64,000 nt of DNA from Posidoniimonas corsicana (lineage in GTDB: Bacteria > Planctomycetota > Planctomycetia > Pirellulales > Lacipirellulaceae). The notes under the pieces were generated by a model. That model did no database searches. It was not told the DNA's origin and saw only the letters and a list, made by a program, of their open reading frames with translations. Positions 1 to 64,000 of the stretch are shown one piece after another (positions within the stretch are counted from its first letter, which is position 1; every line of letters begins with the position of its first letter). The stretch spans positions 124,001-188,000 of the forward strand of contig NZ_SIHJ01000004.1 in NCBI RefSeq assembly GCF_007859765.1, written 5' to 3'. The translations under genes and the position numbers were made by a program.

Positions 1-105
1 CCGCTCCCGCTTGTCCCAGCGGCGGAGCATGGCGATCTCCCGCTGGCAGAGCGGGCAGTCGCCGTCGTAGAAGACCTCGATCTCGCGGGGCGGGGGGGCG
101 TTCAT
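1..105 (-). CDS. DCC-family thiol-disulfide oxidoreductase (DUF393), N-terminal fragment cut by the window edge
   Basis: Reading the minus strand from the ATG at 105 gives a 35-codon open fragment running off the window. It starts [20 protein letters not shown]. The YDGDCPLC motif near the N-terminus defines the DCC (DUF393) family, small proteins with a redox CxxC in a thioredoxin-like context; substrates are mostly unknown. The following residues ([15 protein letters not shown]) also fit the family. Only the start is visible, so length and partners cannot be judged. Confidence 0.8.
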
Positions 106-320
106 GGGGAGAGATAGTCGGTTGGGGGAACTGCTAAGACCTTAGCGATGACCCTCCGAATGACCAGCCGCGGCGTACGATCGGCCTGGTAGCTGGTTGC
201 GGTTGAGTTCGCTGCGTTGTGGCGCCTTCGCATCCGCGCGGCTTGAGTTTCGAGAAGAGTAGATTTTGGCTAGCGGGAACCGGCGGGATTGGTCCGCGTG
301 AGTACGGGAACTTCTGATCC

Positions 321-917
321 TCACGGACGCGTGCCATTCTTGGTTGGGCCGAAGTGTTCGGCCACGAGCGCTTTGGCGTGGGCCCACCAATCGGGCGAGC
401 CGCGCTCGATGACCGGGCCGTAGCGGGTGTGGACCTGGTCCTGGGTCACGTGGTTCTCGTTCCAGGTGCCGCCGGCGTTCGTGGTGTTAAGGAGCAGCGG
501 CTGCAGGCGGTCGAGGGCTTTGGCAAACTGGGCGTCGCGCGACTCGGAGGCTTCGAATTCCTGCCAGAGCGCAAGGTACTGGTCGCGGAGATCGTTGGGG
601 AGCAGGCCGAAGAGGCGGTCGGCGGCTCGGGCCTCGGCCTGGGCCTGTTTCGCGGCGTCGACCGTGCCGTGGAACGGGTTGTCGCCGGCGTCAATCTCAA
701 CGAGGTCGTGCAGCAGCAGCATGGCGATCGCCCGCGAGGGGTTCACCTCGGGGTGGTCGGCCGCCAGGGTCATGGCGAACAGGGCGAGGTGCCAAGAGTG
801 CTCGGCCGAGTTCTCCCGCCGGCTGCCGTCGGCGATGGGGGACTGGCGCAGCACGCCCTTGAGAGCGTCGGCTTCCATGAGGAACGCGAGCTGCTTGGCG
901 AGTCGAGAGTCGGGCAT
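321..917 (-). CDS. HD-domain hydrolase, HDDC2/YfbR-like (putative 5'-deoxynucleotidase)
   Basis: A 198-residue product if started at the ATG at 917 (MPDSRLAKQLAFLMEAD). The reading frame continues upstream, but those residues are low-complexity and unlike the family. Metal-binding HD motifs are visible: AEHSWH near residue 40 and LLHDLVEIDAGD near residue 70. The C-terminal part has the HDDC2-like NENHVT/RYGPVIERG features. Family members hydrolyse deoxynucleoside monophosphates or related phosphates in the cytoplasm. The substrate of this protein is not decided by the sequence. It stands alone; nothing nearby suggests an operon. Confidence 0.8.
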   Translation of the reverse strand: MPDSRLAKQLAFLMEADALKGVLRQSPIADGSRRENSAEHSWHLALFAMTLAADHPEVNPSRAIAMLLLHDLVEIDAGDNPFHGTVDAAKQAQAEARAADRLFGLLPNDLRDQYLALWQEFEASESRDAQFAKALDRLQPLLLNTTNAGGTWNENHVTQDQVHTRYGPVIERGSPDWWAHAKALVAEHFGPTKNGTRP

Positions 918-1492
918 AACGCCGAGTGTATCGATTGGTGGTGGCGTGTCAGAGCCGGCTGGTGGCGTTCCCACGGCGACGCTGCCGCGGCTTGTCCGGC
1001 AGTACGGCATCAGAACGGGGCATTTGGTTCGCCGGACGCTTCACACGCGTTCTCACGCCGCCACTTCTCCGCCGTTTTCCGTAGAAACCGGCCACCCAGC
1101 GCGATCTAATTAGTAGACGGGCAGACTCTGCCGCCCGTGTTTTACCGCTGGGGCGTGGCGGAATTGAGTCCGCAGGTGATCGACGGAATCGGACAAAACC
1201 CCGGCTCCAGTATTCACGGGATTAGCTGTAAACGGCTTTTAGAAAAGACTTAAGTGAGGATCGGGGCCGAGATGCGCCCGGAGTTTTGTCCGCTTCGCGC
1301 GTGTTTTTGGACAAAACGATTCGGACATAACCCCGGCCGGCGGGTGGCTGCGCGGGCGTCAGGCCGTGCGGGTGGGCGTCAGGTTGATTGAGGTTGGGCC
1401 AGTTTGGTGGCCTGTCATCGCTGTCGGGCAGCTGGCCTTTGGTTTGCACTTGCTGGGGCAGGAACGTCACGTGTTTTCTCCCCAGGTAGCCG
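918..1492. other. Gene-free stretch holding hairpin element copy 1
   Basis: No convincing coding frame crosses this 575-base stretch between a minus-strand and a plus-strand gene, so both promoters probably lie here. The only clear structure is the hairpin element at about 1166-1336. From 1337 to 1400 there is a short GC-rich direct repeat built on 'gggcgtcagg'. Nothing else is recognisable. Confidence 0.6.
1166..1336 (+). repeat. Dispersed hairpin element, copy 1
   Basis: A perfect 9-bp inverted repeat GTTTTGTCC (1283-1291) / GGACAAAAC (1309-1317) encloses a 17-base loop. A further GGACAAAAC lies at 1191-1199, exactly 83 bases before the hairpin, with a weak partner GTCC at 1168-1171. The outer sequences 1187-1204 and 1319-1336 are near-identical direct repeats (AATCGGACAAAACCCCGG versus ATTCGGACATAACCCCGG). 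A second copy with the same 83-base spacing and 35-base hairpin lies inverted at 20662-20831. Its function is unknown; it could be a MITE-like relic, a structured RNA or an operator array. It lies upstream of the gene at 1493 in the same orientation. Confidence 0.75.
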
Positions 1493-2740
1493 ATGTCGTC
1501 TGTCCTGCAGCCCGCCGCCGTTGATGCTCGAGAGGGCGCTCCGTCAACCGCCCGCCGCCCGGTGGTGGAGGTCGGGTGGCTCGTCAGCGAGAACCTCGAC
1601 GAGCCCGATAAGCAGGCCATCCGCGCCGCGCACAGCGAGGTCGCCGCGTTGCTGGCCGAGCAACTGCCGGAGTTCGAGTGGCGGCTGCCGCTGGAGGTCC
1701 GCGAGTCGCCCGCGTCGCCGTGGCAGGGCGAGGCGGTGGAGCACTTGTCCTGGGCCCGCGAGGAGCGGGACCTCCGCGGCTGGGACTACGTGTTTGTGTT
1801 CGTCGCGCCCGACCTGCTCGCGCGGCAGCGTGACCACGCGTGGGAGTGCGTGTCGCGCTCGTTGGATTCGGCGGTGATCTCCACGGCGCGGGTCGACCCC
1901 CGCGCGGGCGACCCCGGGGTGGGCACGGAGCAACGCGTGGCGAGCCTCGCCCGGCGGCTGAGCGTGCTGGTGCTGCGGGGCCTGGGGAGGCTATGCGGCC
2001 TGGCGATCGATGAAACCGCAGGGCGTGTGATGAGCAGCTTCCAGGTGGTGGCCGACCTGGACGACGCGCAGCCGCTGCTGCCCGAGCAGTGGGAACGCCT
2101 GCGCGAGACCCTGCAGCAAACCGCCGACCCCCGGCTGGAGGAGGAGACCACCGCCGCGCGGCAGGGCCCGGTGCGATTCTACGCTAAGGCGGGCTGGCGG
2201 AACCGACACGAGATTATCAACGGCGTGCGTCAGGCGCAGCCCTGGCAGATGCCGCTGCGGCTGACGCGGCTGACCATCGCCGCGGTGACCACCGTGCTGG
2301 TGCTGGTGATGACCGCCGAGGCGTGGGAGCTCGGCACGCGGCAGCCGGCGGCGACCGTGGTTGGGCTAACGCTCGTGAGCATGGCGGTGACGATCTACTA
2401 CGTGCTGAGCCGGCAGAACCTGCTGCTCCGCGGGCGGACCGGGGGGCTCAGCGAGCAGGTGGTGACCACCAACCTGACCACCATCGCGATTGTCGCGGCC
2501 GGCATCCTAACTACCTACACGGTGCTGTACCTGCTGACGCTGGCAGTGACCCTCGCGCTGTTCGACGCGGGGCTGGTGGCGTCGTGGGCGCCGACGCTCG
2601 AGGGCCGCGCCGGGTGGGGCAACTACGTGGGGTTCGCGGGGTTTGTCTCGTCGGTGGGCATCGTGATCGGCGCGCTGGGCGTGTCGTTCGAGGGCCAGAA
2701 CTACTTCCGCCACATCACCTTTGTCGACGAGGAGGTCTGA
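1493..2740 (+). CDS. Unrecognised membrane protein with soluble N-terminal domain
   Basis: A 415-residue product I do not recognise. Residues 1-230 look soluble and acidic, with conserved-looking stretches such as EVGWLVSENLDEPDK and GWDYVFVFVAPDLLA. The second half carries about four or five hydrophobic segments (roughly 255-275, 283-303, 325-360 and 375-400) and ends with a short FVDEEV tail. There is no signal peptide at the start, so the N-terminal domain is probably cytoplasmic. The ATG follows a weak AGG-type ribosome site. It converges with the minus-strand fusion gene just beyond it. No enzymatic motif could be identified. Confidence 0.7.
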   Translation: MSSVLQPAAVDAREGAPSTARRPVVEVGWLVSENLDEPDKQAIRAAHSEVAALLAEQLPEFEWRLPLEVRESPASPWQGEAVEHLSWAREERDLRGWDYVFVFVAPDLLARQRDHAWECVSRSLDSAVISTARVDPRAGDPGVGTEQRVASLARRLSVLVLRGLGRLCGLAIDETAGRVMSSFQVVADLDDAQPLLPEQWERLRETLQQTADPRLEEETTAARQGPVRFYAKAGWRNRHEIINGVRQAQPWQMPLRLTRLTIAAVTTVLVLVMTAEAWELGTRQPAATVVGLTLVSMAVTIYYVLSRQNLLLRGRTGGLSEQVVTTNLTTIAIVAAGILTTYTVLYLLTLAVTLALFDAGLVASWAPTLEGRAGWGNYVGFAGFVSSVGIVIGALGVSFEGQNYFRHITFVDEEV

Positions 2741-2752
2741 GCCGACGTGCGA

Positions 2753-3868
2753 CTACGCCAGCAGCATCACCAGCATCACGGCGGCCATCACGGCCATCGT
2801 GCCGTCCTCGACGATGGTGAGGGTGCTCATCGGCAGGTCGAACATCGTGCCCAGGCAGCCGCACTGGATGTCGCGGCCGCGGGCCACGGCGTTTACTACG
2901 CCCGCGGTGCTGACCAGCATCACGGCGAGCGTGGCCGCGTTCACGGCAACCGGCCACACCTGCAGCAGGTACGCCACGCCCAGGCCCAGTTCGATGAATG
3001 GGTAGACGTACGCATACGGCAGCCAGCGAGCGGCGATCAGGTCGTACGAGGTGTAGGCTTCGGCGAAGCCCGCCAGGTCGAGCATCTTGAAGAACGAGAA
3101 CGCTACGAAGAACAGCCCCATGAACACGCTCATCAGGAACCCGGCCGACCAGACGCCCGCCGCCGCGCCGGCGATGGCCGTGCCGCCGATCAGGTAGCCG
3201 ATGATCAGCAGCAGCGGTTTGTAGGTGGCCAGCCACGACCGGTGGTGGTCGGCGTGGTCGTGATCGTGCGAGGCGTCGCTGTGGTGGTTGTGCTGGCTGG
3301 CGTCGGAGGGCTCGCCCTCGTGGTCGTCGGCCTGCTGCTTCTTGCCGTTGGTCAGCGACTGGTAACGCGGGTTGTCCTCCAGGTAGCTCCGCACGTAGCT
3401 GCACGTGGGGATCACCCGCAGGGTTTGCTGCTCGGCGTAATTTAGTGCGGACTCGGCCAGCCGCGCGGCGATGCCGTTGCCGCGGTCGGCCGGCGGCACG
3501 AACGTGTGCGCAAGGTTGATGACGCCGGCGTCGGGCCGCTCGTAGCTGAGCACGCTTTCGCGGCTGTCGCTGAGGTAGACAAAGCGGTTGTTGTCGGCGT
3601 CGTGCTCCACGCCCTCGACGAGGTAGTCGCTGTGGGGCGCCGGTTGGCGCTCGGCGCTATCGGTGGGCGCCAGGTGATAGTCGCCGGCCTGCGCGACGCG
3701 GTCGTTCAACTCCTCGAGCGAGAGGTCGGCGTCGCCGGCCACGGTGGCCGTCTCGTCGGCGAGCGAGACCTCGGCCCGGTCAACGTGCGGGCTGGCGAGC
3801 AGCGACTCACGTAATTTCTGCTCACAGGATTGGCAGTGCATGCCAGAAACGTCAAACACGGCTTTCAT
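2753..3868 (-). CDS. HMA + GNAT-like + His-rich + MauE-like membrane fusion protein
   Basis: A 371-residue product from the ATG at 3868 (MKAVFDVSGMHCQSCEQKL). The annotated order is visible by motif. Residues 1-65 form a heavy-metal-associated domain with the GMHCQSC metal site. Residues about 80-160 resemble the small YjdJ-type acetyltransferase family (VYLSDSRESVLSYERPDAG, HTFVPPADRGNGIAARLAE, PTCSYVRSYLEDNPRY). A His/Asp-rich linker follows (HNHHSDASHDHDHADHH). The C-terminal membrane part resembles MauE/DoxX redox proteins, with four segments and the CGCLG motif. The family logic suggests metal capture or thiol redox at the membrane. That role is inference, and the acetyltransferase-like domain has no known partner here. 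Confidence 0.75.
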   Translation of the reverse strand: MKAVFDVSGMHCQSCEQKLRESLLASPHVDRAEVSLADETATVAGDADLSLEELNDRVAQAGDYHLAPTDSAERQPAPHSDYLVEGVEHDADNNRFVYLSDSRESVLSYERPDAGVINLAHTFVPPADRGNGIAARLAESALNYAEQQTLRVIPTCSYVRSYLEDNPRYQSLTNGKKQQADDHEGEPSDASQHNHHSDASHDHDHADHHRSWLATYKPLLLIIGYLIGGTAIAGAAAGVWSAGFLMSVFMGLFFVAFSFFKMLDLAGFAEAYTSYDLIAARWLPYAYVYPFIELGLGVAYLLQVWPVAVNAATLAVMLVSTAGVVNAVARGRDIQCGCLGTMFDLPMSTLTIVEDGTMAVMAAVMLVMLLA

Positions 3869-4015
3869 AGCGGAACCCCGCTGCACAGCCGCCGCGCCCT
3901 GGAAAACCCGCCCAACGACACACTTACGAAGAATGCCCAGGGCGACGACCGACTGCTATTAACGGTCGCGCAGGGCGGGCGCTAGGACCTTAATGCAAGT
4001 CGGGCGCCAACCTCG

Positions 4016-5626
4016 CTACCCGTGGCCCTCTTTCCGGCCCTTGCGGTTCAGGAACTCGTACATGTTGAACCTTTCGGGGAACGCAACGCCCTTTTCCCGC
4101 GCCCACGACTCCCACACCGCGATCAGCTCGTCCCGCTTGTCGGCGTTGGTCGCGGCCAGGTCGTTCAGCTCGGTGCGGTCGGCTTCGAGGTCGTAGAGCT
4201 CCCATGGCTTCTTATACTCGCGGACCAGCTTCCACTTCCCGTGCCGGACGGCGGCGTTGCCCTCGTGCTCCCAGCAGACCGGATCGGCGTGGATCGGCGC
4301 GTCCGAACCGGTCAGCAGCGGCAGCAATGACCTGCCCTCGCAGGGCGGCACGTCGTCAGGGTACTCGCCGCCGGACAGCTCCAGGCAGGTGGCCATGAAG
4401 TCGGGCAGGTAGGCCAGGCGTCGCACAAAGCCGCCGCTGTCGCCGCGGGGGATGCCCGCCGGCCAGTTGGCGATCATCGGCGTGCAGTGGCCCCCCTCGT
4501 GCACAAAGTGTTTGTACTTGCGGAACGGCGTGTTGCAGGCGTTGGCCCAAGCGAGGCCGATCCGCGGCCCGTCGGTGGTTTCGAGTGGCGGGTCGAGCAC
4601 CATCCGGTGCCCGCCGCCGCCCAGGCGGCCGCCTTCCTGGCAGGCGCCGTTGTCCGACAGGAACAGGATGAGCGTGTTGTCGCGCTCGCCGATCGCGTCG
4701 AGGTGCGCCAGCAGCTTGCCGACGTTTTGATCCACCGAATCCAGGCAGCCCGCGTACGCGGCCATGACCGCGTCGAGGCGGTCCTGCTGCTGCGGTTTGA
4801 GCGAATCCCACTGGGGTCCGACGTGTTCGGCCGGCGTCACCTCGCCCTCGAACAGCCCCAGCTCACGCTGCTTGGCCTGCCGGGCCTGCATCATCGGCGC
4901 CCAGCCCTGCCGGTACTTGCCGCGGTACTTCTCGTAGTCCTGCCGCTTGGCGTTCAACGGCCAGTGCGGCGCGTTGTAGGCCAGGTAGAGGAAGAAGGGC
5001 CGGTCGTCGGCGTGGTTGGCAGCGGAGAGGAACTCGAGCGCCTTGTCGGTGAACGCGTCGGTGGCGTACCAGTCCTCGCCGGTGGGGACCGGGTCGTTGC
5101 CCAGTGTGATGCCGCGACCGCCGCCGGGCTTGAAGTAGTTGATTGCGCCGCTCAGGCAGCCGTAGTACTTGTCGAAGCCCCGCTGCAGCGGCCAGCACTG
5201 CTGCTGCGCCGGGTCCACGCCGACGTGCCACTTGCCGGTCATCAGCGTGTGGTACCCGGCGGAGCGGAGCACCTCGGCCAGCGTTACGCAGTTGTCGTTC
5301 AGGTAGCCCTGGTAAGGGCCCTCGAACCCCAGCGGCTGCCCGGGTGGGGCGGTCATGTGGCCGACGCCCACCTGGTGCGGGTGCAGCCCGGTCAGCAGGC
5401 TGGCGCGGGTGGGACAGCACCGCCCGGCGTTGCAGAACTGCGTGAACCGCAGACCGCCGGCGGCGAGCGAGTCGATGTTGGGGGTCTGGATCTCCGAGCC
5501 GTAGCAGCCCAGGTCGGAGAAGCCCATGTCGTCGACCAGGATCACGACAATGTTGGGCCGGTCATCGGCGGCGGTCAGCGGGCAGAGCGTCAGGCAGAGG
5601 AGCAGCGCGGCGAGGAGTCTTGGCAT
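4016..5626 (-). CDS. Secreted sulfatase (S1 family)
   Basis: A 536-residue product with a signal peptide (MPRLLAALLLCLTLCPLTAA). The sulfatase core is clear: the metal-binding VDDMGFSDLG at residues 31-40, and the formylglycine-type motif C70-C-P-T-R followed by ASLLTG. The first cysteine is the one expected to be converted to formylglycine. GKWHVG and LSDNGACQEGG are further active-site blocks. Family members cleave sulfate esters, usually from polysaccharides in planctomycetes. It is the last gene of a minus-strand run after the PSD1 and DUF1501 genes, a pairing common in this phylum. The exact substrate cannot be read from the sequence. Confidence 0.93.
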   Translation of the reverse strand: MPRLLAALLLCLTLCPLTAADDRPNIVVILVDDMGFSDLGCYGSEIQTPNIDSLAAGGLRFTQFCNAGRCCPTRASLLTGLHPHQVGVGHMTAPPGQPLGFEGPYQGYLNDNCVTLAEVLRSAGYHTLMTGKWHVGVDPAQQQCWPLQRGFDKYYGCLSGAINYFKPGGGRGITLGNDPVPTGEDWYATDAFTDKALEFLSAANHADDRPFFLYLAYNAPHWPLNAKRQDYEKYRGKYRQGWAPMMQARQAKQRELGLFEGEVTPAEHVGPQWDSLKPQQQDRLDAVMAAYAGCLDSVDQNVGKLLAHLDAIGERDNTLILFLSDNGACQEGGRLGGGGHRMVLDPPLETTDGPRIGLAWANACNTPFRKYKHFVHEGGHCTPMIANWPAGIPRGDSGGFVRRLAYLPDFMATCLELSGGEYPDDVPPCEGRSLLPLLTGSDAPIHADPVCWEHEGNAAVRHGKWKLVREYKKPWELYDLEADRTELNDLAATNADKRDELIAVWESWAREKGVAFPERFNMYEFLNRKGRKEGHG

Positions 5627-5764
5627 GATCTCGGTGGAGAGGAGGGAAGCTCAGGGAACTTAAACGGGGCTAGCGGTTGTCGGAGGCCCGGCTGCCGGCG
5701 GGTGGTCGACGCCGACCGCGGCCGGTCAGCAACGCTACGGCTGCGTGGCCGTTCGGGCAGGACG

Positions 5765-7195
5765 CTACACGATCAGCTCGGGGATCACGTGCGCCGGGAC
5801 CACACCGGTCAGTTTCTGATCGAGCCCCTGGAAGCGGTGCGTGAACCGCTCGTGGTCGAAGCCCATGAGGTGCAGGATCGTGGCGTGAAAGTCGCGGATG
5901 TGGATCGGGTCGCGGACGATGTTGTAGGAGAAGTCGTCGGTCTCGCCGTGGATGTGTCCTCCCTTGGCGCCGCCGCCCGCCATCCACATGGTGAAGCAGC
6001 GGGGGTGGTGGTCGCGTCCGTAGTTGGTTGGCGAGAGGTTGCCCTGCGAGTAGATGGTGCGGCCGAACTCGCCGCCCCAGATCACCAGGGTGTCCTCCAG
6101 CATGCCGCGCTGCTTGAGGTCTTCCAGCAGCGCGTAGCAGGGCTGGTCGACGTCTTTGCACTGCTCGGGCATGCGGCCCGCCAGGTTGCCGTGGTGGTCC
6201 CAATTGTTGTGGTACACCTGCACGAACCGCACGCCACGCTCCGCCAGCCGGCGGGCCATCAGCGCGGTATAGGCGAACGAGCCCGGCTTCTTGGCGTCCT
6301 CGCCGTACAGGTCGAAGGTGTGTTTCGGCTCGCTGGCCAGGTCGGTCAGCTCCGGCACGCTGGCCTGCATGCGGAAGGCCATCTCGTACTGGTGGATCCG
6401 GGTGGCGGTCTGCGGGTCCCCCAGCCGCTGGTAGCCCATGTGGTTGAGCGCGTTGATGCCCTCGATGGACCGGCGGCGGAGGCGGTCGGGCACGCCGGGC
6501 GGGTTGTTGATGTACAGGATCGGGTCGCCCTTGCTGCGGAACGACACGCCCGCGTGCTCGCCCGACAGGTAGCCCGACGCCCACAGCCGCGAGGAAATGG
6601 CTTGCTCCTGCTCGCGGTTGGTGGGGATGGCGATCAGCACCGCGAAGGTCGGCAGGTTCTGATTGATCGGCCCCAGCCCGTACGACGCCCACGCGCCCAG
6701 GCATGGGCGGCCGGGCACCTGGTTGCCGGTCTGCAGCGCGGCGATGGCCGGTTCGTGGTTGATCGCCTCGGTGTGCAGCGACCGCATCCAGCAGATCTCG
6801 TCGGACTTCTTCGAGAGCCAGGGCAGCAGCTCCTGGTTCATCCACATGCCGGACTGGCCCTGCTGGGCGAAGCTGTACTTGGACGGCGCGATGGGGAACC
6901 GCGCCTGGCCGCTGGTCATGGTGGTTAGCCGCTGACCCTGGCGGATGGACTCGGGGAGGTCCTTGTCGTACCAGTCACGCATCCCCGGCTTGTAGTCGAA
7001 CAGGTCCATCTGCGAGGGGCCGCCCACCATGTGCAGGTAGATCACCCGCTTCGCCCGCGGCGCAAAGTGCGGCCCCACGGCCGCGGCGCTCGACGCCTGG
7101 GCGGTCGACTCGCTCAGCAGCGAAGCGAGGGCGGCGCCGCCCAGCAGGTTGCGGCCGCTGGTGAAGAAGTGTCGGCGGGTGGCCAGGTCGAGCAT
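5765..7195 (-). CDS. DUF1501 protein (sulfatase-superfamily fold, Tat-type leader)
   Basis: A 476-residue product started at the ATG at 7195 (MLDLATRRHFFTSG); the open frame extends 41 codons upstream without family similarity. The leader has a twin-arginine-like TRRHFF followed by a hydrophobic stretch, so folded export is likely. The blocks YLHMVGGPSQMDLFDYKP, VWGGEFGRT and HHPRCFTMWMAGGG are typical of DUF1501, a planctomycete family related to alkaline phosphatase/sulfatase folds. Its biochemical role is unproven; members are nearly always encoded beside a DUF1549/DUF1553 cytochrome protein, as here. The gap to the upstream gene is about 70 bases, consistent with an operon. Confidence 0.92.
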   Translation of the reverse strand: MLDLATRRHFFTSGRNLLGGAALASLLSESTAQASSAAAVGPHFAPRAKRVIYLHMVGGPSQMDLFDYKPGMRDWYDKDLPESIRQGQRLTTMTSGQARFPIAPSKYSFAQQGQSGMWMNQELLPWLSKKSDEICWMRSLHTEAINHEPAIAALQTGNQVPGRPCLGAWASYGLGPINQNLPTFAVLIAIPTNREQEQAISSRLWASGYLSGEHAGVSFRSKGDPILYINNPPGVPDRLRRRSIEGINALNHMGYQRLGDPQTATRIHQYEMAFRMQASVPELTDLASEPKHTFDLYGEDAKKPGSFAYTALMARRLAERGVRFVQVYHNNWDHHGNLAGRMPEQCKDVDQPCYALLEDLKQRGMLEDTLVIWGGEFGRTIYSQGNLSPTNYGRDHHPRCFTMWMAGGGAKGGHIHGETDDFSYNIVRDPIHIRDFHATILHLMGFDHERFTHRFQGLDQKLTGVVPAHVIPELIV

Positions 7196-7263
7196 GGTTG
7201 GCTTCCGGAGGTGGGTGTCGAGGCCGGCGGGCCGGGGAGTTTCCCGGGTTTGGCGGCCGGGTC

Positions 7264-10200
7264 CTACTTGTTCAACGCTTCGTCGAGGTTCATCACCTGG
7301 CTGCAGATCATCGTCCACGACGCCAAATCGGCCGGCGCGATCCCGTCGTACAGCGGCGTGTCGCCCACGCCGATCAGGGCGGCCGCCGCCACCGGCTCGG
7401 CCTGGTAGTAGTCGTCGTAGGCCTGTTTGTCGGTCAGCAGCACGTCCCGCTCGGCCGCGGTGAAGTCGCGGCAGAGCACGCGTCGCGCCACGCGGCGCAG
7501 CGCCTGGCGGTCGTCGTCGGGGAAGTCGCGCAGTGTGTTCTCGGCCAGCCGCCGCGCGGCCTCGACAAACTGCGGGTCGTTAAGCGTGACCAGCGCCTGC
7601 AGCGGCGTGTTGGTCCGCTCGCGCCTCACGGTGCAGACCTCGCGGCTGGGGGCGTTGAACGCGTCGAGGTTGGGCGGGTGGGCCATCCGCTTCCAGAAGT
7701 GGTACAGCGTGCGGCGGTGCAGCTCCTCGCCCTGGTCCTGCACGTACTCGCGGGTGTCGGCGCCCGGCAGGCCCACCACGTTCCAGATGTCGCCCGGCTG
7801 GTAGGGGCGCGTGCCGGGGCCGTACATCTTGCGGGACAGCAGCCCGCTGGTCGCCAGCGCCGAGTCCCGCAGCACCTCCGCGTCCATCCGGAACCGCGGG
7901 CCGCGGGAGAGCAGGGCGTTGGCGGGGTCGCGCTCGATCACCCCGGGAGTGGCCGCGGCCGACTGGCGGTACGCGGCGCTCATCAGCATCTGCTTGAACA
8001 GCCGTTTCACGTCCCAGCCGTTGTCCTGGAAGTCGACCGCCAGCCAGTCCAGCAGGTGCGGGTGGCTCGGCAGCATCCCCGTGACGCCGAAGTCCTCCGG
8101 CGTGGTGACCAGCCCCTGGCCGAAAACCTCCTGCCAGAACCGGTTGACCGTCACGCGGGCGGTGAGCGGGTTCGATCGGTCGACCGTCCAACGCGCCAGG
8201 CCGAGCCGGTTGGCCGGCGCGCCCTCGGGCAGCGGCGGCAGCGCCGCGGGCGTGGCGGCGGCGACCTGCTCGCCCGGCTGGTCGTAGGCGCCCCGCAACA
8301 GGACGTGGGCCATCGGCTGCCGGTCGGCGCGTTCCCGCTGGATGTGGGTGACCGGGCTGCGGGCGTCGATCGCGTTGCGCTCCTGCTGCAGCGATGCCAC
8401 CCGCGCGTCGAGCTGCTGGTAGTCGGCGTCCAGTGAGGTGAGGTAGTGTTCGAAGAGCGTGTGGCGGTCGTCGTCGGTGCGATGCGAAGTGTCTTTGGCG
8501 AGCGCCTCCCTCAGCACAACGCCGTCGGCGAGCAGCTTGGCCTCCGAGCCGGACAGCTGACGCTGGTAGAGCCGGAAGTCCCGCACCGAACCGCCGTCGA
8601 ATACCGAGTCGATGCTCCGCTGGCCGATCCGCAGGGGGGTGTCGGTGCGGATCGAAGCGTCCTTGTTCAGAGAATCCTGGTCCACGTTCAGCGGCGCCTG
8701 CTGGCCATTCACGTAGATCCGGATGCCCGCCGCCTTGCCTGACCCGTCGTACGTCGCTACGACGTGCATCCACTGGTCGGCCTGCACCACCGCGTCCTTG
8801 GTGCTGACTTTCAGGGCGTTGTTGGGCCAGCTATCGATGATGTGCACCGCCAGCTTCCCGCCCGACTGCCACAGGTCCCACCCGCGGTGGCTGTTCGCGA
8901 CGTCCATCTTCGCCACGATGCCGGCGCCCGACCCGGGGCTGGCGCTCCGCACCCAGGCGGCGTAGCTGAACGAGTCGTCGCGCTCGAAGTCGCCGTTCTC
9001 GCCGAGCGTGATCGTCGCGCCGTGGCTCAGCACCACCGCCGCGTCCGATCCCTCGTTGTCCGACCACCGCAGCGGGCCGGTAGCGGCCGGCGTGGTGGAG
9101 CCCGGCGCCAGGTTCTGGGGATGATCGCCCCGGCCCTCGGTAAGCGGTAGCCGCGCCAGCAGGTTGTCATCGGAGACGCGGGCCAGGCTTGCGGGGGTGG
9201 CTTCGGCGAGCCAGGCGTCGAACGCGCGTCCGGCCCCCGCCCGGTGGTCGGCCCGCCGCTTCTCGGCGGCTGCGATCTCGGCCGGCAACGCCTCCCAGCG
9301 GGGCAGGTCCGCCTGGGTGGGGACCTTGAGCGTCGGGCCCAGGCCGTCTTTGACGTTGCCGTCCTTGGCCGGCGACTCGGTGTTGCTGAAGAACGCGGCC
9401 AGCGCGTAGTAGTCGCGCATCGTGATCGGGTCGAACTTGTGGTCGTGGCACTGGGCGCAGTTGGTGGTCATGCCCATGAACACCCAGCCGTAGGTCTGCA
9501 CGCGGTCGGCGGCGTACAAGGCCAGGTTTTCCGCGTCGATGGTGCCGCCCTCGTTGGTGGTTATGTTGCACCGCTGCAGGCCGGTCGCCACTAGCTGTTC
9601 GCGGCTGGGGTTGGGCAGCAGGTCGCCGGCAAGCTGCTCGACGGTGAACTCGTCGAACGGCTGATTGTGGTTGAACGAGCGGATTACCCAGTCGCGGTAG
9701 GGCCACATCTCGCGGTAGTTGTCGAAGTGCAGGCCGTGGGTGTCGCCGTAGCGGGCCGCGTCGAGCCAGTACCGGGCGCGGTGCTCGCCCCAGGCGGGGG
9801 TCGCCATCAGTCGGTCGAGCCACTCGCTCAAGGCAAGGTCCTTGCGCTGCGCGTAGTCCTCGACAAACTGGTCGGCCAGCTCTGGCTCGGGCGGCAGGCC
9901 GGTGATGTCCAGGTGAAGCCGACGGAACAGCCGCCGCGGGTCGCACTCGTCGGCCGGGCGCAGGTCTTCCGCTTCGAGCCGCGCCAGCACGAACCGGTCG
10001 ATGGCGTTGCGGACCCACGACTCGTCCCGCACGGCCGGCGGGTCGGCCTTCTGTGGCGGGATGAGCGACCAGTGCGGCTCGTACTCGCCGCCCGCGGCGA
10101 TCCACCGCTGGAGCGTCTGCTTCTGCTCGGCGGTGAGCGTCTTCTTCAGTTCCGGCGGCGGCATGACCAGCGCGGGGTCGTCGCTCAGGACCCGCTCGAT

Positions 10201-10473
10201 CAGGCCGCTGCCGCCCGGGTCGTGGGGCACGAGGGCGCCCAGCTCAATCGCCGCGTCCCGTTGGTCGAGCCGCAGGCCCGCCTTGCGGGCTGCGCTGTCG
10301 GCGCCGTGGCACGCGAAGCAGTTCTCCGCCAGGATCGGACGGATGTCTCGGTTGTACTGCAGGTCGTCGCCGGCGTGGGCCGTGGCCGCCGGCATAGCAA
10401 AGACGGCCGCAGCAAGAAGCACGGCGATCGGCAGGTCGCGGAGTCTAGAAGCGTGGCAGACGAGGCAATCCAT
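7264..10473 (-). CDS. PSD1 / planctomycete cytochrome C protein with LamG-like insert
   Basis: A 1069-residue exported protein. After the signal peptide comes the planctomycete cytochrome C domain with a CFACHG haem site near residue 52, then DUF1549 (about 150-360), a concanavalin/LamG-like insert (about 455-640, ending DTPLRIGQRSIDSVFDGG), and DUF1553 (about 760-1040, including the TNTPLQALVTLNDPQFVEAAR block). An AAGGA ribosome site precedes the ATG by about nine bases. The gene heads a three-gene run with DUF1501 and sulfatase. The combination is thought to act in extracytoplasmic polysaccharide breakdown, but the chemistry is unknown. A second CxxCH falls inside the leader (CLVCH, residues 3-7) and is probably chance. 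Confidence 0.93.
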   Translation of the reverse strand: MDCLVCHASRLRDLPIAVLLAAAVFAMPAATAHAGDDLQYNRDIRPILAENCFACHGADSAARKAGLRLDQRDAAIELGALVPHDPGGSGLIERVLSDDPALVMPPPELKKTLTAEQKQTLQRWIAAGGEYEPHWSLIPPQKADPPAVRDESWVRNAIDRFVLARLEAEDLRPADECDPRRLFRRLHLDITGLPPEPELADQFVEDYAQRKDLALSEWLDRLMATPAWGEHRARYWLDAARYGDTHGLHFDNYREMWPYRDWVIRSFNHNQPFDEFTVEQLAGDLLPNPSREQLVATGLQRCNITTNEGGTIDAENLALYAADRVQTYGWVFMGMTTNCAQCHDHKFDPITMRDYYALAAFFSNTESPAKDGNVKDGLGPTLKVPTQADLPRWEALPAEIAAAEKRRADHRAGAGRAFDAWLAEATPASLARVSDDNLLARLPLTEGRGDHPQNLAPGSTTPAATGPLRWSDNEGSDAAVVLSHGATITLGENGDFERDDSFSYAAWVRSASPGSGAGIVAKMDVANSHRGWDLWQSGGKLAVHIIDSWPNNALKVSTKDAVVQADQWMHVVATYDGSGKAAGIRIYVNGQQAPLNVDQDSLNKDASIRTDTPLRIGQRSIDSVFDGGSVRDFRLYQRQLSGSEAKLLADGVVLREALAKDTSHRTDDDRHTLFEHYLTSLDADYQQLDARVASLQQERNAIDARSPVTHIQRERADRQPMAHVLLRGAYDQPGEQVAAATPAALPPLPEGAPANRLGLARWTVDRSNPLTARVTVNRFWQEVFGQGLVTTPEDFGVTGMLPSHPHLLDWLAVDFQDNGWDVKRLFKQMLMSAAYRQSAAATPGVIERDPANALLSRGPRFRMDAEVLRDSALATSGLLSRKMYGPGTRPYQPGDIWNVVGLPGADTREYVQDQGEELHRRTLYHFWKRMAHPPNLDAFNAPSREVCTVRRERTNTPLQALVTLNDPQFVEAARRLAENTLRDFPDDDRQALRRVARRVLCRDFTAAERDVLLTDKQAYDDYYQAEPVAAAALIGVGDTPLYDGIAPADLASWTMICSQVMNLDEALNK

Positions 10474-10718
10474 AGCGGGTCCTTGGGGGCGGGACGCGGT
10501 CCACGGCCGGGGGTCCCAACGCCGTGGCGGCGGCGCATCTGTTGACCGCCGCCCGCCAGCAGCAACCGGGCTTTACATGATCGCACGCCTGCGGCAGCCG
10601 TGTCCAGTTCGCGTTTCGGGGGCCGCCAGAAACCTCATCTACTTTTATGAAATTGCGAGACGAAGCTGAGTCACCTAGCTGCGGACGCTCGTATGCGACC
10701 AGCGGTTTAGCGGGCTGC

Positions 10719-10997
10719 TCAAGGAACACCGAATGCAAGAATCCAGCAGACAACAATTAGTATCAGACCCAGTACGGTCGTAGCGCTGGAACGGACGTAG
10801 CGGACCTGCCCGCGGGGGTAGGTCAGTCGATGATGCTTCCACACGTCGTTGGGAATACCTTCGTCGTCGAAGATGGCGTCGCGGACCTTGCCGAACGAGG
10901 CGATAGCGACTGCGATTATGCCGACACCGTACGAAGCAACCAACAAGAGCACCAAGAACAGCACGCGAGCGGCGAGGCCAATCAGCAGTTCAATCAC
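10719..10997 (-). CDS. Small two-segment membrane protein, GTG start
   Basis: No ATG exists in this frame. Reading from a GTG at 10997 gives about 92 residues (VIELLIGLAARVLFLVLLLV...). Two strong hydrophobic segments lie at residues 4-30 and 71-90, with a charged stretch between them (KVRDAIFDDEGIPNDVWKHH). The frame is open far upstream only as the shadow of the helicase gene, which ends at 11033, so the GTG start fits the gene boundary. The function is unknown. Translation coupling to the helicase gene 36 bases upstream is possible. Confidence 0.5.
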   Translation of the reverse strand: MIELLIGLAARVLFLVLLLVASYGVGIIAVAIASFGKVRDAIFDDEGIPNDVWKHHRLTYPRGQVRYVRSSATTVLGLILIVVCWILAFGVP

Positions 10998-11032
10998 TTG
11001 CCTGTTTTCTGCGTCGGCGGATTGCGTTGCTG

Positions 11033-13042
11033 CTAAGCGCGTTCGACCACGCGCTGGCAGTCGGGCAGGCTTTCGAGGAACAGACGGCCGTAGCTCTTGG
11101 TCGACAGCCTCGGGTCGAGGCAGACCACCGTGCCGGTGTCGGACTTGGAGCGGATCAGCCGGCCGAAGCCCTGCTTGAATTTGAGGATGGACTCGGGGAG
11201 CTGGTAGTCGGAGAAGGGGTTGCCGCCCGACGATCGGATGGCGTCGAGACGCGCCTCGAGCAGTGGGCGGTCGGGGACGCTGAACGGCAGCTTGGCGATG
11301 ATGACCGTCTTGAGCGCGTCGCCCGGCACGTCGACCCCCTGCCAGAAGCTGTCGGCGCCCAGGAGCACGCTCCGCGGGTTGGCGACAAACTGGTCCACCA
11401 TCTGGCCGCGGGGCAGGCCGTCGGCCTGGGAGATGAGCTTGAGGTTCCACTCGGCCAGCCACTTCGACAGGCCCGCGCCGACCCGGCGCATCATCTCGTA
11501 GCTGGTGAGCAGGACAAAGGTGCGGCCGTCGGACTCGGCGGCGTAACGCTGGATCATCTCGACGCACCGCCGCTCGTACGCCTGACGCTCGGTGGTGGGG
11601 TCGGGCATGCCGGTGAGCGTGATCAGCTTGGCCTGACGCGGGTAGTCGAACGGGCTGCCGAGCTTCAGGCCGTCGGACTGGGTAAGCCCGATGCGGGAGC
11701 GGAAGAAGTCGAATGACGCCTGCCGACCGACCGCCAGTGTGGCGCTGGTGAGGATCACGCTGGGGACCTTCTCGAACAGCTCGCCTCGCAGCGCGGGCCC
11801 GACGTCCACCGGAGCGGCGCCGAGGGTCATGCGGGGCCCGCGGCGGGTGTTGTGCGACTCGACCCAGAACACGTTGGACTCGTCGCGCTGGGTGCGCCAG
11901 GCCTCGATGTCGCCGGCCAGGCCGAGCAGCCGGTCGTGGGCGGCGGTGTAGTCCTGGCGTTCGACGTCGCTAGTGATCTTCGACCCGGCGGACTTCACCT
12001 TGCGGGCGAGGGTCTGGAGCTCGACGGCCAGCTCCGGCCCGGCGATGTTGGGCTCGGTGACGCGGCCGTTCTCCGGTCCCTGGCGGGCGCCCCACTCCCA
12101 CAAGTCGGAGAAGAAGCCGTCGGCGGCCTCGCGGGTCTGGTCGACCTGTTTCATCGCGTCCACGAACCCGTGGCCGACCAGCAGCCCCTTCTGCTTGCGG
12201 TCGTTGTAGAGCTTGCTGAGCTGGTACTCGACCTGGCCGTTGGTGACCCGCAGGCCGAGGTGGTCGCCGGCGATCTGCTCGATGGTGTGGGCCTCGTCCA
12301 GGACGACGACGTCGTAGTCCGGCAGCAGGCTCACGCCGTGCCGGCGGAGCGCGATGTCCGAGAACAGCAGCGCGTGGTTCACCACCAGCACCTGCGCGTG
12401 CTGCATCCGCCGGCGGGCGGCGTAGTAGAAGCAGTCTTTGTAGTGCGGGCAGCGGCGGCCCAGGCAGTTGCCGCTGTCGCTAGCGACCTCGTCCCACACC
12501 GTGGGGAGCGGCTTGCGGGCGAGGTCTGACTGCGAGCCGTCGTGGGTTTGGGCGGCCCACTTGCGGAGCTGCTGGAGCTCGCTGACCTCGGCGTCTTCGG
12601 AGAAGAGCGTGCCGGCGCGGTTCATCGCGGCCTCGAGCCGCCGCAGGCTGACGTAGTTGCGGCGGCCCTTGGCGAGCACCGCGGTGAACTCGCGGGGGAT
12701 CACGCTGTTGAGCAGCGGCAGGTCCTTCTTGAGGAGCTGCTCCTGCAGGGCGATGGTGTGCGTTGAGACCACCACCCGGCGGGGCGGACGGGCGTCGTCC
12801 CCATGGGCGTCGGCTGGGACGGGTTCGGTGGCGGCCAGGATGGCCGGCACGAGGTAGGCGAAGCTCTTGCCGACGCCGGTGCCGGCCTCGACGATCAGGT
12901 GCCGCTTGTTCGCGATGGCAGAGGCCACGGCATCGGCCATTTGCAGCTGCTCGGGCCGGTCTTCGTAGCTGGCGAGCCGGCGGGCGATTGAACCTTCGGC
13001 GCCCAGGACGTCGGCGGCGGAGAGGGTGGTGGACTCAGCCAT
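11033..13042 (-). CDS. DinG-like ATP-dependent DNA helicase
   Basis: A 669-residue superfamily 2 helicase of the XPD/DinG group. Walker [10 protein letters not shown] lies near residue 55, DEAH box [11 protein letters not shown] near 247, motif III-like ILTSATLA near 430, and the C-terminal [17 protein letters not shown] and [10 protein letters not shown] blocks are present. Family members are Fe-S DNA helicases that resolve structured DNA. Three of the four expected cluster cysteines are present (C-x4-C-x5-C in [13 protein letters not shown]), but the first is replaced by serine ([12 protein letters not shown]). The gene starts three bases after the stop of the upstream membrane protein, indicating one transcription unit. 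Confidence 0.9.
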
Positions 13043-13045
13043 GAA

Positions 13046-13639
13046 TCAGTTACGCGCGGTTCGCAGGTAGAAGGCGTACTCGCTGGGCGAGAGCTCTGCT
13101 GCTGCGAACACGATGTTGCGGTCCTTCACTCCGAGCTGGAAGACTTGGTACTCGCAGGTCTGTTGGCGGTACTTCGGGTTGGGGAGCACAACCGTGGGTT
13201 CGCTCTCCCAGGGGCGCCATGCACGGCCCCAGGGCGCCACGCCGTCAATGCTGATGTGCTGTCCTTTGTAGGCTACTCCGATTAGTCGCCAGGGCGGCGG
13301 TTGCTCGTCGGGTTGGGGAGAGCGTCTACTAGCCGCGGCGTCGACTAGCCCGGGGGACACCACTGAACCCAGGACGCCTCCCGCTACGGCGACCGTGACG
13401 GCGACCACCAGCACAGTGGCGAAGAGTGAGGGCAGCAGGAACACCATCGGCCACGCTATCGCGACCATCTTGACCAACGGCCCGAACAGCAACGATAGCC
13501 CCCCGAACAGCAGCATCACGGCGACGCCGCTAAACAGGAGACCGCCCAAAATGCGCGTGCCGGTGCGGTTGGACTCTGGCTGCGGACCGGCTACTCGTCG
13601 GTGTTGCCCTCCTTGGGTGGGCTGGTCGCTGTTCTTCAT
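13046..13639 (-). CDS. Hypothetical membrane protein
   Basis: A 197-residue product I do not recognise. A polar N-terminus is followed by two or three hydrophobic segments (residues about 30-53, 57-82 and 83-100), then a soluble tail of about 95 residues rich in Trp, Pro and Arg, ending SPSEYAFYLRTARN. There is no signal cleavage site, so it is probably an inner-membrane protein with a cytoplasmic tail. It sits between thiG and the helicase gene, with only three bases to the helicase ATG, so co-expression is likely. No functional motif is visible. Confidence 0.6.
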   Translation of the reverse strand: MKNSDQPTQGGQHRRVAGPQPESNRTGTRILGGLLFSGVAVMLLFGGLSLLFGPLVKMVAIAWPMVFLLPSLFATVLVVAVTVAVAGGVLGSVVSPGLVDAAASRRSPQPDEQPPPWRLIGVAYKGQHISIDGVAPWGRAWRPWESEPTVVLPNPKYRQQTCEYQVFQLGVKDRNIVFAAAELSPSEYAFYLRTARN

Positions 13640-13695
13640 GCGGACGCAACCTGGGGTGGCTTATCCAAGCGGAGCTGCAGTCGACGCCCGGAGCG

Positions 13696-14514
13696 TCAGC
13701 TCGGCTGCCAAGTAATGACGCCCTCTTCGGGGCTGCTGGCCGTGGCGTAGAGCCGCTTGGGGATGCGGCCCGACAGGTAGCTCAGCCGGCCGGCCTCGCA
13801 CGCCAGGCGCATCGCATCGGCCATGGCGAGTGGGTCCTGCGCATGGGCGATGGCCGTGTTGAGCAGCACGCCATCGACGCCCAGCTCCATAGCGGCCGCG
13901 ACGTCGCTCGCGGCGCCGACGCCGGCGTCGACGATCACCGGGTAGGTTGGGTCGTCCTCCTTGAGGTACTCCAGGCAGATGCGGAGGTTATTGGCGTTCA
14001 GCACACCCTGGCCGGATCCGATCGGGCTGCCCGCCGGCATCACGCTTGTGGCGCCGGCGTTCTTGAGTCGCTTGGCGATCACCGGGTCGTCGGTCGAGTA
14101 GACCAGCACCTGGAAGCCGTCGGCCACGAGCTGCTCGGTCGCCTGGAGGGTCTCGACCGGGTCGGGCAGCAGCGTCCGCTTGTCGGCCAGGCACTCGAGC
14201 TTGACCCAGTCCGCGCCAGAGTTCTCGAGCCCGGAGAGAATCTCCCGGCCCAGCCGGGCGACTCGCACGGCGTCCTCGGCGTTGAAGCAGCCGGCCGTGT
14301 TGGGCAGGATGGTGTACCGCTGGGGGTCGACGTAGTCGAGCAGGTTCTTGCCCTCGGCGTCGATCAGCCGCTCGCGCCGCACCGCCACGGTGACGCAGTC
14401 GGCCCCGCTCCGCTCGAGCGCCTCGCCCATCTGCGCGTAGGTGGCGTACTTGCCGGTGCCGACGATCAGTCGGCTGGACAGCGTGTGTGTGCCTATGGTC
14501 AGCGGGGTCGGCAT
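13696..14514 (-). CDS. thiG: Thiazole synthase ThiG
   Basis: A 272-residue product started at the ATG at 14514 ([21 protein letters not shown]). ThiG forms the thiazole phosphate of thiamine from deoxyxylulose phosphate, dehydroglycine and the thiocarboxylate on ThiS. Family blocks are clear: [17 protein letters not shown], the Schiff-base lysine in [28 protein letters not shown] and [12 protein letters not shown] at 14571 overlaps the thiS stop as GTGA and would add 19 residues that look unlike ThiG, so the ATG was preferred, although coupling through the GTG cannot be excluded. The neighbour thiS encodes its sulfur carrier. Confidence 0.95.
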
Positions 14515-14567
14515 CGAAGAAGCGTAGGCGGTTAGGGGTTCGGGAAGGGTAGCGTAGCGGGCCCGGG

Positions 14568-14768
14568 TCACCCACCGCCGACCAGCGTCACGACCTCGAG
14601 CTCGTCGCCGTGTTGGAGGGTGGTCTCGGCGTGCTGGGCGCGGGGCACCAGCTCCTTGTTCCTCTCCACCGCGACGTGCTTCACGCGGATCTCGAGCTGC
14701 TCAAGCAGGCCCGCGATGGTGCAGCCCTCGGGCGCGTCGAGCGGGTCGCCGTTGACGGTGAGCTTCAC
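14568..14768 (-). CDS. thiS: Thiamine sulfur-carrier protein ThiS
   Basis: A 66-residue ubiquitin-fold protein ending in VTLVGGG. The C-terminal Gly-Gly is the site that is adenylated and turned into a thiocarboxylate to donate sulfur to ThiG. The N-terminus [22 protein letters not shown] and central VAVERN fit the family length and pattern. The gene lies immediately upstream of thiG; its stop overlaps a possible GTG start of thiG. No thiF, thiH or thiC is visible in the window, and no TPP riboswitch could be recognised upstream. Confidence 0.95.
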
Positions 14769-14805
14769 GTGGGTCGCGGTCCTCGGTGGGGTGGTCGGCG
14801 GTTGA

Positions 14806-15348
14806 TCACTGGTCGCGGACGAACGTGTCGGCCCGCAGCGGCACGGCGCCGATCTTGTAGAACGTTGCGAGCTGGCCCTTGCCGGCGGCCTGCAGGCTGC
14901 TGTTCCACGGCATGATGTACGCGCACATCTGGCCGGTCGTGGCGTCGGTGATGTAGACCGCGCTGCGGGCGAGCTGGGTGTTGCCCTTGCCGCGGGGGAT
15001 GTTCACAACGCCGGTCACCATCAGGTACTTGGGGCTGCGGCCGGCGCCGTCGAAGTCCTTGGTGATGTCGTACTGGAAGTAGGCGGCGAAGCCGGCGTCG
15101 CGGCGGTTGATCACGGTCGCCTTGAGCTGCCCGGTCAGGAAGTCGAGGAAGTAAAACGCCTCGACCCCTTCGTCCACCAGGCCGGTCGCGACCGCAAAGT
15201 TGTCGGCGCTGGCCGTCGCGGAGGCGTGCGCCGGGATGGCCGGCAGCTGGATCTGGGGGGCGGCGGGCCGGGCGAGCCACCCGGCTGCTGCGCCGACGGC
15301 GAGCGCGACGCACGCGATCACCGCGGTCGTGGACTTGAAACGATTCAT
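14806..15348 (-). CDS. Hypothetical exported protein
   Basis: A 180-residue product with an N-terminal signal or anchor ([26 protein letters not shown]), then a domain without cysteine pairs or catalytic motifs. Blocks such as [32 protein letters not shown] and [18 protein letters not shown] look structured and probably extracytoplasmic. I do not recognise the family. It lies 37 bases upstream of thiS on the same strand, so it may share a transcript, but nothing links it to thiamine synthesis. Confidence 0.6.
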
Positions 15349-15491
15349 GCTGGTCTGCTCCTAGGGTCAGGATTCTCACGCGGCCGCCGGTTCGCGGAAG
15401 CCGCCAGCATCGTGAATCGTACCCGCTGCGGGGATTATTCTCTAGCGGAAGAAGGCCGGAGCATCCGGCGAGGTCGGCCGCCAGGAGCAAG

Positions 15492-15548
15492 AAAAAGCCG
15501 GGCCGCCGCGGGGCGCCCAAGTGGGAGAGCGCCCGGGGCGGCCCCGGC
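15492..15548 (-). terminator. Strong intrinsic terminator for the YugP-like gene
   Basis: Read on the minus strand, a long GC-rich stem-loop (about 15497-15548, arms GCCGGGGCCGCCCCGGGCGC and a near-complement, loop about ten bases) is followed by a run of five T. It lies just after the stop of the zinc-peptidase gene at 15581, so it ends that transcript before the next minus-strand gene. Confidence 0.75.
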
Positions 15549-15580
15549 GTTGTGGTTGACAGTTGTGGCGACGCGGTCGG

Positions 15581-16267
15581 CTAGTCGTTGCTGCTGCCGC
15601 CGAACCGCATCAGCAGGTACAGCAGCGTCATCACGGCCTGGAGCGTCGCGGCCACATAGGTCCAGCCGGCGGCATTCAGCACGCTGCGGACCGGGCCCAT
15701 CTCGGACTCCGGGACGATGCCGTACTCGACAAGCTGCGCCTTGGCGCGGTTGCTGGCGTCGAATTCCACGGGCAAATTGACCAGCTGAAAGAACACGACC
15801 GCGGCGAAGCAAACGATGCCGAGCTGGATCAGGAACCCAGAGCTGAAAATTGCTCCGCCAACAATCATCCACATGCCAGCGCCGCTGCCGAAACTAGCCG
15901 CGGGGACCGCCATATTGCGGATCGTCAAAGGCGCGTAGTTCTTGGCGTGCTGCAGGGCGTGGCCCGCCTCGTGGGCGGCGATGCCGACCGCCGCCAGGTT
16001 ACGCTGTCCGTAGACGCCTTCGCTGAGCCTTAGCACCCGCGCGCTGGGGTCGTAGTGGTCGGTCAGTTGGCCGCGGATTGGCTCGATTGCGACCTCTTGC
16101 AGCCCTGCCGAGTCGAGCATGTGCCGTGCCGCGGCCGCACCGGTCAGCGAGGCCGGACGCTGGCTGGCCGCTGCATAAGTTGACCGAACCCGCATCTGCG
16201 CCCACAGGGCGAGCAGCATGGCGGGGGCCAGGAACAGCAGGTAATGCCAATCGAAAAACAGGGGCAT
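15581..16267 (-). CDS. YugP-like zinc metallopeptidase
   Basis: A 228-residue membrane protein from the ATG at 16267 (MPLFFDWHYLLFLAPAMLLAL). The upstream in-frame codons look non-coding. The HEAGHALQH motif near residue 123 supplies the zinc-binding histidines and catalytic glutamate. Membrane segments lie at the N-terminus and at about 138-190 and 205-222. NLPVEFDASNRAKAQL is a further family block. Members (PF04298) are membrane-bound proteases of unsettled substrate. The gene is followed by a strong terminator on its own strand. Confidence 0.88.
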   Translation of the reverse strand: MPLFFDWHYLLFLAPAMLLALWAQMRVRSTYAAASQRPASLTGAAAARHMLDSAGLQEVAIEPIRGQLTDHYDPSARVLRLSEGVYGQRNLAAVGIAAHEAGHALQHAKNYAPLTIRNMAVPAASFGSGAGMWMIVGGAIFSSGFLIQLGIVCFAAVVFFQLVNLPVEFDASNRAKAQLVEYGIVPESEMGPVRSVLNAAGWTYVAATLQAVMTLLYLLMRFGGSSND

Positions 16268-16368
16268 GGTTCGTGTAAGGGTTTTGGGGCGAGGGGATAC
16301 ACGTTTTGGCAGGCCGTTGGGCCGCCTGAGCATACTACGCAATCCCTGTGCCGCCAGTTCGCGGCTGC

Positions 16369-16755
16369 TTATTCCTCAGAATCCGCGGATTCTTCGGGCT
16401 CGGAAGGCTGTTCCTGCTGCTGCGGTAACCGCTGGGTGGGGGGGGCCGACTGCAGCAGGCCCATCCGCTGGAGCAGCTGCGGGAGGTACTGCGGATTGAT
16501 GCTGAGCACCGGCTGCCCTCCCTGGAGCACCGCCGCGGAGTTGACCCGGCCGGCGGTGACGCTGTCCGCTTCGAGCAAGGGGGATCGGACCGCCACGTTG
16601 GCCTGCACCTTGTTGCGCGCGACGATGTCGTCGCAGACCAGCAGCTCGCACTCGATCCGCTCCGAGAACGTCTGCTTGATGAGCTTGTCCCGCAGGGCCG
16701 CCCCTAGCGCTAGGAACAGCAGGGGGTAAACGATCCAGCGTTCGCGTTCGGTCAT
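16369..16755 (-). CDS. Small anchored hypothetical protein
   Basis: A 128-residue product with a hydrophobic N-terminal segment (MTERERWIVYPLLFLALGAAL) and a soluble part containing LVCDDIVARNKVQANV. The C-terminal 35 residues are low-complexity, rich in Gln, Pro, Glu and Ser. No known family is recognised. It sits about 50 bases upstream of the next minus-strand lipoprotein stop and may be co-transcribed with it. Confidence 0.55.
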   Translation of the reverse strand: MTERERWIVYPLLFLALGAALRDKLIKQTFSERIECELLVCDDIVARNKVQANVAVRSPLLEADSVTAGRVNSAAVLQGGQPVLSINPQYLPQLLQRMGLLQSAPPTQRLPQQQEQPSEPEESADSEE

Positions 16756-16805
16756 TCGGGGATGGTTGGGGTCAGGGGAAGGGCGGGCGGATCGCGGCGG
16801 CGCGC

Positions 16806-17354
16806 CTAGGGGAGACGCTGGAAGTAAAGCCAGCCAAAACGAGGGTCGACCCCCTCCTCGCGGAGCGTGAACGCGTCGCCCAGGTCGTTGAGTTCCAGCA
16901 GGAAGCGGCGTTTGGTTAGCTGGGGCAGGTCGTCGCCCTCGGCCTGGGTTGGCACGCCGTCGACCAGCTCGATCAACGAGACGCCAACGTCTGTCGACAA
17001 CACCTTCCAGGAGCCTTTAATCGGCTGCCCGCCGTTGAGGCTCATCACCACCTGGTCCTGCGGAAGGAACTCGAGCAGCACGGTGAAGTTAAACGCCTCG
17101 AGGTCGGTCTGCTCGCTGGGCTGCATCGCGGCCAGCTTCTCGGCGGCCTCCTTCTCCTCGGCGCTGACCGGACGCGTGACCTCGCGTGGGATGTAGCCGG
17201 GGGCGGTGGGGATTGGGTTCCTCTCCCGCTTGGCGGCCAGGCTGTCTGGCCGTCCCTCCCACTTGCCGATGAGGAGCTGCGAGGTCGAGGCGGGGCCGCA
17301 GCCGCACAGCAACGCCGTGCAGAGCAGCAGAGGAAGAGGGCGGGGAATGGCCAC
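16806..17354 (-). CDS. Hypothetical lipoprotein
   Basis: A 182-residue product with a lipoprotein signal (MAIPRPLPLLLCTALLCGC, lipobox LLCGC, so Cys19 would be lipidated). The mature part contains GKWEGRPDSLAAKRER near the start and MSLNGGQPIKGSWKVLSTD in the middle, a pattern seen in small planctomycete lipoproteins with a lipocalin-like 'GxW' strand. That similarity is only suggestive. The function is unknown. Confidence 0.65.
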   Translation of the reverse strand: MAIPRPLPLLLCTALLCGCGPASTSQLLIGKWEGRPDSLAAKRERNPIPTAPGYIPREVTRPVSAEEKEAAEKLAAMQPSEQTDLEAFNFTVLLEFLPQDQVVMSLNGGQPIKGSWKVLSTDVGVSLIELVDGVPTQAEGDDLPQLTKRRFLLELNDLGDAFTLREEGVDPRFGWLYFQRLP

Positions 17355-17445
17355 GGCGTCGGGCTGTAGGGAGGGCAGGGCGGGGGATTTCGGACCATTA
17401 TTCTAAGCCGCCTACGCGTCGACCGCCACGCTGGGCGCCCGCCCG

Positions 17446-19878
17446 CTAGTAGGCGGGGGTCGCGGCGCCCGATTCGGACAGCTCGTACGGCAGCCAGGCC
17501 AGCACCACCTGACCGACGTCGATGTCCGATTTGCGGGGCGAGACCTCCAGATTGGCCAGCTCAAGCTGATCCGGCCCGTAGGCCGACCGGACGTCCGCGG
17601 CCGCCTGCTCCTGCTCGGCCTGCAGCTCGTCGAGCTCGGCCTGCGCCTCCTCCAGCGCCTGCTTGGCCCGGCTGGCCTGCCCGTGCTCGGTGGCGGCCCT
17701 TCGGGCGGCCGTGACGCTGGTGCTCCGCTTCCGCTTGGTCGCCTTGTTGCCGAGCATGCTCAGCACCAGGTCGAGCACCTGCATCAGGAACCCGCCGACC
17801 CGGCCCCAGAACTGGGAGTTCTGCTCATCGAAGTACGACTGCTTTTTCGCGATCTTCTCCCGGGCGCGGGCGACCCGCTTGGCGTAGCTGGCCTCGACCT
17901 TCTGCAACTCCTCCTGGAGCCGCAGCCGGGCCCGCTCCGCCAGCCGGTCCCGGAACGCCTGCTGATCTTCACCCGGGCGGGACACCTCATCGAGCGCCCG
18001 GCACTCGAACAGCGTCAGCCGTTGCTCCTGGTACAGCCACTCCTCGAGCTCACGGGCGAAGCCCCGGTAGTTCTTCTCGTTGGCGAGGTCGGCGGGCAGC
18101 GGCGCCCGCGCGGCGTCGGCCGGCGGCGGGTCGACCAGCACGGGGCACTGGTCGTAGGCGATCGCGCCGCCCCACACGCCATCGGGCACCTGCTCGTTCT
18201 GACTCTTGAGGACGTACACCTCCCGCCACTCGTCGACGACCGGCTTGCGATCGACAAAGTGCACCTTCCCTGATCCGAGCAGCGCGGGGCGGTACTCAAG
18301 TCGGGTCGTTTCGGGGAGCTTCTCCCGCACAGCGACCCACCGCTGGTCGACCCCATCGACCTTCTCGACGGGGGCCGCTGCTTGCCGGGCAGGCTTTTCG
18401 ACTTCTGGCTCGGAGGGCTTTGCGGGTGCGACTGCGTTGTTGGCGTCTGGCAAGAATCGCTCCCGCACGCCGTCCATCAGCCGCTTGATGTGACCGCGGG
18501 TCAGCGGGCCCGCCAGGTACGACATGGCCCAGCGGGTGTGGAACACCTGGGGCGCATCGTCGTGCACGTTGTTGAGCAGGAATACGCGGCTGCCGAGCGC
18601 GGCGAGCGTGGCCTCCATCGCCTGCTTGTTGAACCCCGCGCCCGCCTGGGCCGAAGCGCCCTCCAACCCCTCGATGACGCGGGCCTTGTCGCGTTCGGTC
18701 TGCAGCCGCCCCAAGAACCACGCGCCGCAGTTCGACAGGCCCTTGTAGTCCAGGTCCACCGGGTTCTGCGTCGCGAGCACGCAGCCCACGCCGAACGCGC
18801 GGGCCTGCTTGAGCAGCGTCAGCATCGGGCGTTTGGACGGCGGGTTGGCGACCGGCGGGAAGTAGCCGTAGACCTCGTCCATGTACAGCAACGCCCGCAG
18901 GCTGCCGGTGCCGGGCTGGGTCCGCATCCAGGCCTGAACCTCGTTCAGCAGGATGGTTACGAAGAACATCCGCTGCGCGTCGTCGAGGTGGGCGATTGAG
19001 ATGATCGACAGCCGTGGCTTCCCCTCGGGGTTGTAGAGCAGCTTGCCAACATCCAGCGGCGCGCCGGTCATCCAGCCGGCGAACGAGGGGCTCGCCAGCA
19101 GGTTATTGAGGTCCATCGCCAGCGCGGTGCGATCCTTCTGCGGGAAGAAGGAGTCGAGCTGCATCACGCCCACGGTAGCGAACGGCGGGTCCTGGATCTC
19201 GCGGATCATGTCCGCCACGTCCAGGTCGTGCCCCGCCTGCCAGGCGGTGGTGAGGATCGTCGACAGGAAGATGTGCTCGCGGCTGCGCACCGGGTCGGCG
19301 TCGATGCCCAAGAGCGCGAGCAGCCCCGACACGGCCGACGCGACCCGCTCGCGGAACACCTCGGAGTCGGCCAGGATCTCGCGCGGCGGCGCGTTGAAGC
19401 TCTTCAGCACCGTCAGCGGGATGCCGGCCGACGAGCCGGGCGTGAAGATCAACCGCTCGACGGAGTCGTTGTACTGCTGGATCCGCTCGGGGCCCTCGCC
19501 CCAGTCGGCCAGCCCGCTGCGCCACAGCTCGGCCGTGCTGGCCGCGAACTCGTCGGGCGACTGCCCCTTGCGGGCCGCGACGCTCTCGTCGATCCAGGGG
19601 CGGAAGTCCTCCGGCGCCAGGTTGGGGAACGCCAGCAGCAGGTTGCCGAGGTCGCCCTTGGGGTCGATCGCGATGGCCGGCACGCCGTCCAGCGCGGCCT
19701 CCTCCAGCAGCGACAGGCAGAGCCCTGTCTTGCCGCTGCCGGTCATCCCGACGCACACCGCGTGTGTGGTGAGGTCTTTGCTCTTGAGCAGCAGCGGCGC
19801 CTGGGCGTCGGTTTGGCCGGTGGCCAGGTCGTGCCGGCGGCCGAGGTAGAAGTGGTTCTTGCTGTCGAGGTCGGGCAT
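17446..19878 (-). CDS. HerA/VirB4-like ATPase with C-terminal coiled coil
   Basis: An 810-residue protein. Walker A GMTGSGKTG lies near residue 45, followed by AIDPKGDLGNLL; Walker B is in LLYMDEVYGYFPP near 325, and ATQNPVDLDYKGLSNCGAWFLG is the sensor region typical of DUF87/HerA-type ATPases. Residues about 640-790 form a long charged coiled coil (AEERARLRLQEELQKVEAS..., AKQALEEAQAELDELQ). Relatives pump or remodel DNA, often in repair or conjugation. No nuclease partner (NurA) is beside it, so the role is open. The ferredoxin:thioredoxin reductase gene lies upstream on the same strand. Confidence 0.8.
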   Translation of the reverse strand: MPDLDSKNHFYLGRRHDLATGQTDAQAPLLLKSKDLTTHAVCVGMTGSGKTGLCLSLLEEAALDGVPAIAIDPKGDLGNLLLAFPNLAPEDFRPWIDESVAARKGQSPDEFAASTAELWRSGLADWGEGPERIQQYNDSVERLIFTPGSSAGIPLTVLKSFNAPPREILADSEVFRERVASAVSGLLALLGIDADPVRSREHIFLSTILTTAWQAGHDLDVADMIREIQDPPFATVGVMQLDSFFPQKDRTALAMDLNNLLASPSFAGWMTGAPLDVGKLLYNPEGKPRLSIISIAHLDDAQRMFFVTILLNEVQAWMRTQPGTGSLRALLYMDEVYGYFPPVANPPSKRPMLTLLKQARAFGVGCVLATQNPVDLDYKGLSNCGAWFLGRLQTERDKARVIEGLEGASAQAGAGFNKQAMEATLAALGSRVFLLNNVHDDAPQVFHTRWAMSYLAGPLTRGHIKRLMDGVRERFLPDANNAVAPAKPSEPEVEKPARQAAAPVEKVDGVDQRWVAVREKLPETTRLEYRPALLGSGKVHFVDRKPVVDEWREVYVLKSQNEQVPDGVWGGAIAYDQCPVLVDPPPADAARAPLPADLANEKNYRGFARELEEWLYQEQRLTLFECRALDEVSRPGEDQQAFRDRLAERARLRLQEELQKVEASYAKRVARAREKIAKKQSYFDEQNSQFWGRVGGFLMQVLDLVLSMLGNKATKRKRSTSVTAARRAATEHGQASRAKQALEEAQAELDELQAEQEQAAADVRSAYGPDQLELANLEVSPRKSDIDVGQVVLAWLPYELSESGAATPAY

Positions 19879-19959
19879 TGGCTAACGGACGATGCGAGGA
19901 GAACGAGCGTCGGGATTCTCGCCTGTTCGGCGTCCCACGCCAAGAGACGCCGGCTTGCC

Positions 19960-20349
19960 CTACGCCCCCTCGCGGCCCTTGTCCGGCGTGGGGTCCTTCA
20001 CCACGCCGTAGATCTCGCGCCCCTCGTGGTCGTCGGGCAGGTACTCGGTGATCGGCTTGCCGTCGGCGGTGACGAACAGCAAACAGTGGCAGTACTTCCA
20101 CTTCTTCATCTCGTCGCACGCGCAGATCCAGCGGCGGCCGTGCTCCTCCAGCTCCTTCTGCTTGCTTGGGTAGAAGTTGCACGGGCAGAGCGGGCGGCCG
20201 ACCTCCTCGATGTTGGCGGCCAGGCCGTTGATCACCACCTCCGTGACGCCCGCGTCCGGGTGCCCGACCGTGCCGGACTTCTCCCAGTACTTCTGGACGT
20301 ACTTGGTCATCTTGTCCACGTTCTTCTGCGACGGGTTGAGTGTGCCCAT
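19960..20349 (-). CDS. Ferredoxin:thioredoxin reductase, catalytic (beta) chain
   Basis: A 129-residue product. The six cysteines that hold the [4Fe-4S] cluster and redox disulfide are present in order: C55-P-C57, C76-A-C78 and C87-H-C89. This resembles the plant and cyanobacterial CPC-x16-CPC-x8-CHC pattern with a slightly longer first spacer and Ala in the second motif. The catalytic chain passes electrons from ferredoxin to thioredoxin. No variable (alpha) chain is nearby. Length fits the family. Confidence 0.88.
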   Translation of the reverse strand: MGTLNPSQKNVDKMTKYVQKYWEKSGTVGHPDAGVTEVVINGLAANIEEVGRPLCPCNFYPSKQKELEEHGRRWICACDEMKKWKYCHCLLFVTADGKPITEYLPDDHEGREIYGVVKDPTPDKGREGA

Positions 20350-20998
20350 GCGATGCCCTCCGACCGGTTTGCGAGAAAAGCCTCCGTGTTACTTCACAAT
20401 AGCGGATCCGAAGTGATCAGTCGCCCTGCTCAGCTCGGGCCCGGCTGGGGGAGCTGCCGAAGGGTCAGCGAGAGTTTTCGCAGTGGTATCTCCTTCTGCC
20501 CTTGCTGTTGTGTGGCCATTCCAAGCTGCCGGCGCAGCGTGATAAACGGCGCCCCCATGTGAGCTGACGCGGTTGGAAGTGGCGGGCAGCCGGTAGAATT
20601 TGCTTCCTGCGAATCGACTCCTCCACGCCGAGTCACTCTTCCGCGTGGAACCCACCCGTTTGGGTGTTTCGTCCGATTCGTTTTGTCCAAAAACAAGCGC
20701 GGAGGGGACAAAACTCAGGACAGATTCTCTGATTGAGAGTTTGTAAGTGCTTTTCAAGAAACGTGTTACGGTAACTGTCCGAGGAGGGCCCGCAGGGGTT
20801 TTGTCCCTTTTTGAGCGCACTAAGCGGACACTGTTCTCACGCGATTAAGCCGGACCTCGACGCACAGCGGCGGCGGACTTAAGAATGCGGACGTACGATC
20901 ACCGCTTCCATTAGATCGCTTGGCGTGGCCGTTTTCCACGACGAAGTGGCAGACTAGTCTGTACTACTTCACCCACCGCACCGCAGGCATCGACCAAC
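20350..20998. other. Gene-free stretch holding hairpin element copy 2
   Basis: Open frames here have composition unlike the neighbours and no recognisable domains, so none is called as a gene. The stretch is markedly less GC-rich than its surroundings. It contains the second dispersed hairpin element (20662-20831) and must hold the promoter of the reductase gene that starts at 20349. Confidence 0.55.
20662..20831 (-). repeat. Dispersed hairpin element, copy 2
   Basis: The inverted counterpart of the element at 1166-1336. It has the same 9-bp arms GTTTTGTCC (20680-20688) and GGACAAAAC (20706-20714), the same 17-base loop length with 14 of 17 bases matching when reversed, and the same 83-base gap to a third GTTTTGTCC box (20798-20806). 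That box has a weak GGAC partner at 20825-20828. The 83-base interior is much less conserved than the boxes. It is oriented toward the ferredoxin:thioredoxin reductase gene. Confidence 0.75.
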
Positions 20999-21586
20999 TT
21001 GAACCTCTACGCCGGCAAGCCGGAATACCTCACTATTGTCACCGGGCTGCCCCGCTCCGGCACGTCGATGCTGATGCAGATGCTGGCGGGGGGCGGCATG
21101 ACGCCGTGTTCCGACGGGCTGCGGACCGCCGACGAGAGCAACCCGCAGGGCTACTGGGAGCACGACCGCGTCAAGCGGCTCGCCACCGACGCGGCCTGGC
21201 TGCTGGACGTCGAGGGCGACGCCATCAAGATTGTCGCGCCGCTTCTGCGTTTCCTGCCCGCTCCGCTGGCGTGCCGCGTGATCTGGATCGACCGTGACCT
21301 GGACGAGGTGCTCGCCTCGCAGCAGAAGATGATCGCGCTGGCCGGCGCCCGCGGCGCCGACCTGCCGGCCGACCGCCTCAAGCAGGCGGTCGCGCAGCAG
21401 CTCGAGGGCGCGCGGGCGTGGCTCGCGGCGCGTCCCGCCACGCCGGTGCTGACGCTCGCGCACCGCCAGGTGATCGACGACCCGGCGGCGGCCGCCGAGC
21501 AGATTGAGCGGTTCCTCGGGCTGGGCCTGGACGCCACGGCGATGGCCGCGGCCGTCTCGCCGGAGCTGTACCGCAACCGACGCTAA
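20999..21586 (+). CDS. P-loop sulfotransferase-like protein, TTG start
   Basis: A 195-residue product from a TTG at 20999 (NLYAGKPEYLTIVTGLPRSG). The PAPS-binding type P-loop GLPRSGTSMLMQML is at residues 16-29. No ATG precedes it, and the next ATG lies inside the P-loop, so a TTG start is likely although its ribosome site is weak. IWIDRDLDEVLASQQKM and the LTLAHRQVIDDPAAAAEQIERFLG block match the sulfotransferase family's 3'-phosphate and C-terminal regions. The protein is short for the family. The acceptor is unknown. Confidence 0.7.
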   Translation: MNLYAGKPEYLTIVTGLPRSGTSMLMQMLAGGGMTPCSDGLRTADESNPQGYWEHDRVKRLATDAAWLLDVEGDAIKIVAPLLRFLPAPLACRVIWIDRDLDEVLASQQKMIALAGARGADLPADRLKQAVAQQLEGARAWLAARPATPVLTLAHRQVIDDPAAAAEQIERFLGLGLDATAMAAAVSPELYRNRR

Positions 21587-21589
21587 CCG

Positions 21590-22699
21590 CTACAGCGAGT
21601 CCTCGACGCCGACCTCCTCGCCGGCCATCGTCGCGAGGGCGAAGAACGCGGGCTCGTCGATCGACTGCTTCACCGGGTGCACCGACCCATCGACCAGCGT
21701 GAACAGCACCACGCCTGTGTGGAACGAACCGAAGTACGACCACTTGGTCTCGTAGCGTGACTCCGGGTTCTCCGGGCCGTTGGGGATGGGCTGGCCGTTC
21801 TCCTGCTGCACATCGAGCCCCAGGTGGGCCGGCAGCGCGCCGGCGCCGACCCACGAGAAGCCCTGCACCAGCCCGCTGTCGATCTCGGTGTTGTAGATCG
21901 TGCGGATACCTGTGCCGTAGGTGCCGGGCGCCTCGCCGAACATCAGCGTCTTGGAGGTTCCGTCGGTGATCTTGGCGAGCCGGACCTTGCTGCGGGTCCC
22001 GAACGGGCCGCCAAGCTGCCGAGAAACATCGTAGCCGGTGTCGGAGGTGACCCCGCGGCCGACATCGCCGTACAGCCCGGCCACGCCCTGGTAGTGCGTC
22101 AGGCCGAACACCGTGCCGGGGTTGGCGGGGTAGCTCGCCTGGGCGTAGCCGTTGTCTTCTTTGCTCGCGTCCCAGCCGTCGGGGAAGTTGCCGTAGACCT
22201 GGATGAGCGTGCGGTTGCTGGGTTGCCGCTCGGGCACCGAGGGGCAGATCAGCGTGTCGATCGGCGTGGCGGCCGCCTCGACGATGTTGGTGCGGGTCCA
22301 GAAGTTGAAGTCGTACTGGTCGACGCCCACCTGGTAGCCGGTCAGGATCTGAGACTCCAGCGCGGACTCCTCCAGCTGCGGCAGCAGCGACACGAACACG
22401 CTGGTCCACTGGTTCGGTTTGCCAGGCCCCTCGAAGTTGGCGTTGGGGAAGCTGAAGTTGCGGCTGCCGAGGTAGCCGGGCGGCAGCCGGTTGTTGGCCG
22501 ACTCGAAGTTCAGCGCCGCCAGGCCGAGCTGCTTCAGCTTGTTGGTGCAGCTCGAGCGGCGGGCGGCCTCCCGCGCCGACTGGACCGCCGGGAGCAGCAG
22601 CGCGATCAGGATGCCGATGATCGCGATCACCACCAGCAGTTCGACCAGCGTGAACGCGGCCCGCTGGGCGGGGCGTGTGGGGAGGGGGTGGGGCCTCAT
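21590..22699 (-). CDS. DUF1559 pseudopilin-like protein
   Basis: A 369-residue product with a type IV pilin/pseudopilin N-terminus (AAFTLVELLVVIAIIGILIA), where prepilin peptidase would cut before the Phe. It continues with the DUF1559 signature LLPAVQSAREAARRSSCTNKLKQLGLA and ends with the H-x-G/VLFTLVDGSVHPV block. DUF1559 proteins are abundant in planctomycetes and are thought to be surface fibres or secretion-linked; their function is unproven. It converges with the sulfotransferase-like gene, four bases apart. Confidence 0.93.
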   Translation of the reverse strand: MRPHPLPTRPAQRAAFTLVELLVVIAIIGILIALLLPAVQSAREAARRSSCTNKLKQLGLAALNFESANNRLPPGYLGSRNFSFPNANFEGPGKPNQWTSVFVSLLPQLEESALESQILTGYQVGVDQYDFNFWTRTNIVEAAATPIDTLICPSVPERQPSNRTLIQVYGNFPDGWDASKEDNGYAQASYPANPGTVFGLTHYQGVAGLYGDVGRGVTSDTGYDVSRQLGGPFGTRSKVRLAKITDGTSKTLMFGEAPGTYGTGIRTIYNTEIDSGLVQGFSWVGAGALPAHLGLDVQQENGQPIPNGPENPESRYETKWSYFGSFHTGVVLFTLVDGSVHPVKQSIDEPAFFALATMAGEEVGVEDSL

Positions 22700-22744
22700 C
22701 TCGTCAATCCTTTTGAGTCGCCTGTTACCTGGTTGGGTCCATTG

Positions 22745-24754
22745 CTAAACGGCGCCGGCGGCCCGCACCTGCTTCGCCTGCAGGTCGGCCCGCAGCGCCT
22801 TGTCCGGCTCGCCCGCGGCGCGGTACGCGGAGGCCAGGGCTTGGTGGGCCTCGGAAAAACGCGGCGCCTGCTTCACGCAGAGCGTGAGCGCCTCGACCGC
22901 GCCGGGGTAGTCGCCCAGCGCCAGCATCGCCTTGCCGATGGTGCAGTGCGCCCGGGGGAAAAAGTGGGTCAGCTCGGCCGCCTGCAGGGACAGGCTGAGC
23001 GCTTCGTCCGGTTCGCCCAACGCCAGCTTGGCGCGGCCCAGCCCCTCGAGCGAGACCGAGCACTCCGGGTCGATCGCCAGCGCCTTCTCGAACGCCTGGG
23101 TGGCGGGCGTGTGCTTCTCGGCCGCCAGGTAGACCGCGCCCAGTTTGTTGTAGAGCCCGGGCAAGCGGGGCTGCGACGCCTCGACCCGCTGGTAGAACTC
23201 GAGCGCGCGGTCGTGGTCGCCGTCGGCGTGGGCCAGCACGCCCAGCATCATGTGCAGCCGGGGCTGGTCGATCTGTTTTTCTTGCAGCCCCTCCAGCAGC
23301 GAGCGGGCGTCGTCGTGGCGGCCTAGCGCTAGCAGGCAGCTCGCCAGGAAAACCTGCCCCTGGGCCGTATCGCGGACGCAGGGGTCGATCGCCTCGAACA
23401 CCTCGACCGCCTGCTGGAAGTCCCGCGCGTCGGCCAGCGTCTGCGCCAGGCAGAGCTGGTTCTGGGCGATCGTGTCGCGGACGGTCTGCTCGGACTCCGC
23501 GCTCGGGGGGTCGATGTAGCCGAGCGCCACGAGCTGCTGCATCGCCTCGCGGGCCTCGGCCGGGTCGACCCGCAGCGAGCCGCTGTGCATGCCGCACCCG
23601 CCGGGGATTTCCTCCCAGCTCTCGATGCGGCGGGGCTCGTCGGGCAGGTCGAGCGCCTCGGCCAGCACGCGGCCGGGCATGTCGTAGCCGGCGGGCAGCC
23701 CCAGCAGGTGCAGCAGGGTGGGGGCCACGTCCAGCAGCGACGCGCCGAACAGCCTCCCCCCCGGCTTCACCCCGGGGCCCTGCGCCGCGAGCACGCCGAA
23801 CGGACGGTGCCACTCGACGGGGCCCGACTTGCCCTCGCGCGGGTCGGGCCGCAGGTGGTTGTTGTAGTAGCCGTGGTCGGACATCAGCACCACGGTGGTG
23901 TCGTCGCCGGCCAGCGTGAGCAGCGCTTCGAGCATCATGTCGTGGAAGCGGTAGATGCCGACCATGCAGTTCTGGTAGGCGTCGAAGTCCTCCTGCGACA
24001 CCTGGTCCATCTTCGGCGGGTGGAACTCCATGAACTCGTGGCCGAAGCGGTCGATGCCCTCGTAGTAGACGGCCGTCAGGTCCCACTCGGTGGTGGTCAT
24101 CAGGTGGGTGGCGGCCGCGTGCACGGTGGCGGTCTGCGCCAGCATCCGCTGCAGCGCGGCCAGGCGGTTGGCGGGCTGATCCTGCAGCCGCGCCGCATCG
24201 GGGACGAAGGGCAGGATCGCCGTGGCGTCGATCTCCCGCGGCCGCACCCGCAGCTCGGCCAGCTCGTCGGTGAGGTCCGCCGGGTGGACCGACCCCTGCG
24301 GCGGCGGGGTGACGCCGTCGTCGGTCGCGGAGAACACCTCGAACTGGTTGGAGACCATCGTGCCCGCGATCGGCTCCGCCGGGTGCGAGGCGTACCAGCC
24401 GACCACGTTCGAACGCAGCCCGCACTGCGTGAGGATGTTCCAGATCGCCTTGCACTTGCGGCTGGTGCTGGCGGAGGGACGCACGCCCGGGCCGTCGGGG
24501 TCGGGCTCGGTGAAGCCGAGCACGCCGTGCCCGCTGGCGCGCTTGCCGGTGGCGATGCTGTTCCACAGGATGGGCGAGAGCATCGGCTGCAGGCTGGCCA
24601 AGTTGCCCCAGCTGCCGCGCTGCATCAGCCCGGCGGTGGCGGGCATGAGCCCCTGCTCGATGAGCGGGTGGATCATCTGCCAGTCGGCGGCGTCCCAGCC
24701 AACCAGCAGCACCCGCCGGGGCGAGGCGTCGGACTGTCGTCGCTCAACACTCAT
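22745..24754 (-). CDS. Type I phosphodiesterase-like protein with C-terminal TPRs
   Basis: A 669-residue protein. The N-terminal 430 residues have the alkaline-phosphatase-superfamily layout: [17 protein letters not shown] with the first metal Asp, [19 protein letters not shown] carrying the nucleophile region, [13 protein letters not shown], and [12 protein letters not shown] with the metal Asp-His. Residues about 430-660 are tandem TPR units (for example [30 protein letters not shown]). It lacks a signal peptide, so it may be cytoplasmic. Its start overlaps the stop of the PEP-CTERM gene upstream by eleven bases, suggesting translational coupling. The substrate is unknown. Confidence 0.85.
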
Positions 24755-25598
24755 GGTCGAGGGGGCCCCGGCGGCGGCGGAGAGCGGTCAGGCCGAGCGC
24801 GCCGGCGGCCAGCAGCCCGAGCGTGTGCGGCTCGGGCGCGGGCGAGGCCGCGCCGGGTGCGGCGCCGGCGCCGTACTGGCCGCGCCACAGGTCGTAGTCC
24901 GCCTGGTCGACCACGCCTTCGCTAGCGCCTTGCTCGTCGCCGTTGCCGCTGAGGGCGAAGTCGGTTCCCAGGTTGTCACGCCACACGGTGTAGTCGGCGG
25001 TGTCCACCGCTCCGTCGGCGTTGTAGTCGCCCGGCAGGCCGTCGGGGCCGGTGTCGCCGGTCAGGATCCCGACGCCGGGGACATCCTCGTACGCCCAGTC
25101 GTTGATGATGAACGTGCCGGCGGCGTTGTCGATGGAAACGCGCACCCAGCCGTAGTGCAGGTTCTCCTCCATCGCCCCGCCGATCGGGAAGCTCAGGCCG
25201 ATGAACGCGCCCTCGGCGTCGTTGAACTCGGCGTTCGGGTTGTTGGCGCCGTAGGCGAGCGACACCACAAACGGGGCGGCGGCGGTAGCCGCCGCGTCGA
25301 CGAGTTCCCCCGCCCCCAGGGCGGACGCGTAGTTCAAGCCGGTGGAGAACCCAACAATCTTGCCGGGCTCGAACGGGATCGACGCGCCCTGGTAGTTCCC
25401 GCCGAAGAAGACGTAGTTCTTCAGCAGCAGGTCGGCGTATTCGTCGTCGTCGATGCTGAGGTTCTGAGCAAAAGCTTGCTCGATGGCCAGGTCCTGGACG
25501 CCGGAGTACACCACCACAGCGGACGCATCAGCGCCTAGCAGCGCCGCCGATGCGGCGGCGGAGTAGGCGGCCTTGCAAGCGATTTCATCGCGTCGCAT
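24744..25598 (-). CDS. PEP-CTERM protein with dockerin-like module (paralogue A)
   Basis: A 284-residue exported protein. After the leader there is a roughly 170-residue beta-rich domain ([15 protein letters not shown] ... [20 protein letters not shown]). This is followed by a dockerin-like calcium-loop repeat ([20 protein letters not shown] and [15 protein letters not shown]), and finally the PEP-CTERM tail ([23 protein letters not shown]). The tail directs exosortase/archaeosortase-type processing and surface attachment. The neighbour at 25737 is a close paralogue without the dockerin-like part. The gene overlaps the phosphodiesterase gene start. Confidence 0.88.
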
Positions 25599-25736
25599 GC
25601 CAGATTTCCTCTCGATTCTCGAAGGCGGCTGATACCGGCAACGGTTGGGTAGTCATCCTCACACGGCCCGTGTGGGGGCAGCGGTGCGCGACCAATCAAT
25701 AGCCCAAGGAGGCGACTGTCGTTGCCACTCTATTGG

Positions 25737-26393
25737 TTAAGACGCGTCCTTGCGGCGGCGCCGCACCGCGGCCAGTCCGGCCGCGCCGGCCGCCAACAGC
25801 CCCAGCGTGCCGGGCTCGGGAACCTGACCGGCGAACAGGCCCTCGCCGGGCGTGTCGTTGTAGGCCCAATCGTTGATCACGAAAGTGCCGGCGGCGTTGT
25901 CGATCGTCACACGCACCCAACCGAAGTGGCTAGTCGCGTTGATGGGGAACTCCAGGCCGATGTAGGCGCCGGTGGCGTTGTCAAACTCCGAGTTCGGGTT
26001 GTTCGGGTAGGCCAGTGAAACAGCGAACGGCCCGCCGGCGGTCGCGCCCGCGTCGATCGTGTCGCCAAAGCTGAGCGCGGTCGCGTAGTTGATCCCGGTG
26101 TTGAATCCGACAACCTTGCCCGGATAGAAGTTGACGGTGGCGCCCTGGTAGTTGGCGCCGAACACATAGTTCTTCAGCAGGATGTCGGTGTAGGCGTCGC
26201 CGTCGAGGTTGAGGTCCTGCGCGCTGAACTGGGCGATCGAAATGTCCTGCACGCCGGAGTAGCGGACTTCGGCCTCGGCCGAGGCGGCGGTCATGGCGGC
26301 GGCGCCGGCGGCGACCGAGTAGGCCGCGCGCTTGGCCAGAGTGGCAGAGCTGTCAGAGTTGCTGGCCGCCGAGGAGCTGTTGTGCAGAGTCAT
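25737..26393 (-). CDS. PEP-CTERM protein, paralogue B without dockerin
   Basis: A 218-residue product from the ATG at 26393 (MTLHNSSSAASNSDSS); 32 further open codons upstream lack similarity to the paralogue. Its core ([60 protein letters not shown]) aligns throughout with the protein at 24744. It then passes directly to the PEP-CTERM tail [20 protein letters not shown], omitting the dockerin-like module. A recent tandem duplication is the simplest explanation. Function unknown, presumably extracellular. Confidence 0.88.
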   Translation of the reverse strand: MTLHNSSSAASNSDSSATLAKRAAYSVAAGAAAMTAASAEAEVRYSGVQDISIAQFSAQDLNLDGDAYTDILLKNYVFGANYQGATVNFYPGKVVGFNTGINYATALSFGDTIDAGATAGGPFAVSLAYPNNPNSEFDNATGAYIGLEFPINATSHFGWVRVTIDNAAGTFVINDWAYNDTPGEGLFAGQVPEPGTLGLLAAGAAGLAAVRRRRKDAS

Positions 26394-26581
26394 TAGCAGA
26401 GCTTTCTTGAGAGGATCTGGGTGCACGGTGTGCGTCCTGCCAAGACGTTGAAACTCCGCCAGAGACAACGCTTGAAGCGGGAAGTCCATTCCCAGCGTGC
26501 GAGTTTAATTTTGCGGTGGGCGGCAGGCAATCAGAATGGACGCTTCGGGCCCGTATCACGGGAATCCGAAAGTCGGCGCCG

Positions 26582-28072
26582 CTAGCCCTCGTTTGTGAAG
26601 AAACGGTTAAGGCGGCCCTGCGCCGCGCTGGTCCGACGAAGACTGCAGCAGCCGGCCAAGGCAGCGAGGAGCGCACCCGCTTGGGGGGAGGGCACCGGGG
26701 CGGCCGCGAGCGCGGTTGAGCCAAACGCCGCACGCCAGGCCGCGTAGTCCGCTGCATCAACGACGCCGGGTGAGGCCGTTTCGTTGGGCAGGGGCTCGCC
26801 AGAGCCGAGCCGGTCCCGCCACACCGTGTAGTCGGAGGCGTCCACCGCGCCGTCCGCGTTGTAGTCGCCCGCCAGACCGGCCGCCGCCGCGAGGGTCAGG
26901 CCGTACAGCTGCACCGCCTCCCGATCGCCAACGACCCGAACGTAGTACGACCCCGGGTCCACGAGGCTCAGCCCGGAGATGCTCTCGGGCTCGCCCAGGG
27001 CCGCCGCCGAGGCGGAGGCGACGAGCGTGGGCGCCGGGGAGCCCTCGCGGTAGAGCTCGACAGACAGGTCCGCCTGGCTGTTGGCTTCCACGGTGACGAA
27101 TGGGTCGTTGAAGAACGCCCGCTCGGCGTAGTTCCAGCCGCGGGGCTGCACGGTCAGGTCGAGGGTGAGGGGGGCGTCGACCGTGAAAAAGAAGAAGTCC
27201 TCGTCGTCGGCCGCGGCGATGCTGACGAAGTCATCCTGGTCTGGCGCGATGACGCCGTAGGCGGTGGGCGCGTCGCCGCCGATGGCGATCTGCCCTCCCG
27301 GCGACAGCGCCCCCAGCGGGCTGGCCGCCGCGAACGATCCGTTCCCACCCGTGGCGCCGCGTTCGAAGGCGTCGCCGTACAGGTAGTGGACGCCGCGGAT
27401 ATCGTCCTGCTGCGGGCCGTCGTAGCTGGGCGACTCGGTCGCGTACGGGGTCATCAGCACGTGCGAGTTGGGCGACTCGGTGTGCCCTAGCCCCAAGCTG
27501 TGGCCGATCTCGTGTGTGAGCGTGTTGCGGAGGTAGAAGTAGTCGAGCGTCGGGTCGCTGAACCGGTTGACGTCGCTGGTGTCGAGCATCACATCTGCGT
27601 TCGGCAGGAAGCCGGCCTGGCCGTAGGTCCCGCCGGGACCGTCGATTGTCGTGCCGCCCAGCCGGATGTCGCCGCGCACGCCGAGCTGGCCCCGGTTGAT
27701 GTTCAGGCCGTGGGTCACGCCGTCATCGTTTGCCTCGTAGACAAGCGTGACGCCGCTTACCTCACCCCACCGCCGGAACGACTGCTCGACGTACTCGAAC
27801 CAGGGCCGCTCGGTCAGGTCCGCCCCGCCGCTGGTGTGGCCGAACATGTCGTCGAGGTCGGCGATCAGGTCGCTCGGCCGGCTCTGGCCGCCCACCGCGT
27901 TGAACAGCGATGTTCCGTCCGGCACGACGCTCCAGGTCAGCGTGACCGGCAGGCCGTAGCCCTGCGTTGTGCCGTCGGTCGCGGTGGATACCCAGCGGCC
28001 ATTGGAGTAGTAGGCGTGGCAGGGCCCGCACAGGAGGGGCAGGGCGGCGCCGATCAGTATCCAGGATCTCAT
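26582..28072 (-). CDS. Matrixin-like metalloprotease with dockerin-like module
   Basis: A 496-residue exported protein (leader MRSWILIGAALPLLCGPCHA). The zinc motif HEIGHSLGLGH occupies residues 187-197 and is followed by the Met-turn-like VLMTPYA, as in M10A matrixins. A domain with PPC-like features follows (residues about 270-400, ending YYVRVVGDREAVQLYGL). After that come a dockerin-like module ([35 protein letters not shown]) and a C-terminal hydrophobic/Arg tail in which the usual PEP is replaced by VPSPQAG. It is likely a secreted protease acting at the cell surface. Confidence 0.88.
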   Translation of the reverse strand: MRSWILIGAALPLLCGPCHAYYSNGRWVSTATDGTTQGYGLPVTLTWSVVPDGTSLFNAVGGQSRPSDLIADLDDMFGHTSGGADLTERPWFEYVEQSFRRWGEVSGVTLVYEANDDGVTHGLNINRGQLGVRGDIRLGGTTIDGPGGTYGQAGFLPNADVMLDTSDVNRFSDPTLDYFYLRNTLTHEIGHSLGLGHTESPNSHVLMTPYATESPSYDGPQQDDIRGVHYLYGDAFERGATGGNGSFAAASPLGALSPGGQIAIGGDAPTAYGVIAPDQDDFVSIAAADDEDFFFFTVDAPLTLDLTVQPRGWNYAERAFFNDPFVTVEANSQADLSVELYREGSPAPTLVASASAAALGEPESISGLSLVDPGSYYVRVVGDREAVQLYGLTLAAAAGLAGDYNADGAVDASDYTVWRDRLGSGEPLPNETASPGVVDAADYAAWRAAFGSTALAAAPVPSPQAGALLAALAGCCSLRRTSAAQGRLNRFFTNEG

Positions 28073-28562
28073 CGGGCCGCGGGCGAGGGTAGCGAGGGGT
28101 GGGGCTTGGGTGAGAGCAGTCGGTCCTGCGCTGTTCAGGCCCGACTCGGACCGCCTGGGCGCCGCCGCGTGGCGGCCACCCTATTAGAAATAGCCGATCC
28201 GAGGCGTTCAACGATTTCGCCGCCGCCAATGCGGGCATCCGGTTGGGACGATGTTGGGCGGCAGCGGCCGTACACGGGGCAGCGGCGCCAGCGGATCAGG
28301 GGCAGGCTGCTGGGCTTCGTAGCAACCGTGCCTCGAATGTGTGCAGGCGGCACCGGCTGCGGTTGGGCGAACGGGGCGCCGGTGGATCAATCCGTGCCCT
28401 GGCGTGAGCAATCACGACCCTGGTGGGTCAATCTCAGCTCATTCGGGCCTTTGGCTCGGTACCTGCTTAGCTCCCTATTCGTCCGAGGTGACGGCCGCAC
28501 CTCGACGCCCCCTCGACTCCCTCCAGGCGATCCTCACCAGAGAAACCGAGAAGTACTCCGCC
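28073..28562. other. Regulatory region of the nitrate island
   Basis: No supported gene lies in these 490 bases between the minus-strand protease gene and nrtA. Both promoters must be here. A short inverted repeat GACCC-tggt-GGGTC sits at 28416-28429, about 135 bases before the nrtA ATG, but it is too short to call an operator. No clear sigma-54 (GG-N10-GC) element was recognised. Confidence 0.4.
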
Positions 28563-29936
<1,374 letters not shown>

Positions 29937-29956
29937 GCCGCAAAGCGACCGTTATC

Positions 29957-29994
29957 GGGCGCCCCCGGAGGCACGGACTCCTCCGGGGCGCCCC
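29957..29994 (+). terminator. Intercistronic hairpin between nrtA and nrtB
   Basis: Arms GGGCGCCCCCGGAGG (29957-29971) and CCTCCGGGGCGCCCC (29980-29994) can pair with one bulge around an eight-base loop. No T-run follows, so it is more likely a 3'-stabilising or partial-termination structure that raises binding-protein mRNA over permease mRNA, as is common in ABC operons. Confidence 0.55.
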
Positions 29995-30065
29995 GCTAAT
30001 AACCGCCAACACGCCGGCCCGCCCGGCCTCCCCCGAACCACTACCCCGGCGCCAAACGCCCCGCA

Positions 30066-31694
30066 ATGAAATACCGCATCTTCAAAGCGATCGATGTCTG
30101 TGGGATGAACTTCCTGACGCCCGTCGTCAGGCTGATGTACGGGGAAGAGCCCCAGAAGCAGCTCAAGGACATCGGCCGGTTTATCGTCGTGCCGATGGTG
30201 GCGTTCATGGTGTTCATCGGCGTGTGGGGCTTCCTCGCCCCCCGGCACACCACCAAGTACGGCGCCGTGCCCACGCCCGCCGAGACCTGGGACGCGTGGG
30301 GGTCGATCCTCACCTTCCACGAGCGTGAGACCGCCAAGGAGCAGGCGATCGTCGCCCCGGCGGCCGAGCGCGAGGCCGTGGAGAAGTTCGCCGACGCCCG
30401 GCTGGAGGAGCTGCAGCCGCTCATCGCGGAGGCCAAGCAGGGCGTGGCCGACGCGCGGGCCGCCGAGAAGGAGCGCAAGGACGAGCTCATCGCGCCGCTG
30501 CAGGCCGAGTACGACCAGCTGAAGGAAGAGTACGACGCCGGCCGCAAGGAGCAGCAGGCCGAGCTCAAGGCCGCGGCCGAGGCGATCGCCACCGACGCCG
30601 ACCGCCAGGCGCTCACCGAGGAGTACCTCGCGCTGGACGCCTGGATGGATGAGAAGAAAGAAGCCTACAACAAGGTGAAGGACCAGATCGGGCTGATCCG
30701 CAACCAGAAGGACCCCGAGCTGCTGGCCGCCATCGCGCTAGAAACCAACTACGCGGAGGAGGCCCAGTTCCTCCGCAAGATGCAGGAGCTGGCCGGCCCG
30801 AGCAGCCGCGAGGAAACAGTCGCCAGCGCCGAGGCCAAGCTGGCCGAGTACGAAGAGCAGTACGCTTCCGCCACCGGCTCGCAGGCGCTGACCCTGGCCA
30901 AGCGCCAGGTCAGCCAGATCCGCCGGCTGGAACGCGACCGCGAGAAGACCTACGCCAAGCCGTGGACGCTGCCGATGCAGGTCGTGCGGTCGATCTTCTG
31001 CGTGTTCACCGGCTTCCTGATCGGCGTGGGTATCGCCGTGCCGCTGGGCGTGCTGTGCGGGCTCAGCAAAACCTTCATGGCGGCTATGACGCCGTTCATC
31101 GCGCTGTTCAAGCCGGTGTCGCCGATCGTGTGGCTGCTGATCCTGTGGATCATCGTCGGCGGCTTCTTCCCCGACCCCAACAACAGCCCGTTCCTCGAGG
31201 GGATCAACTCGATCGTCAACTCGTTCGTGTGGCTGGTCTCGTTCGGCATCGTCAAGGACCTGCAGATCAACCCGGCGTTCATCGCGTCGGCCCTGACGGT
31301 GTCGATGTGCTCGCTGTGGGCGACCCTCACCAACACCGCGCTGGGCGTGGCGAGCGTCGACCAGGACCACTACAACGTGGCCCGCGTGCTGCGGCTGGGC
31401 TTCTGGGATCGCTTGTTCAAGATCGTGCTCCCCTCGGCGCTGCCGCTGGTGTTCGCCGGCATGCGGATCTCGCTGGGCGTGGGCTGGATGGTGCTCATCG
31501 CGGCCGAGCTGCTCGCCTCGTCCGAGGGGCTGGGCAAGTTCGTCAACGACATGTTCCAGAACGGCGACTCGCGCTCCTTCGCCTTCATCATGGCGATGGT
31601 GTTCGTGGTGGGCGTGATCGGCCTGGTGCTCGACCGGATCATGATCGTCCTGCAGCGCCTGGTCAGCTTCGACGGCGGCGCTGCCGCGGTATAG
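30066..31694 (+). CDS. nrtB: Nitrate ABC transporter permease with a large coiled-coil insert
   Basis: A 542-residue product, about twice the usual permease length. A first membrane segment (residues about 38-58) and the family's TPAETWDAW block are followed by roughly 200 residues of charged helix (about 85-295, rich in Glu, Lys, Arg and Ala) that looks like coiled coil. The permease core then runs from about 300 to 542, with hydrophobic segments and the EAA-type loop [21 protein letters not shown] that contacts the ATPases. If the usual topology holds, the insert is on the periplasmic side; this is inference. It lies between nrtA and the ATPase genes. Confidence 0.9.
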
Positions 31695-31710
31695 CAGCAA
31701 GGGAAACAGC

Positions 31711-32568
31711 GTGGCCTACCTAGAGCTAGACAATGTGGACTTCGGCTTCGGCCCCCCCTCGAACCGCTACGAGGTGTTCGAGGGCGCGTCGCTGAGCGTG
31801 GAGCAGAACGAGTTTGTCGCCGTGATCGGCTTCTCCGGCAGCGGCAAGTCGACGCTGATCTCGCTGCTCGCGGGGCTGGAGAAGCCCGACCGCGGCGCGG
31901 TCCGCCTGAACGGCAAGCCGGTCGGCGAGCCCGGGCCCGACAAGGGGGTGGTGTTCCAGAACTACTCCCTGCTGCCCTGGCTGAGCGTGTACGGCAACAT
32001 CGAGCTGGCGGTGAAGCAGGTCTTTTCGAAGATGGGCCGCGGCGAGCGCCGCGACTACATCCAGCACTACATCGACATGGTCAGCCTGACCGGCAGCGAG
32101 TGGAAGCTGCCGGGCGAGCTGTCCGGCGGCATGCGGCAGCGGCTCAGCCTGGCCCGCACGCTGGCCATCAAGCCGGAGGTGCTGCTGCTGGACGAGCCGC
32201 TCTCGGCGCTCGACGCGCTGACCCGGTCGCAGCTGCAGGACGAGATCATCCGCATCTGGGAGGTCGACCGCCGCACCGTGGTGATGATCACCAACGACGT
32301 CGACGAGGCGGTCATCATGGCGGACCGGATCGTGCCGCTCACGCCCGGTCCTGCGGCGCGCCTGGGCAAGGAGTTCAAGGTCTGCCTGGACCGCCCCCGC
32401 GACCGCGCCACGCTCAACTTCAACCCGGCGTTCAAGCAGCTCCGCAACGACGTCACCCGCTACATGGTGTCGCTGGATCAGGACGCCCGCCGACTCGCCA
32501 CGGCGCGCGAGCTGCCGCTCCCCGACATCAAGCCGGTGACGCCCGGCCCCCGTGTCAGCATCGCCTAG
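31711..32568 (+). CDS. nrtC: Nitrate ABC transporter ATPase 1, altered H-loop
   Basis: A 285-residue ATPase from a GTG at 31711 behind an AAGGGA ribosome site. Walker [10 protein letters not shown], the signature LSGGMRQR and Walker [12 protein letters not shown] are intact. The switch histidine, normally in a TH-DVDEA motif, is Asn195 here (ITNDVDEA), whereas the second ATPase keeps it. It lacks the C-terminal binding-protein-like domain of cyanobacterial NrtC. It sits 16 bases after the permease gene. Together with the next gene it should energise nitrate uptake. Confidence 0.92.
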
Positions 32569-32600
32569 GTCTTCCAACCGCCCCACGACGCCAAACCGCC

Positions 32601-33539
32601 ATGCACGACGACCGCTACGTCGAGATCTTCAACCTGATCAAGGCCTACCCCAACCCCTACGGCGAGCCCGTGCGGGTGGTGGACGGCTACGACCTGGTTA
32701 TGCGGCGGGGCGAGTTCGTCAGCGTGATCGGCCACTCGGGGTGCGGCAAGAGCACCGTGCTGACCATGGTCGCCGGGCTCAACGAGATCACCGGCGGCAG
32801 CATCGCCGTCGAGGGCCGCGAGATCGACGGCCCCGGGCCCGACCGCGCGGTGGTGTTCCAGTCGCCCTGCCTGCTGCCGTGGATGACCTCGTTCGACAAC
32901 GTGATGCTGGGCGTGCGGAAGGCCTACCCGCACGGCACCAAGCAGGAGCGGCGCGAGATCGTCGAGTACTACCTCAACGCGGTCGGCCTGGCGGACTCGA
33001 TGAACAAGTACCCCCGCGAGATGTCCGGCGGCATGCAGCAGCGGGTGGGCATCGCCCGCGCGATCGCGCTGAAGCCGCGGATGCTGCTGCTGGACGAGCC
33101 GTTCGGGCGGCTCGACTCGCTGACCCGGATGGGACTGCAGGACGTGATCCTGGGGATCCTCGACCGCGAGCGGATCACCACCATGATGGTCACGCACGAC
33201 GTCGACGAGGCGATCTACATGTCCGACCGCGTGTGCATGATGACCAACGGCCCCAACGCCCACGTGGGGCAGCTGCTGGACCTGCCGTTCGAGCGGCCCC
33301 GCTGCCGCGAGTCGGTGCTGGAGCACCCGCTCTACTACGACCTGCGCGGCGCGCTGGTCTCGTTCCTGGAGCAGCAGGACCACCGCCACGGCGAGACGCC
33401 GTCCGACGCGTCTAGCGACTCCAACTGGGACGACACCGTCCACATGGTCGAGGCGATGGCCGCCACGAACAGCGTCACCCCGGCCCCGCACATCGGCGCC
33501 GCCGCCCGCGAGCCGGAGCTGGCCGACGCGGCGGTCTAG
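32601..33539 (+). CDS. nrtD: Nitrate ABC transporter ATPase 2
   Basis: A 312-residue ATPase from the ATG at 32601 ([21 protein letters not shown]); the frame is open further upstream only as overlap with the previous gene. Walker [14 protein letters not shown]-like MSGGMQQR, Walker [12 protein letters not shown] and the switch His199 (VTHDVDEA) are all canonical. The C-terminal 45 residues are an Ala/Ser/Asp-rich extension without known motif. It should pair with the preceding ATPase as a heterodimer under the permease. Confidence 0.93.
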
Positions 33540-33589
33540 GGGCGGGCAACGGAACCAACAACCACAGCGGCAGGCGAACGCGAGCACCT

Positions 33590-34525
33590 ATGACAACCGA
33601 CACGCTAACCAACCTGATCACGGCGGCCGAGGTGTGGCGCCCCGACAGCAGCGGCGAGCGGCTGGAGCTGTGCAGCGGCTGCTACGGCTCGCTGGAGTCG
33701 ATCTCCGACGCCCGCCGCGGCTACGCCTACTCGCGCGGCGTGGGCGTCGTGGGTCGGGCCTGGGAGACCGGGGTCCCCGTGTTCGGCCCGGCCGACCAGG
33801 GCGACTTCGACGGCGTCTACCTCGACAGCCCCCCGGCGCAGCTCATCGCGATCCCGTCGATCAAGTCGGGCGAGTGCCGCGGCGTGACCCTGCTGATGTG
33901 CAACGACGACGGCCAGGGCGCCGCCGAGCTGTGGCGCATCAACGAGCGGCACGAGCTCGCGCTGGCCGAGCACTGGTACGCCCACCTCGAGCGGTTCGGC
34001 CGCATCAGCCAGCTGGTCAAGTTCCCCCGCCGCGCCGGCATGCCCGGCAAGGTGTGGGCCGACCGCTTCCCCCGTGTGATGGGCTCCATCGCCACCTCGC
34101 CGCACTTCGTGCGGGCCGCGGGCGCTAAGGCCGAGGGGCTGTCCACCGCGGTCGGCATCCCATTCATGAAGACCGCCATGGACCTTGAGGCGGTGCTGGT
34201 GCTGCTGTCGGCGGCGGGCAAGCCGCTGACGCGCGTCGTTGAGGTGTGGGCCAAGGAGCCGGGCGAGTCGGAGCTGAAGATCGTCTCGGCCGACTACGGC
34301 CCGTTCATCGACCTGGCGCCCGCCAGCCGCCGCCGCCGCCTGAAGACCGGCGACGGCCTGGCCGGCTTGGTCTACCGCGACAACGCCCCGCGCCTGACCT
34401 GCGACCTGCAGGGGGTTGAGTTCCCGCGGGGCGAGAGCTTCCGCGAGTACGGCCTGGAGTGGGGGTTGGGCATCCCCGTGTTTGTCGGCGAGCAGCTTGT
34501 CGCTGCGGTCACGCTGTTTGGTTGA
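33590..34525 (+). CDS. Two-GAF protein in the nitrate island
   Basis: A 311-residue soluble protein that appears to consist of two GAF-like halves with no output domain. Residues 1-140 contain GRAWETGVPVFGP and AIPSIKSGECRGVTLLM. Residues 150-311 contain GMPGKVWADRFPRVM, AVGIPFM, GDGLAGLVYRDNAPRL and a closing LGIPVFVGEQLVAAVTLFG. GAF domains bind small ligands; a stand-alone GAF protein, NreA, is a nitrate receptor in staphylococci, which makes a nitrate or nitrite sensing role plausible here but unproven. It lies between the transporter and reductase genes in the same direction. Confidence 0.7.
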   Translation: MTTDTLTNLITAAEVWRPDSSGERLELCSGCYGSLESISDARRGYAYSRGVGVVGRAWETGVPVFGPADQGDFDGVYLDSPPAQLIAIPSIKSGECRGVTLLMCNDDGQGAAELWRINERHELALAEHWYAHLERFGRISQLVKFPRRAGMPGKVWADRFPRVMGSIATSPHFVRAAGAKAEGLSTAVGIPFMKTAMDLEAVLVLLSAAGKPLTRVVEVWAKEPGESELKIVSADYGPFIDLAPASRRRRLKTGDGLAGLVYRDNAPRLTCDLQGVEFPRGESFREYGLEWGLGIPVFVGEQLVAAVTLFG

Positions 34526-34554
34526 GTCACGTTTGGTCCCCATCGAGTCAACGC

Positions 34555-36243
34555 ATGTCGGCCCTAACCGACGCAAAACCCGAAGCCATCGGCGGCGGTT
34601 CTCTCGAAACCGGCGACCTGATCGGCGCGCTCCTGGCCGAGTCGCGAGAGCTGACCGCGGTCGAGCGGTTCGCCAAGCAGCACGACGCCGGCGACCTGCC
34701 GGCCCAGGCCAAGCACTACCGCGACCTGGTGCCGCTCACCAAGCCCGGCGCGGGCCAGCAGTACGCGTTCGAGGTGGACCTCGACCAGTGCAGCGGCTGC
34801 AAGGCTTGTGTGAGCGCCTGCCACAGCCTGAACGGCCTAGAGCCCACAGAAACCTGGCGCAGCGTTGGCCAGCTGCACGGCCAGAACGGGCTGCCGATCA
34901 TCCAGCACGTCACCACCGCGTGCCACCACTGCGTCGACCCCGGCTGCCTGAACGGCTGCCCCACCAACGCCTACGAGAAGGACCCCGAGACCGGCATCGT
35001 CCGCCACCTGGACGACCAGTGCTTCGGCTGCCAGTACTGCACCATGACCTGCCCGTACGAGGTGCCGCAGTACAGCGAGTCGAAGGGCATCGTCCGCAAG
35101 TGCGACATGTGCCACGGCCGGCTGGCCGAGGGCGAGGCCCCCGCCTGCGTGCAGGCGTGCCCGAACCAGGCGATCAAGATCACCGTGGTCGACGTCGCGC
35201 AAACGGTTTCGCGGACCAACGCCGGCGCGTTCCTGCCGGCGACCCCACCGTCGATGCTCACCAACCCGACCACCGTCTTCAAGTCGAGCCGGTCGCTGCC
35301 GGCCGACCTGCTGGCGGCCGACGCCAACTTCGCCAAGCCCCAGCACGCTCACCTGCCGCTGGTGCTGATGCTGGTGCTGACGCAGATGTCGGTCGGCGCG
35401 GTGGCGTTCGGCGCAATGGCCCGGTGGGCCGGCTTCAACGAGGGCGCGGGCGCGGCGATCGTGCTGGGCGTGCTGGCCGGCCTGGGCGGCTTGGGCCTGG
35501 CGCCGCTGCACCTGGGCCGCCCCCACCTGGCGTTCCGCTCGATCCTCGGCTGGCGGCACTCGTGGCTCAGTCGCGAGGCGATCGTGTTCGGCGTCTACGC
35601 CCCGATGGCGATGGCCGCCGCGGCCTACGTGGCGCTCCCGTATGTTGAATCCTACCTGCCCGAGTTGATCCAATCGCTGCTGGGGCTGGCCCTGCCCGGG
35701 TTCGCGCGGCCCGCGGCCGAGGTGCTCGCGGTCGCCGCCGGCGCCGCGGGCGTGTTCTGCTCGGCGATGATCTACATCTTTACCGGCCGGGAGTTCTGGC
35801 GCGGCGTCCGCACGTTCGCCAGGTTCTTCGGCTCGGCCGTTGTGCTGGGGCCCGCGTTCACCCTGGCCTGCGTGGCGGCAGCCGCCGCGGCGACCGCCCA
35901 GACCAGTTCAGCCGGCGTGCTGGCCGCCGCGACGGTTCTCGCGACCGTCGGCAAGCTCGCGTACGAGACCCGTTTGTTCCTCAACACGTCGGGCTCGCTG
36001 CCGCTTACCGCCCGACTGATGAAGCGCGACCTGCGTCCCCTCACACTGGCAAGGGTGGCCCTGGCCGTGTTTGGCGGCGTGCTGACGCCGATGGTGGTCG
36101 GCGTAGCCGGACTGGGGTCGTGGGGAGTGGCCGCCATGGCCGTGGTCGGATTCGGCGGCCTGCTGCTCGGCGAGTTCGCCGAGCGGGCTCTGTACTTTAG
36201 CGCGGTAATCCCGCTCAAGATGCCGGGGGGCGTCAAGTCATGA
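34555..36243 (+). CDS. Fused DmsB-DmsC: four-cluster ferredoxin plus quinol-type membrane anchor
   Basis: A 562-residue product from the ATG at 34555 ([15 protein letters not shown]). The N-terminal half carries four cysteine groups for [4Fe-4S] clusters ([41 protein letters not shown]...CVQAC), as in DmsB. Residues about 270-562 form a DmsC-like anchor of eight or so segments, with the diagnostic [24 protein letters not shown] region. In the DMSO reductase family these are separate subunits passing quinol electrons to a molybdoenzyme. The downstream nitrate reductase overlaps its stop (ATGA), so this fusion is the likely electron donor. Confidence 0.9.
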
Positions 36244-38486
36244 GCAGCACGCTCATCAAAGAGAAGCCGTCCGACGGCAAGGCACGCAACGGCCTGTTGA
36301 ACACGGTGATGAGCCTCATCCATCAGAAGGATGGGGTGCTCACCCAGGACCTGATCCGCACGCCCGGCAAGTTCGGGCTGGGCCAGGTGCCGGACCGCCT
36401 GCGGCCCGACGCCACGACCGACATGGTCTGCGGCTACTGCTCCACCGGCTGCAGCCTGCGGGTGCACCTCAAGGACGGCGAGGCGGTCAACCTGACGCCG
36501 ACCACCGAGTACCCGGTCAACCTCGGCATGGCCTGCCCCAAGGGGTGGGAGGCGCTCAACGTGCTGGACGCGGACGACCGCGCCACCCGCCCACTCCTGC
36601 GCGGCGCCGACGGCGGATTGAAGCACGTCTCGTGGGACAAGGCGCTGCGGACGTTCTGCGAACGCTTCAAGGCCATCGGCGAGCAGTACGGCCCAGAGTC
36701 GGTCGCGTTCCTCAGCACCGGGCAGATGGTCACCGAGGAGCTGGCCCTGCTGGGCGCGCTGACCAAGTTCGGCATGGGCATCGTGCACGGCGACGGCAAC
36801 ACCCGCCAGTGCATGGCCACCGCGGCGACCGCCTACAAGCAGTCGTTCGGTTTCGACGCGCCGCCATTCACGTACCAGGACTTCGAGGAGTCGGACGTGA
36901 TCGTGCTGGTCGGTTCAAACCTGTGCGTCGCGCACCCCATCATGTGGGAACGCGTCTGCCGCAACCCGCACAACCCCGAGATCATCGTGGTCGACCCGCG
37001 GCGGACTGAGACCGCCATGGCCGCCACCACGCACCTGGCGATCAAGCCGAAGTCCGACCTGGCCTTCTTCTACGCCCTGGCGAACATCCTCTGCCGCGAG
37101 GGCTGGGTGGACCGCGGCTACATCGACGCCCACACCAGCGACTTCGACGAGTTCGCCTCGTTCGTGCAGCAGTACACACCGCAGCGCGCCGCCGACGAGT
37201 CGGGCGTCCCGGTCGAGACCATCGAGCAGGTCGCCCGCAAGATCCACGAGGGCGAGCGGGTGTCGTTCTGGTGGACGATGGGCGTCAACCAGAACTACGA
37301 GGGCGTGCGGATCGCGCAGAGCCTGATCAACCTCGCGCTGATGACCGGCAACATCGGCCGCCCGGGCACGGGCGCCAACAGCGTCACGGGCCAGTGCAAC
37401 GCGATGGGCTCGCGGATGTTCAGCAACACCACCGGGTTGTACGCCGGGCGGGACTTCCTGGACCCGGAGCACCGCCGCGAGGTGGCGGACATCCTCGACC
37501 TGCCGATCGAGAACATCCCCGCCGAGAACAGCTGGCCCTACCACCAGATCATCGACGGCATCGAGAGCGGCGCCATCAAGGGCCTGTGGGTGGTCTGCAC
37601 GAACACGTCGCACTCGTGGATCCACCAGACCGAGGCCCGCGAACTGCTCGGCAAGCTCGACTTCCTCGTGGTGCAGGACATGTACCACAGCACCGAGACC
37701 GCCCAGCAGGCGGACCTCGTGCTGCCGGCCGCGGGCTGGGGCGAGAAGGAGGGCACGTTCATCAACAGCGAGCGGCGGCTGGGCGTCGTGAAGCGGGTCC
37801 GCCGGCCGCCGGGCGAGGCGCTGCCCGACTTCTCGATCTTCCGCCTGGTGGCCGAGTACTGGGGCTGCGGCGACCTGTTCCGCCGCTGGTCCACGCCCGA
37901 AGCCACGCTCGAGATCCTCAAGGACCTGTCGCGCGGCCGGCCGTGCGACATCTCGGCGATCGGCGACTACGCCACCATCGACCACGCCGGCGGCGTGCAG
38001 TGGCCCTGCACCGACTCGCCCGAGGTCCTCGACCAGCAGCGGCGGCTGTTCGAGGACGGCCGCTACTACCACGAGGACGGCCGCGCACGGTTCCTGTTCG
38101 AGGACTCGCGCGGCATGCCCGAGCCGCCGGACGACGACTACCCGTTCCTGCTGATCACGGGCCGCGGCGCGGCGTCGCAGTGGCACACCCAGACCCGCAC
38201 CGGCAAGTCCGAGGTGCTGAAGAAGCTGTACCCCAAGAACGTCTACGTCGAGATGAACCCCGCCGACGCCGCGGCGGCCGGCCTGGAGAGCTACGACAAG
38301 GCGGTCGTGTGGTCCCGCCGCGGCGAGCTGATCGCCACCGTGTTCGTTACGCCAACCGTGCAGCCCGGGCAGCTGTTCATCCCGATGCACTACGAGGCGA
38401 CCAACCGCCTGACGCTCCCGCACTTCGACCCGTACTCCCATCAACCCAGCTACAAGGACTGCGCGGTCGCGGTCGCCCCCGCCTAG
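36240..38486 (+). CDS. nasA: Assimilatory-type nitrate reductase, molybdopterin catalytic subunit
   Basis: A 748-residue molybdenum bis-MGD enzyme. The N-terminal [4Fe-4S] motif is C64-x2-C67-x3-C71-x27-C99, and Cys191 in [18 protein letters not shown] is the expected Mo ligand. [50 protein letters not shown] and the C-terminal [11 protein letters not shown] block follow the NasA/NarB/NapA plan. No Tat or other leader is seen, so it is cytoplasmic. It overlaps the DmsBC fusion gene by four bases and precedes nirA, which fits nitrate to nitrite reduction before ammonium formation. Confidence 0.94.
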
Positions 38487-38499
38487 CTAGCAGAGAGTT

Positions 38500-40335
38500 A
38501 TGAGCGAGAACAACGGCTTCAACGCAGAACAGCAGACCTTCCTGCAGGGCTTCGCGCTCGGCTCGGACGTCGCCCGCAAGGTGCGGGGCCTGCCGGTGAT
38601 CTCCGGCAGCGGCGGCCCGGCCGGCGAGACCCTCACGCTCGGCGCCCCCGCCCCGGCGCCCGCGGCGGGCGAGCTGCCACGCGACCCGATGTCCGTCCAC
38701 GCCGAGGCCCAGGACCGCCAGGTCGCGGCCGGCGGCAAGCTGGTAGCCGAGGAGAAGGCCAAACGCGCCAAGCCGCCCCGCGACATGTGGGACGAGATGC
38801 AGGCCCGCGCCGACGCCGGCGAGTTCCCCAAGGGCACCGACGTCTTCCTGACCAAGTTCTACGGCATGTTCTACGTCGCGCCGGCGCAGGACTCGTACAT
38901 GTGCCGCCTGCGCTTCCCGGGTGGCGCCATCAAGAGCTGGCAGCTCCGCGGCCTGGCCGAGATGGCCGACAGCTTCGCCGGCGGCTACGCCGACGCCACC
39001 ACCCGCGCCAACCTGCAGCTCCGCGAGATCGGCGCCGGCGACTGCATCAACGTGCTGACCGGCCTGCGGGACCTGGGCATCATCAACTACGGCGCCGGCG
39101 GCGACAACATCCGCAACGTCACGGCCAGCCCGCTCAGCGGGATCGACCCGACCGAGCTGATCGAGACCCTCCCGCTCGCCCGCGACATGCACTACTACCT
39201 GATCAACCACCGCGAGCTGTACGGCCTGCCACGCAAGTTCAACATCGCGTTCGACGGCGGCGGTTCGATCAGCGCCCTGGAGGACACCAACGACATCGGC
39301 TTCACCGCCGTGCGGGCCGCGGGTCCCGACCTGCCCGAGGGGGTCTACTTCCAGCTCACCCTGGGCGGCATCACCGGCCACAAGGACTTCGCCCGCCCGA
39401 CCGGCGTGCTGCTCGAGCCGCAGGAGTGCGTCGAGGTGGCGGCCGCCATCGTGCGGGTGTTCATCAAGAATGGCGACCGCACCAACCGCAACAAGGCGCG
39501 GCTCAAGTACGTGCTGGACGACTGGGGCTTCGACAAGTTCATCGAGGAGGTCGAGGCGGACCTGGGCCGCCCACTGCGGAAGGCGCCGCTGGACGTGTGC
39601 CAGCCGCGGTCGTCCGACGACCGGCAGGGCCATATCGGCGTCCACGCCCAGAGCCAGGAGGGGCTGAACTACGTCGGCGTGGCGTTCCCGGTCGGACGCA
39701 TGACCAGCGACCAGATGCGGGGCCTGGCCAAGATCTCCGACCGCTACGGCGACGGCGACATCCGCCTGACCGTCTGGCAGAACCTGCTGATCGCCAACAT
39801 CCCGGACGCGGACGTCGACGCCGTGAAGGCCGAGATCGAGGCGATCGGACTCGACCACGACGCCAACAGCATCCGCGCGGGTCTGATCTCTTGCACCGGC
39901 TCCGCCGGGTGCAAGTACGCCGCCGCGCCCACCAAGGCCAACTCGCTGACCATCGCCGACTACGTCGAGCAGCGGCTGGAGCTGGACGTGCCGGTCAACA
40001 TCCACCTGACCGGCTGCCACCACTCGTGCGCCCAGCACTACATCGGCGACATCGGTCTGATCGCCGCCAACGTCGAGAACCCGGACGACCCCGACGGCGA
40101 CACCGTCGAGGGCTACCACATGTTCGTCGGCGGCGGCTACGGGGAACGCCGCGGCATCGGCCGCGAGCTGTTCAACGGGCTCCCGTTCAGCCAGGTGCCG
40201 GCCCGCGTGGCCACGTTGCTGCAGGCGTACCTGGACAACCGGCAGTCGCCCGAGGAAGCGTTTGTCGAATTCACCCGCCGCGTCGAAGTCGAGGAGCTCC
40301 GCGAGCTCTGCCTCACGGCGCCGGCCCTCGCCTAA
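38500..40335 (+). CDS. nirA: Ferredoxin-type nitrite reductase NirA with N-terminal extension
   Basis: A 611-residue sirohaem enzyme. The cluster/sirohaem cysteines are C465-x5-C471 (CTGSAGC) and C506-x3-C510 (GCHHSC). Two sulfite/nitrite reductase half-repeats are visible. It reduces nitrite to ammonium with six electrons. About 110 residues precede the family core and start with [15 protein letters not shown], a motif shared with the next gene's product. The gene lies 13 bases after nasA. The electron donor is probably the adjacent reductase rather than photosynthetic ferredoxin (inference). Confidence 0.93.
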
Positions 40336-40369
40336 CCCCACCCCCCTCCCACCTAGCCAGGCGATCGCT

Positions 40370-41929
40370 ATGAGCGTTTCCATCATCCCGGAATCCGCCC
40401 CCTTCACGCCCGAGCAGCGCTCGTGGCTCAACGGTTTTCTCGCGGGCTGGGCGGGCGTTGTGGACGACCCGCAGGCCAGCGGGCAGGGCCTGGCCGGCGC
40501 GTTGATGCCGCCGCCGCTCGAGGCGCCCGCCGAGGAAGAGGAGGACGAGGACTTCCCCTGGCACGACCCGGCCCTGGAGATGGACGAGCGGCTCAAGCTG
40601 GCCGAGGACAAGCCGCTGAAGCGGAAGATGATGGCCGCCATGGCGCAGCTCAACTGCGGCGCTTGCGGCTACGTCTGCCAGACCTACTCCGAGGCGATCG
40701 CGGCCGGTGAGGAGTCGAACCTGACGCTCTGCTCGCCCGGCGGCAAGGCGACCGCCAAGATGCTCAAGAAGCTGGTCAAGGAAGGGGGCGACGCCCCCGC
40801 CGCCAGCAACGGCAAGGCCGAGGCCGCCAAGCCGGCCGAGAGCGGCTACACCCGGGCCAACCCGTACGCGGCGCGCGTCAAGGCGTGCTACAACCTCAAC
40901 CAGGCCGGCTCGTCGAAGCAAACGTCGCACGTCGAGATCGAGCTGGGGGACAGCGGCCTGGCGTACGAGGCCGGTGACGCCCTGGGCGTCTACCCGACCA
41001 ACTGCCCGGACCTGGTTGACGAGATCCTGCCCCTGATCGGCGCCGGCGGCAACGGCGACGTCAAGCAGCAGCTCGTCGAGAAGTACTGCCTGCGGGGCGT
41101 CTCGGACGAGCTGCTCGAGCAGCTCGCAGACGCCGCCCAGTCCGAGACCGAAGCGGCCGACCTGCGTGGCCTCATCGATTCCGATGAGCTCGACGTGCTC
41201 GATGTGCTGGACGTGCTCAAGCGGGCGCCCTCGGCCCACATCACGCCCGATCAGCTGTTCGGCTGCCTGTCGCCGATGGCGCCGCGGCTGTACTCGATCG
41301 CCAGCTCGCCGGCCGCCCACCCGGGCGAGGTCCACCTGACCGTGGGCCGCGCCACCTTCGCGAACGACGGCCGCGTCTACAAGGGCGTGGCTTCCACCAT
41401 GTTCTCCGACCGGACCGAGAACGGCCACGCGGTCGGCGTCTACGTGCACAAGTCGCACGGGTTCAACGTGCCGGCCGACCCCAGGGCGCCGATGATCATG
41501 GTGGGCCCCGGCACGGGCATCGCGCCGTTCCGCGCGTTCCTCGAGGAACGCGAGGCCACCGGCGCAACCGGCAAGAACTGGCTGTTCTTCGGCGACCAGC
41601 ACGCGGCCACCGACTTCCTGTACGAAGAGCAGCTGTCCGGGATGGCCGAGCGGGGCGTGCTCAACAAGCTCAGCACCGCGTTCAGCCGCGACCAGGAGAC
41701 CAAGGTCTACGTGCAGGACCGGATGCGCGAGGAGGGCGCGGAGCTGTTCGCCTGGCTCGAAGAAGGCGGCAGCTTCTTTGTCTGCGGCGACGCCCGGCGG
41801 ATGGCGGTCGACGTTGACCGCGCGCTGCACGACGTCATCGCCGAGCACGGCGGCATGAGCGACGAGGCCGCGAAGCTGTACGTCGCGACCCTCAAAGACG
41901 AAGGACGCTACGTCCGCGACGTCTACTAG
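40370..41929 (+). CDS. CysJ-like FAD/NAD(P)H reductase with RnfB-like Fe-S domain
   Basis: A 519-residue product from the ATG at 40370 (MSVSIIPESAPFTPEQRSWL). It opens with the same EQ-x3-L-x-GF motif as NirA. Next is a small iron-sulfur domain, C96-x2-C99-x3-C103 with C121 in LCSPGG, resembling the RnfB Fe-S domain. From about residue 155 it follows the CysJ/P450-reductase FAD and NAD(P)H fold: RLYSIASSP, GVASTMFSDR, MVGPGTGIAPFRAFL, LFFGDQ and FVCGDARRMAVDVD. The usual flavodoxin domain is absent. It probably supplies NAD(P)H electrons to NirA or the nitrate reductase. Confidence 0.88.
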   Translation: MSVSIIPESAPFTPEQRSWLNGFLAGWAGVVDDPQASGQGLAGALMPPPLEAPAEEEEDEDFPWHDPALEMDERLKLAEDKPLKRKMMAAMAQLNCGACGYVCQTYSEAIAAGEESNLTLCSPGGKATAKMLKKLVKEGGDAPAASNGKAEAAKPAESGYTRANPYAARVKACYNLNQAGSSKQTSHVEIELGDSGLAYEAGDALGVYPTNCPDLVDEILPLIGAGGNGDVKQQLVEKYCLRGVSDELLEQLADAAQSETEAADLRGLIDSDELDVLDVLDVLKRAPSAHITPDQLFGCLSPMAPRLYSIASSPAAHPGEVHLTVGRATFANDGRVYKGVASTMFSDRTENGHAVGVYVHKSHGFNVPADPRAPMIMVGPGTGIAPFRAFLEEREATGATGKNWLFFGDQHAATDFLYEEQLSGMAERGVLNKLSTAFSRDQETKVYVQDRMREEGAELFAWLEEGGSFFVCGDARRMAVDVDRALHDVIAEHGGMSDEAAKLYVATLKDEGRYVRDVY

Positions 41930-41982
41930 GCGACCCCAGGCGTTCCCGCAGGCGACTCACCCTCGACCCTCACCCCGGGGCT

Positions 41983-43989
41983 GTGGCAGACACCCAAGAT
42001 CTGCAAACAGACTGCGCGCGGCCATCGCTGGTGGTCGTCGGCGCCGGCATGGCGACCCACGCTCTGCTCCAGCGGCTCCGTCGCAACGGCGCGCTCGAGC
42101 GGCTCGACGTGACGGTCATCGGCGAGGAGCCGCGGCCCTGCTACGACCGCGTCAACCTCACCAGCTGCTTCGGCGGCGTCCCGCCCGACGACCTGCTGCT
42201 CTCGCCGGTCGAGTGGTACCGCGAGAACGGGGTCCGGCTGCGCACCGGTGTGCGAGCAACCGGGATCGATCGATCGCGCCGTGCCGTATCGACCGACCCG
42301 CACGGCGAGATCCGGTACGACCACCTGGTGCTCGCGACCGGGTCCCGGCCCTTCGTCCCGCCGATCGACGGCGTGGACCTGCCGGGCGTGTTCGTCTACC
42401 GCACGATCGATGACATCGAAGCGATCCGACAGCACGCCGGGATCTGCCGAACGGCCGCCGTGCTGGGAGGCGGGCTGCTGGGGCTCGAGGCCGGCAAGGC
42501 GCTCTACAACCTCAGCCTCCAGGCCCACGTAGTCGAGGTGGCCCCCGGGCTGATGCCCAGGCAGCTCAACGCCGAGGCGGCCGACCTGCTGAGAGAAGAG
42601 GTGGAGAGCCTGGGCGTGAGCGTTCATCTGCTCCGCCGCGCGTCGCGCCTGGAGCAGGACGGCGCCAAGGTGGTGGTCCACTTCGCCCGGCACGACCCGC
42701 TGAGCGTTGACATGGTGGTCATCTCCGCCGGCATCCGCCCGCGAGACGAACTCGCCCGCGACGCCGGGCTGGAGGTTGGTGAGCGGGGCGGCGTCGCGGT
42801 TAGCGGCGCCCTGCAAACATCCGACCCGCGCGTGTGGGCGGTCGGTGAGTGCGCATCGGTTGATAACGAACTCTTCGGCCTGGTCGGCCCGTGCTACGAG
42901 ATGGCCGAGGCGCTGGCGGACAACCTCGCCGCGATGACGCAGGGGAACCCGATGTCCGCCCGCTTCCACAGCGGGGCGAGCGCGTCGCGGCTAAAGCTGA
43001 TGGGGGTGGACGTGTCGACCCTCGGCAAGCCGATCGGAGAGGCCGCCGCCGCGTCGGTGCTGGTCAGACGGGGGGACGGCTACTGCCGCACCCTCATGGT
43101 CGAACGCGGCCGCGTGGTCGGCGCCATCGGCGTCGGGGACTGGCCGGAGCGGGAACGCCTGAGCGGGCTGATCGCCGCGAACCGTCGCGTGTCGCAGCGC
43201 CAGCTGCGCCGGTTCCAAAGGACCGGCGCGGTGTGGTCCGCGTCGGAGGGCGCCTCGGTGATGGAGTGGCCCGCGGCGGCCACCGTCTGCAGCTGCCTGG
43301 GCGTGACCCGCGGCGACCTGACCGACGCGTTGCAGGCGGGCGCCGGGACCCCTGAGCAGCTTGCCGAGTCGACCGGCGCGTCGACCGTGTGCGGATCGTG
43401 CCGCAACCTGCTGTGCGCGCTTTGTGATCAGCCGGAGGTGGCGGTGGGGGCGAAGGGCAGGGGGGCCCTGCTCGGCGCGTCGGTGTTTGCCGCGCTCGTC
43501 ACGCCCGTGCTGATGGCCTACCGCCCCAGCCGATTCGCCGACACGGTCCAGTCGGCCTGGCGGCGGGTCGACTTCCTCTGGCAGGACGACGTCGCTAAGC
43601 AGGTCACGGGGTACACGCTGCTGGCAATCTCGCTGCTGGCTCTGCTGCTCTCGCTGCGGAAACGGCTGACGCGGTTCCGGCTGGGCGACTTCAACCTCTG
43701 GCGGGGCGTCCACGGCGTGCTCGGCGCCGGCACGCTAGTCGGCTTTGTGGTGCACACCGGCATGAGCCTGGGGCACAACTTCACGTTCGCGTTGGGGTCG
43801 GCGTTCCTGCTGCTCAACCTGCTGGGGGCGGCGACCGGCGTGGCGGCATCCATGGAGAGCCGCCTCACCGGACGCTGGGGCCGCTCGCTCCGCGCCTGGC
43901 GGCCCCGCTTGACCAGGGCGCACATCTGGTTGTTCTGGCCGCTGCCGGCGTTGGTCCTATTCCACATCATCTCCGTCTACTACTACTGA
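41983..43989 (+). CDS. NirB-like FAD protein with [2Fe-2S] domain fused to a haem-b-like membrane domain
   Basis: A 668-residue product from a GTG at 41983. Residues about 10-400 match the FAD/NAD(P)H half of NirB/NasB (VVVGAGMATHALLQRL, YDRVNLTSCFGG, AAVLGGGLLGLEAGKAL). A Bfd-like [2Fe-2S] site follows at C436-x-C438 and C470-x2-C473. The sirohaem half of NirB is missing. Instead there are about five membrane segments from about 495 to 668, with histidines in RGVHG, VVHTG, RAHIW and LFHII that could hold two b-type haems. It looks like a membrane NAD(P)H:cytochrome conduit to the adjacent multihaem cytochrome; this role is inference. Confidence 0.8.
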   Translation: MADTQDLQTDCARPSLVVVGAGMATHALLQRLRRNGALERLDVTVIGEEPRPCYDRVNLTSCFGGVPPDDLLLSPVEWYRENGVRLRTGVRATGIDRSRRAVSTDPHGEIRYDHLVLATGSRPFVPPIDGVDLPGVFVYRTIDDIEAIRQHAGICRTAAVLGGGLLGLEAGKALYNLSLQAHVVEVAPGLMPRQLNAEAADLLREEVESLGVSVHLLRRASRLEQDGAKVVVHFARHDPLSVDMVVISAGIRPRDELARDAGLEVGERGGVAVSGALQTSDPRVWAVGECASVDNELFGLVGPCYEMAEALADNLAAMTQGNPMSARFHSGASASRLKLMGVDVSTLGKPIGEAAAASVLVRRGDGYCRTLMVERGRVVGAIGVGDWPERERLSGLIAANRRVSQRQLRRFQRTGAVWSASEGASVMEWPAAATVCSCLGVTRGDLTDALQAGAGTPEQLAESTGASTVCGSCRNLLCALCDQPEVAVGAKGRGALLGASVFAALVTPVLMAYRPSRFADTVQSAWRRVDFLWQDDVAKQVTGYTLLAISLLALLLSLRKRLTRFRLGDFNLWRGVHGVLGAGTLVGFVVHTGMSLGHNFTFALGSAFLLLNLLGAATGVAASMESRLTGRWGRSLRAWRPRLTRAHIWLFWPLPALVLFHIISVYYY

Positions 43990-44005
43990 GTTCGCCCGCT
44001 CGTTG

Positions 44006-45403
44006 ATGTCCACCAAACCGCAATGGCTCGCCTGGCTGGCGTTAACCTCTGTGATGGTCGCGTTCTTCGTGTACAGCCTGCTCGGCCGCTCCAGTTCCGC
44101 GTCGCGGACGTTCCTGCCCGGCGTTACAACGCACGGCCACTACCAGATTGAGCTCAAGTGCCAGGAGTGCCACACCCCCGGCATGGGCGTGCTGCACGAC
44201 GCGTGCACGCGGTGCCACGGGCAGGAGCTGAAGGACGCCACCGACACGCACCCGCGGTCTAAGTTCACCGACCCGGGCAAGGCGGACATGGTCGCAAAGC
44301 TAGACGGCCGCTCGTGCGTGACCTGTCATCAAGAGCACGTGCCCGACCGCACGCTGGCGATGGGCCTTTCGCTGCCGGGCGACTACTGCTGGCACTGCCA
44401 CCAGGACGTGGGAGAGCAGCGTCCCAGTCACGCCGGGCTGGCGTACGACTCGTGCGCCGCCTCGGGCTGCCACAACTACCACGACAACCGAGCGCTGTTC
44501 GAGGACTTTCTTGTTAACCACTTTGGCGAACCCGACGTGCTGGACGACCCGCGGGTCCCGGCGCGGGGAGGCGCCTCAACCCGGAACCGAGACGATGCGG
44601 AGCTTCAACCGCTTGCGGCCGCCGATCAGGATTCGCCGCTGGCCGATCCGACCGACCGGTCGATCCTTGACGAGTGGTCCGCCGACGCGCACGCGGCGGC
44701 GGGGGTCAACTGCTCTGGCTGCCACGTCAGCGACGCGGGAGTCTGGTCCGACCGGCTCTCCCACGACGCCTGCCAGCGGTGCCACGACCGTGAGGTCGGC
44801 GGCTTCCTCGCCGGACGGCACGGGATGCGACTCGCCGTGGATCTACCAGCGATGTCGCCGGGCATGGCGCGACTGCCCATGAAGCACGACGCGCTGCACC
44901 GCGACCTCGACTGCACGGCGTGCCACCAGGACCACCGGTTCGACGTCCGTTTTGCGGCGGTCGACGCGTGCCTCGCCTGCCACAACGACGCTCACTCGCT
45001 CGCCTACAAGGAATCGGAACACTTCGCGCTGTGGGAGCAGGAACTCAACGACCCCGACGCGGCGGGCGCCGGCGTCTCGTGCGCCACGTGCCACATGCCC
45101 CGTCTTAAGGGGCCCTCGGGCGAGGTCTTTGTGCAGCACAACCAGAACGACAACCTCCGACCCAACGACAAGATGGTGCGTTCCGCCTGCGACAACTGCC
45201 ACGGCCTGCAGTTCACGCTCGACGCGTTGGCGGACCGCCCGTTGATCGACGCCAACTTCAAAGGGCTGCCCTCCACCCGCGTGGAGAGCATCGACATGGC
45301 CAAGGCCTGGGCCGACGAGCGGGAGCGGCTGCGAGAAGAACGGGCCAGGCGGCGGGCCCAGAGCAAGCAGGGGGCTGCGGACACACAGAGATCAGGCGGT
45401 TAA
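44006..45403 (+). CDS. Multihaem cytochrome c, about 11 haems, membrane-anchored
   Basis: A 465-residue protein from the ATG at 44006 (MSTKPQWLAWLALTSVMVAFF, one membrane anchor). Ten CxxCH haem sites start at residues 52, 67, 104, 128, 236, 256, 303, 322, 359 and 395. An eleventh, C150-AASG-C155-H, has a four-residue spacer. CATCHMPR resembles the CxxCHMP pattern seen in nitrite and hydroxylamine-type cytochromes, but no full NrfA or HAO layout is present. The C-terminus is a charged helix. It begins 17 bases after the membrane FAD protein, suggesting direct electron exchange in the periplasm. Confidence 0.9.
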   Translation: MSTKPQWLAWLALTSVMVAFFVYSLLGRSSSASRTFLPGVTTHGHYQIELKCQECHTPGMGVLHDACTRCHGQELKDATDTHPRSKFTDPGKADMVAKLDGRSCVTCHQEHVPDRTLAMGLSLPGDYCWHCHQDVGEQRPSHAGLAYDSCAASGCHNYHDNRALFEDFLVNHFGEPDVLDDPRVPARGGASTRNRDDAELQPLAAADQDSPLADPTDRSILDEWSADAHAAAGVNCSGCHVSDAGVWSDRLSHDACQRCHDREVGGFLAGRHGMRLAVDLPAMSPGMARLPMKHDALHRDLDCTACHQDHRFDVRFAAVDACLACHNDAHSLAYKESEHFALWEQELNDPDAAGAGVSCATCHMPRLKGPSGEVFVQHNQNDNLRPNDKMVRSACDNCHGLQFTLDALADRPLIDANFKGLPSTRVESIDMAKAWADERERLREERARRRAQSKQGAADTQRSGG

Positions 45404-45425
45404 CTGGGCTATCAGGCGGTTCGGT

Positions 45426-45447
45426 GGGAAGGCGAACGCCCCTTCCC
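45426..45447 (+). terminator. Weak hairpin after the multihaem cytochrome gene
   Basis: Seven-base arms GGGAAGG (45426-45432) and CCTTCCC (45441-45447) enclose eight bases, without a clear T-run. It may be a partial terminator or processing site. A direct repeat ATCAGGCGGTT occurs twice just upstream. Confidence 0.3.
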
Positions 45448-45476
45448 GATGTGGTTTACTTGTGAGGGAGATTTGA

Positions 45477-46088
45477 ATGTTGCAGAGTAACAGCCTAACC
45501 CTGTTGGTCGTCCTGCCGCTGCCCGTGCTGCTGACCGGGTGCGGCGGCGGTTCTGCCCCAACGGGGATTACGCCGGAGAAGTTTGCCGACGGGGTCCACG
45601 CCGTGATGATGGCCGACCGAACCGTGTACGCCACGCACGTGGTGACGCGGCTCAAGGGGCAGTCCGCGCCGGTGAAACCGGACGAGTACTGGGACAAGTG
45701 GACCGAGGACTCGGGCGACCCCCACATGCTGCCGCTGCCGGCGCAGATGTTCCGGATGGGCGCGTCGCTGGTGAACGAGAACCCCGACGCAGGGTTCAAG
45801 TACAGCCTGAAGTCGCTGTGGCCCCTCAACCCCGAGCACAAGCCGGTGAGCGAGGAGGAGACCAAGGCCCTCGAGTACCTCAGCGAGCACCCGGGCGAGA
45901 CCTACACCGCCGAGGTGACCGACGCCGACGGGAACAAGCTGTTCACCAAGTACTACCCCGACCGCGCCGTGGCCGCCGCCTGCTGGGAGTGCCACAACGA
46001 GCACGAACGACGCGGCGACGACTACCCGGAGTTCGCCAAGGACGATGTGATGGGCGCCGTGGTGATTTACGTGCCGGTAAGCGGCTAG
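45477..46088 (+). CDS. Tll0287-like haem lipoprotein (DUF3365)
   Basis: A 203-residue lipoprotein (MLQSNSLTLLVVLPLPVLLTGC, lipobox LTGC). The mature part resembles the Tll0287-like/DUF3365 family: YATHVVTRLKGQSAPVKPDEYWDKWTEDSGDPHMLPLPAQM and SLWPLNPEHKP, with a single haem site CWECHNEHERRGDDYPEFAKDDVMGAVVI near the C-terminus. Such domains bind haem in sensor or redox settings. It lies in the cytochrome cluster of the nitrate island, eleven bases before the next cytochrome gene. Confidence 0.82.
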   Translation: MLQSNSLTLLVVLPLPVLLTGCGGGSAPTGITPEKFADGVHAVMMADRTVYATHVVTRLKGQSAPVKPDEYWDKWTEDSGDPHMLPLPAQMFRMGASLVNENPDAGFKYSLKSLWPLNPEHKPVSEEETKALEYLSEHPGETYTAEVTDADGNKLFTKYYPDRAVAAACWECHNEHERRGDDYPEFAKDDVMGAVVIYVPVSG

Positions 46089-46098
46089 GGGGCGCCCA

Positions 46099-46470
46099 AT
46101 GACAAGGCTCATCCCCCTTTGGCTGCTGGCCGTGGCCCTGAGCGGCTGCGGCCAGCAGGGCGAGGCTGAAGACGCCGCGCCCCAACTCCCCCCCACGCCC
46201 GCGGAGCACCTGGCCGGGATCGCGGTCTACGAGTCGGGGTGCGCCTCGTGCCACGACAGCAGCCGTGACGGCGCGCCCCGGCTGGGCTACCTGCCCGCTT
46301 GGGAGAAACGCCTGCCCACCGGGCCGGAAGGACTGGTGCAGAGTGTCGCGGAGGGCAAGGGGCTGATGCCCCCCCGCGGCGACCTGGCCGACGTCTCAGA
46401 CGACCAACTCGCGCAGGCCGTGGCCTACATGATCTACCGCGCTAAGCTCAACATCCCGGCCGGCCACTAG
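46099..46470 (+). CDS. Small lipid-anchored cytochrome c
   Basis: A 123-residue lipoprotein (MTRLIPLWLLAVALSGCG). One c-type haem site CASCHDSSRDGAPRLG lies near residue 50 with a likely Met ligand in GKGLMPPRGDLADVSD, as in cytochrome c5-type electron carriers. It closes the cytochrome sequence of the island and probably shuttles electrons between periplasmic partners. An ATG follows the preceding stop by ten bases. Confidence 0.88.
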   Translation: MTRLIPLWLLAVALSGCGQQGEAEDAAPQLPPTPAEHLAGIAVYESGCASCHDSSRDGAPRLGYLPAWEKRLPTGPEGLVQSVAEGKGLMPPRGDLADVSDDQLAQAVAYMIYRAKLNIPAGH

Positions 46471-46507
46471 CCGTGCCCGGGCCCAACCTGAAGGAGACCA
46501 AGGACCC

Positions 46508-46924
46508 ATGACGCCCGAACAGATCAACCTTGTGCAGACCACCTGGGACAAGGTGGCGCCCAACGCCGACCAGGTGGCCGTGCTGTTCTACGACCGCTTG
46601 TTCGAGATCGCGCCGGAGGTCAAGCCGCTGTTCAAGTCGGACATGACCGAGCAGGGCCGCAAGCTCATGCAGATGCTGGCGGTGGCGGTCAACGGGCTGC
46701 CCCGCTTGGAGTCGATCGTGCCGGCCGTCCAGCAGATGGGCGTACGCCACATCGAGTACGACGTGAAGCCCGAGCACTACGACTCGGTTGGCGAGGCGCT
46801 CCTGTGGACGCTCGAGCAGGGACTCGGCGACGCTTTCACGCCCGAGGTGAAGCGGGCCTGGACCGACACCTACGTAACCCTGGCGACGGTGATGAAGGAC
46901 GCCGCGGCGGCCAAGGTCGCGTAG
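46508..46924 (+). CDS. Single-domain bacterial haemoglobin
   Basis: A 138-residue globin of the Vitreoscilla/flavohaemoglobin-globin type without a reductase domain. The B10 tyrosine is in VAVLFYDRLFEIAPEVKPLF, and the F-helix histidine is in YDVKPEHYDSVGEALLWTL (His90). An AAGGAGACC ribosome site precedes the ATG. Such globins detoxify nitric oxide or store oxygen; beside nitrate and nitrite reductases, NO protection is the natural reading. Confidence 0.93.
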   Translation: MTPEQINLVQTTWDKVAPNADQVAVLFYDRLFEIAPEVKPLFKSDMTEQGRKLMQMLAVAVNGLPRLESIVPAVQQMGVRHIEYDVKPEHYDSVGEALLWTLEQGLGDAFTPEVKRAWTDTYVTLATVMKDAAAAKVA

Positions 46925-46933
46925 CGGGCGACG

Positions 46934-46968
46934 AAAAAACCTAGGGCCGCCACGGGGGCGGCCCTAGG
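46934..46968 (-). terminator. Perfect 12-bp terminator shared by globin and porin genes
   Basis: Arms CCTAGGGCCGCC (46940-46951) and GGCGGCCCTAGG (46957-46968) pair perfectly around a five-base loop. On the minus strand the stem is followed by a run of six T, giving a classical intrinsic terminator for the porin gene that ends at 47044. It lies just after the globin stop and may also block plus-strand read-through. Confidence 0.85.
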
Positions 46969-47043
46969 TGAAGGAGCAGCTTGGCGAGCGCCCGTCGGCA
47001 TCCCCTGCCTGCCGGGCGGACTCGGACGGTCAGAAAGTGGTCG

Positions 47044-48693
47044 CTAGAAGTTCAGCTCCCACTGGGTGTAGAAGAAGTCGGCGTTGTCGGTGCCGATGAT
47101 CTTGCTCCCACGCCACAGGGTGGAGTAGCCAAACAGGATGTTCGACCGCGGGTCGAGCTGGTACTTGGCGATCAGGTCCAGCTCGTTGCCGAAGTCGGTG
47201 CTGTCGAGCGTCTGGGCCGACGGCACGGCCACGCCAGGGATGACGTCGCTCTCGTCGGCGGCGCCTAGGTAGTAGTACCAGGCCAGCAGCGACAGCTTGC
47301 TGCTCGGCTTCATGGTCAGCAGGCAGTTCGGCGAGCTGATGTTCGACCGCGCGGCCGCGTCGATAAAGCCGAGGTACTTGTGGGCCAGCGGGAACAACTG
47401 GTTGAACCGGTTGAACGTCCCGTCGGTTGTCGAGTCGTTGCCCGACGCGTAGTCGTAGTACATCCACATGGTGGGGGTCCAGCTGCCCGGCAGCTTGCGG
47501 CCGACGCCGCAGGTGCACATGCCGGCCCGGTGGTCGAGCCCCAGCCCGCTCTGACGGCCGGTCTGCAGGGCGCCGACCATCTCGTACAGCCAGTCGCCCG
47601 AGCCGCCGAAGATGCGGCCGCCGAACGTGTGGACGGAGAAGTCCGCACTGCCGGCCGCGGGCGAGGTGACCGGCGGAACCGCCGCGTACGCGTTGTCGTT
47701 GTCGTAGCCGATGTAGAACAGGTCGTAGCTGGCGGACTTGGCGCCGGTGTAGGTGGCGTACACGCCGTAGAACTTCTGGTTGTAGTCGGCCTCGTCAAAG
47801 TCGTCCGGCGAAACTGGCACGTAGTTCGTGAAGAACCCGTCGATGGCCCAGTCGTCCGACTTGTGCATCACCTTGATGCCCTCGAACGTGCGGCGGGTGT
47901 TCGCCCAGTCGAGCGGCGACACGAAGCGCTGGGCGCCGTACAGCAGCTCCTGGCGGCCGACCCGGACCGTGGTCGACTCGGTCACGCCGAGGTCGAAGAA
48001 CAGGTTCAGGAAGTCGCCCGAGTTGCGGTCGATCGGACGCGGGTTGTACGACTCGTTCGACAGCACGTCGGCCGTGATGCCCTCGGCGTAGACCCGGAAC
48101 CAGTCGTTCGCCTTCCAGTTGGTGTACAGCCGCAGGCGGGACAGCAGGAAGTCGTTGTCCGTGTCGAGGAACCCACGGTTGGGCGGAGTCGACAACGACG
48201 ACCGGCCCATGCCTTCCTCGTGGTGGTACCGCAGACGCAGCTGGCCGCCGATGTCGAGCGTGCCGCAGCCGACGTCCATCAGCTTCATGCAGTCGCCCAG
48301 GCAGCACGGCCCGCACGGGTCCTTCAGGTAGCTGAAGTCGTTGGCGTAGTACACGCCCTTGTGGCTGGTGAGGCACGGGCTGGGCTTGGCCGCCTTCTTC
48401 TGGCAGGCCGGGCAGCCACACCCGCAGGTGTCGCCGCAGCCGTCGCCACAGTCGTCCCCGCAGCCGCACCCGTCGGCGGCGCCGCAGGTGGGTTCGCAGC
48501 AGTCGCTGAGGTAGGAGATCTGCTGCGTCTGGTCTTCGGCGGCCAGGGCCGCGGCGGACGACGTCTCGTAGCTGGAGAATACGTCGCTGGGCATCGCCAG
48601 GCCGTCCTGGGCGCTTGCGGCGCCGGACAGCACCAGGGTCGCGGCCATCGCAATGGCAACGCTCGGTCGTTGTGTAAGAGTTGGGGTACGCAT
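47044..48693 (-). CDS. Alginate-export-like outer-membrane porin with Cys-rich N-terminal region
   Basis: A 549-residue exported protein (leader MRTPTLTQRPSVAIAMAATLVLSGAASA). Residues 65-143 hold 17 cysteines in Gly/Asp-rich context. From about 145 on it reads as an alginate-export-like beta-barrel (GGQLRLRYHHEEG, DWFRVYAEGITADVL, TTVRVGRQELLYGAQRFVSPLDW), ending with the terminal strand FFYTQWELNF whose final Phe is typical of barrels. It is convergent with the nitrate operon and divergent from the regulator pair. The passenger solute is unknown; nitrate or small anions are possible by context only. Confidence 0.85.
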   Translation of the reverse strand: MRTPTLTQRPSVAIAMAATLVLSGAASAQDGLAMPSDVFSSYETSSAAALAAEDQTQQISYLSDCCEPTCGAADGCGCGDDCGDGCGDTCGCGCPACQKKAAKPSPCLTSHKGVYYANDFSYLKDPCGPCCLGDCMKLMDVGCGTLDIGGQLRLRYHHEEGMGRSSLSTPPNRGFLDTDNDFLLSRLRLYTNWKANDWFRVYAEGITADVLSNESYNPRPIDRNSGDFLNLFFDLGVTESTTVRVGRQELLYGAQRFVSPLDWANTRRTFEGIKVMHKSDDWAIDGFFTNYVPVSPDDFDEADYNQKFYGVYATYTGAKSASYDLFYIGYDNDNAYAAVPPVTSPAAGSADFSVHTFGGRIFGGSGDWLYEMVGALQTGRQSGLGLDHRAGMCTCGVGRKLPGSWTPTMWMYYDYASGNDSTTDGTFNRFNQLFPLAHKYLGFIDAAARSNISSPNCLLTMKPSSKLSLLAWYYYLGAADESDVIPGVAVPSAQTLDSTDFGNELDLIAKYQLDPRSNILFGYSTLWRGSKIIGTDNADFFYTQWELNF

Positions 48694-49210
48694 CGTGCGT
48701 CTCGCTGGGGGTTCGCGTCGGTCCTTCGGCGCCCGTGCTCAGTCAGGCGCCTCGCGGTTGCCGGGGGCGGCGTGTCCGTCCACCGCCCCGACAAATGGCT
48801 GGGTTGCTTGACCTGAGCTCAGGCTCATCAGCTTTGGTATTCGGCCAATTCGTTACGGGGGCACGAAAGTTTCCCAGTTTGCCATTATGGTTTACCACAC
48901 GCGCAAGTGACTATCTGATAAAGAGTTACGGAGTGGTCGAAGAATAGCCACCAGGGTGTTTTCCGCTCTTGCGCTTTAACGCCGAGAAAACTAAAGCGGC
49001 TGCGGGCTTAGTAGGCAGTGGCGCCGATTATTTGCGCCAGATGGCGGGGAGATATCGCCCTGTGGCGAAGCGGAAACTGTTGAAACAGAATAAGTTAGGG
49101 GGAGACGGGACGTGGCGGCCCGGTTGATCGGCGCAGAAAATGCTCCTCAGTCCAGGTCCTCGCCTACTCCCGTGCTGCCGCGACAGAATTAATCCCTCTA
49201 GCAACTACCT
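48694..49210. other. Divergent regulatory region between porin and nitrate regulators
   Basis: No gene is supported in these 517 bases. The stretch is less GC-rich than its surroundings, as expected for two divergent promoters. A short palindrome CTGTT-ga-AACAG lies at 49077-49088, about 120 bases before the regulator ATG; it could be an operator but is too short to assign. Confidence 0.4.
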
Positions 49211-50689
49211 ATGCCCGCTGCGCTTGGCCCCGCCCCCGCTGACTGCCCCTCCGTGCTGGTGATTGATGACGACCCGCTGATATCGGTAGTAGTGCGGCGG
49301 GCGTTGGAGGGCATCAACCACCGCATGCGGACCGCCCTGGATGGCAAGCTGGGGCTGGACGCGATCTCCACTGAGCAGCCAGACGTCATTGTGCTGGACA
49401 ACGTGCTCCCCGACGGGCTCGGCGTCGAGGTGCTGGAGCAGATCCACCAACTGGCGCCCAACGTGCCGGTGCTGTTCGTCACGGCCCGCGGGTCGGGCAG
49501 CACCGCCATCGAGGCGATGAAGCTGTGCGCGTTCGACTACCTGCCGAAGCCGCTCGACCCGCCAAAGCTCAAGAGCCAGATCCGCCGGGCGCTGTCGCTA
49601 CGGCAACTGATCCAGTCCGACCCGACCCTCAGCCACAGCGGCGACGCGCGCTCGGCCGACGCTCCGACGGAACCACCGCCCACCTCCGACGCGTTGGTTG
49701 GCGAGTGCCCGGCTATGCAGTCCGTCTTCAAGGCGATCGGCAAAGTCGCCTCGCAGAACGTCGCGGTGCTGTTGAGGGGCGAGCACGGAACCGGCAAGGA
49801 GGCTATCGCCCGCGAGATCCACTTCCACAGCCAGCGGAAGACCGGACCGCTCGTCAAGATCCACTGCCCGGCGTTCGAGGAACGACAGCTCGAGCTCGAG
49901 ATATTCGGGACCGAGTCCCAACCAGGGAAGATCGAGGAGGCAGCCGGCGGCACCCTGGTGCTGCAGGAGATTGGCGGGCTGGGGCTCTCGCTGCAGTCTA
50001 AGCTGCTCCCGCTGTTCCGCGACGGCGCGTACCTGCCGGTCGGCGGCGCGGCGCCCCGCCGGGCGGACTGCCGCGTCATCTCGATCACCGGCGAGCCGCT
50101 CGAGGCCCGCGTCCGCAGCGGCGACTTCCGGTCGGACCTCTACTACACCCTCGGCGCTTTCGTCATCACGCTGCCGCCGCTCCGCCAGCGGCGGGGCGAC
50201 CTGCCGCTGCTAATCGCGCACAGCCTCAACAAGCTCCGTCCGATCTACAAGGAATTCGGCGTCGAGCAGCCGCGCGTCTCTGAGGCGGCGATGCAGTCCC
50301 TCTGCAGCCACGTCTGGCCCGGCAACATCGACGAGCTGGAGAGCGTGCTGAAGCGTGCGTTGGTCGAGCAGAAGGGCCACATCCTGCTCGCGGCCGACCT
50401 GCGTGACGTCCTGTCCGGCGACCCGGTTGTGCAGCCCTCGGAGGAGTCGGACGACGGGCAGTACACGACCGATTGGGTCTCGTTCGCCCAGCTGCGGATC
50501 GACGGCGGCACCGACACGCTCCACGCCGATGCGATCGAAGAAGCCGAGCGCAAGCTCTTCGCGCGGGTGCTGAGCCACACGGGCGGAAACCAGGCCCACG
50601 CGGCGCGCCTGCTGGGGATCACCCGGGCGAGCCTCCGCAAGAAGCTGCGGATGTACAGCATGGCGCCGAAGCCGTCGGGAGACTCCTGA
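49211..50689 (+). CDS. NtrC-like response regulator lacking the sigma-54 GAFTGA loop
   Basis: A 492-residue protein. The receiver domain (VLVIDDDPLISVVVRRALEG) has its phospho-acceptor at Asp63. The AAA+ domain keeps a Walker A variant GEHGTGKE at 190-197, but the L1 loop that should carry GAFTGA is deleted (EIFGTESQPGKIEEAAGGTL), the Walker B aspartate is Gln252 (LVLQEIGG), and the usual YYRL is YYTL. A Fis-type helix-turn-helix closes the protein (GGNQAHAARLLGITRASLRKKL). It therefore probably controls nitrate genes without sigma-54, as an ordinary activator or repressor. It precedes the sensor gene. Confidence 0.9.
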   Translation: MPAALGPAPADCPSVLVIDDDPLISVVVRRALEGINHRMRTALDGKLGLDAISTEQPDVIVLDNVLPDGLGVEVLEQIHQLAPNVPVLFVTARGSGSTAIEAMKLCAFDYLPKPLDPPKLKSQIRRALSLRQLIQSDPTLSHSGDARSADAPTEPPPTSDALVGECPAMQSVFKAIGKVASQNVAVLLRGEHGTGKEAIAREIHFHSQRKTGPLVKIHCPAFEERQLELEIFGTESQPGKIEEAAGGTLVLQEIGGLGLSLQSKLLPLFRDGAYLPVGGAAPRRADCRVISITGEPLEARVRSGDFRSDLYYTLGAFVITLPPLRQRRGDLPLLIAHSLNKLRPIYKEFGVEQPRVSEAAMQSLCSHVWPGNIDELESVLKRALVEQKGHILLAADLRDVLSGDPVVQPSEESDDGQYTTDWVSFAQLRIDGGTDTLHADAIEEAERKLFARVLSHTGGNQAHAARLLGITRASLRKKLRMYSMAPKPSGDS

Positions 50690-50702
50690 GGACCCCGCGA
50701 TC

Positions 50703-52889
50703 ATGATCAGGCGGAGATCAAGCGGACGGACGGGCGGCCCCCACTCGCAGGGGCGGCTGATGACCATCCTGTACGTCAGCGCGCTCAGCTCCGTGGCGCT
50801 GTTGACCTGCGGTGGCCAGTGGCTCGTCCAGCGGCAGCTGGTGCGCGGCGAGAGCGACTCGCGGGTCATCAACATCGCGGGTCGGCAGCGGATGCTCAGC
50901 CAGAAGCTCGCCAAAGCCTCGCTCCAGATCGAGTCGTCCGGCGCCGGACACAGCGCGGGGCGGGACGAGCTGCGTCAGACGCTGGACCTGTGGTCTCGCT
51001 CCCACCGTGGGCTGCAGAGCGGCGACGCCGAAGAGGGACTGCCGGGTCACAACTCCCAGGCGGTGCAGCGGCTGTTCGCGGCGATCGAGCCCGATTACCG
51101 GGCCATGCGTTCCTCGGCCCTCACGCTGCTCGACCCGGCGACCAGCCCGCCGATGGCGGCCCGGGCCGCGGCGTCCATCCAGGAGCACGAGGACCAGTTC
51201 CTGGCGGGTATGGACGACATTGTTTCGCAGTACGTGCGGGAAGCAGAGGGCAAGGTTGCGCGGCTTAGGCTGCTGGAGCGGGCGATCCTGGCGCTCACGC
51301 TGCTCGTGCTGCTGGCCGAAGGCCTGCTAATCTTTCGACCCGCGGTTCGACAGATCGACCGTACCCTCGCCCGCCTCAACCGCACCGGCCGGCGGCTGCG
51401 GGCCGCCAAGCTTCGGGCCGAGGAGGCGGACGCCGCCAAGTCCCGTTTCTTGGCCAACGTGAGCCACGAGCTCCGCACGCCAATGACCGCGGTGCTCGGG
51501 ATGACCGAGGTCGCCCGCGGCGAGACCGACCCGGACCGCCGCGACAACAGCCTCGCCACCGTATCGCAGGCGGGCGAGCTGCTGCTCGGCCTGCTGAACG
51601 ACCTGATCGACTTCGCCCGTATCGACTCCGGCAAGCTGGAGCTGGTGATCCGCCCGTTCTCCCCGCACGAGGTGCTAGGACGCGTCTGCGAGATGATGCG
51701 TCCCGCCTGCGAGGCGAAGAACCTCAGCCTCGCGCCGATGGCGGGCGTAGACAAGGAGTTGCGGGTGCTGGGTGACGCGCGGCGGCTAGAGCAGGTGCTG
51801 CTGAACCTGCTTGCGAACGCGATCAAGTGGACCAGCGAGGGGGTGATCTACGCCCGCTGCGAGACGCTCCGCTCGAGCGGTTCGCTGGTCACTCTCAGGT
51901 ACACAATCCAGGACACGGGCGTCGGGATAAGCGAGGAGCACCACGGGCGTGTCTTCGAACCGTTTACGCAGGTGGCCGGCGACAAGACGACCGCAATCAG
52001 TGGCGTCGGGTTGGGCTTGGCGATCTGCAAGCGCATCGCGAACGCGATGGGGGCGGACCTCAGCCTCACCAGCAGCCCCGGCGTCGGGACCACGGTCACT
52101 CTAACAACCGACTTCTGCCTGGCGGGCCCAGCCTCGCCGCAGGCCGATCATCCGCCCGCCACGGAAACGACGCCCAGGCGGGTGCTGGTCGTCGAGGACA
52201 CCGAGGTCATCCAGGCCGTTTTCCACGAGTTCTTAAGTGGCGCCGGGCACGCCGTCGCCGTGGCGGACAGTGGCGAGCAGGCCGCGGAGCTGACGGCGGA
52301 GCAGTCGTTCGAAATCGCGTTCGTGGACCTGCAACTCCCCGGCATGGACGGCGTGGCCACCGCCAACGCGCTCCGTCAGGGTGCAGTGGGAGGTCGGGCG
52401 CCCAGGCTGGTGTGCGTGACCGCCGACGCCCGGGCGTCGCTTGAGGATTCGCAGCTCGAAGCGGTCTTCGATTCGGTGCTGATCAAGCCGTTCAGCCGGG
52501 CCCAGATTGAGCAAGAGATCGCGGCGACTGCCGGTCTGGGCGGTTTCCCTCCCGCAGCCGACAGCGGTGAACCCGGCGCAGATGGAGAAGCCGATCTGCA
52601 GCAGGAGCTGACAGAGGTCTACCTGAAGGTTGCCGTCCAGCAGGAGCGCGACCTTTCCGCCGCGGTGGCCGAACAACGTTTGCCCGACGCGCACGTGCTG
52701 GCCCACCGTATCGCCGGCCAGGTCGCCTGCTTTGGCGAGCCGGAGTTGGTGGCCGGGCTCAGGTCGCTAGAAGACGCTTGCAAGGCAGGCCAATACGACC
52801 GGGCCGCTGCGGACGCCAAACAGTGGCTGCCCGAGCTCAAACGCTTCCGGTCGAAGCTGAGCAGCGAGCTCGTCGACCTGCCGAGCTAA
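50703..52889 (+). CDS. Hybrid histidine kinase with NarX/PilJ-type nitrate-sensing domain
   Basis: A 728-residue sensor with a GAGGA ribosome site. Membrane segments at about 21-42 and 192-212 frame a periplasmic domain whose first helix carries the P-box NIAGRQRMLSQKLAK (residues 57-71), the nitrate-binding signature of NarX/PilJ-type sensors. The kinase core has His255 in SHELRTP, an N-box NAIKWT and G-boxes DTGVGI/GVGLGL. A receiver with Asp542 and an HPt domain with His668 (AHRIAG) follow. It should sense nitrate or nitrite and feed the regulator encoded 13 bases upstream. Confidence 0.92.
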   Translation: MIRRRSSGRTGGPHSQGRLMTILYVSALSSVALLTCGGQWLVQRQLVRGESDSRVINIAGRQRMLSQKLAKASLQIESSGAGHSAGRDELRQTLDLWSRSHRGLQSGDAEEGLPGHNSQAVQRLFAAIEPDYRAMRSSALTLLDPATSPPMAARAAASIQEHEDQFLAGMDDIVSQYVREAEGKVARLRLLERAILALTLLVLLAEGLLIFRPAVRQIDRTLARLNRTGRRLRAAKLRAEEADAAKSRFLANVSHELRTPMTAVLGMTEVARGETDPDRRDNSLATVSQAGELLLGLLNDLIDFARIDSGKLELVIRPFSPHEVLGRVCEMMRPACEAKNLSLAPMAGVDKELRVLGDARRLEQVLLNLLANAIKWTSEGVIYARCETLRSSGSLVTLRYTIQDTGVGISEEHHGRVFEPFTQVAGDKTTAISGVGLGLAICKRIANAMGADLSLTSSPGVGTTVTLTTDFCLAGPASPQADHPPATETTPRRVLVVEDTEVIQAVFHEFLSGAGHAVAVADSGEQAAELTAEQSFEIAFVDLQLPGMDGVATANALRQGAVGGRAPRLVCVTADARASLEDSQLEAVFDSVLIKPFSRAQIEQEIAATAGLGGFPPAADSGEPGADGEADLQQELTEVYLKVAVQQERDLSAAVAEQRLPDAHVLAHRIAGQVACFGEPELVAGLRSLEDACKAGQYDRAAADAKQWLPELKRFRSKLSSELVDLPS

Positions 52890-53164
52890 CGGCGTTCGCC
52901 GGTCGCATTGTGCGGACCGTGCGGAGTGTGCCGAATAGGCGCGTGAGCGAGTTGGACCCTCTGTATGCGGACGGCAAGCCGAATCCCCTTTGCTTGAAGG
53001 GCTGGGCGGCCGTGAGCATACTGAATCGCTCAGGCAGGCAAGGCAAACCTTGGCGAACAGGTCCGCCAGACGATGCGTACCGACACGTAGTGCCGACCCG
53101 CCAAAGCCGCCGCCGCCCCACGACCCCACCCAGCTTTTCTCTCCTCTCCCAGACGGTGTAAGCC

Positions 53165-53392
53165 ATGCCCAAGTACCTTCTCGCCACCGCCCTCACCGTG
53201 ACCTTCCTCGGCGCCTGCGCCGTCAGCGACGCGTCTGCCGGTTGGTTCCACCGGCACTCCCAGCGGTCCAACTACTACTACCGCTCGGCCACGCCGACCT
53301 ACCGCAGCGTCCCCACGCCCGCCGTGCGGGTGTACCGCAGCACCTACTCGCCCAGCTTCTTCCGCGATCAGGACGGCTACGGCGAGAGCTGA
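53165..53392 (+). CDS. Small secreted Tyr/Ser-rich protein
   Basis: A 75-residue product with a leader (MPKYLLATALTVTFLGACAVSDASA) and a mature part of about 50 residues rich in Tyr, Ser, Arg and His (RHSQRSNYYYRSATPTYRSV). No family is recognised. A strong terminator follows the stop, supporting that it is a real, independently transcribed gene. Confidence 0.6.
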   Translation: MPKYLLATALTVTFLGACAVSDASAGWFHRHSQRSNYYYRSATPTYRSVPTPAVRVYRSTYSPSFFRDQDGYGES

Positions 53393-53423
53393 GCTGAGGC
53401 AGTCTACTCCGACGAACGCGCGC

Positions 53424-53451
53424 AGCCGGCGGTCCTCCGCCGGCTGTTTTT
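53424..53451 (+). terminator. Intrinsic terminator of the small secreted protein gene
   Basis: Nine-base arms AGCCGGCGG (53424-53432) and CCGCCGGCT (53437-53445) enclose a TCCT loop and are followed by GTTTTT. It also lies just before the end of the convergent BNR-protein gene. Confidence 0.9.
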
Positions 53452-53459
53452 AATGCGCC

Positions 53460-56375
53460 CTACGCCGGCCGCAGGGCTCCCGGTGCCTGACGGCGCCGAG
53501 TTAGCAGCACGAAGGGGAGGAGCAGCAGGCCGCCCGTGGGCTCCGGGGCCTGAAACGATTGTGCGGGATCGGCGAGGCTTTGGCCGAAGGTGTCTGCCCA
53601 GACCCGGTAGTCAGCCTGCGTGACCTGGCCGTCGCCGTTGGCGTCGCCGGCGGTGTAGGGGGGGAGGTCGGTCGCCCCCAAGGTGTCACGCCATACCGTG
53701 TAGTCGGCCGCGTCAACCAGCCCGTCGCGGTTGAAGTCGCCGGGCAGGCTGGGGCCGACCAGAGAGTAGCCGACGCCGTCGAACCAGGTCCGAGATGCGG
53801 CGCCGTTGAGCGTCTGCCAATCGTCGATGAAGACCTGGAGGTCGGTGCCATCGGCCACTTCCGATCTGCCTAGGTAGGCGCGGTAGAGCAGCAGGTCGTT
53901 GGCGTTGGCCGCTACTTCGACTTCGTTTTCGAACTGACCCGAATTGGCGTGCTGAGAGCCGTACTTCCGGAAGTCGATCAGGTTGTTCTCTTCAAGGCCG
54001 GCGAGGAGGCGCCAGTCTTCGTCGTTGTCGCTCCAGAAGTAGGCGAAGAGATCGTACGTGCCGTCCGCCAATCCGGAAAGCGTGGTGTGCAGCATCGCCG
54101 CGTCCTCGGTCCCGGACTCGTTGGACGAGTAGACGCTTCCTCCATTGCCGACGCCCGACCGCTGGTGCCAGAGGTTGTCGTCCGGGCCAGCCAGGTCTGA
54201 TGGCGCTGTAGCGCCGATGGCCGATCCATCGAGCTGGGTGGTGTTCGACGCGTTGGCGTCGACGTAGGTCACCAGCCCGCTTTGGTCACGCGGCGGGCGG
54301 TCGATGATCCCGACGACCGCGGCGTTGATGTTGTGGGCGGTGGTGTAGTCGCCACGGAACCAGAACACGGGTTGTGGTCCTGTTCCATGGGTGTCGGGAG
54401 CAATCGGGCGGAGGTTGTCGACGGTCGAGTCCTCGGTGATCGCTTGCCAGTTCCACTTGCTCCCGTCGTAGTTGCCGCGGTAGATCTCGTGGTTTCGGGT
54501 CTCGGTTTGCCACGTTGGGTCGCGGGGGTCGAAGGGCGTTGAGATGTACAGCGTGTTCTCATCGCCGGGGATCAGGGCGCCCAGTCCTGTGTAGTCCTGC
54601 TCGGGGCCGTACAGGCGGTCTCCCATCCTTGCGATCTCCTGGTTGGACCAGGACTCAGAGTTGGGGTCCCAGCGGGCGAAGTGCAGGCGGTGGTCGATCG
54701 GGTTCTCGGTCCCGCCGTCGTTGGCAGACCCGTCGGTGTTCCACCGCGAGGTGTACAACGCCATCAGGTTGCCCTGGGAATCGAGCGCGGCGTCGGTCGT
54801 CCAGAGGCGGTTGTGGCCCTCTCCGAGCCCGTCGGGCGCCGCGACCAAGGTGAAGTCGGTGGCGTCCGGTACGGCGCCGTCGCCCGCGGTGACGTTGCTG
54901 TCGAACAGGTTCGCGTCGATCAGGTTTCCCCGCATGTCGAACGTCTGGCCGCCCTCGATGTAGCCCGCGAAGACGCTGTTGTTGTAGTTGCGGGGGTGCG
55001 TTTCGGTCGTGGTGAAGTAGATCCGCGACTCGCCGTCGCTGGCGTACTTTGGGTACGCGGAGTAGCCCTGCGCGTCGCTTTCGAGGAACTGCCCCTTCCA
55101 CTCGAGCGTGCTGCTGTCGGGGTGGTATTCAGCGACGTTGGGCATATTCTGTCCGGCGCCGTTGGTCGAGAGCCGGCCGTACGAGCGTGAGATGTCGTAC
55201 ACCTTGCCCTCGTCGGCCAGGTAGAACAGGTTGTGGTAGCTGATGTTGCCCTGGTCCGGGTTGCCGGTCTGGTCGGCTCCGGGCACGTTGTCGTACCAGT
55301 TGAACAGCCGCTCTTCGGACCACGAGGTGCTGTCGCCCGGGTTGGTGGAGACCCGGTAGCGGGTCCACTCGTCACCCAGCCCGCCGTTGTTGCCGTGGTT
55401 AGCGTAGGTCGCCAGGTAACGCCCATCCGGAAGCACCAGCAAGGCACCCACGTTGTGGTCGTCGTTCTGGATGGCGGGGTTCCCCTGCACCTGGTTGGAG
55501 AGCCGGGTCCTCACACGCCGACCGCTGACGGGATCGAAATCCACGACATCGACGTTGCCCGGGTACCCGCCGCCCTGCACGGTCTCGTCGAAGCCCACCG
55601 AGTTGACCAGGACGTGGCCGTTGTTGGGGTTTACAATGCTCCGCTCGTCCGTGTACCAGGTCCAGTTGCCGTCGCTGTCGAACTGGATCAGGTTGCCGTG
55701 CACGATGTCGCCGATCTCGTCGGGCGGTGGCGGCGGCAGCAGATTGGCGCCAATCGCGTCAAAGGCGACGTTCCGCGCGCTGCCGAACGAGCCGGGGTTG
55801 AGCCCGGCGCCGACCGAAATCCGCAGCCGGGTCGAGGTGGCGGGCACCATACCGGCCATAGGGTTGTCCACCAGCTGCCAGCCGGCGCCGCTTGCCTGGG
55901 TGACGTAGGAGTTGCTGCCGAGGAGGGAGTTGGTCGCGTCGTAGAACTCGTAGGACACGAAGCCGAAGTCGTTGCCATCGTTGTTGTAGAAGGCGTAGGA
56001 GAGCCCCAGGTGGCGGTCGCCCTGCGAGATCAACTCGTTGTGCGGCGTTAGGTCGATGTCCTGATAGATGAGCCCGCTGTTCTGAGCGCCGCCGATCAGC
56101 GAGTCGGCGCTGCCCAGCCCCGAGTGCTCCCAACTCCCCGAGAGGAAGTTGTTCCCCTCGAAGGCGGCGTCAGGGTTAGCGTTGCCAATTGGCGCGTCGC
56201 CAATCCACAGCGGATTTCTGCCCGCGGCGACGGTCCAACCGCTAGGCGGGTTGGTCGGTGATCCCGCTTCGAATCCGCTGTTCACGACCGAGAGTGTGAC
56301 CTGCGAGCAGCATGCCGGGATGAAGCCGAACTGGACGAGGACAATCGGGCAGGCAGTCGCTAGCAGTAGGCGCAT
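53460..56375 (-). CDS. BNR-4-type repeat protein with dockerin-like and PEP-CTERM modules
   Basis: A 971-residue exported protein. An N-terminal jelly-roll-like part (NSGFEAGSPTNPPSGWTV ... SVGAGLNPGSFGSARNVAFD) is followed by a large BNR_4-type propeller region at about 230-690, with WTWYTDERSIVNPNNGHVLV, DDHNVGALLVLPDGRYLATY and HNRLWTTDAALDSQGNLMALY. A second beta-domain comes next, then a dockerin-like pair ([37 protein letters not shown]) and a PEP-CTERM tail (APEPTGGLLLLPFVLL). BNR_4 proteins are linked to polysaccharide breakdown; the substrate is unknown. It is the last gene of the surface run. Confidence 0.87.
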   Translation of the reverse strand: MRLLLATACPIVLVQFGFIPACCSQVTLSVVNSGFEAGSPTNPPSGWTVAAGRNPLWIGDAPIGNANPDAAFEGNNFLSGSWEHSGLGSADSLIGGAQNSGLIYQDIDLTPHNELISQGDRHLGLSYAFYNNDGNDFGFVSYEFYDATNSLLGSNSYVTQASGAGWQLVDNPMAGMVPATSTRLRISVGAGLNPGSFGSARNVAFDAIGANLLPPPPPDEIGDIVHGNLIQFDSDGNWTWYTDERSIVNPNNGHVLVNSVGFDETVQGGGYPGNVDVVDFDPVSGRRVRTRLSNQVQGNPAIQNDDHNVGALLVLPDGRYLATYANHGNNGGLGDEWTRYRVSTNPGDSTSWSEERLFNWYDNVPGADQTGNPDQGNISYHNLFYLADEGKVYDISRSYGRLSTNGAGQNMPNVAEYHPDSSTLEWKGQFLESDAQGYSAYPKYASDGESRIYFTTTETHPRNYNNSVFAGYIEGGQTFDMRGNLIDANLFDSNVTAGDGAVPDATDFTLVAAPDGLGEGHNRLWTTDAALDSQGNLMALYTSRWNTDGSANDGGTENPIDHRLHFARWDPNSESWSNQEIARMGDRLYGPEQDYTGLGALIPGDENTLYISTPFDPRDPTWQTETRNHEIYRGNYDGSKWNWQAITEDSTVDNLRPIAPDTHGTGPQPVFWFRGDYTTAHNINAAVVGIIDRPPRDQSGLVTYVDANASNTTQLDGSAIGATAPSDLAGPDDNLWHQRSGVGNGGSVYSSNESGTEDAAMLHTTLSGLADGTYDLFAYFWSDNDEDWRLLAGLEENNLIDFRKYGSQHANSGQFENEVEVAANANDLLLYRAYLGRSEVADGTDLQVFIDDWQTLNGAASRTWFDGVGYSLVGPSLPGDFNRDGLVDAADYTVWRDTLGATDLPPYTAGDANGDGQVTQADYRVWADTFGQSLADPAQSFQAPEPTGGLLLLPFVLLTRRRQAPGALRPA

Positions 56376-56581
56376 AACGTCGTCGAGGAGGCGGAAACGG
56401 GCGGGTAAGCGAGACTAGAAGGTCCGCTGCGTGGGCGAGCAGTCTTTCACGAATGATGCAGCCCATCCTACTTGCGATCGCCAGGCGTGGCCTGGGACGA
56501 ATGCGCAAAACGCTGACGCGGATGCGGTCGGCGTCGATGGTGAGTCGCGACACGAAGCAGCGCACGCCAACAGCCGCGATA

Positions 56582-57466
56582 TCACCGCTTGGCGCTGGGG
56601 TCGCCTGTGGGGGGCGGCGCGTGATCCTCCTTCGCAGGAGGGCCAAGCAACTCGATGAGCACCGGATTGAGGGCCTTCTCCCACACGATGTACCCGGGCA
56701 GGCCCAGGTGCAGGCCATCGGAGAACACGCCTGGCCGGGCCTTGCCGTCGGTAGCGACAAGCCCCTCGTTGATGTCGAGGTACCGGATGGCGTCGCCGTC
56801 GGCGAGTTCGGCCAGGCATTTGTTCGCCTCGTTGATCGCTTCTGCGGCGCCTGGGTTCTGAGGCCTGGCGAACAGGCCGACCAGGATGATCTTCGCGTCG
56901 GGCGTGCGGGTTGCGAACTCGTGGAGGATCGCCTGCACCCCGGTGACGATGTCGTCGACGTGCGACGCGTCGGCCGCGCCTTGCCACGGCAGGTTGTTGG
57001 TCCCCGCTTGCAGCACGACCACCTTCGGCTCTACGCCGTCGAGCTCGCCGTTGCGGAGTCGCCACAGGATGTTGTGGGTGTTGTCGCCGCCCCAGGCGAA
57101 ATTGGCCGCGTTCCAGCCGTGGAAACTCTCCTGCCAGTGCTTCAGGTACTCCGGGTAGTCGGTCCCGCCCCACCGCCTGGTGATCGAATCGCCAACGAAG
57201 TAGAGGTCGATCTGGCCGTACTTGGTCTTCTCGAGAAGTTGCTGGTGTGCAAGGACCGAGTTCGGGTCGGTGCGTTTGACCGCCTTGTGTGCGCGTGCCG
57301 CTGCGGCGAGCGTGCGTTCGCGCGATGAGGCCCCGGACTCTGCAGCGGGGGCTGTGCTGACCACGGCCAGGCACAGCAGCGCGGTTGCGACGCGGCCTGT
57401 GTCAACGGCCCCGAGAAGCCGCCTTGCGCCGTGCCGGTCTGCTGTACGAGAAGTGTGATTCGTCAT
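56582..57466 (-). CDS. Secreted GDSL/SGNH hydrolase
   Basis: A 294-residue product from the ATG at 57466 (MTNHTSRTADRHGARR); a GTG five codons upstream is possible. The SGNH blocks are clear: GDSITRRWGG (Ser nucleophile), FAWGGDNTHN (Gly), VVLQAGTNN (Asn) and SDGLHLG (Asp/His), the pattern of acetylhydrolase-like esterases. It has a hydrophobic leader (VATALLCLAVVSTAPAAES). It probably removes acyl groups from carbohydrate. It lies 29 bases after the lipoprotein gene in a minus-strand run. Confidence 0.9.
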   Translation of the reverse strand: MTNHTSRTADRHGARRLLGAVDTGRVATALLCLAVVSTAPAAESGASSRERTLAAAARAHKAVKRTDPNSVLAHQQLLEKTKYGQIDLYFVGDSITRRWGGTDYPEYLKHWQESFHGWNAANFAWGGDNTHNILWRLRNGELDGVEPKVVVLQAGTNNLPWQGAADASHVDDIVTGVQAILHEFATRTPDAKIILVGLFARPQNPGAAEAINEANKCLAELADGDAIRYLDINEGLVATDGKARPGVFSDGLHLGLPGYIVWEKALNPVLIELLGPPAKEDHAPPPTGDPSAKR

Positions 57467-57495
57467 GTATCGCCGTTCCACGAAATACCGGAGGG

Positions 57496-57939
57496 TTACT
57501 GGCGTACATTCTTGTTGAGTGGGACGTCGTAGTCGACGGTGATAGCGGACTCGTCTCCCGTGATCACGAGGTTCTCTGCCTCCCAGTCGAGGGGCACGTA
57601 GCTCAGCTTGGCGAGCGGGCCCTGCGAAGGCGGCGCCGACAGGCAGGTGATCCGCACCTCGTAGGTGCCGGGGAGCAGGCCGTCGCCCTTCTCGAACGAG
57701 GTCACCTCGAATTTACCGTCGGTTCCGAACGAACCGCTCCCCGGTCGGTAGGGGAGTCCGGCGGCGCCGGTGCCTTCGACGAGGCTGAAGGAGATATCGC
57801 CGGGCTTCGGGGGCGGGCCGCCTTCAAACGTGACGGCGCCCTGAACCTTGGTGGTTGGCATCCCCGAGCCCCCGCAGCCGGCCGCGGCAAGGCAGGCCAC
57901 GGCAGTCACGAGAACTCCGGCATATTTGCAGTACAGCAT
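57496..57939 (-). CDS. Small carboxypeptidase-regulatory-like lipoprotein
   Basis: A 147-residue lipoprotein (MLYCKYAGVLVTAVACLAAAGCGGSG, lipobox AAGC) with a beta-sandwich-like body (KVQGAVTFEGGPPPKPGDISF, GTYEVRITCLSAPP). This pattern is common in planctomycete lipoproteins encoded beside DUF1559 genes. A GAGGA site precedes the ATG, which lies eight bases after the stop of the DUF1559 gene, so the two are translationally linked. The function is unknown. Confidence 0.85.
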   Translation of the reverse strand: MLYCKYAGVLVTAVACLAAAGCGGSGMPTTKVQGAVTFEGGPPPKPGDISFSLVEGTGAAGLPYRPGSGSFGTDGKFEVTSFEKGDGLLPGTYEVRITCLSAPPSQGPLAKLSYVPLDWEAENLVITGDESAITVDYDVPLNKNVRQ

Positions 57940-57947
57940 AGGCGTCC

Positions 57948-59066
57948 TCAAAACCCTCCACCCCCTCCACCGCCGCCGGCGCCGCCGCCGCTGCCCTTGA
58001 GCTCCTCGCTCCACTCGCCGTCGGAGGCCGAGGTCGTGCCGAAGTAGTTCCACGTATGGTAGTCGATCGACGTCACCTCGTAGTGAACCGACCCGTCGGC
58101 GTACAGCATGTTGGCGCCGCCGGGGTGAGCGCTCCGGAACGAGTTGAAGATGTAGTAAGCGTCTGGGTTGTCCCGCCACGTGCCGGGAGTGTTGAGCGGC
58201 ACGTTCGTGCTGGCGAGCGGCGTGTTGGTGCAGAGCAGGCAGTTGCGGTTGCTGTCGTCGGCGAGCGTTTCGCCGATCAGGTAGGTCTTCGAAAGCCCAT
58301 CGGTGACCTTGCTGAACCGGACTCCCTTCGGGTTGCGGCAGATCATCCCGACACACATCCCATCCTGCACGCAGGTGCCGTTTGCAAAGCAGTCCGACGA
58401 GCCGAAACCTTTGTTAGGCTGCGTGCCCCATGAGCTGCCCATGCACACGTCAGGGGCGCCGCCGCCAAAGTGGCAGTAGTCCTGTGCGGTTGGACCCATC
58501 GAACCGAGGTAGGAATTGCCTTGGGCTGTCGGTGGGTTCTCAATTCCCCAGACCTGCAGTTCGCCAGGCTGCTTGACCACAATCGACGAAAACGGGTCCG
58601 AGGGGCAGAGCATCGCAGGCATGCGGGCGTTGGCGCAGAGCGCCTGGTTGGAGTTCGGGTCCGAGAGGTTCCCGCTACCGGGGTAGGCGCCGTTCGGCCC
58701 GCCCAGCTCCATGTGGAACGAGTCCTTTAACGCCTGGTCCTCCATGAACGGCATGAGGGCCGTAATCCAGTTCCATTCCACCTGTTCGCCCGTCTGCCAG
58801 TAGCGGGCCTGGTCGACCCACCACTGCGGGTACCCCGACCCGCCCGGCGCCCGCTTGTAGGTCCCCTCGAAGTTGTGCACCGCCAGGCCCATCTGCTTGA
58901 GCTGATTGGTGCACTGGGCGCGGCGGGCGGCTTCCCGCGCGGCCTGGACCGCAGGCAGCAGCAACGCGATCAGGATACCGATGATCGCGATCACCACGAG
59001 TAGCTCGACGAGAGTGAACCCGCGATCGATGCGCGAGCGTGGGCAGCTGCTCGAGACAGACTCCAT
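57948..59066 (-). CDS. DUF1559 pseudopilin-like protein with Gly-rich C-terminus
   Basis: A 372-residue product from the ATG at 59066, supported by a GAGGAGG ribosome site six bases upstream. The type IV pilin-like leader is RGFTLVELLVVIAIIGILIA, followed by AREAARRAQCTNQLKQMGLA and the closing block GGANMLYADGSVHYEV. The C-terminus is a run of glycines ending GGGGF. DUF1559 proteins are probable surface or secretion components. It is followed directly by a small lipoprotein gene, a common planctomycete pair. Confidence 0.93.
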   Translation of the reverse strand: MESVSSSCPRSRIDRGFTLVELLVVIAIIGILIALLLPAVQAAREAARRAQCTNQLKQMGLAVHNFEGTYKRAPGGSGYPQWWVDQARYWQTGEQVEWNWITALMPFMEDQALKDSFHMELGGPNGAYPGSGNLSDPNSNQALCANARMPAMLCPSDPFSSIVVKQPGELQVWGIENPPTAQGNSYLGSMGPTAQDYCHFGGGAPDVCMGSSWGTQPNKGFGSSDCFANGTCVQDGMCVGMICRNPKGVRFSKVTDGLSKTYLIGETLADDSNRNCLLCTNTPLASTNVPLNTPGTWRDNPDAYYIFNSFRSAHPGGANMLYADGSVHYEVTSIDYHTWNYFGTTSASDGEWSEELKGSGGGAGGGGGGGGF

Positions 59067-59292
59067 TTTCGACCTCCTCACAACCTCGTTGATTGGTTTC
59101 CATCGCCGCCAGCACCGACCGGTTTATTCAGCCGAATCGTTCTGACGTCTATCTGCAAGAACAAATAGCAGCGAGATTGGGCCGAGTACTCAACCACCAA
59201 CCCAACCTACGCCGCTCCGCTTTGCACTCCGAAATTGCGCCGCGCCGGCGACTACCGGCGCGGCGTCCGTCTGCCCCAGACTTGTCGCTCGA

Positions 59293-62200
59293 CTACTCAG
59301 CCCGCCTGCGGACGCCGGCGGCCAGACCGGCAATGCTCAGCAGCAGCATCGCCGTCGCGGGCTCAGGCGCCGCGGCTGCGGCCCCCGTTGCAACGACACT
59401 GAGCGATCCGGTTGTCAGCAAGCCGCTGGTATCCCACTCCAACCCGCCGGCGAGCCCGGCCGGCAGGATGAAGTCCGCCTCGTCAAACACGCCGCTTGCG
59501 GAACCAAAATCGAACAGGTTCCAGGAATCGCCGGCCAGCAGGGACGCCGCGGACACGCTTGCGTCGAGGCTGACCTCCAGAATGAACCCGTCCGCGACCG
59601 ACAGTGCGCCGGTAACCGTCAGCAGGTCGTTGACGCCGGCGTTGGCAATATCAAACTGGATCGTCGATCCATCGACCAGCGAGAGGTCGCCGTCGACGGT
59701 GAACGACTGCCCAAAAGCGCTGGTCGATCCGTCCGTCAGCGTGATGCCGTCGTAGAGCGTCCGGCCGTTCGGGCCGGCGCCGGTGTCGTCGATGAAGACT
59801 TCGATCTCGCCGGCGCCGTTCGAAACGAGTGAGCCGACCGGGGCGCCGTACATCGTCCGGTCCGACTCGGTGAGCATGACGGGGCCGGTGAACAGGAAGT
59901 TGTCCAGGGGCACCGCATCGGTTGCGCCCTCGAGGCCGTCGCCGGGAGCATTGAAGAGCGTTAACGAGCCTTCGCTGGCGCCCGCCTGAATTGGCCACAC
60001 CGCGGCGTTGTCCCAGAAGTTTGCGTAGACGTCGTAGGAGGTATTCGGCTCAAGTCCGGTGATCGTAGTCTTGATCACCGGCACAGCGGCCTCATCAGGA
60101 GGTGTTGTCGGCGCCCCCTGCAGCAGGTCGCCGTTGTTTCCGAACGCCCGCGCTGCCCACTCGTCGTTGCCCTGGAAGCTCCCGTTTGGCGGGTTCAGTT
60201 CGGCGCCGCTTGCAAGGGTCGTGTTGCCTTCGGCGCCCCAGGTCGCGTCGATATAATCCGCATTGGGGCCTTGCGGCATCACCGCGTCACCTATGCGGAT
60301 AACAGCGCCGCTGGTCGTCGAGACGTTGCCCGCGATCGTGCCGCTCTTGCCGCTCAGGGTTTGACCGCCGGCAAGCTGCAGTGACGACTGAGCCGTGACG
60401 TCAATCGTGCCGCCATTCGCGGCGATTTCCGGAGCGGCAATTGCGGTTGTGCTGGCGATCTGGACGGTTCCGGCGCCAGTCTTGGTCAGGACGCCGTTGT
60501 TGCTGACGTTGTTTAGGAGGCTCATCGTAAGGCCATTGCTCACGGTGAGGGTCACAGGGCCAGACTGGGTCCCCGCGATGTCCTGATTGATTGTCATCGT
60601 CGACTCGCCGCCGCCGGTGTTCGCTACCCGGAAGCTTGCCCCGCCGGCAGCGACGTTGATCGCGCCGGTCAGCGTTGCGGTGCTCTCGATTGCGCTCACG
60701 CTCCCCCCATTGAAGGTCAGCGGTTCCGCGAGGCTTAGGTCGGTGAAGTTGAAGGTGAGGTCGCCGCCGGCGCTGATGGTGGTTCCAACGGCCGATGAGC
60801 CGAGCGCCTGGGCGTTGTTGAGGTTCAGCGTCGCGTTTTGGATGACCACCGGGCCGGTGAGCGAGTTCGCGCTGCTGAAGGTGTTGAACCCACTGCCAAC
60901 CACCAGGGTTCCAGACCCACTTATGTTCCCCGACACGTCCCCGCCAATGTCCAGGGTCGCGTTTTCCCCGATGCTGATGGCGCCCTGCAGTGTGTTGTTG
61001 TTCCTCAGCACGGCGGTGACGTTGCCGGTGATGTTGATTGGCGTGGCGCCGCCGAAACCGCTGTCGCCCGTGATGGTGTAGGTGTTGCCCGTAGAGCTGT
61101 CGAAGATCACCTGCGACGGGAAGACGTCTGCACCGGAAATATCGACCGTGACGCCACCGCCGCCGCCTGTTTGTCCGTAGTTGTCTCGCCAGAGGTCGTA
61201 GTCGGCCTGCACGACGTTGCCGCTGGCGTCGCCGGTGCCGTTGCCGTTGAGCGCGTCGTCGCTCTGCCCGAGGTTGTCCCGCCAGATGGTGTAGTCGGCG
61301 GCGTCCACGGAGCCGTCGCTGTTGAAGTCGCCCGCCTGCGGGCCGCCAACCACGGCGGAGTCGTTGAACGTCACCTGGTCGAGGTTGGCGAATACGGTGT
61401 CGCCGCCGGTCCAATTGGCGGTGGTCTGGATGTCCCAGGCCTGACCATTGGCGCCGGTCCAGGTTAGGCTCACGGGCGTGCCGTCGACGTCCAGCTGCAC
61501 CTCGTCCGCGGCGGTGTCGAGCACGATCGCGGCGGAGTAGCGGGACCCGGTGATAACGTTGCCAAGCGTGTCGGTGAAGTTCACCTGGAAGTTTGACGCC
61601 GAGGCCCCGCCGTTGAGCGTGAGCGTGCTGGCGTCGATCAGCGTGTAGTTGTTGGCCGTGTCGAAGACCCCTTCGGCGATCGTCACATTCACGACGAACT
61701 GCTCGGAGCCGAATGCGGCGCCGCCCCCGCCGCCGGCGCCGATCGTGAAGGCGCCGTTGACGGAGATCAGGTCGTTCTCAGAGTTGCCGACCGACTTGAC
61801 GGTGGCGTCGTCGCCGAGCTGGAAGTTGAGCGAACCGGTGTTGTTGACGGTGGCCTCGTCGGCGTCGAAGTAGAACAGGTCGACGCCGCCGTTGACCGAC
61901 AGGGTCCCGACACCGTCGCCGGGCGAGAGGGTGCTAGACTCCCACACGCCCAGCCTGTTGGCGACCACGGTTCCACCGCCGCTCAGCCCGGTCTCGTAGG
62001 GGGCGATCGGGATCAGATTGTACTTGCTGAAGCCGTTGCTGACGTCGAGCGTGGCGCCGGCGTTTACCTGCACGTCGGAGCGGAGCTCGCCGTTGTCGCC
62101 GGCGCCGTTCACCCGGAGTGTTCCGGATTCGACCGTGGTGGAGCCAAACCAGTAGTCGTCGTTGGCGTCGGTCTTGGTGTTGATCGTTAGCGTGCCCGAA

Positions 62201-63885
62201 CCGCGTTTGATGACGTTGACGTTGTTCTCTTCGTTGATCGGGACCCCGCTCATGCCGTTCTCGTCGGTGCCGTAGTCGACGAGCCGGCCAGCAAGGTCGA
62301 TGTTCCCTGCACCGGAGAAGACAAAGTTGCGGACGCCGCCGTCGCCATCGGGAGCGGAGATGGTTCCGCCGAGCGTCAGGGTCCCGGAGGTGGACTCAAA
62401 GTTGTAGTTGTCGCCGTTGACATCGCCCTTGATGTTTCCACTCCACGTGTTGTTGCCGGCGCTGGTGACGTGCACCAGGTCCGCGACCCCTTCACCCCGA
62501 CGCGGGAAGAGCGTCAGCAGCTCGTTGGCGACCGTGACATTGCCGCTCAGAGCCAGCTTTCCGTTGTTCTGGCTGCCATTCTCGCTGACGGTAGTGCCCG
62601 TGAGCGTGGTCGCGTCGCCGGCGCCGAGTGCGGATGCGTGGCTTACCTGGAGCGTGCCTCCGGAGATCTGGGTCGTCCCTGTGTAGGTCTTGGCGGAGTT
62701 GAAGCCAACCGTTTCGGTTGTGAGCGACGAGTCGACAAGCACGCTCCCAGCGCCGGACACGGCGTTCGGGAAGGCGCCGTCGAACCCGGCAACAAAGGCG
62801 AGTGTGCCCGCCTCCGCGACGCTCACGGCGCCCGGCACGCTTCCGGTCACCGGGAGCTGCAGCGCCCCGCCCGAGACGGACGTGGTCCCCGTGTAGGTGT
62901 TGGCGCCCGACAGGACCAAGGCGCCGCCCCCCGACTTAGTCAGCCCGGCGCCGCCCGCGACGACCGCACTGATCTCGTGCGTGCCCTCACCCACGAGGAT
63001 GTTGGCGCCGCCGGTGAGCGTCAGCGCGCTGGGGCCGGCAATCTCGTACTGATTGGCGTTGCTGAACGTCATCTCGCTCAGGCTGACCGGGGCGTCGAGG
63101 GTGACCGTTGCGGTGCTGTCCGTGGCGTGAGCGGAGCTGAAGAAGGGGTTGTCGGCGGGGACCGCCCCTCCGAGCCAGTTCGCGCCGGAGTTGTAGCTCC
63201 CGCCGCCATTGACGTTCCATGGGGTGGGCCCGCCGGCGACGCCAAACAACGCGATCGCGACATCGCCCGAGTCGTTGCCGTTCATCCGGTCCCAGCCGAG
63301 GGTCTGCACGCCCGCGCCGCCGCCGAATCCGCTGCCGTAGGCCAGGGCGCCGCCGCCCGCGCCGCCGTCGATGTCGAACACGCCAGATGAGCTGATGATC
63401 GATCCGGCGGCGGGCGTTGTGCCGGCGCCGTTGCCGAAGTTGAGCCCGGCGTAGTTGAGCACGAACTGCGAATCGGCGGTGGTAGTGATCGAGTTGTCGA
63501 TCGCGGTGATCGGTGAGGAGGACGTGTCGACGTAGTCCAGTTCGTAGAGGAAGTATCCGGCGTCGGCGACGCTTACATCAACGTCGAAGGTGAAGTTGCC
63601 GGACGCGGCTGGGTTCGCGAAGTAGAACAACCCCACACGACCGTCAGAGACGAACGCGTCCGGCGAAGCGCCACCGTACATGGCGTTCGAGTACGTGATG
63701 TTGTTGTCGGCGTAGACGCCGAAGACGAGGGCATTGCCGTCGCCTTGCAGAGCGTATGGGAAATTGCCGCTCGTTCCGAGTTCGTCGACGCGCCCGCTGC
63801 CGGTGCCGGTGACAATCACAACGGCCCACGCAGGGCACGAACCAAGGAGCAGACTCAATACCAATGCCGCAACTGTAGTTCTCAT
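59293..63885 (-). CDS. 1530-residue autotransporter-repeat surface protein with internal dockerin-like module
   Basis: A giant exported protein (leader MRTTVAALVLSLLLGSCPAWA). Much of residues 260-1200 is beta-helical with passenger-associated repeats (SGANTYTGTTSVSGGALQLP, SAKTYTGTTQISGGTLQVS, KRGSGTLTINTKTDAND). A dockerin-like pair lies in the middle (about 850-905; [34 protein letters not shown]), not at the end as in its neighbours. The C-terminus is a PEP-CTERM tail (APEPATAMLLLSIAGLAAGV). No barrel domain exists, so this is not a true autotransporter. It is the first gene of the surface run and probably an adhesin-like fibre. Confidence 0.85.
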   Translation of the reverse strand: MRTTVAALVLSLLLGSCPAWAVVIVTGTGSGRVDELGTSGNFPYALQGDGNALVFGVYADNNITYSNAMYGGASPDAFVSDGRVGLFYFANPAASGNFTFDVDVSVADAGYFLYELDYVDTSSSPITAIDNSITTTADSQFVLNYAGLNFGNGAGTTPAAGSIISSSGVFDIDGGAGGGALAYGSGFGGGAGVQTLGWDRMNGNDSGDVAIALFGVAGGPTPWNVNGGGSYNSGANWLGGAVPADNPFFSSAHATDSTATVTLDAPVSLSEMTFSNANQYEIAGPSALTLTGGANILVGEGTHEISAVVAGGAGLTKSGGGALVLSGANTYTGTTSVSGGALQLPVTGSVPGAVSVAEAGTLAFVAGFDGAFPNAVSGAGSVLVDSSLTTETVGFNSAKTYTGTTQISGGTLQVSHASALGAGDATTLTGTTVSENGSQNNGKLALSGNVTVANELLTLFPRRGEGVADLVHVTSAGNNTWSGNIKGDVNGDNYNFESTSGTLTLGGTISAPDGDGGVRNFVFSGAGNIDLAGRLVDYGTDENGMSGVPINEENNVNVIKRGSGTLTINTKTDANDDYWFGSTTVESGTLRVNGAGDNGELRSDVQVNAGATLDVSNGFSKYNLIPIAPYETGLSGGGTVVANRLGVWESSTLSPGDGVGTLSVNGGVDLFYFDADEATVNNTGSLNFQLGDDATVKSVGNSENDLISVNGAFTIGAGGGGGAAFGSEQFVVNVTIAEGVFDTANNYTLIDASTLTLNGGASASNFQVNFTDTLGNVITGSRYSAAIVLDTAADEVQLDVDGTPVSLTWTGANGQAWDIQTTANWTGGDTVFANLDQVTFNDSAVVGGPQAGDFNSDGSVDAADYTIWRDNLGQSDDALNGNGTGDASGNVVQADYDLWRDNYGQTGGGGGVTVDISGADVFPSQVIFDSSTGNTYTITGDSGFGGATPINITGNVTAVLRNNNTLQGAISIGENATLDIGGDVSGNISGSGTLVVGSGFNTFSSANSLTGPVVIQNATLNLNNAQALGSSAVGTTISAGGDLTFNFTDLSLAEPLTFNGGSVSAIESTATLTGAINVAAGGASFRVANTGGGESTMTINQDIAGTQSGPVTLTVSNGLTMSLLNNVSNNGVLTKTGAGTVQIASTTAIAAPEIAANGGTIDVTAQSSLQLAGGQTLSGKSGTIAGNVSTTSGAVIRIGDAVMPQGPNADYIDATWGAEGNTTLASGAELNPPNGSFQGNDEWAARAFGNNGDLLQGAPTTPPDEAAVPVIKTTITGLEPNTSYDVYANFWDNAAVWPIQAGASEGSLTLFNAPGDGLEGATDAVPLDNFLFTGPVMLTESDRTMYGAPVGSLVSNGAGEIEVFIDDTGAGPNGRTLYDGITLTDGSTSAFGQSFTVDGDLSLVDGSTIQFDIANAGVNDLLTVTGALSVADGFILEVSLDASVSAASLLAGDSWNLFDFGSASGVFDEADFILPAGLAGGLEWDTSGLLTTGSLSVVATGAAAAAPEPATAMLLLSIAGLAAGVRRRAE

Positions 63886-64000
63886 CAGAGGAGTCCCTCT
63901 AGGTGGTGGACGGAGTTGTCTCTCAGGTCGCCGGGGCCGACGGCGAGCGGCAGGTGGCTTTCTTTTAACCCAACCGAGAACGCCCTGCGTAGCCGTTGGT

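Follow-up and report, generated by a model that had tools for sequence, protein, structure and literature searches.

The window analysed here is a 64,000-nucleotide stretch of a Posidoniimonas corsicana contig (NZ_SIHJ01000004.1, positions 124,001 to 188,000 of the forward strand). The features considered below are as follows, in positions of the window:

34459..36243, + strand: DmsB-like 4Fe-4S protein fused to a DmsC-like anchor (Pfam)
36240..38486, + strand: NasC/NasA-type molybdopterin reductase, probably a nitrate reductase (best NCBIfam models Fdh-alpha, NasA and NasC, all under cut-off)
38500..40335, + strand: NirA-family nitrite reductase (NF007126, 912 bits, above the cut-off of 523)
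40370..41929, + strand: CysJ-like flavoprotein (NF004859, 691 bits, above the cut-off of 432), its start taken at an in-frame ATG in an ORF listed from 40262
41983..43989, + strand: fusion ORF of 668 aa with a GTG start, a NirB/NasB-type NAD(P)H-FAD-[2Fe-2S] half joined to a di-haem-b-like membrane domain
42025..42867, + strand: Pyr_redox_2 domain of the fusion (PF07992, 9.2e-53)
43282..43410, + strand: Bfd-like [2Fe-2S] domain of the fusion, residues 434-476 (PF04324, Fer2_BFD, 4.8e-10)
43459..43983, + strand: five-helix membrane domain of the fusion, residues 493-667 (AlphaFold2 helices), with H577/H591 and H647/H661 as candidate ligands of two b haems
44003..45403, + strand: membrane-anchored 11-haem c-type cytochrome of 466 aa (TTG at 44003, ATG at 44006; ten CXXCH and one CX4CH)
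45477..46088, + strand: Tll0287-like (sCache_heme) protein with a lipobox-like N-terminus and one CXXCH (PF11845, 1.2e-18)
46099..46470, + strand: small monohaem cytochrome c with a lipoprotein-like start (PF13442, 3.3e-13)
46508..46924, + strand: single-domain globin, a relative of the flavohaemoglobin globin domain (PF00042, 5e-16)
47044..48693, - strand: Alginate_exp-type outer-membrane porin (PF13372, 9.6e-60)
49211..52889, + strand: NtrC-like sigma-54 regulator and PilJ-domain hybrid histidine kinase

Both ORFs that the sequence-only reading had placed at the centre of this locus, the fusion and the 11-haem cytochrome, are present. The first 480 residues of the fusion protein share 42% identity with Marinobacter NirB, 41% with a free planctomycete Flp-like protein, and 35% with Catenovulum NasB. 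Of the 794 positions of the NirB model TIGR02374 (NCBIfam), the protein matches just 1-465, with 412 bits, short of the 578-bit cut-off, and Pfam finds no NIR_SIR domain (PF01077/PF03460) in it, which means that the sirohaem/4Fe-4S half is absent. The protein also matches Rubredoxin_C (3e-6, Pfam). The Bfd cysteines C436, C438, C470, and C473 are kept in 79 of 82 aligned sequences; the other three, from Polyangium, were trimmed in the alignment and show the motif when read as full ORFs. Thus, the protein does have a NirB-like FAD/[2Fe-2S] half that retains its cysteines and has lost the sirohaem half, as had been read from the sequence. The AlphaFold2 model of the fusion has a mean pLDDT of 92, and among the 50 Foldseek matches listed, NAD(P)H flavin reductases fill the list (top match 6pfz, E 7e-32). 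A single origin of the fusion was not rejected (p-AU 0.50; 36 fusions vs 8 free proteins). Residue E185 is acidic, which we take to favour NADH; a glutamate stands there in only 54 of 82 sequences, and this counts against the explanation that we favour below.

Hydropathy and AlphaFold2 agree on five membrane-length helices in the C-terminal part (493-512, 536-559, 570-592, 600-624, and 630-651/654-667), in line with the earlier estimate of about five segments. In two-haem b-type membrane proteins, two membrane helices bear four histidines at a spacing of about 13-14 residues. The predicted structure fits this pattern: H577 and H591 fall in helix 3 and H647 and H661 in helix 5, each pair 14 residues apart (H-x13-H), a spacing that by arithmetic puts each pair on roughly one helix face. 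All four therefore sit within two predicted membrane helices, rather than outside the membrane or, within a pair, on different faces. Across 87 membrane-domain sequences with a mean pairwise identity of about 40%, H577, H591, and H647 are invariant (87/87) and H661 is a histidine in 86 (R in L058); H598 is not conserved among the relatives. Family profiles match at lower levels. Cytochrome b561 (PF01292) is a weak match (7e-4, 19.9 bits, under the curated cut-off of 30.1), Ferric_reduct does not match the fusion's own membrane domain, and a free-standing relative of that domain (L020) matches Ferric_reduct at 0.002, also below cut-off. By hhalign, the domain aligns with the free-standing family (97.7% over 89 columns), whose four sequences have the same two H-x13-H pairs. 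When the membrane-domain profile was run against PDB sequences, it picked up chance-level transporters and nothing else. The earlier likening to two-haem b-type proteins thus holds for the spacing, placement, and conservation of the histidines, and not for the curated b561 profile. Altogether, sequence and model make the membrane half a candidate binder of two b haems.

The cytochrome gene starts 13 or 16 bases after the fusion stop codon, and its product is modelled with an N-terminal helix at residues 5-27 (mean pLDDT 85.8, pTM 0.83). Each of 86 cytochromes, the window's included, has ten CXXCH motifs and one CX4CH. Outside the motifs, ten histidines are invariant and an eleventh, H273, is present in 85 of 86, which amounts to one per haem; two more are common but inconstant (H173 in 76/86 and H44 in 71/86). 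On these motifs, the cytochrome is probably a pure wire in which every haem is bis-histidine ligated.

Downstream, the Tll0287-type protein is a PF11845 member, as is its counterpart at locus L071. All 83 distinct Tll0287-type sequences contain CXXCH (three others are incomplete), and none of the 83 has a cysteine within 125 residues before the CXXCH or anywhere after it. In the accessible part of PMC12889525, a Cys/His-ligated stand-alone Tll0287 relative is a poor NO binder, a signalling-fused relative with labile ligation is a tight one, and for stand-alone Tll0287 proteins a redox function is proposed in preference to an NO one. The missing cysteine, set beside this contrast in NO binding, counts for our favoured explanation, and the last point counts against it. 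The globin matches NF009805 over its residues 2-132 with 87 bits, where the cut-off for the full-length model is 432.

To place the locus among its relatives, we collected loci from the best 80 of 271 stretches of genome contigs that matched the cytochrome and from genomes of the window's order; three (L034, L035, and L038) were dropped as duplicates of L044, L057, and L074, which reduced 91 loci to 88. Alignments A3, A4, A6, and A5 hold 86, 82, 87, and 23 rows. In all 88 loci, the membrane domain adjoins the cytochrome on the same strand, with a median gap of 8 bp (at most 100 bp in 86/88), so the adjoining 11-haem cytochrome of the earlier reading is a constant partner. Flavin half and membrane domain share one ORF in 84 of the 86 loci able to show it; the exceptions are a Dadabacteria locus (L073), where the membrane domain lacks the flavin half, and L057, where the ORF is split. 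A Tll0287-type relative occurs in all 86 loci able to show one, downstream in 80 and upstream in six. Over 78 loci, the three parts (flavin half, membrane half, and cytochrome) have correlated pairwise distances (0.69-0.76), and none of 999 permutations reached such values. The module is found in Planctomycetota, Verrucomicrobiota, Lentisphaerota, Pseudomonadota, Myxococcota, and other phyla, with Rhodopirellula, Blastopirellula, Marinobacter, Hahella, Catenovulum, and Polyangium among the cultured carrier genera. Because it recurs across phyla, the arrangement is far beyond chance: the fusion, the 11-haem cytochrome, and the Tll0287-type protein are a widespread three-gene module, not a one-off fusion. 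The sequence-only reading had made no use of this third constant member or of the frequent globins.

Gene company was counted in 75 loci (13 of the 88, with less than 4 kb downstream, were excluded), and the counts, from single-query tblastn, are lower bounds. The commonest companion is a globin or truncated globin (54/75), which is also present in 35 of the 47 loci without nitrate genes and in seven of eight loci of other gammaproteobacterial genomes, a set that may overlap the first. Part of this company may be indirect, since a globin also lies in a nitrate locus that lacks the module (L121). Nitrate-assimilation genes were found in 28 of 75 loci, nitrate-transporter binding proteins in 20, and a NasC/NasA gene within the locus in only nine. 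Neither globin nor nitrate genes are nearby in 12 of 75 loci, which counts against the favoured explanation.

In the window and five relatives, the fusion is encoded in one cluster with the nitrate reductase. In the window's order, NasC is present in 11 of 12 module carriers vs 48 of 184 other genomes (Fisher 8e-6), while in the order of a Marinobacter carrier, NasA (match threshold E 1e-150) is present in 8 of 16 carriers vs 52 of 129 others (p 0.32); the 59 NasC genomes and the eight joint gammaproteobacterial genomes were counted by eye. A general tie to nitrate assimilation therefore holds in the window's order and fails in this gammaproteobacterial one, where the module does not track NasA. 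The neighbourhoods examined came from eight carriers, out of 16, in the gammaproteobacterial order and from 11 NasC-bearing non-carriers. At L119, from the window's genus, a transposase (PF13808/PF01609) stands in the place of most of the module and the nitrate genes are kept; five further non-carriers (L120-L124) have NasC, NirA, and the CysJ-like gene with no strong match to the module. These nitrate loci led us to reject an essential role of the module in the nitrate locus.

Replacement of known enzymes was likewise unsupported. A NIR_SIR protein over cut-off occurs in 33 of 33 carriers, which speaks against replacement of the assimilatory nitrite reductase, with the proviso that this domain does not separate nitrite from sulphite reductase; in Polyangium (G207), where a single ORF shows the domain, replacement is less firmly rejected. 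For the molybdenum nitrate reductase, a close NasC (at least 58% identity) is present in 23 of 33 carriers, and the best matches in the other ten (31-36%, E 1e-91 or better) are by themselves no proof of a nitrate reductase.

The four conserved histidines, the 11 haem motifs, and the 11 further histidines support a conduit that would run from NAD(P)H through FAD, [2Fe-2S], and two b haems to 11 c haems. The transmembrane conduit first suggested for this pair of genes gains from the conservation of its parts, histidine pairs, and cytochrome pairing across phyla, and we enlarge it to the three-gene module. We judge the chances about even that the fusion and the cytochrome make up a conduit in the inner membrane, bypassing quinone and carrying electrons outward for an NO- or nitrite-related use. 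In the order that we infer, the NirB/NasB-like FAD domain would take electrons from NAD(P)H on the cytoplasmic side and hand them to the Bfd [2Fe-2S] cluster. Two b haems would follow, the first (H577-H647) towards the cytoplasm and the second (H591-H661) towards the periplasm, and after them the membrane-anchored cytochrome. From there, electrons would probably go to the Tll0287-type haem protein and, in loci that have one, to the small cytochrome c. This path would most likely serve to send reductant outward for periplasmic NO- or nitrite-related chemistry, in cells that would keep an NO/O2-handling globin in the cytoplasm and in many cases assimilate nitrate; the globin may also receive electrons from the flavin half, much as has been proposed for Bjgb and Flp. 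A bolder version is rather doubtful: a widespread respiratory-type device in which a quinone-bypassing NAD(P)H dehydrogenase would feed two b and eleven c haems and then a dedicated periplasmic haem protein that clears or reduces NO or nitrite, with the globin doing likewise inside.

Electrons could instead flow inward, which we consider unlikely: cytochromes of the periplasm, or some external donor, would supply the 11-haem cytochrome, and the b haems and [2Fe-2S]/FAD would pass the electrons on to NAD(P)+ or to a reductase in the cytoplasm, for example NasC. By established bioenergetics, the membrane potential would aid such flow; NAD+ reduction from typical c-type potentials is nevertheless uphill without a described coupling. 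NasB and Flp-like proteins are relatives of the flavin half, the fusion directly follows NasC in four relatives (L029-L032), and one relative (L079) is from a MAG whose isolate name suggests a biocathode. Bradyrhizobium Flp, according to the accessible part of PMC4724949, is needed for growth on nitrate and not on nitrite. However, Catenovulum encodes a separate NasB next to NasA, the window's NasC already has a DmsBC-like module, and related species with the same FeS-DmsC/NasC/NirA/CysJ locus have no module.

It is quite unlikely that the module has no nitrogen role and is a general NADH:cytochrome c oxidoreductase or redox sensor, feeding the small cytochrome c (for an oxidase or peroxidase) or setting the redox state of a Tll0287-type sensor. 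The small cytochrome c, with a relative in 20 of 75 loci, favours it, as do the 47 of 75 loci with no nitrate gene found within them and the half of the 16 carriers of the gammaproteobacterial order without a NasA match; the recurrent globins and nitrate-transporter binding proteins nevertheless call for a nitrogen or NO link. We also think it improbable that the 11-haem cytochrome is itself an NADH-driven nitrite, NO, or hydroxylamine reductase, in effect replacing the sirohaem half of NirB. Its C-terminal six-haem half may bear a weak resemblance to the HAO/NrfA/ONR superfamily, and CXXCK, the mark of a lysine-ligated catalytic haem, is present in none of the 86 cytochromes. That the membrane half is haem-free, a relic or plain anchor keeping a NasB-like donor near the membrane, would suit the sub-threshold b561 match, but is very improbable against (near-)invariant histidines at a fixed 14-residue spacing in 87 sequences at about 40% identity, beside a constant multihaem partner.

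As a rule, NapC/CymA-type proteins supply multihaem cytochromes with electrons from the quinone pool. A conserved unit with a direct link between the NAD(P)H pool and a multihaem wire in the periplasm would offer another point of entry, and the module would assign a role to stand-alone Tll0287-type haem proteins. Its occurrence in culturable species makes it directly testable.

The sequence-only reading knew of no described system with this exact fusion, and we found no description of the fusion or the module in the open-licence literature; the accessible part of an Idiomarina paper (PMC9230427) lists a DUF3365 protein and shows no such module. Known Tll0287/sCache_heme proteins differ from the module's, which lacks a nearby Cys for axial ligation, and a Tll0287 protein as constant partner of an electron conduit does not appear in the accessible part of PMC12889525, whose main text lacks the word "multiheme." Among extracellular conduits of the Uet and Mtr types, as described, UetJ resembles the window's cytochrome in being undecahaem; the Uet system is described with porin, triheme, and NHL proteins (PMC10734462, accessible part). 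Flp-Bjgb-NasC (PMC4724949, accessible part) has globin and nitrate genes nearby, as around the fusion. Compared with HAO, NrfA, and octahaem nitrite reductase, the cytochrome has eleven haems, no evident lysine-ligated or open haem, an extra five-haem N-terminal half, and a membrane anchor. The N-terminal 480 residues of the fusion share domains and cysteines with NirB, NasB, and Bradyrhizobium Flp, the last likened by description; unlike NirB, the fusion lacks the sirohaem half and has instead a five-helix membrane domain and a multihaem cytochrome partner. In NADPH oxidases, ferric reductases, and MsrQ-type proteins, cytoplasmic NAD(P)H and flavin are connected by b haems across the membrane to an outside acceptor. 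The fusion resembles this layout by architecture only, with another flavin fold, an added [2Fe-2S] cluster, and an 11-haem cytochrome as the putative acceptor.

The fusion and cytochrome genes sit within the nitrate-assimilation region of the window, where the genes are ordered as follows (coordinates are window positions).

30066-32568 and 32552-33415: ABC transporter genes
then: GAF protein
34459-38486: fused 4Fe-4S/DmsC protein (DmsB-like ferredoxin joined to its DmsC anchor), then a NasC/NasA-type (NasC-like) reductase
then: NirA-family nitrite reductase
then: CysJ-like flavoprotein
41983-43989: fusion (668 aa)
44003-45403, same direction as the fusion: cytochrome (466 aa)
then: Tll0287-like haem protein, small cytochrome c, globin
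then: porin, NtrC-like regulator
50703-52889: hybrid histidine kinase, sensor domain of PilJ type

The ORF at 32552 has no Pfam match and is called a transporter part only because its relatives at four loci in other genomes (L029-L032) overlap a second ABC-ATPase match. The DmsB/DmsC fusion and NasC-like reductase suggest a quinol-linked assimilatory nitrate reductase, and this pair is present in 11/11 fetched loci that lack the module (fusion, cytochrome and Tll0287-type haem protein). The PilJ-type kinase beside the nitrate genes is possibly a nitrate or nitrite sensor.

The sequence-only reading held that the fusion keeps the FAD/[2Fe-2S] part of NirB, has lost the sirohaem half and has gained about five membrane segments, all of which is borne out. 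A Pfam search of the 668-aa protein matched Pyr_redox_2, Fer2_BFD and Rubredoxin_C and found no sirohaem domain; its match to the NirB profile (NCBIfam) spans positions 1-465 of 794, and its front half falls among NAD(P)H flavin reductases (Foldseek; 6pfz, E 7e-32). The AlphaFold2 model (mean pLDDT 92) places five membrane-length helices in the last 175 residues. Polyangium fusion ORFs are longer, at 1252-1297 aa (L080:6095-9985, L082:6230-9985, L087:6149-9982), because several hundred additional low-complexity residues separate the Bfd part from the membrane part.

The histidines are placed as in two-haem b-type proteins, which agrees with the first reading: in helices 3 and 5 of the model, H577/H591 and H647/H661 form two pairs with a spacing of 14 residues, and H577, H591 and H647 are invariant in 87/87 membrane-domain sequences (H661 in 86/87). 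Membrane helices can be oriented by the positive-inside rule, and the loops preceding helices 3 and 5 are rich in positive charges, consistent with a cytoplasmic N-terminus. That orientation would put H577/H647 towards the cytoplasmic side and H591/H661 towards the periplasmic side. The same two H-x13-H pairs occur in free-standing planctomycete membrane proteins of about 270-300 aa (L017-L020, four sequences), which align with the fusion membrane domain at 97.7% probability over 89 columns and have no Pfam match above cut-off; they are a probable small di-haem b family.

The adjoining gene does encode a membrane-anchored 11-haem cytochrome as proposed, with ten CXXCH motifs, one CX4CH and an N-terminal membrane-length helix. 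All 11 motifs are invariant in 86 cytochromes, as are 10 non-motif histidines, while an eleventh, H273, is kept in 85/86; H173 (76/86) and H44 (71/86) are less constant. A constant extra histidine for every haem suggests, but does not prove, that all the haems are bis-His, i.e. a wire.

A genome_contigs scan with the cytochrome gave 271 confirmed stretches, and the best 80 of these, together with genomes of the window's order, provided 88 distinct loci. The membrane domain lies on the cytochrome's strand in 88/88 (median gap 8 bp), with the flavin half in the same ORF in 84/88. The exceptions are two loci truncated where the contig stops (L076, L090), one split frame (L057) and a Dadabacteria MAG without the flavin half (L073). 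The frame break that splits the fusion ORF in L057, and in its duplicate L035 (both Planctomycetes bacterium SV_7m_r), may be a true loss or a sequencing error. A Tll0287-type protein (PF11845) is found in 86/88 loci, 80 downstream and 6 upstream; in the other two (L072, L088) the available sequence stops no more than 158 bases from the cytochrome. In the window's order, 12/196 genomes match the membrane domain at E 3.5e-35 or better, and 10 others have weak matches only, in open frames of 277-314 aa. In a tree of 78 cytochromes, whose bootstrap had not settled, Planctomycetota group together (99/97), and Verrucomicrobiota, Myxococcota and Pseudomonadota are each split; a single origin of the fusion is not rejected.

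Gene company was counted in the 75 loci that extend 4 kb or more downstream. Globins or truncated globins occur in 54/75, any nitrate/nitrite assimilation gene in 28/75, and small cytochrome c and porin in 20/75 each; globins are present in 35/47 loci without nitrate genes. A globin or truncated globin adjoins the module in 7/8 examined gammaproteobacterial carriers (8 of 16 found). Two loci (L084:12317-14086, L105:12247-13566) have truncated globins, then a ferredoxin-FNR-type reductase, directly after the module, likely a globin/reductase pair. A close NasC is present in 11/12 carriers of the window's order vs 48/184 non-carriers (p 8e-6); for NasA in a gammaproteobacterial order, the counts are 8/16 vs 52/129 (p 0.32). 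All 33 tested carriers have a NIR_SIR protein, and 33/33 have a NasC/NasA-like match at E 1e-20 or better.

One genome of the window's genus (L119, positions 11444-13457) has a DDE transposase where most of the module is expected. All that is left around it is residues 1-88 of the fusion and the end of the Tll0287-type gene; the small cytochrome c gene is broken, and the nitrate genes and globin are kept. The NasC-NirA-CysJ locus likewise occurs without the module in five further genomes of the family (L120-L124). Because the module is lost or absent while the nitrate locus is kept, it is an accessory cassette.

By the simplest path, electrons would pass from NAD(P)H through FAD and [2Fe-2S] to an inner and then an outer b haem and on to the 11-haem cytochrome, with the Tll0287-type haem protein or the small cytochrome c as the next carrier. 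We prefer putative outward flow, since the flavin half belongs with NirB and NasB, which are NAD(P)H oxidisers, and several haem proteins lie on the periplasmic side. A putative link to NO rests on gene company and on published NO binding by a Tll0287-type domain with labile ligation (PMC12889525); the same paper assigns redox roles to stand-alone members, an assignment equally compatible with an electron carrier.

The module is not described in the literature searched, where absence is weak evidence because the search was confined to open-licence papers and partial texts. Among known systems, the six-haem C-terminal part of the cytochrome bears a weak likeness to HAO and NrfA/ONR cores. For an NAD(P)H flavoprotein working with a globin in nitrate assimilation and NO defence, Flp and Bjgb of Bradyrhizobium are a precedent (PMC4724949).
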